Source: Lachnoclostridium sp. An118 | GTDB taxonomy: Bacteria; Bacillota; Clostridia; Lachnospirales; Lachnospiraceae | Reading direction: 5' to 3' | Length of the DNA: 33,740 bases | Assembly (NCBI RefSeq): GCF_002160985.1 | Contig: NZ_NFLQ01000027.1 | Coordinates: forward strand, 1-33,740 | In this document: positions 1 through 33,740 of the stretch, one piece after another | Layout of the letters: each line of letters starts with the position of its first letter | Numbering within the stretch: position 1 is the first letter of the stretch | Translations under genes and position numbers: made by a program | Notes under the pieces: generated by a model | What the model was told of the DNA's origin: nothing | Databases searched by the model: none | Seen by the model: only the letters and a program-made list of their open reading frames with translations

Positions 1-74
1 AGTTTAGCTAATTATAGCAGAAAACAGGAGATTTCGCTTAAAAATTTCCTATAAAATCTGCAAAATATAAAGTA

Positions 75-112
75 TGGTGGAATTTACCCCCGCACTGGAA
101 TTTAAAATTTCA
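75..112. repeat. AT-rich element shared, inverted, with the far end of the window
   Basis: A TGGTGGAATTTACCCCC string (75-91) is followed by GGAATTTAAAATTTCA (97-112). The exact reverse complement of the second string lies at 33629-33644, next to another run of C residues preceded by an AATTTTA-like string. Repeated GGTGGAATTT-type modules of this sort recall the multiple terminal repeats of IS21-like elements, but no transposase is visible, so the assignment to a mobile element is inference. Confidence 0.4.
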
Positions 113-125
113 ATTTAGCATTTCC

Positions 126-180
126 TTGAAATCCACCGGAAACTGCGCTATACTCTTTTTGTGAAATTGTTAAACGTTTA
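126..180 (+). promoter_or_regulatory. Promoter and possible operator of the MarR gene
   Basis: A -35 box TTGAAA (126-131) and a -10 box TATACT (149-154) are separated by 17 bases. The perfect palindrome TAAACGTTTA (171-180) lies just downstream of the expected transcription start and is a plausible autoregulatory operator. The ribosome-binding site AAGGAG is near 187-192, ahead of the ATG at 198. Confidence 0.65.
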
Positions 181-197
181 TTATTTAAGGAGTTTAT

Positions 198-659
198 ATG
201 GACGACAGGCTGCAGGAGCGATTTTTTTCTTCAATGATGTGTTTTAAGAAGCTGGAGGCTCTCTTTTCTCTGGAATGTGAGATGCAGATGAACGAGATGG
301 CCATCCTCCGGGATATCCTGGGAGGCTGCAGCGTCAGCGGCAGCTCCTGCACCAACCTGAACGTGCCCAGGATGCAGGAGCGCCTCCGCATCTCCAAGCC
401 GGCCGTCTCCTATATACTGAACACCCTGGAAAAGAAAAACTACATTGTCCGGGAGATCGACGCGAAGGACCGCCGGAAGATCTCCATCAGCGCCACCCCG
501 GAGGGGGAGGAGGCCGCCCGCCGGTCCATGGAAAAATGCGACCAGGCCTGGGAGGAGCTCCTCCGGGAATTCGGGGAAGACAATATGCGCCAGCTCGTAG
601 AGCTTCTCACCTCCCTGAACGAGCTCTCCTGCTGCCTGGGACAGAAGGGCAAAAAATAA
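198..659 (+). CDS. MarR family transcriptional regulator
   Basis: This 153-residue protein has the length and layout of a MarR-type winged-helix repressor. The recognition-helix region QERLRISKPAVSYILNTLEK is followed by the wing with the family's D-x-K-D-R-R-K pattern and the T-P-E-G-E-E segment, and helices for dimerisation lie at both ends. MarR proteins bind palindromic operators as dimers and often respond to small phenolic ligands or oxidation. The N-terminal part carries several Cys residues, but a redox role is only a guess. The ATG is supported by AAGGAG six bases upstream. The gene is convergent with the Clp ATPase gene, and a palindrome in that gene's promoter is a candidate target. 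Confidence 0.85.
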   Translation: MDDRLQERFFSSMMCFKKLEALFSLECEMQMNEMAILRDILGGCSVSGSSCTNLNVPRMQERLRISKPAVSYILNTLEKKNYIVREIDAKDRRKISISATPEGEEAARRSMEKCDQAWEELLREFGEDNMRQLVELLTSLNELSCCLGQKGKK

Positions 660-683
660 GGACGGCTTTGCCGTCCTCATTTT
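660..683. terminator. Bidirectional intrinsic terminator between the MarR and Clp genes
   Basis: GGACGGC (660-666), loop TTT, and GCCGTCC (670-676) form a perfect 7-bp stem. It is followed by a T run on the plus strand, and A residues precede it so that it can also act on the minus strand. It sits in the 25-base gap between two convergent stop codons. Confidence 0.8.
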
Positions 684-684
684 T

Positions 685-3333
685 TTAGTCTGAAACCAGG
701 GCCGCTTCCCTCTCCTTGTCCGCCTCCTTCCCGGAGACAGTCAGGCAAAGCTCGCCTTCCTTGGCGTCCACAACGATGACCTCGTCTGTGTCAAAATCCT
801 CCTTAAGCAGCTTATCCGCCACCTTGTTCTGCAGGGCGGACTGGATAGCCCGGCGCAGCGGCCTTGCCCCGTACACCGGGTCAAATCCTTCCTGTGCCAG
901 AACGTCCACAGCCTGCTCCGTTATCCGCAAGTGAACGCCCTGTCCCTCCAGTCTCCTTGCAAACTGCTCTGTCATGTGGCCGGCAATCTGGCGCACATCC
1001 TTCTCCCCCAGCTGGTGGAACACGATGATCTCGTCCAGACGGTTCAGGAACTCCGGCTGGAAGGTGCGCTTCACCTCCTCCATGACGCGGCTTCGGATAT
1101 TCTCCTCCCGCTGCGCCTTTTCATCCCGGTCTGTCCGCACAAACCCGAGGGATTTCTTTCCAAGGATATCTCTGGCCCCCACGTTTGAGGTGAGGACGAT
1201 GACCGTGTTCTTAAAGCTCACGGTCCGCCCCTGGGAGTCGGTCAGACGGCCGTCGTCCAGTATCTGCAGAAGGGCGTTCCACACATCCGGGTGGGCCTTC
1301 TCGATCTCGTCAAAGAGGACAATGCTGTAGGGGTGCTTTCTCACCTGCTCGGTCAGCTGGCCTCCCTGGTCGTGGCCCACATAGCCCGGCGGAGACCCTA
1401 TCAGCTTGGAGACGGTGTAGGACTCCATGTACTCAGACATGTCCAGGCGGATCATGGCGTTCTCATCCTGGAACATGGCCTGGGCCAGCGCCCGGCACAG
1501 CTCCGTCTTCCCCACGCCGGTGGGGCCCAGGAACAGGAAGGAACCCATGGGCCTGCCGGGGTCCGCCACTCCTGTCCGCCCCCGCCGGATGGCCTGAGCC
1601 ACCGCCCGGACAGCCTCGTCCTGTCCCACCACCCTCTGATGGAGGACGCCCTCCAGGGAGCGGAGCCGCTCCTTCTCATCCATGGTCAGCATGGTCACCG
1701 GTATGCCCGTCCAGGCGGCCACGACCGCCGCGATATCCTGGGCGTCCACCGCCTTTTTCTGGGATTTCTGCCACGTCTCCTGGCGCTCTCTCAGGATGCG
1801 CTCCAGCTCATTCTGCCGGTCCCGGAGCACTGCCGCGCGCTCGTAGGCCTGGGCCTGGGCCGCCGCCTTCTTCTCCTTCCGGGTGGCGGCTATCTGGTCG
1901 TCCAGCTCCTGCAGCTCCCGCGGCTCCGTCATGCTCCGGGTGCGTATCCGGGAGGCCGCCTCGTCCAGCAGGTCAATGGCCTTATCCGGCAGGAAACGAT
2001 CCTGGATGTACCTGGCGGAAAGCCGGGCAGCCGCCTCCACCGCCTCGTCCGTGATGGTGAGGCTGTGGAAGTCCTCGTAGCGCTTCTTCAGCCCCTCCAG
2101 TATCTCCACCGTGTCCTCTATATCCGGCTCCTCCACGGAGACAGGCTGGAACCGCCGCTCCAGGGCCGCGTCCTTCTCTATGTGCTGCCTGTACTCATTT
2201 CCTGTGGTGGCGCCGATGATCTGCAGGTCGCCCCGTGCCAGGACAGGCTTTAAGATGTTGGCCGCATCCATGGCCTCGCTGGTGCCTGCCCCCGCTCCCA
2301 TGATGGTGTGGAGCTCGTCGATAAAAAGGATGATGTCCTCATCCTCCTGGGCCTCCTCCAGGAAGGCCTTCATCCGCTCCTCGAAATCGCCCCGGAACCG
2401 GGTGCCGGATATCATCCCCACCAGGTCCACGGCGATGATCTTCTTATGCTTCAGGTTGAGGGGGATGCGGCCGCCGGCGATGCGCTGGGCAAGCCCCTCC
2501 ACCACGGCGGTCTTTCCCACGCCCGGGTCACCGATGAGGACCGGATTGTTCTTGGTCCTGCGGGAGAGCACCTGCACCAGGCGCTCCACCACGTCGTCCC
2601 GCCCGATGACCGGGTCGAACCTTCCCTCCTCCGCTTTTTCTGTCATGTCTGAGCCGTATTTCTCCAGATAGGACTCTCCTTCCTCTTCCTCCTCCTGGGT
2701 ATGGTCTGTCTCCTCCTCGGCGGCGTACTCTTCCTCTCGGCCGGGGATTTCCCTCTTCATTTCTTCTGCGTTGACGCCCAGAGACCGGAGAAGCTGCACA
2801 GCCGCGCACTCCGCCGTCGACAGGACGCCCGCCAGGATATCCTCCGGCCCAGTCTTCTCGTGTCCCCTGGCCTTTGCCTCATCCTGGGCCCGCCCCAGGA
2901 CCTCGTCCGCCTCGCCGGAAATCTGGATGGCCCGGGCCTTGACACCCGCGGCACTCCCGTCATATCTTCGTATGTACTCCTCCACCAGCTTGTCGTCCAG
3001 TCCGTGCTCTTTCAGCAGGCGGGCAGCCTCCTCGTAGTTCTCCTTCTTCGCCGCCTCCCGGAGACGGACCTTGAGGACTGCAAGCTGCCGCCTTCTCTTC
3101 AGGTCCTCCGCCGCCTCGTCAGGGAAAGCCCTCTCTCCCAGCCTTCTCGGCTCCGGCCTGCCGGGCCACCATCCCGCGTAATTGCGGAAGGCCTCCGCCT
3201 GTCCGGCGGCCACGGCCTGCTGCCACATCCTCTGCAGGCAGCCCTCGCAGACAGGAATCTGGTACAGAGCGCCCATATAATTGGTATAGAAAATCTTATC
3301 CGCTTCATTTGTATTGCAAAACTGACATTTCAT
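685..3333 (-). CDS. Clp protease ATP-binding subunit (ClpC/ClpE type, AAA+ unfoldase)
   Basis: An 882-residue HSP100 unfoldase that would feed substrates to ClpP. In order it shows a zinc finger (C3, C6, C29, C32), a UVR-like helix (about 82-110), a Clp N-domain (about 133-195), the first AAA+ module with Walker A GDPGVGKT (268-275) and Walker B ILFIDE, a central UVR-like coiled coil (about 476-511), and the second AAA+ module with GPTGVGKT (603-610) and VLFDEIEKAHPD. An LGF tripeptide in the second module fits the ClpP-docking loop. The zinc finger is typical of ClpE or McsA and the N-domain of ClpC, so the architecture is mixed. The open frame extends 84 codons further upstream, but the ATG at 3333 has an AGAGGTGAG ribosome-binding site and lies downstream of the promoter; the longer start would run into the divergent MFS gene. 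Confidence 0.92.
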   Translation of the reverse strand: MKCQFCNTNEADKIFYTNYMGALYQIPVCEGCLQRMWQQAVAAGQAEAFRNYAGWWPGRPEPRRLGERAFPDEAAEDLKRRRQLAVLKVRLREAAKKENYEEAARLLKEHGLDDKLVEEYIRRYDGSAAGVKARAIQISGEADEVLGRAQDEAKARGHEKTGPEDILAGVLSTAECAAVQLLRSLGVNAEEMKREIPGREEEYAAEEETDHTQEEEEEGESYLEKYGSDMTEKAEEGRFDPVIGRDDVVERLVQVLSRRTKNNPVLIGDPGVGKTAVVEGLAQRIAGGRIPLNLKHKKIIAVDLVGMISGTRFRGDFEERMKAFLEEAQEDEDIILFIDELHTIMGAGAGTSEAMDAANILKPVLARGDLQIIGATTGNEYRQHIEKDAALERRFQPVSVEEPDIEDTVEILEGLKKRYEDFHSLTITDEAVEAAARLSARYIQDRFLPDKAIDLLDEAASRIRTRSMTEPRELQELDDQIAATRKEKKAAAQAQAYERAAVLRDRQNELERILRERQETWQKSQKKAVDAQDIAAVVAAWTGIPVTMLTMDEKERLRSLEGVLHQRVVGQDEAVRAVAQAIRRGRTGVADPGRPMGSFLFLGPTGVGKTELCRALAQAMFQDENAMIRLDMSEYMESYTVSKLIGSPPGYVGHDQGGQLTEQVRKHPYSIVLFDEIEKAHPDVWNALLQILDDGRLTDSQGRTVSFKNTVIVLTSNVGARDILGKKSLGFVRTDRDEKAQREENIRSRVMEEVKRTFQPEFLNRLDEIIVFHQLGEKDVRQIAGHMTEQFARRLEGQGVHLRITEQAVDVLAQEGFDPVYGARPLRRAIQSALQNKVADKLLKEDFDTDEVIVVDAKEGELCLTVSGKEADKEREAALVSD

Positions 3334-3379
3334 ATCAAAGCTCACCTCTTTGTCTCTCTGTCTGAAATCCATATATTTA

Positions 3380-3402
3380 AAAAACTTAATAGTTAAGTTT
3401 TT
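3380..3402. promoter_or_regulatory. Perfect 10-bp palindromic operator at the Clp promoter
   Basis: AAAAACTTAA (3380-3389), spacer TAG, and TTAAGTTTTT (3393-3402) form a perfect inverted repeat. It covers the expected transcription start of the Clp gene. Its TTAA-N3-TTAA core has the look of MarR-family operators, and a MarR gene lies at the other end of the Clp gene. The link to that regulator is inference. Confidence 0.6.
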
Positions 3403-3405
3403 AAT

Positions 3406-3434
3406 AATATAATCCAAAACTATAGAAGCGTCAA
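3406..3434 (-). promoter_or_regulatory. Promoter of the Clp ATPase gene
   Basis: Read on the minus strand, TTGACG (3434-3429) and TATATT (3411-3406) are separated by 17 bases, a good sigma-A promoter. It starts transcription upstream of the ATG at 3333 but downstream of the longer alternative start, which supports the shorter protein. No clear CtsR heptad repeat was seen. Confidence 0.7.
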
Positions 3435-3469
3435 TGTTTTTGAGGTTTTTTATACTTTTTTTAGATTTT

Positions 3470-3498
3470 TTGCAGGCCTCAACTCCGCATATTATTAT
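3470..3498 (+). promoter_or_regulatory. Possible promoter of the MFS gene
   Basis: TTGCAG (3470-3475) and TATTAT (3493-3498) are spaced by 17 bases and point toward the MFS gene at 3584. A second TTGACA at 3523-3528 has no well-spaced -10 box. Confidence 0.45.
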
Positions 3499-3583
3499 AG
3501 AGAGGACGCCGACAAGCCCCTGTTGACAGATCCTTTCTAAAGGGAGTAGGCTTATTAATGGCTGATACAAGGAGGAACATTCC

Positions 3584-4768
3584 ATGAAACATTCTATTCT
3601 GTCAAAAAATATCCTGCTTCTTTTGATATCCGGCTTCTTTTATTTTGCGAGCCCCATGCTGGTGACGCCTCTCATCACCGGCTTTTCCGAGAGCCTTGGA
3701 GCCGGCGCGGCCTTCATGGGCATGGTGGGCGGCATGATGAACCTGTGCTCCCTCTTCTGCCGCCCGACTGTGGGGAGCTTTATCGACAGGGTAAGCAAAT
3801 ACCGCCTCTCTATGGCCGGGCTCCTTCTCATGACCGCCGCCTGTGCGGGTTACCTGTTCTCCGCCAGCCCCCTTATGGTCCTCTTCTTCCGGATCGTAAA
3901 CGGCGCCGGCTTTGCCCTCTGCTCCAGCTCCATGTCCACATGGGTCTCTCTTCTCCTGCCCCCGGACAGGATCGGCTCCGGCATGGGCATCTACGGCATG
4001 ATGAACGCCCTTGCCATGGCCGTCGCCCCCTCCATCGGCGTGGTCCTCTACCAGACGTTGGGCTACCGGGTCTCCTTTGTCATAGCCGCTGTCTTCACAG
4101 CCCTTGCCATGGTCCTGATCCAGTTTGTGACAGACAGAGGGGAGCCTGTTCCCCGCCCCGTCTCCTCCGAAGCCGGAGAAAGAGGGAACAAAGTCACAGA
4201 CTCCCCAAAGAGACTTACGCTCGTGGAGCCGAAGGTGCTCCCCATCGCGCTCATCATTATGCTGTTTGCCATTCCTTACTGTGCCACACAGTCCTTTATC
4301 GTGCGGTACACGGAGACTCGGAGCCTGGCTGTCACGGTCAGCCTGTTCTTCCCCATCTACGCGGCGGCCCTCCTGCTCCTGCGGCTCACCATGAGGAACC
4401 TGTTTGACAGGCTCCGCTTTCCGGTGTTCTTTGCCGGCAGCTCGGTCTGCGCCTTCCTGGCCATCCTCCTGCTGGCGCTGATGCAAAGCAATCTGCCCAT
4501 GTGCGCCGCGGCCGTCCTGATGGCGGGAGGCTACGGCATCATGAGTTCTGTCTGCCAGTCCCGGGCCATCGTGGTGGCGGGCCGGGAGCACGCGGGCCTT
4601 GGCAACAGCACCTACTATATCGGCCTGGACCTGGGCATGACCTTGGGCCCTGTGCTTGGCGGACTCCTCTACGGCAGCGTGGATGTGCGGCTCTTCTACC
4701 CGCTTCTCCTCCTCTGCGTTCCGGCGGCTGTCCTGGTCTTCTTCCTGAACCGCCGCACCCTGTCCTGA
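3584..4768 (+). CDS. Major facilitator superfamily (MFS) transporter
   Basis: A 394-residue membrane protein with about 12 hydrophobic segments, the usual MFS size. The loop after the second segment, G-S-F-I-D-R-V-S-K-Y-R, fits the conserved MFS loop motif (G-x-x-x-D-R-x-x-x-R). A charged cytoplasmic loop near residues 185-215 separates the two six-helix halves. The family moves small solutes or drugs by proton coupling; the substrate cannot be told from sequence. The start is supported by AAGGAGG (3569-3575) nine bases ahead of the ATG. The gene is divergent from the Clp gene and convergent with the next gene. Confidence 0.88.
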   Translation: MKHSILSKNILLLLISGFFYFASPMLVTPLITGFSESLGAGAAFMGMVGGMMNLCSLFCRPTVGSFIDRVSKYRLSMAGLLLMTAACAGYLFSASPLMVLFFRIVNGAGFALCSSSMSTWVSLLLPPDRIGSGMGIYGMMNALAMAVAPSIGVVLYQTLGYRVSFVIAAVFTALAMVLIQFVTDRGEPVPRPVSSEAGERGNKVTDSPKRLTLVEPKVLPIALIIMLFAIPYCATQSFIVRYTETRSLAVTVSLFFPIYAAALLLLRLTMRNLFDRLRFPVFFAGSSVCAFLAILLLALMQSNLPMCAAAVLMAGGYGIMSSVCQSRAIVVAGREHAGLGNSTYYIGLDLGMTLGPVLGGLLYGSVDVRLFYPLLLLCVPAAVLVFFLNRRTLS

Positions 4769-4784
4769 GCGCTTTGCAGGCCGC

Positions 4785-5534
4785 TTACTGGGTCACTTCG
4801 TTGATACAGGAAATGGCGTTCAGCGTACGCGGAAAGCCGATGAAAGGCAGGCACTGGGTCACAGCATCGATGAGCATCTCCCGGGTGTTGCCCACGCTGA
4901 TGTTGGCCCCTGCGTGGGATTTGGCCTGGGGCTCGCAGCCGCCCAGACAGCAGATAGCGCAGAAGGTGATGAGCTCCCGCATTTTCAGGTCCAGAGTTCC
5001 CCTCGTGTAGAAATCGCCAAAGCAGTAGGCGGAGAGATAATCCTGGATATGCTTCAGCTCCTCCGGCGCGGCAGCCCGCATATTGTTGATGTTGTCCGCG
5101 CCGAAGATCTCCTGCTGCACGGCCAGTCCCTTCTCAAAGCGGGTCTCCTCTGTCACCGTCCCCTGCTCCTTGCAGGGCTCTTTTATGCCTGCTGCCTGAA
5201 AAGCCCTGTTGACCTCCTTCAGGGCAGCCCACACCCGCTCCATGCCGATGTAGGGCGTGCACTGGTAGAGTGTCTCTTTGATCTCCTCCGGGGTGGCCCC
5301 GGCTCCCAGGGCGGCCTCCGTGTAGGCGGCCATGTTGTCCAGCGTCTGGCAGGTGGTCAGAGCGGTCAGCGTGACCAGGGCCCTCTGCCTGTCTGTGAGG
5401 CATCCCCGGCTCAGCACGTTCCCGCAGAGAAATCCTCTGGCGATGCCGGTAAATTCCGGGTCCATGGCTCCCTCAAAGGCGGCTCCCTTAAACCATTTCT
5501 CGTTGTTCTTTTCTGTTCTATCTGTGCGTTCCAT
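4785..5534 (-). CDS. Carboxymuconolactone decarboxylase (CMD/AhpD-like) family protein, two tandem domains
   Basis: This 249-residue protein contains two copies of the CMD fold. The first is around residues 15-115, with RALVTLTALT and ALGAGATPEEIKETLYQ. The second is around 140-245, with MRELITFCAICCLGG followed by A-K-S-H-A-G and a helix ending in PFIGFPRTLNAI. CMD-family proteins include decarboxylases and AhpD-type peroxidase partners, and many are uncharacterised. The second copy has the Cys/His-containing helix but not a clean AhpD CxxC-x3-H site, so enzyme activity is uncertain. The start has AGGAG about ten bases upstream. Confidence 0.85.
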   Translation of the reverse strand: MERTDRTEKNNEKWFKGAAFEGAMDPEFTGIARGFLCGNVLSRGCLTDRQRALVTLTALTTCQTLDNMAAYTEAALGAGATPEEIKETLYQCTPYIGMERVWAALKEVNRAFQAAGIKEPCKEQGTVTEETRFEKGLAVQQEIFGADNINNMRAAAPEELKHIQDYLSAYCFGDFYTRGTLDLKMRELITFCAICCLGGCEPQAKSHAGANISVGNTREMLIDAVTQCLPFIGFPRTLNAISCINEVTQ

Positions 5535-5806
5535 CCTTGCAGGACTCCTTTCTTTTTCTCTCGATACCTATATTTTAGCTCCGCTCTCTCGCCGGTGTCT
5601 AATACCTTTCCCGTATCCTTTTCCATGCCCGGGCGGCATTTTCCCGGGAGGGGCAGGCCGGGCTGTTCTTCTGCTTGTCCTTGCAGGGAAAAGGAAATAT
5701 CAGAAATACCAGATCACCGTGAGATAAATGACTGCCATACACAAATATGCGTGAATGTGTTACACTTTTATCTGTAAGAAAGATCACGCAAAAGGAGAGA
5801 TGCACC

Positions 5807-6277
5807 ATGAGAGTACGTATGGCAGGAGAAAAAGATATAGAGAGGATCCACAGCCTGCTGGCCCAGGTGGCCATGGTCCACCACAAGGGACGGCCGGACC
5901 TCTTCAAATACGGCAAGAGCAAGTACACGGATGAGGAGCTGAAGGAAATCTTAAAAGATAAAAACCGTCCCATCCTGGCCGCCGTGGACGACAGCGACTG
6001 TCTCCAGGGCTACGCCTTCTGCATCTTCCAGCAGTACAAGGACAGCAATATCATGACCGACATCAGGACCCTCTACATCGACGACCTCTGCGTGGAGGAG
6101 ACCCGGCGGGGCGAGCATATAGGAAAGACGCTCTACAATGCGGTCCTCGACTTTGCCAGGGAGCACGGATGCTACAACGTGACCCTGAACGTCTGGAGCT
6201 GCAATGAGAGCGCCATGAAATTCTACCGTTCCTGCGGCCTTCATGAGCAGAAGGTAGGAATGGAAGTCATCTTATAG
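5807..6277 (+). CDS. GNAT family N-acetyltransferase
   Basis: A 156-residue acetyltransferase of the GNAT superfamily, which transfers an acetyl group from acetyl-CoA to an amine. The central strand LYIDDLCVEETRRGEHIGKTLYN has the acetyl-CoA-binding pattern (R/Q-x-x-G-x-G/A, here R-R-G-E-H-I-G-K). The C-terminal part shows the family's N-x-S-A-x-x-F-Y-x-x-x-G-F/L element as NESAMKFYRSCGL. The start at 5807 was chosen over one 20 codons upstream because AAAGGAG (5791-5797) lies at the right distance. An extended -10 box TGTTACACT is near 5758-5766. The stop overlaps the convergent symporter gene by six bases. The substrate is unknown. Confidence 0.88.
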   Translation: MRVRMAGEKDIERIHSLLAQVAMVHHKGRPDLFKYGKSKYTDEELKEILKDKNRPILAAVDDSDCLQGYAFCIFQQYKDSNIMTDIRTLYIDDLCVEETRRGEHIGKTLYNAVLDFAREHGCYNVTLNVWSCNESAMKFYRSCGLHEQKVGMEVIL

Positions 6278-7696
6278 GTTCTTTTTTCGGGACTCGTAGT
6301 CCTTCAGGGACCGGACCGCCTCCCCGGCCATGGGGATGAGGGCAATCATGTTGAAAATGGTCATCAGGCCCACGCCCACGTCCCCCATATCCCACACAAA
6401 GGTGTAGGCGGCCAGGCCTCCCACAAAGAGCATGACAAGAGCCAGGAGCTTGTAGGCTGTCTGGGAGGCCCAGTTGTCGCCGAACAGGTAGGCGATGTTG
6501 GACCTGGCGTAAAAGAGGATGCCAATAAAGGTGGAGAAGCTGAACAGCCACAGGATCACCGCCGTGAAGACCACGCCGAACTCGCCCAGGTGGTAGCTCA
6601 TGGCTGTCTGCAGGAGGTCCATTCCCTCCAGCCCGACCGTCATGGCCTCCGGCGTCAGGAGCATGATCATGGCCGTGCAGCTGCATATCACCAGGGTGTC
6701 GATGAACACGCCCAGTGCCTGCAGAAGCCCCTCCTTGGCCGGGTGGCTGATGTCAGCCGCAGCCGCGGCACAGGGAGCGGAGCCGGAGCCCGCCTCATTG
6801 GAGAAGAGGCCCCTCTTCACACCGTTCATGAGGACAGCCCCAAAGCCGCCCGCCGCCACCTGGCGAAAGCCGAAGGCCTCCGCGAATATCCTCTGGAATA
6901 CCCCCGGCAGAGCCCCTATGTTAGTCAGTATGATATAGACCGTGATCAGCAGGTACAGTCCCGCCATCACCGGCACCATGATATCCAGCACCTTCACGGT
7001 GGCGTGCTTGCGCAGCACGATGACAGCCGCCAGGATGACAAGGACAATGGTGGAGTAGAGGGGCGGGATGCCGAAGGCATTGTCAAAGGCAGAGGACACG
7101 GAGTTGCCTATCACCTGGCTGACGCCGCACCAGCACAGAAGGCCGGAGAGGGCAAAGAGCACCGCCACCACGGATTTCCTTCTCTTACTTCCCCTTCTCG
7201 TGATAAAAAAGCTGTGTATATAGTAGGCCGGTCCTCCCCTGTATCCCCCGTAGAGAGGGTCCTTTTCCTTGTAGAGCTGAGCCAGGGTGGCCTCCGCAAA
7301 AGCTGTGGAGGAGCCCAAAAGAGCGATGACCCACATCCAGAAGACAGCACCCGCGCCTCCCGCCGAGATGGCCGCCACCACGCCCACCAGGTTGCCCATG
7401 CCCACCCTCGTCGCCGTGGACACAATGAGGGCCTGCACCCCCGATATAGCCTTCTCCTCAGATACATTCCTCTTTTCCACTGTCACCCGGATCATCTCCG
7501 GGAACATGCGAAAGGGCATGAACCGGGTCCGGAGGGTGAAATAGACCCCCGCCGGTACAAGGATGAGGACAAGGATCGACAGCCCCAGTGTGCCGCCCCC
7601 GGGAAGGGGAAGCGTGACAATATCTCCCCAGAGCAGGCTGTAGACCGCCTCGATGAGATCCACCACCGCACTGCCCGCTGTATGTAAAAATTCCAT
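6272..7696 (-). CDS. Alanine/glycine:cation symporter (AGCS) family protein
   Basis: A 474-residue integral membrane protein with about 10-11 hydrophobic segments, a normal AGCS size. Near residues 100-125, GMGNLVGVVAAISAGGAGAV matches the AGCS signature region, and the later FSNEAGSGSAPCAAAAA segment is also characteristic. The family imports L-alanine or glycine with Na+ or H+. The gene is monocistronic, with a clear promoter upstream. It meets the GNAT gene tail to tail, and their stop codons overlap within 6272-6277, so no separate terminator fits between them. Confidence 0.92.
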   Translation of the reverse strand: MEFLHTAGSAVVDLIEAVYSLLWGDIVTLPLPGGGTLGLSILVLILVPAGVYFTLRTRFMPFRMFPEMIRVTVEKRNVSEEKAISGVQALIVSTATRVGMGNLVGVVAAISAGGAGAVFWMWVIALLGSSTAFAEATLAQLYKEKDPLYGGYRGGPAYYIHSFFITRRGSKRRKSVVAVLFALSGLLCWCGVSQVIGNSVSSAFDNAFGIPPLYSTIVLVILAAVIVLRKHATVKVLDIMVPVMAGLYLLITVYIILTNIGALPGVFQRIFAEAFGFRQVAAGGFGAVLMNGVKRGLFSNEAGSGSAPCAAAAADISHPAKEGLLQALGVFIDTLVICSCTAMIMLLTPEAMTVGLEGMDLLQTAMSYHLGEFGVVFTAVILWLFSFSTFIGILFYARSNIAYLFGDNWASQTAYKLLALVMLFVGGLAAYTFVWDMGDVGVGLMTIFNMIALIPMAGEAVRSLKDYESRKKNL

Positions 7697-7729
7697 TTTT
7701 CTGTTTCCTTTCTTTTTTCCTGTCCCACC

Positions 7730-7758
7730 AGTATATAGCGAAAATTTGCCCCTGTAAA
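7730..7758 (-). promoter_or_regulatory. Promoter of the AGCS symporter gene
   Basis: On the minus strand, TTTACA (7758-7753) and TATACT (7735-7730) are separated by 17 bases. This lies about 35 bases upstream of the start codon, and AAAGGAAA serves as ribosome-binding site. Confidence 0.65.
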
Positions 7759-7810
7759 GCGAAAAAGTAAAATTAGCGGGAATCGGGGAAAAAAGAGTGC
7801 GCCGGGGGAA

Positions 7811-7846
7811 ACAAAGAGCCGGGGGCTGCGATATGCTCCCCGGCTC
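7811..7846 (-). terminator. Terminator downstream of the xpaC-telA operon
   Basis: On the minus strand GAGCCGGGG (7846-7838) pairs with CCCCGGCTC (7824-7816) and is followed by TTTGTTT. The stem is GC-rich and lies about 55 bases after the telA-family stop codon. Confidence 0.7.
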
Positions 7847-7901
7847 CTTCTCGCTCTCTATCTATTTTCTGCCCTGTATTTATTTTTCTACTGCATCCGC
7901 T

Positions 7902-9023
7902 CTAGCTCCGGATTTCCAAAAGCTTGGCCTTCAGGTCTCCCTCCAGGCGTCCGATCTCCGCCTCCGCGGCGCGCCGCTTCTCCCGGCCCTCCTGCTGTAT
8001 CTTCATCACCTCGTCCAGGGTGGAGATGAGGGCCTCGTTGGTCGTCTTCAGCGTCTCCATGTCCACAATACCCCGCTCCGACTCCCGGGCAGACTCTATG
8101 GTGGCCATCTTCAGCCGCTCCGCATTCTTCTTCAGCAGCTCGTTCGTCATGTCCGTCACCTCCCGCTGGGCCTGGGCCGCCTGGGCGGAGTGCTCCACTC
8201 CCAGGGCCAGCACCATCTGGCTCTTCCAGAGGGGCACTGTGTTGACAATGGTGGACTGTATCTTCTCCACCATCTGGGTGTCGTTGTTCTGGACAAGGCG
8301 GATCTGGGGCGCTGTCTGGATGGCTATCATCCTTGTCAGCTCCAGGTCGTGGACCTTCTTCTCAAACCGCTCGCACATGGACTCCAGGTCCCTGGCCGCC
8401 TGGATGTCCTCCGCAAGCCCGGTTGCGTTGGCCTTCTGCACAAGGGCCGGGAGCTGGACGTTCCTGGTATCCTCCAGCTTCTTTTTTCCCGCCGCGATGT
8501 AGATGGACAGCTCTCTGAAATACTCCAGGTTCTGTCCATACATCTTGTCCAGTATGGCAGCGTCCTTCAAAAGCTGTCTCTGGTAGCCCTCCAGCGTCTC
8601 GCATATCCTGGAAATGTTGGCCTCCGCCTTCTCGTACCTGGCCTTCAGCGCTGTCACCTTGTTGGCGCTCTTCTTGAAAAAGCCGAAGAAGCCCTTTGTC
8701 TCCTCCTCGTCAAAATCCCGCAGTTCTGTCACCACGCCGGACAGCAGGTCTCCGATCTCTCCCAGGTCCTTTGTGCGCACATTTTCCAGCGCCTTCTCGG
8801 AGAAATCCGCCATCTTCTTCTGCACGCCGGCTCCGTACTGGAGCACAGCCCCGGAGTCGTACAGATCGATCTGCCGGGCATACTCTGCCGCCATCTTTTT
8901 CTCCTCTTCTGTGAGGACCGTATCCTGGGCACTGCCCTGCACCTCCCCCTGGCCCGCACCTGCAAAGGGATCTTCCGGAGCCCCCATTCCCTGTCCTGTG
9001 GTCATTGTAAATCCGTCGCTCAT
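7902..9023 (-). CDS. Toxic anion resistance (TelA/KlaA) family protein
   Basis: A 373-residue, largely helical cytoplasmic protein of the TelA family (YaaN in Bacillus subtilis). Recognisable parts are the central helices around YEKAEANISRICETLEGYQRQLLKD and the conserved stretch IQTAPQIRLVQNNDTQMVEKIQSTIVNTVPLWKSQM at about residues 235-270. Family members were first linked to tellurite resistance, but many chromosomal copies act in envelope stress, and their biochemical activity is not settled. The first 40 residues are low-complexity. The start codon is three bases after the xpaC stop, and AAAGGAA lies inside the end of xpaC, so the two are co-transcribed. The same pairing is found in B. 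subtilis. Confidence 0.9.
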   Translation of the reverse strand: MSDGFTMTTGQGMGAPEDPFAGAGQGEVQGSAQDTVLTEEEKKMAAEYARQIDLYDSGAVLQYGAGVQKKMADFSEKALENVRTKDLGEIGDLLSGVVTELRDFDEEETKGFFGFFKKSANKVTALKARYEKAEANISRICETLEGYQRQLLKDAAILDKMYGQNLEYFRELSIYIAAGKKKLEDTRNVQLPALVQKANATGLAEDIQAARDLESMCERFEKKVHDLELTRMIAIQTAPQIRLVQNNDTQMVEKIQSTIVNTVPLWKSQMVLALGVEHSAQAAQAQREVTDMTNELLKKNAERLKMATIESARESERGIVDMETLKTTNEALISTLDEVMKIQQEGREKRRAAEAEIGRLEGDLKAKLLEIRS

Positions 9024-9026
9024 AGT

Positions 9027-10331
9027 CTATTCCTTTCTCTTCCATCCGTCTTCTGTCAGACCCTCCTGGGCCAGCATGGTCTCCAGCACGGAGATGTCTG
9101 AGCTGATATCCCAGGCCACATCCTCAAAGAGGCTGTCCAGAAGCTTTTCAAATGCTATATTCAACGTGTCCAGTGTCTTCTCGATCTCTTCCTTTGCCTG
9201 GCGGATGTTCTCACCCGCCTCAGGCTGGGCATCCAGCTGCTCATAGGCCTCCAGGAGCTTGACCGTGGTGGGCAGATAGTACTCCATCAGCTTTTTGATG
9301 TCGTCCACCGCGTCCGGGTCCGCCTCCACCCGGTCGAAAATGCGGCGCACCAGAAGCTCGATGCGGTCTATCTTCCGGGAAATCTCCACACCGGGAATGG
9401 CGTCATTGCACTCCCGTATCTTATCCACATACCATCTTCCCTTCTCGATGACCCGCTGCACCTCCGGCGTATGTCCGGAGGCCCCGCTGTCCTGTCCGTC
9501 CTGCCGTCCGCTCTGCTGTCCCTCCTTCTGCCGCTCTGTCTCCATCTGCTGCTGTTCCCGGCGGAGCTGCTGGATCCTTCTGTACTCCTCATAGGCCGCG
9601 TCCGTCACCATGAGGCAGGCTCCCTGCTCGTCCATGTGCCCCTGGAGGAACCACCGGTCCGCTATCATCCTCCGCAGGTCCTTTACGATCCTTTTGGGCT
9701 TCTCTCCGGTCCTCTGGGCAATGTCGGATATATTGCAGTAGGCCCGTCCCTGCAGCGCCTCCACATATCCGCGGAACCGTTTTGCCCGGCCTCTCATGCC
9801 CTTTCCCTTGCAGGCCATCCAGATACCGGCGGCCGCCAGGCAGGCCAGCACGAAGAAGGCGCCCGCCTCAGCCCCTCCAAAGCCGGTCACAAGGGTGGCC
9901 GCCGCGCCGGCGATAGCCGTGCATACGCAGGAGAAGGTAAAGAAAACTCCCACTGCCAGCAGCACCGCCCCTGCCAGGGCTGTCCCCCCTTTTCTGGCAA
10001 ACAGGACCGGCGGCTTCGTCCGCCTCTGCCTCATCTGCCTTCCCGCAAATCCACCGTTCCCCTGGCCCGTCTGATATCCCTGGCCTTCCCAGGAGCCCCG
10101 GGGACCGCCAAAGCCGCCAGGATCCCCGAAACTGCCAGGGCCCTCAGGCCCCATGCCCGGTCCCGGGCCGGGTCCCCCCGGCCCGCGGCGGATATTTTCC
10201 CGCAGATTAAAAATGGCATCATTGACTGTGTTTGAAATTGTTTCATTCAGCTTCTGAAAATCCTGGGAGTCCACTGCATCCTGCACGATATCCCGGATGT
10301 CCCGGCCCCATCTTTCCCAATCCTGGTTCAC
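9027..10331 (-). CDS. xpaC: XpaC-like protein (5-bromo-4-chloroindolyl phosphate hydrolysis family), membrane-associated
   Basis: A 434-residue protein. After an amphipathic N-terminal helix comes a Gly/Pro-rich segment (about residues 48-80), then two or three hydrophobic segments (about 115-170, with LAGAVLLAVGVFFTF and FFVLACLAAAGIW), a winged-helix-like segment (NISDIAQRTGEKPKRIVKDLRRMI region), a Gln-rich linker, and a C-terminal helical XpaC domain (about 280-430). XpaC was named for hydrolysis of a chromogenic phosphate, but its physiological role is unclear. GTG at 10331 is preferred to a TTG ten codons upstream because AGGAGG sits six bases before it. It is the first gene of the operon with the TelA-family gene. 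Confidence 0.82.
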   Translation of the reverse strand: MNQDWERWGRDIRDIVQDAVDSQDFQKLNETISNTVNDAIFNLRENIRRGPGGPGPGPGMGPEGPGSFGDPGGFGGPRGSWEGQGYQTGQGNGGFAGRQMRQRRTKPPVLFARKGGTALAGAVLLAVGVFFTFSCVCTAIAGAAATLVTGFGGAEAGAFFVLACLAAAGIWMACKGKGMRGRAKRFRGYVEALQGRAYCNISDIAQRTGEKPKRIVKDLRRMIADRWFLQGHMDEQGACLMVTDAAYEEYRRIQQLRREQQQMETERQKEGQQSGRQDGQDSGASGHTPEVQRVIEKGRWYVDKIRECNDAIPGVEISRKIDRIELLVRRIFDRVEADPDAVDDIKKLMEYYLPTTVKLLEAYEQLDAQPEAGENIRQAKEEIEKTLDTLNIAFEKLLDSLFEDVAWDISSDISVLETMLAQEGLTEDGWKRKE

Positions 10332-10418
10332 CTGTATCCTCCTGTTCTCCCCGCGCCTCAAAAGGCCTGAGCAGCCTTTCCCGGGAAGATCATGCTCTTG
10401 ATCTTACGCTATGTGAAA

Positions 10419-10447
10419 ATTATATAGCATATGGTGAAAAACTGCAA
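10419..10447 (-). promoter_or_regulatory. Promoter of the xpaC-telA operon
   Basis: On the minus strand TTGCAG (10447-10442) and TATAAT (10424-10419) are separated by 17 bases. On the plus strand the same A+T tract also gives TTGATC (10398-10403), 17 bases, TATATA (10421-10426), a possible overlapping divergent promoter. Confidence 0.7.
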
Positions 10448-10477
10448 TCGCAACCTCTCCCGGATATGCCCCGGATG

Positions 10478-10486
10478 TGCTATACT
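10478..10486 (+). promoter_or_regulatory. Extended -10 promoter ahead of the small Cys-rich gene
   Basis: TGCTATACT is an extended -10 element about 75 bases upstream of the 47-residue gene. No good -35 box is seen at the usual distance. Confidence 0.4.
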
Positions 10487-10558
10487 TGGACTATACAGAT
10501 ATACAAAGACATGTATATTGTTATAAAAGAAAGATGGATCATGAAGAAGAGGTGATAT

Positions 10559-10702
10559 ATGATAGGCAAACAGCTGTCCTGCATTGACTGTGCTGCAAAA
10601 AGCTGTCTGAAGGGGGACAACCCGGCGGCCGCTCTCTACACCGCCAGATCCTATTATTCCAGGCTTTTCCAGGAGGAAGAGAAGGAGGGTGAGAACGCAT
10701 GA
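10559..10702 (+). CDS. Small Cys-rich protein (47 residues), coupled to the pentapeptide-repeat gene
   Basis: A short open frame encodes 47 residues starting MIGKQLSCIDCAAKSCLKGD. It has three Cys in a C-x2-C-x4-C pattern and an acidic tail (FQEEEKEGENA). AGAGGTGAT just upstream is a good ribosome-binding site, and the stop codon TGA overlaps the ATG of the next gene (ATGA), typical of translational coupling. The Cys pattern could hold a metal or form a disulfide, but function is unknown and I do not recognise the family. The coupling and the ribosome-binding site are the main evidence that it is real. Confidence 0.65.
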   Translation: MIGKQLSCIDCAAKSCLKGDNPAAALYTARSYYSRLFQEEEKEGENA

Positions 10703-11400
10703 TCACACTGACATCAGAGACTCTGAGAGAAAAATTAAAAGAGCGAAAAGAGGGGGAGCTTTTGAACCTGCGGGATATGGAGCTGTCCGACGCGGACCTG
10801 TCGGGCTGGGACCTGTCCTGGGTGGACTTCTCCCTGACCAGCTTCCACCGCGTCTCCTTTGACCACGCGGACATGCACAGCTGCGCCGTGGAAAACGCTC
10901 TCTTTGACGACTGCAGCTTCCGGGGCACCAATTTCCGCCAGGCTGATCTAAAGGGCGCCGCCATGCGCTACGACGACCTGTCCGGAGCGGACATCTCCGG
11001 GGCCAACCTGTTCAGCGCCGTGCTGGAGCACGCCAACCTGACCGGCGTCATCTCCGATGAGAACACAAAGTTCTTCCGCCTCTACTGTCCGGAAAAGGGG
11101 GCTTTCCTTGGCTACAAGAAATGCTTCAACAATCGGCTCGTCCAGCTCCTCATCCCGGCTGACGCCAAGCGCACCTCCGCCACCATGAACTCCTGCCGGT
11201 GCAGCAAGGCAAAGGTGCTCTCCATCAAGAGCTTTGACTACAAGGAGGAGTACGACGAGGCCTGGTCCCTTGTGGACGAGAACTTCGTCTATCGGAAGGG
11301 CCAGTGGGTAGAAGTGCCGGACTTTAACGAGGACCGGTGGATGGACTCCACCACAGGGATCCATTTCTGGCTGACAAGAGAAGAAGCGAAGGCATACTGA
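10699..11400 (+). CDS. Pentapeptide-repeat protein with a C-terminal DUF5758-like domain
   Basis: A 233-residue protein. Residues about 20-125 contain repeated A(D/N)LxG-type five-residue units (for example DADLSGWDLSWVDF, GADISGANLF, HANLTGV), which fold into a right-handed square beta-helix. The C-terminal half (about 130-233) contains V-L-S-I-K-S-F, F-V-Y-R-K-G-Q-W-V and the closing GIHFWLTREEAKAY, which fits the DUF5758 domain often fused to such repeats. Some pentapeptide proteins mimic DNA and protect gyrase, but most have no known role, and none is claimed here. The start overlaps the stop of the upstream 47-residue gene. Confidence 0.85.
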   Translation: MITLTSETLREKLKERKEGELLNLRDMELSDADLSGWDLSWVDFSLTSFHRVSFDHADMHSCAVENALFDDCSFRGTNFRQADLKGAAMRYDDLSGADISGANLFSAVLEHANLTGVISDENTKFFRLYCPEKGAFLGYKKCFNNRLVQLLIPADAKRTSATMNSCRCSKAKVLSIKSFDYKEEYDEAWSLVDENFVYRKGQWVEVPDFNEDRWMDSTTGIHFWLTREEAKAY

Positions 11401-11416
11401 TGTGCCTTCGCTTCTT
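11381..11416. repeat. Perfect 14-bp inverted repeat spanning the pentapeptide-gene stop codon
   Basis: AAGAAGCGAAGGCA (11381-11394) and TGCCTTCGCTTCTT (11403-11416) flank an eight-base loop containing the TGA stop. There is little T run after it, so it may act as a weak terminator or an mRNA 3'-end stabiliser. Confidence 0.55.
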
Positions 11417-11455
11417 TCACACTTCTTGACTCTGTCAAAGACAGGCTTACCTTTT

Positions 11456-12097
11456 TCATATAAACATCCCCGCCCTGTCCGTCTCTTGGATCCATGCCCG
11501 GGCAACAATCTCTGCCCCCTCTCTGGTCAGATGGATACCATCCGCCGTGAGCCTTTGATAGCCGCTCCTCTCCGCCTCCCGGTTCAGCAGATTGTGGAGA
11601 GGGATAAAAAGAGCTCGATGCTCCGCCGCTATTTTCCGCTCCGTCTCCTCTATTTCCTGTATGACTGGTATCCACCTGCTATATTCCAGAGGCTGCGGAA
11701 AGATAAAAGGGCCCATACAGACAAGACGTGCCTCTGTCTCCTGCTGGATCCGACCAAGCAGCGCCCGGTAATATTCCGCAAAGCATATCTCCTCCGGCGT
11801 CCGCCCTGTGCTCATGCACACAGCAGCATCATTGCTTCCTATCAGGATACTGACCACATCCGGCCTGCGACTCAGACAGTCATACTCCAGCATCCGCAGA
11901 AGCCCCTGCACGGTAAAGCCGTCATGCCCCCCATTGCGGATGTCCGTTCGCCCTGGCATCCGCATCCGAAGGATATCTGCGATCTGCCGCACATACCCGT
12001 CCCCCAGACAAGGGTCTCCCGAATTTCCCGGATAAAGATTATGGTCCGCATCTGTAATGCTGTCACCCAGAAAGATTATTTTCACTTTATCTCTCAA
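11456..12097 (-). CDS. SGNH/GDSL-type hydrolase (lipase/esterase-like)
   Basis: With a TTG start at 12097 the protein has 213 residues, the usual size for an SGNH hydrolase. Block I is FLGDSITDAD with the nucleophile Ser13. A Gly is present in NGGHDGFTVQGLL, block III is the SILIGSNDA segment, and block V is the DGIHLT segment with the catalytic Asp-x-x-His. These enzymes deacylate esters; acetyl groups on sugars or peptidoglycan are common substrates, but the substrate here is unknown. No signal peptide is seen. The frame remains open to 12253, but that would overlap the kinase gene and cross a terminator; TTG at 12097 has GGAAGGAG nine bases upstream. Confidence 0.82.
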   Translation of the reverse strand: MRDKVKIIFLGDSITDADHNLYPGNSGDPCLGDGYVRQIADILRMRMPGRTDIRNGGHDGFTVQGLLRMLEYDCLSRRPDVVSILIGSNDAAVCMSTGRTPEEICFAEYYRALLGRIQQETEARLVCMGPFIFPQPLEYSRWIPVIQEIEETERKIAAEHRALFIPLHNLLNREAERSGYQRLTADGIHLTREGAEIVARAWIQETDRAGMFI

Positions 12098-12152
12098 CCA
12101 CGTCAGCTCCTTCCATGTCAATCCCGGCCGTGTTTTCCCCGCAGATTTATCT

Positions 12153-12186
12153 AAAAAAAGAAAGCAGCACGTATCTGTCTGCTTTC
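12153..12186 (-). terminator. Terminator after the tyrosine kinase gene
   Basis: On the minus strand GAAAGCAG (12186-12179) pairs with CTGCTTTC (12167-12160) and is followed by seven T residues (12159-12153). Confidence 0.8.
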
Positions 12187-12212
12187 CCTGAAACGGCATG
12201 CTTTCTCTGCGG

Positions 12213-12920
12213 TCACTCCGCTGAATAATACTCTCCGTATCCCTTCTTGCCATAGTTTTTCCCGTAATACTTTGTGTAATATCCGCTCTGTTTTTTTCGG
12301 TCCACCTTTGTCAGGATCACTCCCAGGATAGAGCAGCCCGTCCCTTCCAGCTTCGCCTTGACCTCCTGTGCCAGACGGTACTTTGTCTTCGCAGACTCCA
12401 CCACGAGAATGGCTCCATCACATTGTCTGGCTACAATAGCCGAGTCTATTACCAGCCCAAGGGGCGGCGTGTCTATAATGATATAGTCGTAAACCTTTCG
12501 AAAGCTTTCCAGCATCCCTGAAAATCTGGCGCTGGAAAGAAGCTCCGTCGGGTTAGGTACAAGAGGGCCTGCCAGCAGCAGATGAAGCTTTGGCACATTG
12601 GTGGCCACCACCGCATCAGCAATGGTGCACTGTCCTGACAGGAAATGAGACAGCCCCTTGTCTGCCCCGCTGACCTGAAGCCTGGACACCATCACGGATT
12701 TTCTCATGTCAGCATCAATGAGGAGCACGTTCTTGTTCAGCTCCGCAAATGAAGCCGCAAGGGCAATGGCATTCCGCGTCTTTCCCTCTCCCGGCAGGCT
12801 GCTGGTAAACAGGATCACCTGCTTGTCGTCTCCGCAAAACTGCACATTCGTGCGCAGCGTCTTTACCTCCTCCCGTGTACCGTATGCAAATTCTGGTAAT
12901 TCGATGTTGATCCTCTTCAT
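12213..12920 (-). CDS. CpsD/CapB-type bacterial tyrosine kinase (BY-kinase)
   Basis: A 235-residue cytoplasmic ATPase-fold tyrosine kinase. Walker A is SSLPGEGKT (40-48), Walker A' is LLIDADMRK (66-74), and Walker B is YIIIDTPP (146-153). The C terminus has eight Tyr between residues 214 and 232, the autophosphorylation cluster. In Firmicutes this kinase is activated by a separate CpsC-type membrane protein and reversed by the CpsB phosphatase; both partners are encoded in this locus. The ATG overlaps the phosphatase stop (ATGA), with AGGAG upstream. The target pathway cannot be inferred because no polysaccharide biosynthesis enzymes are nearby. Confidence 0.92.
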   Translation of the reverse strand: MKRINIELPEFAYGTREEVKTLRTNVQFCGDDKQVILFTSSLPGEGKTRNAIALAASFAELNKNVLLIDADMRKSVMVSRLQVSGADKGLSHFLSGQCTIADAVVATNVPKLHLLLAGPLVPNPTELLSSARFSGMLESFRKVYDYIIIDTPPLGLVIDSAIVARQCDGAILVVESAKTKYRLAQEVKAKLEGTGCSILGVILTKVDRKKQSGYYTKYYGKNYGKKGYGEYYSAE

Positions 12921-13636
12921 TTTTTTCTCCTGTCATGCAAAATTTTTTCCGGATTTTCCTCGAAAATTCTGCGGGCATAATCCTCTCCGTATTTTTTGGT
13001 CACATACCGGGCACATTTCCCCAGATTTGGCCTGCGCCCCCTGTCATCATGAGCATCAGAAGCGATAAAGCTGACCAGATCAGACTCTATGAGATTCCTG
13101 CAGAAGCCTTTCATCCGTCCCCCGCGCTTTCCCATAACCGCAGATGCATTCACCTGTATCGCCGCTCCCAGCTCAGTCAGCTCTCTGACTCTCCGGCTGT
13201 CCCTGTGGCAGCATTCATACCTCTCCACATGGGCGATGACCGGCCTCCACCCCCGGGATCGAAGCTCGTATATATAATTTCTGATCGTCTGATACACATC
13301 GTCCGGAGCGAACTCCACAAGCACATGTGAAGAACCTGCCAGAGATGGTCTTTTCCCCTCCGCCAGCAGCCGGCTCATCTCCGGGCATCTGTAAAACTCG
13401 CATCCCAGGTACAGCCTGATCCTCCGCCTGCGGGCCATCTCCTTCAGGCCCCAGTAAAATCGCTCCACCCTCTCCGCAGAGGGTTCAAACATCTCCGGGT
13501 GAAAGTGGGGCGTCACTATGATCCTGTCCACCCCCTCCTCTCTCATCAGGTCGAGAAGCCTGCCTGCCTCTTTTATCGTACCGGGTCCGTCATCCACCCC
13601 CGGCAGGAGGTGACAGTGTATATCGGTCAGATGCAT
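12917..13636 (-). CDS. CpsB/CapC-type tyrosine-protein phosphatase (PHP domain)
   Basis: A 239-residue metal-dependent phosphatase of the PHP superfamily. Metal-ligand motifs include DIHCHLLPGVDDGP at the N terminus, TPHFHPE, and SDAHDD near the C terminus; VIAHVERY is another conserved His-containing segment. Members remove phosphate from the Tyr cluster of the partner BY-kinase, which is the next gene and overlaps it by four bases. The ATG at 13636 (MHLTDIHCH) was preferred to one six codons upstream because AAAGGA lies eight bases before it, whereas the upstream ATG lacks a ribosome-binding site. Confidence 0.9.
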   Translation of the reverse strand: MHLTDIHCHLLPGVDDGPGTIKEAGRLLDLMREEGVDRIIVTPHFHPEMFEPSAERVERFYWGLKEMARRRRIRLYLGCEFYRCPEMSRLLAEGKRPSLAGSSHVLVEFAPDDVYQTIRNYIYELRSRGWRPVIAHVERYECCHRDSRRVRELTELGAAIQVNASAVMGKRGGRMKGFCRNLIESDLVSFIASDAHDDRGRRPNLGKCARYVTKKYGEDYARRIFEENPEKILHDRRKK

Positions 13637-13687
13637 GGTCACAATCCTTTCCATAGTACAGAAAATCCGAGGCTATCCCCACAGAAG

Positions 13688-13727
13688 AAAAACTCTCCCA
13701 GGAGCCTTACTCCATGGAAGAGTTTTT
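13688..13727. terminator. Intrinsic terminator after the sortase substrate gene
   Basis: AAAAACTCTCCC (13688-13699) and GGAAGAGTTTTT (13716-13727) pair with one G-U, and an inner GGAG/CTCC helix extends the stem. Runs of A and T at both ends allow it to act on either strand. It separates the sortase/LCP/substrate genes from the phosphatase/kinase pair. Confidence 0.75.
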
Positions 13728-13738
13728 ATCGTTCCGCT

Positions 13739-14350
13739 CTATCGCTCCATAGATCTCTTCTTCATTCCGCAGGCCGCTGTCGCTGCCAGAAGTCCCAGAA
13801 GCGCAACTGCCGCAGCTGACTGTGCACTTGTCTTCGGAGAAACAGTTCCTCCTGTGAGCGTCGTCTTGTCCACCACAAAGGCTACTGGGGAAAGAGAAGC
13901 GAAGGTACCTGTCATTGTCCCCTCTCCCATAGTCGTTGGGATCTTCTCCCACTCGCTTCCTGTATAGTGAAGAATAGTTCCCCTGGTGGAAGCTGTCACA
14001 CCATTGACCTGAAATGTGATCGTAACAGGGAATTTCACCTGGGAGGCATCTCCCACTACCCTTGCTTCCACAATATCCAACACGATCATGTTCTCATTGT
14101 AATCAGCTCCCATGGCTGCCTGGAGCCCTTCTGCCGTGCGGAGCTGTGCCGCCGCTTCCGCATACTTGTCAGGAAGCTCTGTCACCTCGAGGAAACCACT
14201 GACGTCATTTCCGTCTGCATCCACTGCATTCGAAATCCCCCCAACCACAAAATCTGAGCCTGACGGGCTGGGTGCAGCAAACACAGTCATACCAAGACAC
14301 ATTACCACCGCCATCACAGCTGCTGCTGTTTTCAAGAATCTTGTTTTCAT
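13739..14350 (-). CDS. Exported protein with a C-terminal sortase signal (SPKTS), probable SrtB substrate
   Basis: A 203-residue precursor. The N-terminal signal peptide is FLKTAAAVMAVVMCLGMTVFA followed by A-P, a likely cleavage point near residue 25. The mature region (about 26-170) contains a probable beta-rich domain with no family I can name. The end is a sorting signal: SPKTS (171-175), a hydrophobic stretch of about 20 residues, and a basic tail (M-K-K-R-S). Class B sortases of Clostridioides difficile cut SPKTG-like sites, so a neighbouring SrtB-type enzyme is the natural partner. AGGAGG (14364-14359) supports the ATG. It has its own promoter, so it may be expressed more than the genes upstream. 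Confidence 0.8.
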   Translation of the reverse strand: MKTRFLKTAAAVMAVVMCLGMTVFAAPSPSGSDFVVGGISNAVDADGNDVSGFLEVTELPDKYAEAAAQLRTAEGLQAAMGADYNENMIVLDIVEARVVGDASQVKFPVTITFQVNGVTASTRGTILHYTGSEWEKIPTTMGEGTMTGTFASLSPVAFVVDKTTLTGGTVSPKTSAQSAAAVALLGLLAATAACGMKKRSMER

Positions 14351-14413
14351 TTCTCCAACCTCCTGTATTTTTATCCTTTATAGCTTGTATTTCCATTTCC
14401 TATTACGTTCAAG

Positions 14414-14422
14414 ATTATACCA
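14414..14422 (-). promoter_or_regulatory. Extended -10 promoter of the sortase substrate gene
   Basis: On the minus strand TGGTATAAT (14422-14414) is a consensus extended -10 box about 65 bases upstream of the start codon, partly abutting the end of the LCP gene. The -35 region is a T run and is weak. Confidence 0.6.
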
Positions 14423-14424
14423 CA

Positions 14425-15393
14425 TTATTTTTCAATAAAAAACTCTTTTATGATCAATTCCTGAACTTTTTCCGTATCCGTGACATACCAGGCCCGTCCA
14501 TCACGCTCTGTCACCTCTCCGGGCACTGTTTCTGTCTCTTCCTGGAACGAATAGTCCGCCAGCCCCGTGAGCTCCTCAGCCGAAAGATTTGTCGTCATAT
14601 AGGGTTCCATCTGCTGGTAGAGATCTGTCAGCTCCTGTGTGCTGAAGCCTCCCCCCGCCAGCATGGACAGAAGTGCCCTCATAAACTGGGACTGCCGCTC
14701 CATTCTCTGCTGGTTGCTGTCCAGCGCCTCCGAGTCCCTGCTCCTGACATATTTTTCCGCCTGCTCCCCGTTCAGTGTCAGGGAAGCACCCTCCTGAAAA
14801 GCCGGATCGATCCAGGTATAATCCTCCGGCACAGTGATAGGGATCCCCCCCGCCGCATCCACGGCAGCTCTTATACCATCCAGGGTCAGCGCAAGATAGC
14901 TGTCAATATCAATGCCTCCCAGAAGCTCCTCCACCTTCTGTACAGTCAGCCGGCAGCTCTTCTCCCGGCTGTCCCCAAAGGCATACTGGAGACAGATCTG
15001 TCCCTCCGTAGACATTACCTTTCTGCCGCTCTCGTCATAGACATCTATATCTACGGCTGAATCCCTGGATATCTGCAGGATCTTGGCTGTCTTTTCTTCG
15101 TTGTTCAGGATCAGAAGGTTCAGGCTGTCCGCCTGTCCCGCATCTCCTGTCTGCACTCCCACCTGGGCCGTGGACTCTGCATCCACCCCCATAAGGAGCA
15201 TCGCCTGTACATTCTGGTCTCTTCTGTACTCTTTTCCGTTATAGGTGATATACCGTCCCCCGGATTGCTCTGCCGGCTGAGCATCCGCCTCCTCCGCTTC
15301 CGGCTGACGTATAAAGGCCGTATATACAACAGCGCCCGCCAATACAAGGCATATGATCCCCAGTATTCCCAGTATGAGATTTTTATTTTTCAT
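14425..15393 (-). CDS. LytR-CpsA-Psr (LCP) family protein
   Basis: A 322-residue membrane protein: one N-terminal transmembrane helix (about residues 6-27), a short acidic linker, then the LCP domain (about 60-250). The domain shows MLLMGVDAE, ADSLNLLILN, KILQISRDSAVDID with the conserved Arg-Asp, and the later GGIPITVPEDYTW and L-N-G-E-Q-A-E-K-Y-V-R-S-R elements. LCP enzymes transfer undecaprenyl-phosphate-linked glycopolymers to peptidoglycan outside the membrane. It overlaps the sortase gene by 11 bases, so the two are coupled. The polymer it would attach is not encoded in this window. Confidence 0.88.
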   Translation of the reverse strand: MKNKNLILGILGIICLVLAGAVVYTAFIRQPEAEEADAQPAEQSGGRYITYNGKEYRRDQNVQAMLLMGVDAESTAQVGVQTGDAGQADSLNLLILNNEEKTAKILQISRDSAVDIDVYDESGRKVMSTEGQICLQYAFGDSREKSCRLTVQKVEELLGGIDIDSYLALTLDGIRAAVDAAGGIPITVPEDYTWIDPAFQEGASLTLNGEQAEKYVRSRDSEALDSNQQRMERQSQFMRALLSMLAGGGFSTQELTDLYQQMEPYMTTNLSAEELTGLADYSFQEETETVPGEVTERDGRAWYVTDTEKVQELIIKEFFIEK

Positions 15394-16141
15394 CTGTCAG
15401 CACCGCCTCCACAAGAAATCTGTGATGATCCTCTCCGGCTATACATGTACTCAGCGTCAGAATTTTATCCTGAGCAGTCACCTCTACATTGTCCGCAAAC
15501 TGGCTCCGCAGATCTGCGGAAGCAAACACAGAATCCAGGAATTCCTGCCGCTGGCTCTCCTCCGAAAAATTGAAGGACAGTGGGAGAAGTCTGTCATCAT
15601 AGACCACTGCCGCAAAAACTTTGTAGGTAAATACATGCTGTTCCGTATATATAGTGACATTCTGATGGGAATGGAGATATTCCTTATCCATATAATTCAA
15701 AAGATCATGAAACATGACCGGATTCGAATCACTCATCCGGTGTCCGTAGATCACCGTATTGTAATCCTCAAAGCTCTTCTGATTGTAAGTCTGGGTAAAG
15801 ATCGCCCCTTGCGCTGCCTCTGCTCCCTCCCATGTATGATCAAGATAGAATGTATTGTCCTGTCCGCTCTGCACAACAGGGTAATCTATATTTGTACCCT
15901 CTATGCGGATCCATGCGTAGACATCAGGATTGGTCTGCTGAAGGGAGGCAAAATCTATGGGAATCTCCACAGACTCCCCCGGCTCCTCCTGAGGCTCCTC
16001 TGTTTCCGCTTCTGTCAGCGCACGTTCATTGGCCTGTGCTCCTTCAGCCTCATCCATATAGAATCTCACAAGCCAGACAGCACAGCCGACGGCAATGACA
16101 ATAAACACTGCTGTCAGGATTGTACGGATGTATTTTTTCAT
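15383..16141 (-). CDS. srtB: Class B sortase
   Basis: A 252-residue cysteine transpeptidase with an N-terminal signal-anchor (about residues 8-28), an acidic linker and a sortase domain from about residue 60. Catalytic residues are in the expected places: His134 in VIYGHRM, Cys233 in LTLSTC and Arg241 in HRFLVEAV. The insertion between strands, with a helix (NPVMFHDLLNYMDKEYL region), and the overall layout fit class B rather than class A. Class B sortases join surface proteins to peptidoglycan. The start codon overlaps the stop of the CpsC-like gene (ATGA) and the end overlaps the LCP gene. The likely substrate is the SPKTS protein two genes downstream. Confidence 0.92.
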   Translation of the reverse strand: MKKYIRTILTAVFIVIAVGCAVWLVRFYMDEAEGAQANERALTEAETEEPQEEPGESVEIPIDFASLQQTNPDVYAWIRIEGTNIDYPVVQSGQDNTFYLDHTWEGAEAAQGAIFTQTYNQKSFEDYNTVIYGHRMSDSNPVMFHDLLNYMDKEYLHSHQNVTIYTEQHVFTYKVFAAVVYDDRLLPLSFNFSEESQRQEFLDSVFASADLRSQFADNVEVTAQDKILTLSTCIAGEDHHRFLVEAVLTDEK

Positions 16142-16845
16142 GACTTCCTGCGCCTCTTCTCAAGGGGCATAGCTGCCAGCGTGTTTATATCCAGATATTT
16201 ACGAACATCCTCCTCTGTCTGGATCGTATCGTTCATCATAAACTGTATAAAGATCACGAGGCAGGCAAGAAAAGCTCCCGCCAGACCACCCAGCGCTGTG
16301 TTTTTCAGCAGATTCGGGCTGGCCGGCGCTGACGGCTTCACTGCCTCCTCTGCAATATTCGGCTCGTCGGTGTTCATAATATCCGCGATCTGGCTGGCCA
16401 TGACCTGCGCATAGGCATTTGCTATATCCGCCGCACGCTGCGGATCCGGATCTGTAGCGGTCAGCTTTAAAAGATGCGTCCCTGATGGATTCGTTGTGGA
16501 AAGCCTTGACAAGAGTCCTTCATAGGATTCATCCAGTCCCACCTCATCAATCACAGCATTCACTACCGACCGGGTTCTCGCGATCTCGGCAAAATCTCCT
16601 GTCAGCTCTGTTCCGATCTGCAGATCTGCCACAGAAGTTATACTTGTAGTATTCGAAAGTATGTAAATGGTTGCGCTGGCCGAATACTGTGGTGTGATCA
16701 AAAATCTGGTATAGCCGCCCACGATTACAGCTCCCGCTACCAGGCATATGAGGATCAGCCAGACCTTTCTCAGAAGCACATGAAAAAGCTCCAGCAGATC
16801 TATCTCCATCTCTTCCTGTCTGCTACTCCGTGTTAATTCTTCCAT
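16138..16845 (-). CDS. Wzz/CpsC-type chain-length protein and kinase activator
   Basis: A 235-residue polysaccharide co-polymerase-like membrane protein. The N-terminal EIDLLELFHVLLRKVWLILI region leads into the first transmembrane helix (about residues 28-50). An extracellular loop follows with YSASATIYILS and a TDPDPQRAADIANAYA segment, then a second transmembrane helix (about 180-205), and a short cytoplasmic tail with EEDVRKYLDINTLAAMP that fits the kinase-activating region. In Firmicutes this protein activates the CpsD-type kinase, which is encoded further downstream here. It is the first gene of the operon. Confidence 0.88.
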   Translation of the reverse strand: MEELTRSSRQEEMEIDLLELFHVLLRKVWLILICLVAGAVIVGGYTRFLITPQYSASATIYILSNTTSITSVADLQIGTELTGDFAEIARTRSVVNAVIDEVGLDESYEGLLSRLSTTNPSGTHLLKLTATDPDPQRAADIANAYAQVMASQIADIMNTDEPNIAEEAVKPSAPASPNLLKNTALGGLAGAFLACLVIFIQFMMNDTIQTEEDVRKYLDINTLAAMPLEKRRRKS

Positions 16846-16858
16846 ATTTTTTCCATCC

Positions 16859-16912
16859 TTATTCAGTCCTGTTTTTCATTTCATCTCTTCTTGCCCTCTC
16901 CATTTTATCCAT
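16859..16912 (-). CDS. Possible 17-residue leader peptide of the surface locus
   Basis: A short open frame, MDKMERARRDEMKNRTE, ends three bases before the AAGGAT ribosome-binding site of the CpsC-like gene. It lacks its own ribosome-binding site, so it may be chance; a leader or uORF role is inference. Confidence 0.2.
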   Translation of the reverse strand: MDKMERARRDEMKNRTE

Positions 16913-16922
16913 ACGTGGAGAG
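16896..16922 (-). other. Stem-loop at the 5' end of the surface-locus mRNA
   Basis: CTCTCCA and TGGAGAG (16922-16916 and 16902-16896) form a 7-bp inverted repeat about six bases after the expected transcription start. Such hairpins can stabilise the 5' end or be regulatory; no known riboswitch is recognised. Confidence 0.4.
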
Positions 16923-16934
16923 TGTTTCTTATTC

Positions 16935-16963
16935 ATAATACATCCACGCCCTCACATTGTCAA
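16935..16963 (-). promoter_or_regulatory. Promoter of the cpsC-like/srtB/LCP operon
   Basis: On the minus strand a consensus TTGACA (16963-16958) and TATTAT (16940-16935) are separated by 17 bases. The next gene upstream on this strand is tuf, whose terminator precedes this promoter. Confidence 0.8.
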
Positions 16964-16989
16964 TTGTTAACCGACAGAACTTCTGTTTC

Positions 16990-17019
16990 AAAAAACCGCA
17001 GTCCCTTTGGGGACTGCGG
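16990..17019 (-). terminator. Terminator of tuf and the str operon
   Basis: CCGCAGTCCC (16996-17005) and GGGACTGCGG (17010-17019) form a perfect 10-bp stem with a four-base loop, followed on the minus strand by a T run (16995-16990). Confidence 0.9.
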
Positions 17020-17050
17020 CTGCATTCGCATAAAAGCTATTATTCAAAGA

Positions 17051-18244
17051 TTACTCGATGATCGTAGCAACACGGCCTGATCCTACTGTACGTCCGCCTT
17101 CACGGATAGCGAAACGAAGACCCTGCTCCATAGCTACCGGGTGGATCAGCTCGATCGTCATCTCTACGTTGTCACCAGGCATGCACATCTCTGTTCCCTC
17201 GGGAAGCTCGCAAACACCTGTAACGTCTGTTGTTCTGAAGTAGAACTGAGGACGATAGTTGTTGAAGAACGGAGTATGACGTCCACCCTCGTCCTTTGTC
17301 AGAACGTATACCTGAGCTGTAAATTTGTGATGGCATGTAACTGAACCGGGTTTGCAAAGAACCTGACCTCTCTCGATCTCTGTTCTCTGAACACCACGGA
17401 GAAGAGCACCGATGTTGTCACCAGCCTGAGCCTCGTCAAGCAGCTTACGGAACATCTCAACACCAGTTACAACTGTCTTCTTTGTATCCTCGTGGATACC
17501 AACGATTTCAACCTCGTCAGATACGTGAAGTGTACCACGCTCTACTCTACCAGTAGCAACTGTTCCACGACCTGTGATGGAGAATACGTCCTCTACAGGC
17601 ATAAGGAACGGCTTATCTGTGTCACGCTGCGGATCCGGGATGTAGGAATCTACTGCATCCATCAGCTCCATAACCTTGTCGCCCCACTCTCCGTCCGGAT
17701 CTTCCAGAGCCTTCAGAGCAGAACCCTGGATGATCGGTGTGTCATCTCCCGGGAACTCGTACTCGTCAAGCAGCTCACGGATCTCCATCTCAACCAGCTC
17801 AAGGAGCTCCTCATCGTCAACCATGTCACATTTGTTCATGAATACAACGATGTAAGGAACGCCTACCTGACGGGACAGAAGGATGTGCTCTCTTGTCTGA
17901 GCCATAACACCATCTGTAGCAGCAACTACGAGGATAGCGCCGTCCATCTGAGCTGCACCAGTGATCATGTTCTTAACGTAGTCAGCATGTCCCGGGCAGT
18001 CAACGTGTGCGTAGTGACGCTTCTCTGTCTCATACTCAACGTGAGCTGTGGAGATCGTGATTCCACGCTCTCTCTCTTCGGGTGCCTTGTCGATGTTGTC
18101 GAAGGCAACCTCTGCGTTACCAGCTACTCTTTTGGAAAGAACCTTTGTGATAGCTGCTGTAAGTGTTGTTTTACCATGGTCAACGTGGCCGATGGTACCA
18201 ATATTACAATGTGGTTTTGTTCTTTCAAATTTAGCTTTTGCCAT
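17051..18244 (-). CDS. tuf: Elongation factor Tu
   Basis: A 397-residue translation GTPase that delivers aminoacyl-tRNA to the ribosome. G1 is GHVDHGKT, switch-region [14 protein letters not shown]3 DCPGHADY, and G4 NKCD; the domain 2 and 3 sequences run to the usual GRVATIIE end. Full length and apparently intact. AAGGAGG precedes the ATG, and a separate promoter lies in the gap after fusA. Codon choice is biased toward a small set, as expected for a highly expressed gene. Confidence 0.99.
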
Positions 18245-18268
18245 TTTGAATATCCTCCTTATTCAAGC

Positions 18269-18280
18269 GCCCTTCTGGGC
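18269..18280 (-). other. Small hairpin in the tuf leader
   Basis: GCCC-TTCT-GGGC on the plus strand gives a 4-bp GC hairpin in the tuf mRNA leader, about ten bases upstream of the AAGGAGG ribosome-binding site. Confidence 0.3.
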
Positions 18281-18318
18281 ATTTTTCATAATTTTATCAG
18301 TTTACTCGGCTATTTCTG

Positions 18319-18347
18319 ATTATATTTCATATCCCCTTGTTTTTCAA
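18319..18347 (-). promoter_or_regulatory. Separate promoter for tuf
   Basis: On the minus strand TTGAAA (18347-18342) and TATAAT (18324-18319) are separated by 17 bases in the 141-base gap between fusA and tuf. tuf can therefore be transcribed more than the genes upstream in the operon. Confidence 0.75.
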
Positions 18348-18385
18348 GCCTTTTTCACACTTTTTTAGCTCAAAACAGGCGGAAA

Positions 18386-20503
18386 TTAATCATTCTTTCC
18401 GGATAACACTTTTTCCTGCACTGATTTCGGAACAGGTTTGTAGCTCTCAAAGAACATGGAGTAGTTTCCACGGCCCTGTGTTCTGGAACGAAGGTCCGTA
18501 GAGTATCCGAACATCTCGGAAAGCGGCACGTGCGCGCGCACGATCTTTCCTCCGCCCAGGTCATCCATACCCTCGATCTGGCCACGGCGTGAGTTCAGGT
18601 CACCGATGATGTCTCCCATGTACTCCTCGGGCATGGTCACTTCCACCTTCATGATAGGCTCAAGAAGTACCGGAGCGGCCTTCTTCATAGCATCCTTGAA
18701 TGCGAGAGAGCCTGCAATGTGGAATGCCATCTCACTGGAGTCTACCTCGTGGTAGGATCCGTCGTACACGGTAGCATGGATGCCGACAACCGGGAATCCG
18801 CCAAGGATACCGGACTTCATGGCCTCCTCGATACCCTCGCCTACAGCCGGGATGTATTCCTTCGGGATCGCTCCGCCGACTACAGTGGACTCGAACTTGT
18901 ATGTCTCCTCACCGTTGACATCCATGGGCTCGAATTTCACTTTACAGTGTCCGTACTGTCCACGTCCACCAGACTGCTTTGCGTACTTGCTGTCCACGTC
19001 AACAGCCTTTGTAAACGCCTCCTTGTAAGCAACCTGAGGTGCGCCTACATTGGCCTCAACCTTGAACTCGCGGAGCAGACGGTCTACGATGATCTCCAGA
19101 TGGAGCTCTCCCATACCGGCGATGATCGTCTGTCCTGTCTCGGAATCTGTATGAGCGCGGAATGTGGGGTCCTCCTCCGCAAGCTTTGCGAGAGACTCGC
19201 CGAGCTTGCCCTGGGAAGCCTTTGTCTTGGGCTCGATAGCCAGCTCGATAACCGGCTCCGGGAACTCCATGGACTCAAGGATGACCGGGTGCTGCTCGTC
19301 ACAGATCGTGTCTCCTGTTGTGGAGAACTTAAATCCGATAGCAGCCGCGATATCTCCGGAGTAAACCTTATCCAGCTCCTGTCTCTTGTTGGCGTGCATC
19401 TGAAGGATACGTCCCACACGCTCCTTCTTATCCTTTGTAGCATTCAGCACATAGGAACCGGAGTTTACAGTTCCCGAGTAAACTCTGAAGTAAGCGAGCT
19501 TACCTACGAACGGGTCTGTCATGATCTTGAATACGAGAGCGGAGAACGGCTCTTCATCAGAGGAATGTCTCTCCACTTCGTTTCCGTCCTCATCCACGCC
19601 CTTGATGGCGGGGATGTCTGTCGGTGCAGGCATATACTCAAGGATCGCATCCAGGAGCTTCTGAACACCCTTGTTCCTGTAAGCAGAACCGCAGCATACC
19701 GGAACTGCTGTACACTCGCATGTTGCCTTCCGCAGGACAGCCTTCAGGGCATCGATGGACGGCTCATCGCCCTCCAGATACTCCATCATCAGGTCGTCGT
19801 CCAGCTCACAGATCTTTTCAACAAGCTCTGTGTGATAGAGCTCTGCGTCGTCCTTCATATCGTCCGGGATATCTGTGACAGAAATGTCATCGCCCTTCTC
19901 ATCGTTGTAGATGTAGGCCTTCATTTCCATCAGGTCGATGATCCCCTTGAATTCATCTTCCTTGCCGATAGGCAGCTGGAGACAGATGGCGTTTTTGCCA
20001 AGTCTTGTCTTGATCTGCTCTACGGCATTGTAGAAGTCAGCACCTAAAATGTCCATCTTGTTGATGAACGCCATACGAGGCACGTTGTATGTGTCAGCCT
20101 GACGCCATACGTTCTCTGACTGAGGCTCTACACCACCCTTTGCACAGAACACGCCCACGGCACCGTCAAGTACACGGAGTGAACGCTCAACCTCTACCGT
20201 GAAGTCTACGTGACCCGGAGTATCAATGATGTTGATACGATGCTCCAAAGCGCCCTTTTTCGGCTTTGTGAACTCTTCCAGAGTCCAGTGGCATGTGGTA
20301 GCGGCTGAAGTGATCGTGATACCCCTCTCCTGCTCCTGCTCCATCCAGTCCATGGTCGCAGTACCCTCGTGAGTATCACCAATTTTGTAGTTAACACCAG
20401 TATAATACAGGATACGCTCTGTCAGTGTCGTTTTACCGGCATCGATATGAGCCATGATACCAATATTCCTGGTTCTCTCCAATGGATATTCTCTTCCAGC
20501 CAA
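18386..20503 (-). CDS. fusA: Elongation factor G
   Basis: A 705-residue translocation GTPase. G1 is [12 protein letters not shown], the switch contains [12 protein letters not shown]3 is DTPGHVDF and G4 NKMD; the later domains are complete through the Arg/Gly-containing end ([13 protein letters not shown] and [13 protein letters not shown]). The start codon is TTG at 20503 (M-A-G-R-E-Y), with AGGAGGAG six bases upstream, 15 bases after the rpsG stop. It lies in the standard str-operon position. Confidence 0.98.
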
Positions 20504-20518
20504 GGTCTTCTCCTCCTA

Positions 20519-20989
20519 TTAGAATCGATAGTGAGCAAACGCCTTGTTTGCCTCCGCCATCTTGTGCATGTCTTCTTTTCTCTTCACTGCTGCACCTGTG
20601 TTGTTTGCAGCGTCCATGATCTCGTTCGCCAGTCTCTCCTCCATAGTCTTCTCGCCTCTTGCGCGGGAGAAGTTGGTCAGCCAGCGAAGCGCCAGAGTCT
20701 GTCTTCTGTCAGCTCTTACCTCGATCGGCACCTGGTAGTTGGCTCCACCGATACGTCTTGCCTTTACCTCAAGCACGGGCATGATGTTGTTCATGGCCTC
20801 TTCGAATACCTCGATAGCCGGTCTGTCAGTCTTTGCTGTGACTCTGTCAAATGCTCCGTATACAATCTTCTGCGCGATACCCTTCTTACCGTCTAACATG
20901 ATGTTATTGATAAGCTTTGTAACCACCTTGCTGTTGTATAACGGATCTGCTAATACGTCTCTTTTCTGCGTATGTCCTTTACGTGGCAC
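20519..20989 (-). CDS. rpsG: 30S ribosomal protein S7
   Basis: With a GTG start at 20989 the protein has 156 residues, the normal S7 length, starting [17 protein letters not shown] eight bases upstream decides this start; an open frame 40 codons longer has no support. S7 nucleates assembly of the 30S head and, in Escherichia coli, represses the str mRNA by binding near its own start. The long spacer before this gene is therefore worth noting. Confidence 0.98.
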
Positions 20990-21280
20990 GGTTCTTCCCT
21001 CCTTAAACATTTTGATTAATTCATCGGTACTCACATGTGTCTTTCTAATGATACAGTGTAGTGCACAGGCCATACACGAAAGAAGAGAGTCTCTTCTATC
21101 TGTAAACACCTGTAACTTACTTCATCATAGTTCTGTTTGTGACTACAAATCGTCGGTCCTTCGGGCTTAAGGAAACTCTTCCGAACAGGTCAAGGAAGTT
21201 CTCCTCCGCTTTACTCCGAAGAACGGCCTTCGCACTAAATTCGTGCTGCGCTTTTGCTTGCACTCATCAAGAGCTCAGGT
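20990..21280 (-). other. Long structured spacer between rpsL and rpsG
   Basis: These 291 bases carry no convincing gene. Short inverted repeats are present, for example AGAAGAG/CTCTTCT with a three-base loop (21081-21097), GCAC-N7-GTGC near the rpsL end, and a wobble-paired stem around GTTCTTCGG / GGAGGAGAAC. No known RNA family is recognised; it may be an S7-binding control region or a dispersed intergenic element. Confidence 0.4.
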
Positions 21281-21703
21281 CTACTTTTTAGCGTCTTTCG
21301 GTCTCTTGGCACCGTACTTGGAACGAGCCTGTCTTCTCTTGGCAACGCCTGCTGTATCCAGTGTTCCTCTTACGATGTGATACCTTGTACCAGGAAGGTC
21401 CTTAACACGGCCTCCGCGGATCAGGACAACGCTGTGCTCCTGCAGGTTGTGTCCCTCGCCCGGAATGTAGCTTGTCACCTCGATCCCGTTGGAAAGACGG
21501 ACCCTGGCGATCTTACGAAGAGCTGAGTTAGGCTTCTTCGGAGTAGCTGTCTTAACAGCTGTGCAGACACCTCTCTTCTGCGGTGCAGATGTGTCTGTTG
21601 TCCTCTTTCTCAGGGAGTTGTACCCTTTCTGAAGTGCCGGAGCTGTAGATTTCTTTACAGAAGTCTGACGTCCCTTTCTTACTAACTGGTTAAATGTTGG
21701 CAT
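21281..21703 (-). CDS. rpsL: 30S ribosomal protein S12
   Basis: A 140-residue protein that forms part of the decoding site. Conserved [11 protein letters not shown] and [13 protein letters not shown] segments are intact; Lys residues at the positions linked to streptomycin resistance in other bacteria are wild-type-like. AGGAGGTG precedes the ATG. It is the first gene of the str operon and follows a strong promoter and structured leader. Confidence 0.99.
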
Positions 21704-21740
21704 TTCTTTTCACCTCCTACGATAAAAATAAGTTACGGGT

Positions 21741-21794
21741 TTAAACTTATACAAGTTTAAGGCGTGCGAAATACTGCGTATCCCTATGCACGCC
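21741..21794 (-). promoter_or_regulatory. Two-hairpin leader of the str operon
   Basis: Just after the predicted transcription start, GGCGTGC/GCACGCC (21761-21767 and 21788-21794) forms a 7-bp stem. It is followed by TTAAACTT-N4-AAGTTTAA (21741-21760), an 8-bp stem. Both lie between the promoter and the rpsL ribosome-binding site. No characterised riboswitch or ribosomal leader is recognised. Confidence 0.5.
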
Positions 21795-21799
21795 AGACT

Positions 21800-21828
21800 A
21801 TTTTATTATGGATATTCCCAAAAGTCAA
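21800..21828 (-). promoter_or_regulatory. Promoter of the str operon
   Basis: On the minus strand TTGACT (21828-21823) and TAAAAT (21805-21800) are separated by 17 bases, immediately after the terminator of the lectin-like gene. Confidence 0.8.
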
Positions 21829-21860
21829 GGGCCTGCGGGATTTTTTTGTCCCGCAGGCCC
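21829..21860 (-). terminator. Terminator of the zinc-ribbon/lectin operon
   Basis: GGGCCTGCGGGA (21829-21840) and TCCCGCAGGCCC (21849-21860) form a perfect 12-bp stem with an eight-base loop. It directly precedes the str promoter and ends the lectin-like gene. Confidence 0.8.
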
Positions 21861-21888
21861 CTGTTTTTCGCCTGTTTTTACATATTTT

Positions 21889-22551
21889 TTACGAATCCCA
21901 CTCACATACGAAGCCGACCGTGCTCTCCCCGTAGTAGGAGCTCAGGTCATCCGGAACGTCCGACCATACCCACTGGCCGTCCACCAGGAACATGACCAGA
22001 CAGTTCTCATTCCCCCCGTCGTTGTTGGGCTCTCCCGACATCCAGGCCGTGTAGGAGAAATCCTCCCCGTTGGTCCACTGGAAATTGCCGTCCGATCCGC
22101 GCTGTCCCCCCAGGAAGAGGACCTTCCTCCCGGACTGGGCTGCCAGCTGCACGATCTTGTCGTACTCTGCCTGACTTCCCACAGTGGCAAGATATCCGCC
22201 CTGGGCCTTGCAGTAGGCATCCGCCTGAGCCCAGCTCATCCGCTGGGCGACCACCTCATAGCGGTGCTCCGCAGAAGCGCTCTCGTCCCCCGCCTCCGCC
22301 GTGTCACCGGCGTCCTCGGAGGTGCTCCCATCCGCTGTCACCAGGATCGTGCTCTTCACATCGATCTCCTCATCTGAAGGCTGCACCTGCTCCAGCTCCG
22401 CCTCTTTGCCATCGCTCTTTCCACCCCCGGCGCCGCCGCTGGCGGAGGAGGTGATGAACACGCCCACGACCGCCGCAAGGGCTGCCACGATCAGTACCGC
22501 AAGCACGATAGCCGCAATCTTCCATCCGCTCTTTGTCTGCTTTTCTTCCAT
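21889..22551 (-). CDS. Membrane-anchored C-type-lectin-like protein
   Basis: With an ATG at 22551 the protein has 220 residues: a short cytoplasmic start, one transmembrane helix (about residues 10-32, WKIAAIVLAVLIVAALAAVV), a Gly/Ser/acidic linker, and a C-terminal C-type lectin fold (about 100-220). The fold is recognised by W-A-Q-A-D-A-Y-C, G-G-Y-L-A-T, QWTNGEDF, EPNN, W-V-W-S-D and the final G-F-V-C-E-W. The EPNN motif resembles the Ca2+/mannose-type EPN site, but binding is not shown. The start follows AAGGAGG; the frame is open 17 codons further upstream, with no ribosome-binding site. It is 17 bases after the zinc-ribbon gene, so they are co-transcribed. Confidence 0.82.
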   Translation of the reverse strand: MEEKQTKSGWKIAAIVLAVLIVAALAAVVGVFITSSASGGAGGGKSDGKEAELEQVQPSDEEIDVKSTILVTADGSTSEDAGDTAEAGDESASAEHRYEVVAQRMSWAQADAYCKAQGGYLATVGSQAEYDKIVQLAAQSGRKVLFLGGQRGSDGNFQWTNGEDFSYTAWMSGEPNNDGGNENCLVMFLVDGQWVWSDVPDDLSSYYGESTVGFVCEWDS

Positions 22552-22568
22552 ATTATAATTCCGCCTCC

Positions 22569-24122
22569 TTAATACCAGATGCTGCCGGGAGTAAATGACC
22601 ACAGCTTATATGTATCTCCGTCATAGACAAACTGTGCGCTTGCGTAGGAGGATCCGTCCTTTGTCCGGCTCTCCGGCGCGTCATCAAACATTCCCTGATA
22701 GGTGTAGCTGACATCATAGTCATAGCTCAGTTCAGCCTGAAGGCTTCCATTATATGTTCCCACTTCAGACACATCGCACTCGAATCCGCTCAGCTGCAGC
22801 TGCTGCGCCGAGGAGTACCTGTCAGCCTCCAGGCTGTTCCTCAGATTCTCGTAATAATCCTCATTGCTGTCAGGAGCGCCCTCCGCAAACAGTTCCTTCA
22901 CCTCGTCAAAGGAGCTGCCGGCCAGAGCAGCCTGGCAGTAGGTCTCCATAGCCTCCTGAAGCTTTGTCTCCACAGCCTGCGTTCCCTCTTCCGAGAGCGC
23001 CAGACCGGATACCGCGTACTCTGCCTGAGCCGTTGTATCAAACTGGGCCTCGTACGTCTCACACCAGGGTATCTCTGCCTGTATACTGTGAACTCCGTTG
23101 AAAATGGAGATCTGATAGCAAGCCTGGCCCTCCTCCTCTGAGACCAGATAATCCTCCGTCAGCTGGACGCCGTCCACCGCTGTCTGCGCTCCCTTTGGCA
23201 CATAGATACTGTAATCCTGGGCGATCAGGCCATCCGCCGAAACTTTCCATGTATCGAAAAACAGCATGGACTTCCGGCTCTGCTTGACCACAGTGACCGT
23301 TGTGCTGGACTGCCCCTGCCCGTTTATAGAGTAGTTCACCTCAAAGGTCTGGGTAATCCCGTCTCCCACATTGCCGACCGGCTCCCGCACCTGAAAGTTG
23401 GTGATCTCCGGCTGCTCGCTTGCATCCATGATCTTCTCGTACTGGTCTTCCTGGATGAAGTCTCCGTCCGGAAGCTCCAGCATGCCGTAGACCTCCTCCC
23501 AGTCCTGATCCGCGTAGGCCTCAAAGTACTTCTCTGCCACAGAGATGGCGCTGCTGCGGCTGTTCCCGATGGCGAAGAAGGCCACGACCAGCAGCACAAG
23601 GCACACCGCCTCCAGTATGACTGCAATCTGCAGCCTGGACATTTTCTTTCGGGGCGCCCCTCCGGCAGCCATGTTCTGGGTAAAATCCTGGTCAAATCCC
23701 TGGTTCATGTTCGGATCATAATTCTGGTCCACACCCAGATCGAAGCCCTGGTCCATGCCCGGATCGAAGCCCTGGTCCATGCCCGGATCGAAGCCCTGGT
23801 CCGAGGAGCCCTGCTGCCATTGCTCTGGCTCCGGCTGTGCCTCCGGCTCTACCGGCTGGTCAAAGGCTGACACCTGTTCTTCCGGCCGCTCTGCGCTTTC
23901 CACCTGTTCTTCTTCCGGTTCCGCTGCCTGCTCCGGCTCGGCAGTCGGTTCTTCATCACTCTCCATATTTGGCGCGTTTTCCGGCTCAGCCGCAGGCTCC
24001 ACTTTTGTCTCTCCGGTTTCCTCCGGCACGTACTGTGCCTCACCCTCCAGCTTTGTCCCGCAGTTCTCGCAGAATTTTGAGTCGTCTGTGTTGGCAGTTC
24101 CGCAATTTGGACAAATCAGCAT
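22569..24122 (-). CDS. Zinc-ribbon membrane protein with acidic repeats and extracellular NTF2-like region
   Basis: A 517-residue protein. Residues 1-24 form a zinc ribbon (C-P-N-C ... C-E-N-C). A long Glu/Pro-rich segment follows, then tandem 8-residue DQGFDPGM-type units (about 105-150), one transmembrane helix (about 165-190), and an extracellular part beginning with a helical AEKYFEAYADQDWEEVYGM segment typical of NTF2-like or related domains, then beta-rich regions. Zinc-ribbon plus single-span proteins are common in Firmicutes; function here is unknown. ATG at 24122 was chosen over one eight codons upstream because GGAGG lies just before it. Confidence 0.8.
   Translation of the reverse strand: MLICPNCGTANTDDSKFCENCGTKLEGEAQYVPEETGETKVEPAAEPENAPNMESDEEPTAEPEQAAEPEEEQVESAERPEEQVSAFDQPVEPEAQPEPEQWQQGSSDQGFDPGMDQGFDPGMDQGFDLGVDQNYDPNMNQGFDQDFTQNMAAGGAPRKKMSRLQIAVILEAVCLVLLVVAFFAIGNSRSSAISVAEKYFEAYADQDWEEVYGMLELPDGDFIQEDQYEKIMDASEQPEITNFQVREPVGNVGDGITQTFEVNYSINGQGQSSTTVTVVKQSRKSMLFFDTWKVSADGLIAQDYSIYVPKGAQTAVDGVQLTEDYLVSEEEGQACYQISIFNGVHSIQAEIPWCETYEAQFDTTAQAEYAVSGLALSEEGTQAVETKLQEAMETYCQAALAGSSFDEVKELFAEGAPDSNEDYYENLRNSLEADRYSSAQQLQLSGFECDVSEVGTYNGSLQAELSYDYDVSYTYQGMFDDAPESRTKDGSSYASAQFVYDGDTYKLWSFTPGSIWY
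23738..23802. repeat. 24-base tandem repeat inside the zinc-ribbon gene
   Basis: GATCGAAGCCCTGGTCC recurs at 23738, 23762 and 23786 with an exact 24-base period, and degenerate copies extend toward 23690. It encodes the DQGFDPGM-like units, so copy-number variation would stay in frame. Confidence 0.85.
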
Positions 24123-24181
24123 TTCTCTCTCCTCCTTTTCCAGCATTTCAGTCAGAAAATGACTGTTTCTGTCTGATTTAA

Positions 24182-24210
24182 ATTTTAATCTCCCGGAGCG
24201 GACATGGCAA
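24182..24210 (-). promoter_or_regulatory. Promoter of the zinc-ribbon/lectin operon
   Basis: On the minus strand TTGCCA (24210-24205) and TAAAAT (24187-24182) are separated by 17 bases, about 60 bases upstream of the start codon. Confidence 0.65.
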
Positions 24211-24388
24211 TAGCCAAATTGGAAAAAAGCCGGGAATCCTTCAAAAAACGAAGTGTCTCTGCCTGCATGTCCGTTTGCCTTTTGCTAATAGTGAAGTCAG
24301 CAAAGTTACTTGCCGAATCTCTCTGCAACGCATTTTTTGCTGGAAATCCCGGATAAATGCCAGATACTCGATCCAGTACCGTTGAGCA

Positions 24389-27300
24389 TCAACGCATCTC
24401 TTTCCCAATCTCCACCATAACCTCCCCTCGGTTGTCACTATATCCGCTCCCATAGAGACCATACAGATCATCATTGGCAGTCAGAAACAGAGGTCCTCTT
24501 CCTTTTGGAAGCACAGCCTTCCTTCCGATGCGGAAGCTTTCTCCATTGCCAATCCGCCCCACCAGACAGCCTTCCGATTCTCCCGGGCATGCGTATCCTG
24601 GCTTTGCGATAATCCCTATGCCCTCCGGTCCATAATTCGCCTTATGGCATGGAGGATTTACGTTCCAAAGCCCGCTCACATATTGGGCCGTCACGACCTC
24701 GTCCTCTTCAATCTGTACTCCGGTATCATTCCAGATTACCCGGGCCGACACCTCAACCGTAGTGGGATACAGGATACCCAGTACTTTTTCTACATTCTCC
24801 TCCGGAAACGCCTTGCTTAAAATGACCGCCATTTCTTCCCTAGTAGTCCCTGGATAAATCCTCTCATTCAAAATGATCCCCCCCACAGTGACAGCCCTGT
24901 GATCGGCAAGAATCTCCTTCAGGTCCAGAGCAAGCTCTGCCGCAGTTCTTCCCGCCTCTTTCAAAATTGCAGCCACATCTACAGGGTCATAAACAACGAG
25001 CAGCTCTGACAGAGCTCTCCGCCACTCCAGCTCTGTCAGCTGTCCTTTTTTCTTTTGTTCTGCGAACTGTGTAATCTGCATTTTTAAATCCATGCTCTTT
25101 TCCTCCTTTTGGATTGCTTTAAGCAGCAGCCCCTCGGTATCCTCCATCGTTATTTGAGGCCTCCTCTCCCGCAGTGCCTGAACAGTCTCCTCCTCCCCAT
25201 ATCCCTTTCTCCACATGCAGATCAAAAGCTCTCCGGAAGAAAGGTGGGGAAAAGCAGTGTCCAAATGCTCCAGGCAAACCCGGGCGCTGTCCTGATTTAT
25301 ATAGTGTTCGCGGGCCACTTCCTCCTTGTCCGCCGGGTGCAGATACTTCTCCAGAACCATTTTCATAGCGCCGGATTCCTCCAGCTCTATCTTATGCTCC
25401 CTAAGCAGCTGCAGACAGTCACGAACGCAAAGGCCGCTCTGTACGCTCCAGGAGATGAGCTCCTGATGAGTAACTTCACCCAGATAATTCCCTTCACTCC
25501 AGGGGCTGCTCCTCTCCTTCTTTTCATGAAGCGCTCGGACCGCCAGATACGCCTTACCCTTTACGAGGATTTCCAGGAAAGAGATTCGGGGTGGTTCTTC
25601 TTCCGCTTTCCAGGACAGGAAACGATCCGCCCGACTCGGTCCATTCCACATAATGTCCAGCTCATAACCAGAGGCGCCTTCCACCTGCCAAATCTCTATC
25701 CGCAGTTTCGCTCCATCAAGCTTCCCTCTGAATTTCGGACAGGGCAAGGGCTGAGCAGGATCATTTTTCCCGCCGCCTGAGAGAACCATAAAGACAGCTG
25801 CCATCCCAGCAAATCCGGCTGCCATCCAATCTCCGGTCTCACTGAAGGAAAAGGCTGTACCGCCGCCAGCGGCAAAGATGGAGAATCCAGTCTCAGACAC
25901 ACCGCCGCCGCTTTCTCCCCCTCCACCTTCTCCGCCACTGCCTCCAGCCGTACCACTGTCGCCGCCGCTTTCTCCGCCACCGCCAGAGGGATCGTCCGGA
26001 AGAAGTCTGGCCGCTTCCTCCTGGCTGACCAGCTTTCGGCACAGCAGCCCGGATACATAGGCCTCCAGCTCATCCCTGGCAAGAACAGCCAGCACTGCCT
26101 CCAGCTCCTGAAAATTATTTTTGTCAAACACTGATTGCACGATCTGGTCCACGGTCTCCTGCAGCTTTTCGCAGCTATTGGCCTTTCCCAAAATCTCCAG
26201 ATATTCCCGCATCCTTTTCAGGAAGTCAAATGCCTCGCCTGCATAGGACAGGGAATCTATATCCTCCAGCCGAAAGCCGGTCTTCTTATCATAGATAACC
26301 GTCAGGTGCTCGCCGAACACCGTCCTCAAAACTCCCTCCGGCCAAAGCTCCGCACGGACACTCCAGTCCTCCTTTCCCCCGCTGTACCAGAAGCTACCTC
26401 CCAACAGACGCTCTACGAAAAAGGTAAGCTCTCCCTCTATCTCCATACTCTTCCCCTGCGCCCTGTCTCCCTTTTTGTACTGGTAGGAGAAAGCAGGTCC
26501 TTTCTCTCCCTGGCGCCCCGCAATCTGCAGTATCTCCAGATCCAGCACGCTTCCTGCCTGAAGAGAGAAACGGAATGTATCTGAGGAAAGCTCTACTTCT
26601 CCCCAGAGCTCCAGGCTGACTACAAGAGTCAGCACGGTATGCAGCCGCAGGCTGTACGTCTTTTCTGCGCTTTCGCCGTTTTCTGACGATCCATCCGCCA
26701 TAGTACAGGACAGACTGCTCCCCTTCAGAATCTCCAGGTCAAAAAGGGGCTCCCCGCTCTGCCCAATCTCAAAAATCTGCGCTAACAGACTGTCAAGAGA
26801 AAGGTCCGTTTCCAGCGTCAGCTCCATCTGCCAACAGGTCTGCTTTTCTCCGCTGGCATAGGAGAGCCCTCCCTTCCACTTCTGTCCGGCCAGACAAGCC
26901 TCGGCCTCCAGATAGCAGCGCTTCTCCTCCCGGTGCCCTTCAGACGCGTAGGCACACTCCAGATGAAAGATCAATTGGTCCAGCTGCAGACTTCCGGCGC
27001 TTCCCAGCGCAAAAACCGGGGTATCCCCGTTCTCCAGGGCTGACATTTCCGCCCTGTATCCCCTCTCGTCCATCCGGATCTCTCCCTGAAATCCAAGACT
27101 GAAGTTCTCTACAGACAGCTCCACCTCCCCGGACAGAGCCAATCGGCTCTTCTTCTCTGCAATCTGATACAGCAGCCGCACATTCCGGAAAACAACTGCG
27201 TAAAAAAGTTCAATCTCAGGAAGCCCGGCATAGTAAAGCTGATCCCATATCGATCCCCGCTTCTCCAGGCAGCCCAGTATGACCAGCCTCTGCGCCCCAT

Positions 27301-27718
27301 GATATCCGATCTTCAGAGCCCCTGAAAATACGCTTAGCTTCTTAAGCTCCGAAACCATCCACAAGCAGATCCCTTTCTCCATATACCCCCGCTTCTCCCG
27401 CAGCAGTCCGGAAAGCTCGCCGGGCAGCTCGGGATCCGCCGGGAAAAGGGCGCCCGCTGATGGGGCCGTCTCCCCCTGACTGCAGTGGGAACAGATGAGA
27501 CCGGCGCTTTCCAGACAGCAGCCCGCAAAATAATCCCCGGCGCTCTCATCCGCAAGGTTTGTAAGAGAGGCCTCTGCATCGACAGAGTCTTCTCTAAGTC
27601 TCAGATAAAAAGACTGCCGGGCTGTATTGCCCTGAAGCCCCACCTCCAGCGGCCACTCCTTTGTCCCTTTTGCCAGTCTGCCTGCCCGCAGGCAGACTGA
27701 CAGATTTACTTCCCACAT
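24389..27718 (-). CDS. Large multidomain protein ending in a LecA (PA-IL)-like domain
   Basis: An 1109-residue protein of unknown role. Residues about 1-500 are beta-rich with several repeat-like segments (for example around 190-225, 240-305, 355-400 and 425-480). A helical region is followed by a Gly/Ser/Glu linker (576-607), a hydrophobic Gly/Ala-rich stretch (611-650), an Fn3-like segment (about 655-742), helical repeats (about 745-985) and a C-terminal domain (990-1106). That domain matches the LecA fold: VIWNDTGVQIEEDE, a central Tyr/Trp, GRIGNGESFRIG, and FLTANDDLYG ... DNRGEVMVEIG. LecA binds galactose with Ca2+; binding here is untested. No signal peptide. ATG is preceded only by a weak AGGA. 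It lies 14 bases after the 123-residue gene. Confidence 0.8.
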   Translation of the reverse strand: MWEVNLSVCLRAGRLAKGTKEWPLEVGLQGNTARQSFYLRLREDSVDAEASLTNLADESAGDYFAGCCLESAGLICSHCSQGETAPSAGALFPADPELPGELSGLLREKRGYMEKGICLWMVSELKKLSVFSGALKIGYHGAQRLVILGCLEKRGSIWDQLYYAGLPEIELFYAVVFRNVRLLYQIAEKKSRLALSGEVELSVENFSLGFQGEIRMDERGYRAEMSALENGDTPVFALGSAGSLQLDQLIFHLECAYASEGHREEKRCYLEAEACLAGQKWKGGLSYASGEKQTCWQMELTLETDLSLDSLLAQIFEIGQSGEPLFDLEILKGSSLSCTMADGSSENGESAEKTYSLRLHTVLTLVVSLELWGEVELSSDTFRFSLQAGSVLDLEILQIAGRQGEKGPAFSYQYKKGDRAQGKSMEIEGELTFFVERLLGGSFWYSGGKEDWSVRAELWPEGVLRTVFGEHLTVIYDKKTGFRLEDIDSLSYAGEAFDFLKRMREYLEILGKANSCEKLQETVDQIVQSVFDKNNFQELEAVLAVLARDELEAYVSGLLCRKLVSQEEAARLLPDDPSGGGGESGGDSGTAGGSGGEGGGGESGGGVSETGFSIFAAGGGTAFSFSETGDWMAAGFAGMAAVFMVLSGGGKNDPAQPLPCPKFRGKLDGAKLRIEIWQVEGASGYELDIMWNGPSRADRFLSWKAEEEPPRISFLEILVKGKAYLAVRALHEKKERSSPWSEGNYLGEVTHQELISWSVQSGLCVRDCLQLLREHKIELEESGAMKMVLEKYLHPADKEEVAREHYINQDSARVCLEHLDTAFPHLSSGELLICMWRKGYGEEETVQALRERRPQITMEDTEGLLLKAIQKEEKSMDLKMQITQFAEQKKKGQLTELEWRRALSELLVVYDPVDVAAILKEAGRTAAELALDLKEILADHRAVTVGGIILNERIYPGTTREEMAVILSKAFPEENVEKVLGILYPTTVEVSARVIWNDTGVQIEEDEVVTAQYVSGLWNVNPPCHKANYGPEGIGIIAKPGYACPGESEGCLVGRIGNGESFRIGRKAVLPKGRGPLFLTANDDLYGLYGSGYSDNRGEVMVEIGKEMR

Positions 27719-27732
27719 TTATCGGACAGGTC

Positions 27733-28104
27733 CTACTTGTCTTCCGCCTTTTCAGACTTGTCCTCCAACGTATTGGTTGTCACTGCAAACTGATTTTTCT
27801 CCGGATCATACTCGCCTTCCTTTACGCTTGCCTGGAAACTGTCAATATACTCATCCACATGAGCAAGCTCCAGAATACTCTTAGGCGGCTCTACCTTGGC
27901 GTAAATAGCGTCTCCGCCCCCGAAGGTCACTTGCATCACCACGTCCCGGGTTACCTCCTCCTTCGCGTCCGTGCCGGAGGATGCCTCCTGAATTACCCTG
28001 AAATCAAAAGGGTTCTGAGGTGTGATGCTGGTGGGTATCTCCAGTCCCATATTATATTTTGTGTTCTCATCCATCTTGACTGTCAGTTGAATTCCAATTT
28101 CCAT
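27733..28104 (-). CDS. Hypothetical 123-residue protein, partner of the LecA-domain protein
   Basis: A soluble acidic protein starting MEIGIQLTVKMDEN, with no signal peptide or membrane segment. Beta-prone segments alternate with charged loops, and the tail (DKSEKAEDK) is charged. I do not recognise a family. AAAGGAGAG lies about ten bases before the ATG. It is followed after 14 bases by the 1109-residue gene, so they are probably expressed together, and a functional link is inferred only from this. Confidence 0.7.
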   Translation of the reverse strand: MEIGIQLTVKMDENTKYNMGLEIPTSITPQNPFDFRVIQEASSGTDAKEEVTRDVVMQVTFGGGDAIYAKVEPPKSILELAHVDEYIDSFQASVKEGEYDPEKNQFAVTTNTLEDKSEKAEDK

Positions 28105-28183
28105 TGAGTTGTGCTCTCCTTTCGCCTCGCTATTTTATCCCTTTGTTCACCTCATCTCTATGCAGCTATAGGCAAACAGAAAA

Positions 28184-28222
28184 GGCAGAATAAAAAGGCG
28201 TAGCTACGCCTTTTATCCTGCC
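28184..28222. terminator. Terminator between the defence-like operon and the LecA-domain operon
   Basis: A GGCAG/CTGCC outer stem (28184-28188 and 28218-28222) encloses the 22-base palindrome AAAAGGCGTAGCTACGCC plus TTTT (28193-28214). A/T runs flank the GC core, so it can terminate on either strand. Confidence 0.75.
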
Positions 28223-28296
28223 ATTGAAAAACCATTTTTATTATAGCACCCCTGGGACAGCTATTGCAATGATAATCTCCTTCGATTCAATATTTT

Positions 28297-28953
28297 CTAT
28301 TCAATATTGGATTCAGAATCTACGCTTTGAGAAAGCACTCTGTTCCCTTTATATGCAGCGCGAAATACTTTTACCTTTTTCACATATTCTCTGGCCAATT
28401 TGCCAGCCGCCAACTCAAGCAATCTCTTACGTTCAGGATCTTTTTCTCTTTCAATTGCTGTTTCAAGCCGCTCACACATTTTTTCCAGTCTTTCAAGCAG
28501 CCACCCGAGATTATGTATAGGACGGTATAATTTCAGCATTTTGATCATCTCTCGTCCCTTCGGATCATCCGAATCAATTCCGCCAAGCTCATTGCGATAA
28601 AAAATTGTATTATAATCCGTGTACACTGGATTATAAAATAATTCATTTTCTATTCGGGAACTGCTTTCTATATCTCCTTTATATTTATCTCCCTTGGACA
28701 AATTGCACTTAGGACAGGACCACATAAGATTTTCGTAATCCGTTTTCAAATAGTCCTTTTTGTTCTTAAATATTTTCTCTGGTATAAAGTGTTCCACATG
28801 GTATGGCACTGCCACAAGATTTTCATCCATATTACAATAACAACACCTGCAATGGAAGTCTCGTTTCAGGTATTTTACATATTTTCTTGGTTTATCAAAC
28901 TGTACTGTACAGGTTCTCGTTATCTTATGCTCTTTAAAATCTGCATATTTCAT
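28297..28953 (-). CDS. HNH endonuclease family protein
   Basis: A 218-residue protein. A zinc-binding pair of CxxC knuckles (C37-x2-C40 and C80-x2-C83) brackets the HNH core: HVEHFIPEK (His55), YENLMW (Asn75), and CNLSKGDK (Asn84). The C-terminal half is helical, with a Leu/Arg/Glu-rich coiled-coil-like segment. HNH enzymes cut DNA with a single metal ion and are common in restriction and defence systems. Its start is four bases after the stop of the receiver gene, and it is last in the operon, ahead of a terminator. The substrate is not known. Confidence 0.85.
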   Translation of the reverse strand: MKYADFKEHKITRTCTVQFDKPRKYVKYLKRDFHCRCCYCNMDENLVAVPYHVEHFIPEKIFKNKKDYLKTDYENLMWSCPKCNLSKGDKYKGDIESSSRIENELFYNPVYTDYNTIFYRNELGGIDSDDPKGREMIKMLKLYRPIHNLGWLLERLEKMCERLETAIEREKDPERKRLLELAAGKLAREYVKKVKVFRAAYKGNRVLSQSVDSESNIE

Positions 28954-28957
28954 TTAA

Positions 28958-29614
28958 TCATCCTAACAATTCTTCGTACTTTTTTAACTGTTGAAAAACA
29001 TCCTTAATTTCATCCATATCCAAACCAGTGTCTACTGTCGTCTGATACAACTGTTTATATCGCCCCAGTTCCGTCTCAATTTCCATAATCCGTTCCAGGG
29101 CCTTCTCGTCTTCACTGTCCTTGTCCAGCTTCTGAAGTTCTACGGCAAGGTTTTCTTCCAGAGTTTCTCGGCGTGTTACATATTTCTGCATATTGAGAAT
29201 TATATTTCTCACAAGTTCTTTGGTCTCCTCAAGTTCGGGATTCAAAAATATTTTTTTAGGATATACCTTATCTGCATCAGTGTGCTCAGACTGTTTGCTC
29301 TCTTCCGGCGCATTTGTCATAATAACAACAGGAAATTCGGGAATTTCGTCGTGCATAAACTCAATAATCTGCCAGCCTTTAATGACATCTGCCGTCGTAT
29401 CAAGACGGAAATCCACTATCAAAGCCTGGATATTTTTTTCATCTATATCGTCCTGTATTTCCTGTAAGATATCTTCCCTCTTACGCCCTTCCAACTCATA
29501 CTCTTTAAACTCAATTTCCGGTTTGTCCAGGATCCATCCGGCATTGTCCAAAATAGATACCTGAATATCGTCCCGTTCGTCTTTTTCATCGTCTATAATC
29601 CCTATTCGATACAT
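28958..29614 (-). CDS. Response-regulator receiver protein without a DNA-binding output
   Basis: A 218-residue protein. The N-terminal receiver domain (about 1-130) has the acidic pair Asp8-Asp9 in IIDDEKDE, the phosphoacceptor Asp68 in LIVDFRLD, Thr100 in VVIMTNAP, and Lys120 in VYPKKIF, so it should be phosphorylatable. The rest (about 130-218) is helical and looks coiled-coil-like; no winged helix or other known output is seen. The ATG shares a base with the kinase stop (TAATG), and AAGGAGG precedes it. The upstream protein carries a histidine-kinase-like module and is the likely partner. Confidence 0.85.
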   Translation of the reverse strand: MYRIGIIDDEKDERDDIQVSILDNAGWILDKPEIEFKEYELEGRKREDILQEIQDDIDEKNIQALIVDFRLDTTADVIKGWQIIEFMHDEIPEFPVVIMTNAPEESKQSEHTDADKVYPKKIFLNPELEETKELVRNIILNMQKYVTRRETLEENLAVELQKLDKDSEDEKALERIMEIETELGRYKQLYQTTVDTGLDMDEIKDVFQQLKKYEELLG

Positions 29615-32094
29615 TATACCCTCCTTTCCGGCTTTCTCCATTCTATTTTCAAGCCGAAGCCATCTGTTTTATCCATAACAGAAATAATTCCGTTATTTCT
29701 TTCTACCGTTTCTCTTACAATCCAAAGGCCCAGCCCTGTCCCTTTTCCCTTTTTTGAAGTTTCTCCTATTTCAAAAATTTTATCCGGATTATCGCGAAAC
29801 ATATCCGCAAGAGGCGGACCATTATTTTCCATAGTCAGAACCACCCTATCTGTTGTGCTTTCTATTTCAAAAGCCACCTTCCTTTCAGGGTTATGTGTCT
29901 GTTCAAGGAACCATGCCGCATTTAATATAAAATTATTCAGGATGATATACATATCTACCAGAGCAATCGAGACTGTATCATCCGACTCCTCCCCCGACGG
30001 TTCTACGCTAACGGAAATATGCTTCTTCGCCAAAATTATTTTCCACTTTTCCAGAATAGTCGTCACCATCTTTTCCAGGGAAATTTCCTGCGCTTTTAAA
30101 CTGTCTTTTTGCAATCCTTCCATAATCACATCCAAGAAAGCGGCAATAAGCATATCATTCTTTTCCAGACTATCAATTCTGTTGTATGGATTGTATGCAG
30201 GAAGACCTTCATATTCTTTCCCCTTTAATATATAGTTTACTCTGCTTCGTATCTGGGAAGCCTGGACATGAAACTGAGTGTTGATCGCATTAAACTCGTG
30301 AAAAAAAGTATTCATCAGTATTCCTGATGCGCTCAGAATCTGAAGCATCTGTTTACCGTTCAACGCCTGTTCAGTTTCCTGCATCAGCTTGTATACCGTT
30401 CCAAACATCTCGTCTTGCGTAAATTCACTGTCAGTCTTCTTTTCATGTTCCGTTTCGCGCCGTATTGCCTCTTCTTTAATCTTCTCCGCGTAGTCTGACA
30501 ATTCATCTTCTATAGATTTGATCCATTTGGTATACTCTCTGTATATATACTGTCTGTCAAATTCAAACTCCTTGAGACATTCCTGCAACAAACTGATAAA
30601 AATATAGTATGTATCTGTCAGCGCAAGCCCTTCACGGTTGGCCATATCCTCCAGATTCGGATTGGTTTCACGTCCAATCTTCACCAGACCAATCATCTGA
30701 TAAGGCTGTACACGCCACGAACCTGTTGGATGTGCCACAGACGCCGGGCTCTTCTGCGCACGTGCCCCCATTTCCAGCCAGTCATACATTGCGCCATCAT
30801 CACCGTATGGCCGGACTTTAAAGTCATCCCTATACAATTTTATCCCTGAAAACTGCTCCAGCAATCTCTTTCTTTTTCTGACCGCCACCTTCTTCATTAT
30901 TGCATAGTCATTGTTTGCGTTTCTAAGAAAATACATCTCTGCAGTAAACGGGCCCACTTTCTGTATTTTTTCCAGTCGGTCAGAGGGTAAAATATCCGTC
31001 ACTCTCTTTTCAATCAACAGCTCTTTCGCATAATCAGATTTCCGGTAATGCTGTTTCTGCAACTTCTCTCTTGACCAGAATTCATCTGTCGATTTTGTGG
31101 CTACTGACCCGTATTTTTCCACCGTCACTTTTTTTACAGACAAGTCAATTTCATTACGGAGAAGCCGAATCTTCAACAGCTCATCCCCATCATATTCCCC
31201 ATATATTCTGTAGTCATAATCATCATTATCTATAGCTACCTTCTCTGTTTTAAAACTAAATTTCGGCAAAAGAACATTTCTAACAATTACTTCAAATCTG
31301 TCCGCACTTCCGATAGGGTTGATACTCTTAAGATTCGTATTTACTTTCCTAAAAAGGCGCTCACTCCAGGCCTCTCTGATCGGGCTCAAAATAATCACAG
31401 TACCTGTTGACCAATCATGCTCCTCTAAAAGAGCATTATCCTCTCCCATGATCCCTCTTACTATACTTTTATATTCGGTATATTCCGTCTCCAGATCCGC
31501 TTTTACATCACTGATCAACGTCGCATCGGCAAACTGTTCCCAGTCCATACCCCATCGGACAGTTTCAGCGCTGTCTGTCGATTTCGTATACATAATCGAT
31601 TTCATAGACAATTTATCAAGAGCAAATCTTCCTATACCTTTTGCCCCCGTTTTGACCCGTCCCTTGGCAGACATGATATTATTTTCTTTATTGCTCGTAC
31701 CAATATACATCCATGCAGATCTGACGACATCTTCCGTCATTCCAGTCCCATTATCTGCAACTATAATTTTATTATGAGCGAACAAGATATCTTTTAATCC
31801 GTTTTGCAGCTTATCCGGTAAATTCTGCTTTTTAATCCAGGTAATTCCTTTTATCTCATAACATTCTCTGACAAACCGCAGTTCCTTTTCCGATAAATAT
31901 TCCGCAAAATGTGTGACTTTCGCTTTATCAGGAACATCTGGAAACGGCATATAAAAATCCACATAAACACAGGTGGCATCTGCATCATAGGAGTTTTTTA
32001 TCAACTCGATTAAAGCCCCGTCCACATCTGCTATGTTTTCACGGCCAATCAGCCTTGCCGCTTTAGCACCGACCTGAAATTCTACCTTTTGCAT
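29614..32094 (-). CDS. Double-GHKL ATPase: MutL/Hsp90-like N terminus and histidine-kinase-like C terminus
   Basis: An 826-residue protein with two ATP-binding modules of the GHKL class. The N-terminal one has ALIELIKNSYDADA (N-box, Asn34), VADNGTGM (114-119) and TGAKGIGRFA (149-158), like MutL, Hsp90 and MORC ATPases. After about 400 residues a helical region carries an H-box, FFHEFNAI (His599). It is followed by a second catalytic module with ILNAAWF (720s), MENNGPP (about 757) and KGKGTGLGLWIV (about 784-792), like histidine kinases. The domain order suggests that ATP binding by the first module controls phosphotransfer. It is five bases after the methyltransferase gene and coupled to the receiver gene. 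No membrane segment or known sensor is seen. Confidence 0.85.
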   Translation of the reverse strand: MQKVEFQVGAKAARLIGRENIADVDGALIELIKNSYDADATCVYVDFYMPFPDVPDKAKVTHFAEYLSEKELRFVRECYEIKGITWIKKQNLPDKLQNGLKDILFAHNKIIVADNGTGMTEDVVRSAWMYIGTSNKENNIMSAKGRVKTGAKGIGRFALDKLSMKSIMYTKSTDSAETVRWGMDWEQFADATLISDVKADLETEYTEYKSIVRGIMGEDNALLEEHDWSTGTVIILSPIREAWSERLFRKVNTNLKSINPIGSADRFEVIVRNVLLPKFSFKTEKVAIDNDDYDYRIYGEYDGDELLKIRLLRNEIDLSVKKVTVEKYGSVATKSTDEFWSREKLQKQHYRKSDYAKELLIEKRVTDILPSDRLEKIQKVGPFTAEMYFLRNANNDYAIMKKVAVRKRKRLLEQFSGIKLYRDDFKVRPYGDDGAMYDWLEMGARAQKSPASVAHPTGSWRVQPYQMIGLVKIGRETNPNLEDMANREGLALTDTYYIFISLLQECLKEFEFDRQYIYREYTKWIKSIEDELSDYAEKIKEEAIRRETEHEKKTDSEFTQDEMFGTVYKLMQETEQALNGKQMLQILSASGILMNTFFHEFNAINTQFHVQASQIRSRVNYILKGKEYEGLPAYNPYNRIDSLEKNDMLIAAFLDVIMEGLQKDSLKAQEISLEKMVTTILEKWKIILAKKHISVSVEPSGEESDDTVSIALVDMYIILNNFILNAAWFLEQTHNPERKVAFEIESTTDRVVLTMENNGPPLADMFRDNPDKIFEIGETSKKGKGTGLGLWIVRETVERNNGIISVMDKTDGFGLKIEWRKPERRV

Positions 32095-32099
32095 TTACC

Positions 32100-33536
32100 T
32101 CACCACTTTTCTTCAAAGACATAGTTGGCAATATCCCGCGGACTTACACGATATGTTTTTCCATTTGCATGTATCCCGACCGCCTGGATATATCTATAAA
32201 ACTCCTCGCTGTCCAGCACCTGTTCTGCCTGCTCAATGGTGTACCCGTCCTTCGGCACAATATACATTCCCGAATACGGAACTGTATATTTATCAAGATG
32301 ATAATACTTAACTTTACCTGTGATCAGAGTAGACAACATCAACTTTTCCTGGTTAATATGAGCCAATGCCTGTGACCGGCCAAATTCAAACCACTTACTT
32401 TTTTTATCCGCTTTTCTCTCGGACAATTTCTGCGCATATTGCGTCAGGTAACCGGTAATCTGCGGATAAAGCTTCACAAATTGTCCTTCCTCATAACGGC
32501 AAAGTTTGTTGCTTTCATAATAATACGGAAAAATAATATAATTTTTTTCTTTATACTGCATGCTCTTAGGACTTGCCGCCGGACGAAGCCCACTCTTTTC
32601 CAGTCTGAACCCGTCCTTCTCAATCCATTTTTCATTTTCTTTGAAATCTTTTATGACAAAAACCTGATTCAATAATGTAGCAACAGGTGCCGAAACCTTA
32701 AAGCAGTCGCCAAATCTTTTTTTCTCTCCTATATGATCAAGCTCCCTATCCAGCACCCATTTTCCCTTAAGACTATTTTTGGATATATACGTATTATTTG
32801 TCTCTAAAGCTCCTGCCTTTTCCCTGTCTGTATACAAAAAGGTGGGAGAATTCTGCCTTTTCGAACATACAATAATGGCAGACGACGTCAGGCGTCCTTC
32901 AAAGATTCTCTCAAACTTAAAATCTTCCAGTTCTATTAAATATGGCAAGATGTATTTCCGCAATCCCTCAGAATATCTGTTTTTCATAAAATTGTTAGGA
33001 ATCAAATATGCCATCACTCCATCCGAAGCCAAAGCCTCAAGCGCAGCTTCTGTAAAGGCATAATAATAGTCTGCTTTTCCTCTTTTGCATGACTCATATC
33101 TGCTTTTTATCAATTTTCTGTCTTCCTCCGGCATATTATAGTATGTAATATAAGGAGGATTGCCAACCACAAACTGATATATCGGCTCTGTCTTCAGTGT
33201 TAATGCATCACTTAACCGGACATTCCACCTAACATCTCTTATTCCGAGCTGAGCCGCCATATTATCCAGATTATTCAAGCATTTGTCATATATATCTCTT
33301 TCTTTTTCAATGCCATGAACATCTCTTTCCAACCCTCTCTTGATCTCTTCGTCCGTTTTGCCGCTTTTTCGCGCATCTATTATATATCTCCTGGCGATTT
33401 CTCTTAAAAAGCGTCCGGTTCCGCAAGAGTTTTCAAGAATCTTTTTCCCATATAAATCATGTATATATCCAATTTTATCCAGCATGTAGCTGACAATTTC
33501 CGGAGGCGTAAATACTTTGCAGGTTGTCTCTCCCAT
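32100..33536 (-). CDS. N6-adenine DNA methyltransferase (Eco57I/type I-like N-6 DNA methylase)
   Basis: A 478-residue class I methyltransferase. Near the N terminus are KVFTPPEIV (motif X, typical of gamma-class enzymes) and ENSCGTGRFL (motif I, S-adenosylmethionine binding). The catalytic VVGNPPYI motif (126-129) fits N6-adenine methylation. The C-terminal third, around residues 300-460, is probably the target-recognition region and resembles Eco57I-type enzymes; no endonuclease domain is visible. It is the first gene of the AT-rich operon, with AAGGA and GAGG-like sequence upstream, and a clear promoter. The recognition sequence is unknown. Confidence 0.88.
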   Translation of the reverse strand: MGETTCKVFTPPEIVSYMLDKIGYIHDLYGKKILENSCGTGRFLREIARRYIIDARKSGKTDEEIKRGLERDVHGIEKERDIYDKCLNNLDNMAAQLGIRDVRWNVRLSDALTLKTEPIYQFVVGNPPYITYYNMPEEDRKLIKSRYESCKRGKADYYYAFTEAALEALASDGVMAYLIPNNFMKNRYSEGLRKYILPYLIELEDFKFERIFEGRLTSSAIIVCSKRQNSPTFLYTDREKAGALETNNTYISKNSLKGKWVLDRELDHIGEKKRFGDCFKVSAPVATLLNQVFVIKDFKENEKWIEKDGFRLEKSGLRPAASPKSMQYKEKNYIIFPYYYESNKLCRYEEGQFVKLYPQITGYLTQYAQKLSERKADKKSKWFEFGRSQALAHINQEKLMLSTLITGKVKYYHLDKYTVPYSGMYIVPKDGYTIEQAEQVLDSEEFYRYIQAVGIHANGKTYRVSPRDIANYVFEEKW

Positions 33537-33566
33537 AACCTCTTCATCCTTCTTGTGTTTACTCCA

Positions 33567-33595
33567 ATTTTATCACAATCAATTTTTCTTGTCAC
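33567..33595 (-). promoter_or_regulatory. Promoter of the methyltransferase/GHKL/receiver/HNH operon
   Basis: On the minus strand GTGACA (33595-33590) and TAAAAT (33572-33567) are separated by 17 bases, with an extended TG one base upstream of the -10. It lies about 30 bases before the first start codon. Confidence 0.65.
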
Positions 33596-33608
33596 TATTG
33601 CCGTTTCC

Positions 33609-33647
33609 TGAATTTTACCCCCCAAAAATGAAATTTTAAATTCCACC
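33609..33647. repeat. Inverted counterpart of the element at 75-112
   Basis: TGAAATTTTAAATTCCACC (33629-33647) is the reverse complement of GGTGGAATTTAAAATTTCA; 16 bases match 97-112 exactly, and GGTGG also matches the other copy of the module at 76-80. Next to it is AATTTTACCCCCC (33611-33623). Confidence 0.4.
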
Positions 33648-33740
33648 TCTCCTACGGGTAGTAGCGTTTACTTCTGCACAGTTGATATTTACTCTTTCAT
33701 ACATCCATGGTATGGTTATCTCTCCTTCTGACAGCAGTAG

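What the first reader, a model, noticed from the sequence alone, without database searches (positions are those of the whole stretch)
28297..33595. Candidate new defence system: DNA methyltransferase + double-GHKL ATPase/kinase + receiver + HNH nuclease
Four genes share one promoter and are spaced by 5, -1 and 4 bases, followed by a terminator. The proteins supply DNA modification, an ATP-driven sensor, a phosphorelay pair and a DNA nuclease. MutL/MORC-type GHKL ATPases are known components of some restriction-modification-like conflict systems, and a two-component-like defence system (Detocs) is known, but I do not know a system that combines this methyltransferase, a histidine-kinase-type module with receiver, and an HNH nuclease. 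The region is visibly richer in A+T than its neighbours, which fits horizontal transfer. A role in restricting phage or plasmids is inference.
Basis: partly seen in the sequence, partly recalled or inferred. Interest (0 to 1): 0.88.

Follow-up and report, generated by a model that had tools for sequence, protein, structure and literature searches.

The report
Methyltransferase operon with phosphorelay and nuclease
A four-gene cassette in a gut bacterium joins a DNA-marking enzyme, a two-part phosphate signalling switch and a DNA-cutting enzyme; relatives of the four genes turn up together in other bacteria, so it is probably a restriction system whose cutter is switched by a signal, though this has not been tested.

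Summary
Window 28297-33536 (- strand) encodes an N6-type DNA methyltransferase (MT), a double-GHKL histidine kinase (HK), a stand-alone receiver (RR) and an HNH nuclease in one compact operon. The module is conserved: in 397 genomes of the window's family the HK occurs in 14, each time followed by RR and HNH, with an MT adjacent in 13. In reverse, 12 of 13 HNH hits (397 genomes) and 10 of 10 MT hits (329 genomes) lie in these operons. Phosphorelay and nuclease residues are conserved. HK, RR and HNH evolve together; the MT has been exchanged between backbones. Best reading: a restriction-modification-like system gated by a phosphorelay; sensing, phosphate flow and control of HNH are inferred. 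The kind is not new: GHKL proteins in restriction-modification operons (2008), and kinase/receiver-like pairs beside such genes, some with HNH domains (2021), are published. The HNH type is a distinct branch. Defence function is untested.

The parts
32100..33536 (-). MT: N6-type DNA methyltransferase (Eco57I/N6_Mtase; best solved relatives are entry 7lni, an adenine-specific MT that I recall as CamA, then BseCI and TaqI)
   Evidence: Pfam, PDB profile search; NPPY at residues 126-129 invariant in 12 of 12 rows
29614..32094 (-). HK: N-terminal HATPase_c_3 (MORC/MutL-like) GHKL ATPase, middle region, H-box with H599-E600, C-terminal HATPase_c
   Evidence: Pfam; H599, E600, N721, N725, D114, G116, G118 in 19 of 19 rows; AlphaFold model mean pLDDT 74.5, pTM 0.51; C-terminal half matches histidine kinase cores in the PDB
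28958..29614 (-). RR: stand-alone receiver (D8, D9, D68, T100, K120) with a C-terminal helical extension and no recognised DNA-binding domain
   Evidence: D68 and T100 in 19 of 19, D or E at 8 and at 9 in 19 of 19, K or R at 120 in 19 of 19; model and Foldseek
28297..28953 (-). HNH nuclease, PtuB/TIGR02646-like, with C37, C40, H55, N75, C80, C83, N84, K87
   Evidence: Pfam HNH, PADLOC PtuA/PtuB-labelled models; residues invariant in 19 of 19
33567..33595 (-). promoter-like site (extended -10) upstream of MT
   Evidence: consensus scan only, weak
28184..28222 (-). terminator-like hairpin after HNH
   Evidence: RNA fold -24.3 kcal/mol, z -4.57, 0 of 200 shuffles as stable; not listed by the consensus scan

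Best explanation
A restriction-modification-like system whose cutting arm is gated by a phosphorelay. Steps: (1) MT methylates adenines in host DNA (chemistry inferred from family and intact motif). (2) The HK uses its N-terminal MutL/MORC-like ATPase as an intracellular sensor that engages invading or unmodified DNA (inferred). (3) This changes phosphate flow between HK H599 and RR D68 (residues shown, flow inferred). (4) The RR, which has no recognised output domain of its own, switches the HNH nuclease on or off by contact (inferred from constant linkage and co-evolution). (5) HNH cuts DNA, and the methyl mark protects the host (inferred). HK-RR-HNH is the fixed core; the MT is an exchangeable part that may act mainly through its mark on DNA.
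For: HK followed by RR and HNH in 14 of 14 family genomes with the HK (397 searched). Reverse searches: HNH in 13 of 397 genomes, 12 inside these operons; the MT family in 10 of 329, 10 inside; HNH in 4 of 72,556 plasmid records, all 4 within about 1.1 kb of the HK. Across 37 HNH-type loci (HNH defines the set) HK-RR-HNH are collinear in 37 and an MT with NPPY/NPPF is adjacent in 34, of at least three types in two positions. Over 12 loci pairwise identities of HK track RR (0.835) and HNH (0.894) but not MT (0.092). AU tests: the MT tree rejects {window, L019, L020} (p 1e-13), which the HK and HNH trees support; the HK and HNH trees reject the MT clade {L019, L022, L023, L025, L026} (p 1e-87 and 3e-4). 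Relay and nuclease residues conserved in 19 of 19 rows. HNH-type HKs form one side of a branch (SH-aLRT 97, 54 rows).
Against: No activity is shown. Two loci (L003, L018) have no MT nearby and no close MT elsewhere in the genome (best 28% over about 105 aa in one, none at E<=0.001 in the other, which is 84% complete), so methylation may not be strictly required, or another MT serves. In the window's branch the kinase G1 box has N757 instead of D (8 of 18 scorable rows), so kinase chemistry may be altered. Exchange of MT without matching change in HK/HNH is awkward if HK or HNH reads the same specific site, unless the MTs share a target. The 50 Foldseek rows shown for the HK model are histidine kinases or kinase-containing proteins, so the sensor fold is not confirmed. 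RRs of L029 and L030 and HNH of L030 were not found by single-sequence search and are identified by position, alignment and motifs; the profiles were built with them.
Confidence: 0.55

Rival explanations
1. Abortive-infection type: the HK senses an infection cue (nucleotide state, DNA ends, stalled replication) rather than unmethylated sites; RR unleashes HNH, which cuts all DNA including the host's; MT only buffers toxicity or is partly dispensable.
For: MT-less loci L003 and L018 keep HK-RR-HNH. HNH resembles PtuB/TIGR02646 nucleases of Septu and retron systems. Related HK-RR pairs can have a different third gene, a metallo-beta-lactamase fold in 2 of 2 scanned.
Against: An MT is adjacent in 34 of 37 HNH-type loci, of several types, which suggests that marking DNA matters.
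Confidence: 0.25
2. Ordinary type II restriction-modification: HNH is a constitutive site-specific restriction enzyme and HK-RR only control expression or timing of the genes.
For: MT plus nuclease in one operon; some restriction-modification systems carry regulators (recalled).
Against: RR has no recognised DNA-binding domain and its C-terminus is modelled as helices. HNH stays with HK and RR while MT is swapped, unlike a site-matched MT/REase pair (inference).
Confidence: 0.1
3. An epigenetic regulatory or repair module, not defence: MT sets a regulatory methylation pattern and HK-RR-HNH process DNA damage or mismatches.
For: MT's best solved relative is entry 7lni, recalled as the orphan regulatory MT CamA; the HK N-terminus weakly matches MutL.
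Against: Sporadic distribution (14 of 397 family genomes; only the window's own among 398 phylum genomes); relatives on plasmids and viral contigs; defence-gene models beside some copies (4 of 7 hand-picked neighbours, 3 of 6 if only HNH-type loci are counted).
Confidence: 0.08

Closest known systems
HEF_HK / Response_reg_2 two-component-like pairs beside restriction-modification genes (Bellieny-Rabelo et al. 2021, PMC8011034)
   Same: Soluble HATPase_c_3 + H-box + HATPase_c kinase next to a receiver-like protein and DNA methyltransferases; paraMORC-like N-terminus; HNH domains among the neighbours (HNH_2 in seven genera).
   Different: There the MT is mostly cytosine-C5, often with Vsr, and the query receiver is 600 aa; here an N6-type MT, a 218-aa RR and an HNH gene fixed next to the RR. 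The window HK and RR do not match PF19191 or PF19192, but neither do the kinases and receivers of C5- or N4-type relatives that I scanned, so the models alone do not separate the two.
paraMORC families, especially paraMORC1 (Iyer et al. 2008, PMC2292703)
   Same: N-terminal GHKL ATPase with a C-terminal extension, restriction-modification operons, possible HNH neighbours (passages).
   Different: The word receiver does not occur in that text, and the proposed role is DNA looping. Sequence identity with paraMORC1 was not tested.
Septu / retron PtuAB
   Same: HNH matches PADLOC models labelled PtuA (8e-16) and PtuB (4.7e-14) and NCBIfam PtuB at 37 bits.
   Different: No P-loop ATPase in the operon; far below the PtuB cut-off of 150 bits. 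The one HNH hit outside these operons (G102) sits beside a P-loop ATPase (judged from its sequence).
Detocs (recalled, not tested)
   Same: Histidine kinase plus receiver in a defence operon.
   Different: The Detocs effector that I recall is a nucleoside phosphorylase-type enzyme, without an MT; here HNH plus MT.

Membership tests
HEF_HK/Response_reg_2 pair (PMC8011034) | Kinase architecture HATPase_c_3 + H-box + HATPase_c | tested here: met
   HATPase_c_3 and HATPase_c in 19 of 19; H599-E600 invariant in 19 of 19
HEF_HK/Response_reg_2 pair (PMC8011034) | HEF_HK domain model PF19191 | tested here: not met
   Not among the window HK's five families at E<=10, nor among the 25 of 32 families shown for 19 members. 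0 of 12 genomes or records over the cut-off, but also 0 of 14 control genomes over it, so one search has no positive control; the kinases of four C5- or N4-type relatives miss it too
HEF_HK/Response_reg_2 pair (PMC8011034) | Response_reg_2 domain model PF19192 | tested here: not met
   Not among the window RR's five families at E<=10, nor among the 25 of 31 families shown for 19 members; four long receivers of relatives miss it too
HEF_HK/Response_reg_2 pair (PMC8011034) | Adjacent DNA methyltransferase, mostly C5 | tested here: inconclusive
   An MT is adjacent but not C5 in 34 of 37 HNH-type loci; C5 MTs sit beside related long-receiver loci
Type II restriction-modification | MT and endonuclease genes in one operon | tested here: met
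   MT and HNH with intact motifs
Type II restriction-modification | Cleavage blocked by the cognate methylation | not testable with these tools
   needs biochemistry or methylome data
Septu (PtuAB) | PtuA ABC-type ATPase partner | tested here: not met
   No P-loop ATPase family among the Pfam matches of the four proteins; one PADLOC model labelled PtuA matches the HNH protein itself, over positions 35-237 of 726
Septu (PtuAB) | PtuB equivalog score | tested here: not met
   37.3 bits against a cut-off of 150
paraMORC1 (PMC2292703) | Sequence membership and S5 domain after the GHKL domain | not tested
   No paraMORC1 sequence was at hand; the S5 fold was not confirmed
Two-component system | Phosphoacceptor His and Asp, acid pocket, T/K, ATP-binding boxes | tested here: met
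   caveat: G1-box D replaced by N in the window's branch
Two-component system | Actual phosphotransfer | not testable with these tools
   needs in vitro assay
Detocs | Kinase, receiver and phosphorylase effector (recalled) | not tested
   No Detocs sequence was compared

The most novel reading that the evidence does not exclude
The HNH operon is one member of a large modular immune class in which a DNA methyltransferase, a MORC-like ATPase kinase and a receiver form the signalling chassis, while both the methyltransferase and the effector after the receiver are exchangeable (HNH nuclease, metallo-beta-lactamase-fold enzyme, possibly a caspase-like protease), so that two-component signalling gates killing or restriction in the way cyclic nucleotides do in CBASS.
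Probability: 0.35. Interest if true: 0.85.

Novelty: new variant of a known kind. Interest (0 to 1): 0.62.

Why it matters
If right, restriction would be wired through a phosphorelay: a MutL/MORC-type ATPase would report foreign DNA through His-Asp phosphate to a nuclease. That would link GHKL DNA-handling ATPases, two-component signalling and restriction in one testable operon, and would suggest a function for kinase/receiver-like pairs that the papers I read describe from gene neighbourhoods.

Tried and rejected
Chance neighbourhood: rejected by reciprocal searches. Transcriptional two-component system: disfavoured, since RR has no recognised DNA-binding domain. A nuclease fused to the longer receivers of sister loci: looked for by eye in the part of the printout that was shown and by Pfam in four: two have no family at E<=1, two show Response_reg and no nuclease; left open. 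Caspase-like third gene in L091, L100 and L104: only a by-eye His/Cys pattern (H67 and C102 invariant in 3 sequences); no Pfam hit in 3 of 3, no PDB hit for L104, and searches with the L104 and L100 kinases in viral contigs found only the query loci again, with the third genes nothing (one search had no positive control). HK in the phylum: 1 of 398 genomes, the window's own. Empty-site comparison: the neighbouring 1109-aa gene is found only in the own genome among 61, so it was not informative.

Literature searches behind the novelty statement: (a library of open-licence PMC papers, without bioRxiv preprints). Papers: PMC8011034 parts 1-5 of 7 read; PMC2292703, PMC13092281, PMC12839542 and PMC12137116 passages only; all others search listing and abstract starts only.

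Changes made on checking against the calls: hairpin start, number of long receivers scanned, the missing positive control, the HNH neighbours reported in 2021, and the weak PADLOC match of HK.
Full report
WHAT IS THERE. The window is G000 contig 20, 33,740 bases. On its - strand four genes run from 33536 to 28297 with spacings of 5, -1 and 4 bases: an N6-type DNA methyltransferase (MT), a kinase with two GHKL ATPase domains (HK), a stand-alone receiver (RR) and an HNH nuclease. Operon G+C is 39.8% against 54.5% for window 1-28296. A stable hairpin follows HNH; the promoter match is weak evidence.

PARTS AND ACTIVE SITES. In 19 operons (15 from the window's family including L003, 4 from plasmids) the HK keeps H599-E600 (H-box), N721 and N725 (N-box) and the N-terminal D114-x-G-x-G motif in 19 of 19; E30 and N34 of the N-terminal ATPase are kept in 18 of 19 (L033 differs, perhaps a start or alignment problem). 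The RR keeps D68 and T100 in 19 of 19, with D or E at 8 and 9 and K or R at 120. HNH keeps C37, C40, H55, N75, C80, C83, N84 and K87 in 19 of 19. MT keeps NPPY in 12 of 12. The HK profile matches solved histidine kinases in its C-terminal half and, weakly, HtpG, MutL, Hsp90 and MORC3 at the N-terminus. MT's best solved relatives are adenine methyltransferases (7lni, BseCI, TaqI). One point against a canonical kinase: N757 replaces the G1-box aspartate in 8 of 18 scorable rows, the window's own branch.

CONSERVED AS A UNIT. The HK was found in 14 of 397 family genomes at E<=1e-20, the window's included. RR and HNH follow it in 14 of 14 and an MT is adjacent in 13 of 14; in L029 and L030 the RRs, and in L030 the HNH, are recognised by position, alignment and motifs only. 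A further, named relative, Lachnospiraceae bacterium 3-1 (L003), has HK-RR-HNH without MT, as does L018. These two sit at the same place after what look like spoIIA/spoVA genes, and neither genome holds a close MT. Reverse searches do not start from the HK: HNH hits in 13 of 397 genomes, 12 inside these operons, the 13th beside what looks like a P-loop ATPase; MT hits in 10 of 329 genomes, all 10 inside; HNH hits in 4 of 72,556 plasmid records, all 4 within about 1.1 kb of the HK. The HK family is wider than the HNH type: 76 plasmid records hold an HK relative, of which I opened 7; 4 of the 7 carry HNH. Those 4 are from Bacteroides, Ensifer, Salipiger and Deinococcus; the reciprocal search adds Rhizobium by coordinates.

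VIRAL CONTIGS AND SISTER TYPES. A scan of viral contigs gave 90 relatives, of which 80 were kept. In 79 of 80 the HK was called; 18 are followed by RR and HNH. In a 96-row HK tree (FastTree) the 37 HNH rows fall in one group of 38, the 38th (L071) being cut at a contig end. In a second tree of 54 rows (34 HNH rows after dropping 3 near-copies, and 20 of the 59 others chosen by me, without L071) the HNH type is one side of a branch, SH-aLRT 97. Of the 59 other rows 49 have receivers of 300 aa or more; C5, N4/N6 and other methyltransferases stand beside many of them. Three have a third gene that looks like a metallo-beta-lactamase (2 scanned, both over the Pfam cut-off).

THE METHYLTRANSFERASE IS EXCHANGED. 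Over 12 operons, rank correlations of pairwise identity are 0.835 for HK-RR, 0.894 for HK-HNH and 0.866 for RR-HNH, but 0.092, 0.242 and 0.038 for MT against HK, RR and HNH. L019 has HK, RR and HNH 63-65% identical to the window's, but an MT 44% identical to the window's and 71% to that of L022. Trees confirm it: the MT tree rejects {window, L019, L020} (p-AU 1e-13), and the HK and HNH trees reject the MT clade {L019, L022, L023, L025, L026} (p-AU 1e-87 and 3e-4). These groups were named after seeing the identities, and L030 is a long branch. Across 37 HNH-type loci the MT is of the window's type upstream in 15, a type annotated N-6 DNA methylase in named plasmids downstream in 10, a roughly 420-aa type upstream in 8 (of 3 scanned, 1 is over Pfam's N6_Mtase cut-off and 2 under it), an Eco57I-annotated one upstream in 1 (L038), and absent (L003, L018) or beyond a contig end (L053) in 3.

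MECHANISM. HK, RR and HNH co-evolve as parts in contact would; MT can be replaced, so it may speak to the others mainly through its mark on DNA. RR has no recognised output domain, so its likeliest target is the fixed neighbour HNH. This gives a restriction-modification-like system gated by a phosphorelay. Shown: gene set, linkage, residues, co-evolution, MT exchange. Inferred: methylation target, what HK senses, direction of phosphate flow, control of HNH, DNA cutting, defence. Context fits defence but is thin: of 7 hand-picked neighbour proteins 4 match PADLOC models at E<=1e-5, one of these beside a C5-type relative.

KNOWN AND NEW. GHKL paraMORC proteins in restriction-modification operons, with possible HNH neighbours for one family, were reported in 2008 (PMC2292703, passages). 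A kinase/receiver-like pair beside restriction-modification genes, with HNH_2 as the best-represented endonuclease domain nearby, was reported in 2021 (PMC8011034, parts 1-5). Its domain models do not match the window's HK or RR, but they also miss the C5- and N4-type relatives scanned here, and one search had no positive control; the HNH type is set apart by the HK tree, the short RR and the fixed HNH gene, not by those models. PADLOC has no match for RR and one weak match for HK (E=0.0017). I found no description of this four-gene HNH type in the searches; the library lacks most subscription papers and bioRxiv preprints. Verdict: a real, well-defined new variant of a known kind, defence role likely but unproven.

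Noticed in passing
L083:9563-10585, L105:9724-10725 (and L110): In sister HK-RR loci on viral contigs the third gene is a metallo-beta-lactamase-fold protein in place of HNH (Pfam Lactamase_B over cut-off in the 2 scanned; L110 by position and length only).
   Followed up: partly
L091:9697-10302, L100:10106-10771, L104:9906-10559: Third genes with a His-Gly and later Cys pattern that looks caspase-like by eye; no database support.
   Followed up: partly
L034:4339-5496, L035:8150-9172, L036:8096-9169, and L115: Long receivers of sister loci share a C-terminal region with a P-x-C-D pattern and a YY-A/S-RQG-like end (seen by eye); no Pfam family over its cut-off in the three scanned.
   Followed up: no
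L003 and L018: The MT-less cassette sits at the same chromosomal place, after what look like spoIIA/spoVA genes, in two genomes, suggesting inheritance at, or repeated use of, one site.
   Followed up: partly
L026:11438-12946, L029:10385-11368, L032:3609-4709: Neighbours of HNH-type operons match PADLOC models (pAgo 6e-15, PDC-S05 7e-129, NsnB 3e-94).
   Followed up: partly
window 17051-20503: EF-Tu and EF-G genes lie in the same contig; the operons of L019 and L022 also lie near what look like EF-G/EF-Tu genes (judged by the first residues).
   Followed up: no
window 24389-27718: A 1109-aa protein with no Pfam family at E<=0.01 and no match at E<=1e-20 in 60 other genomes.
   Followed up: no
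window 685-10361: ClpB-type ATPase, TelA-family and Halogen_Hydrol-family genes.
   Followed up: no
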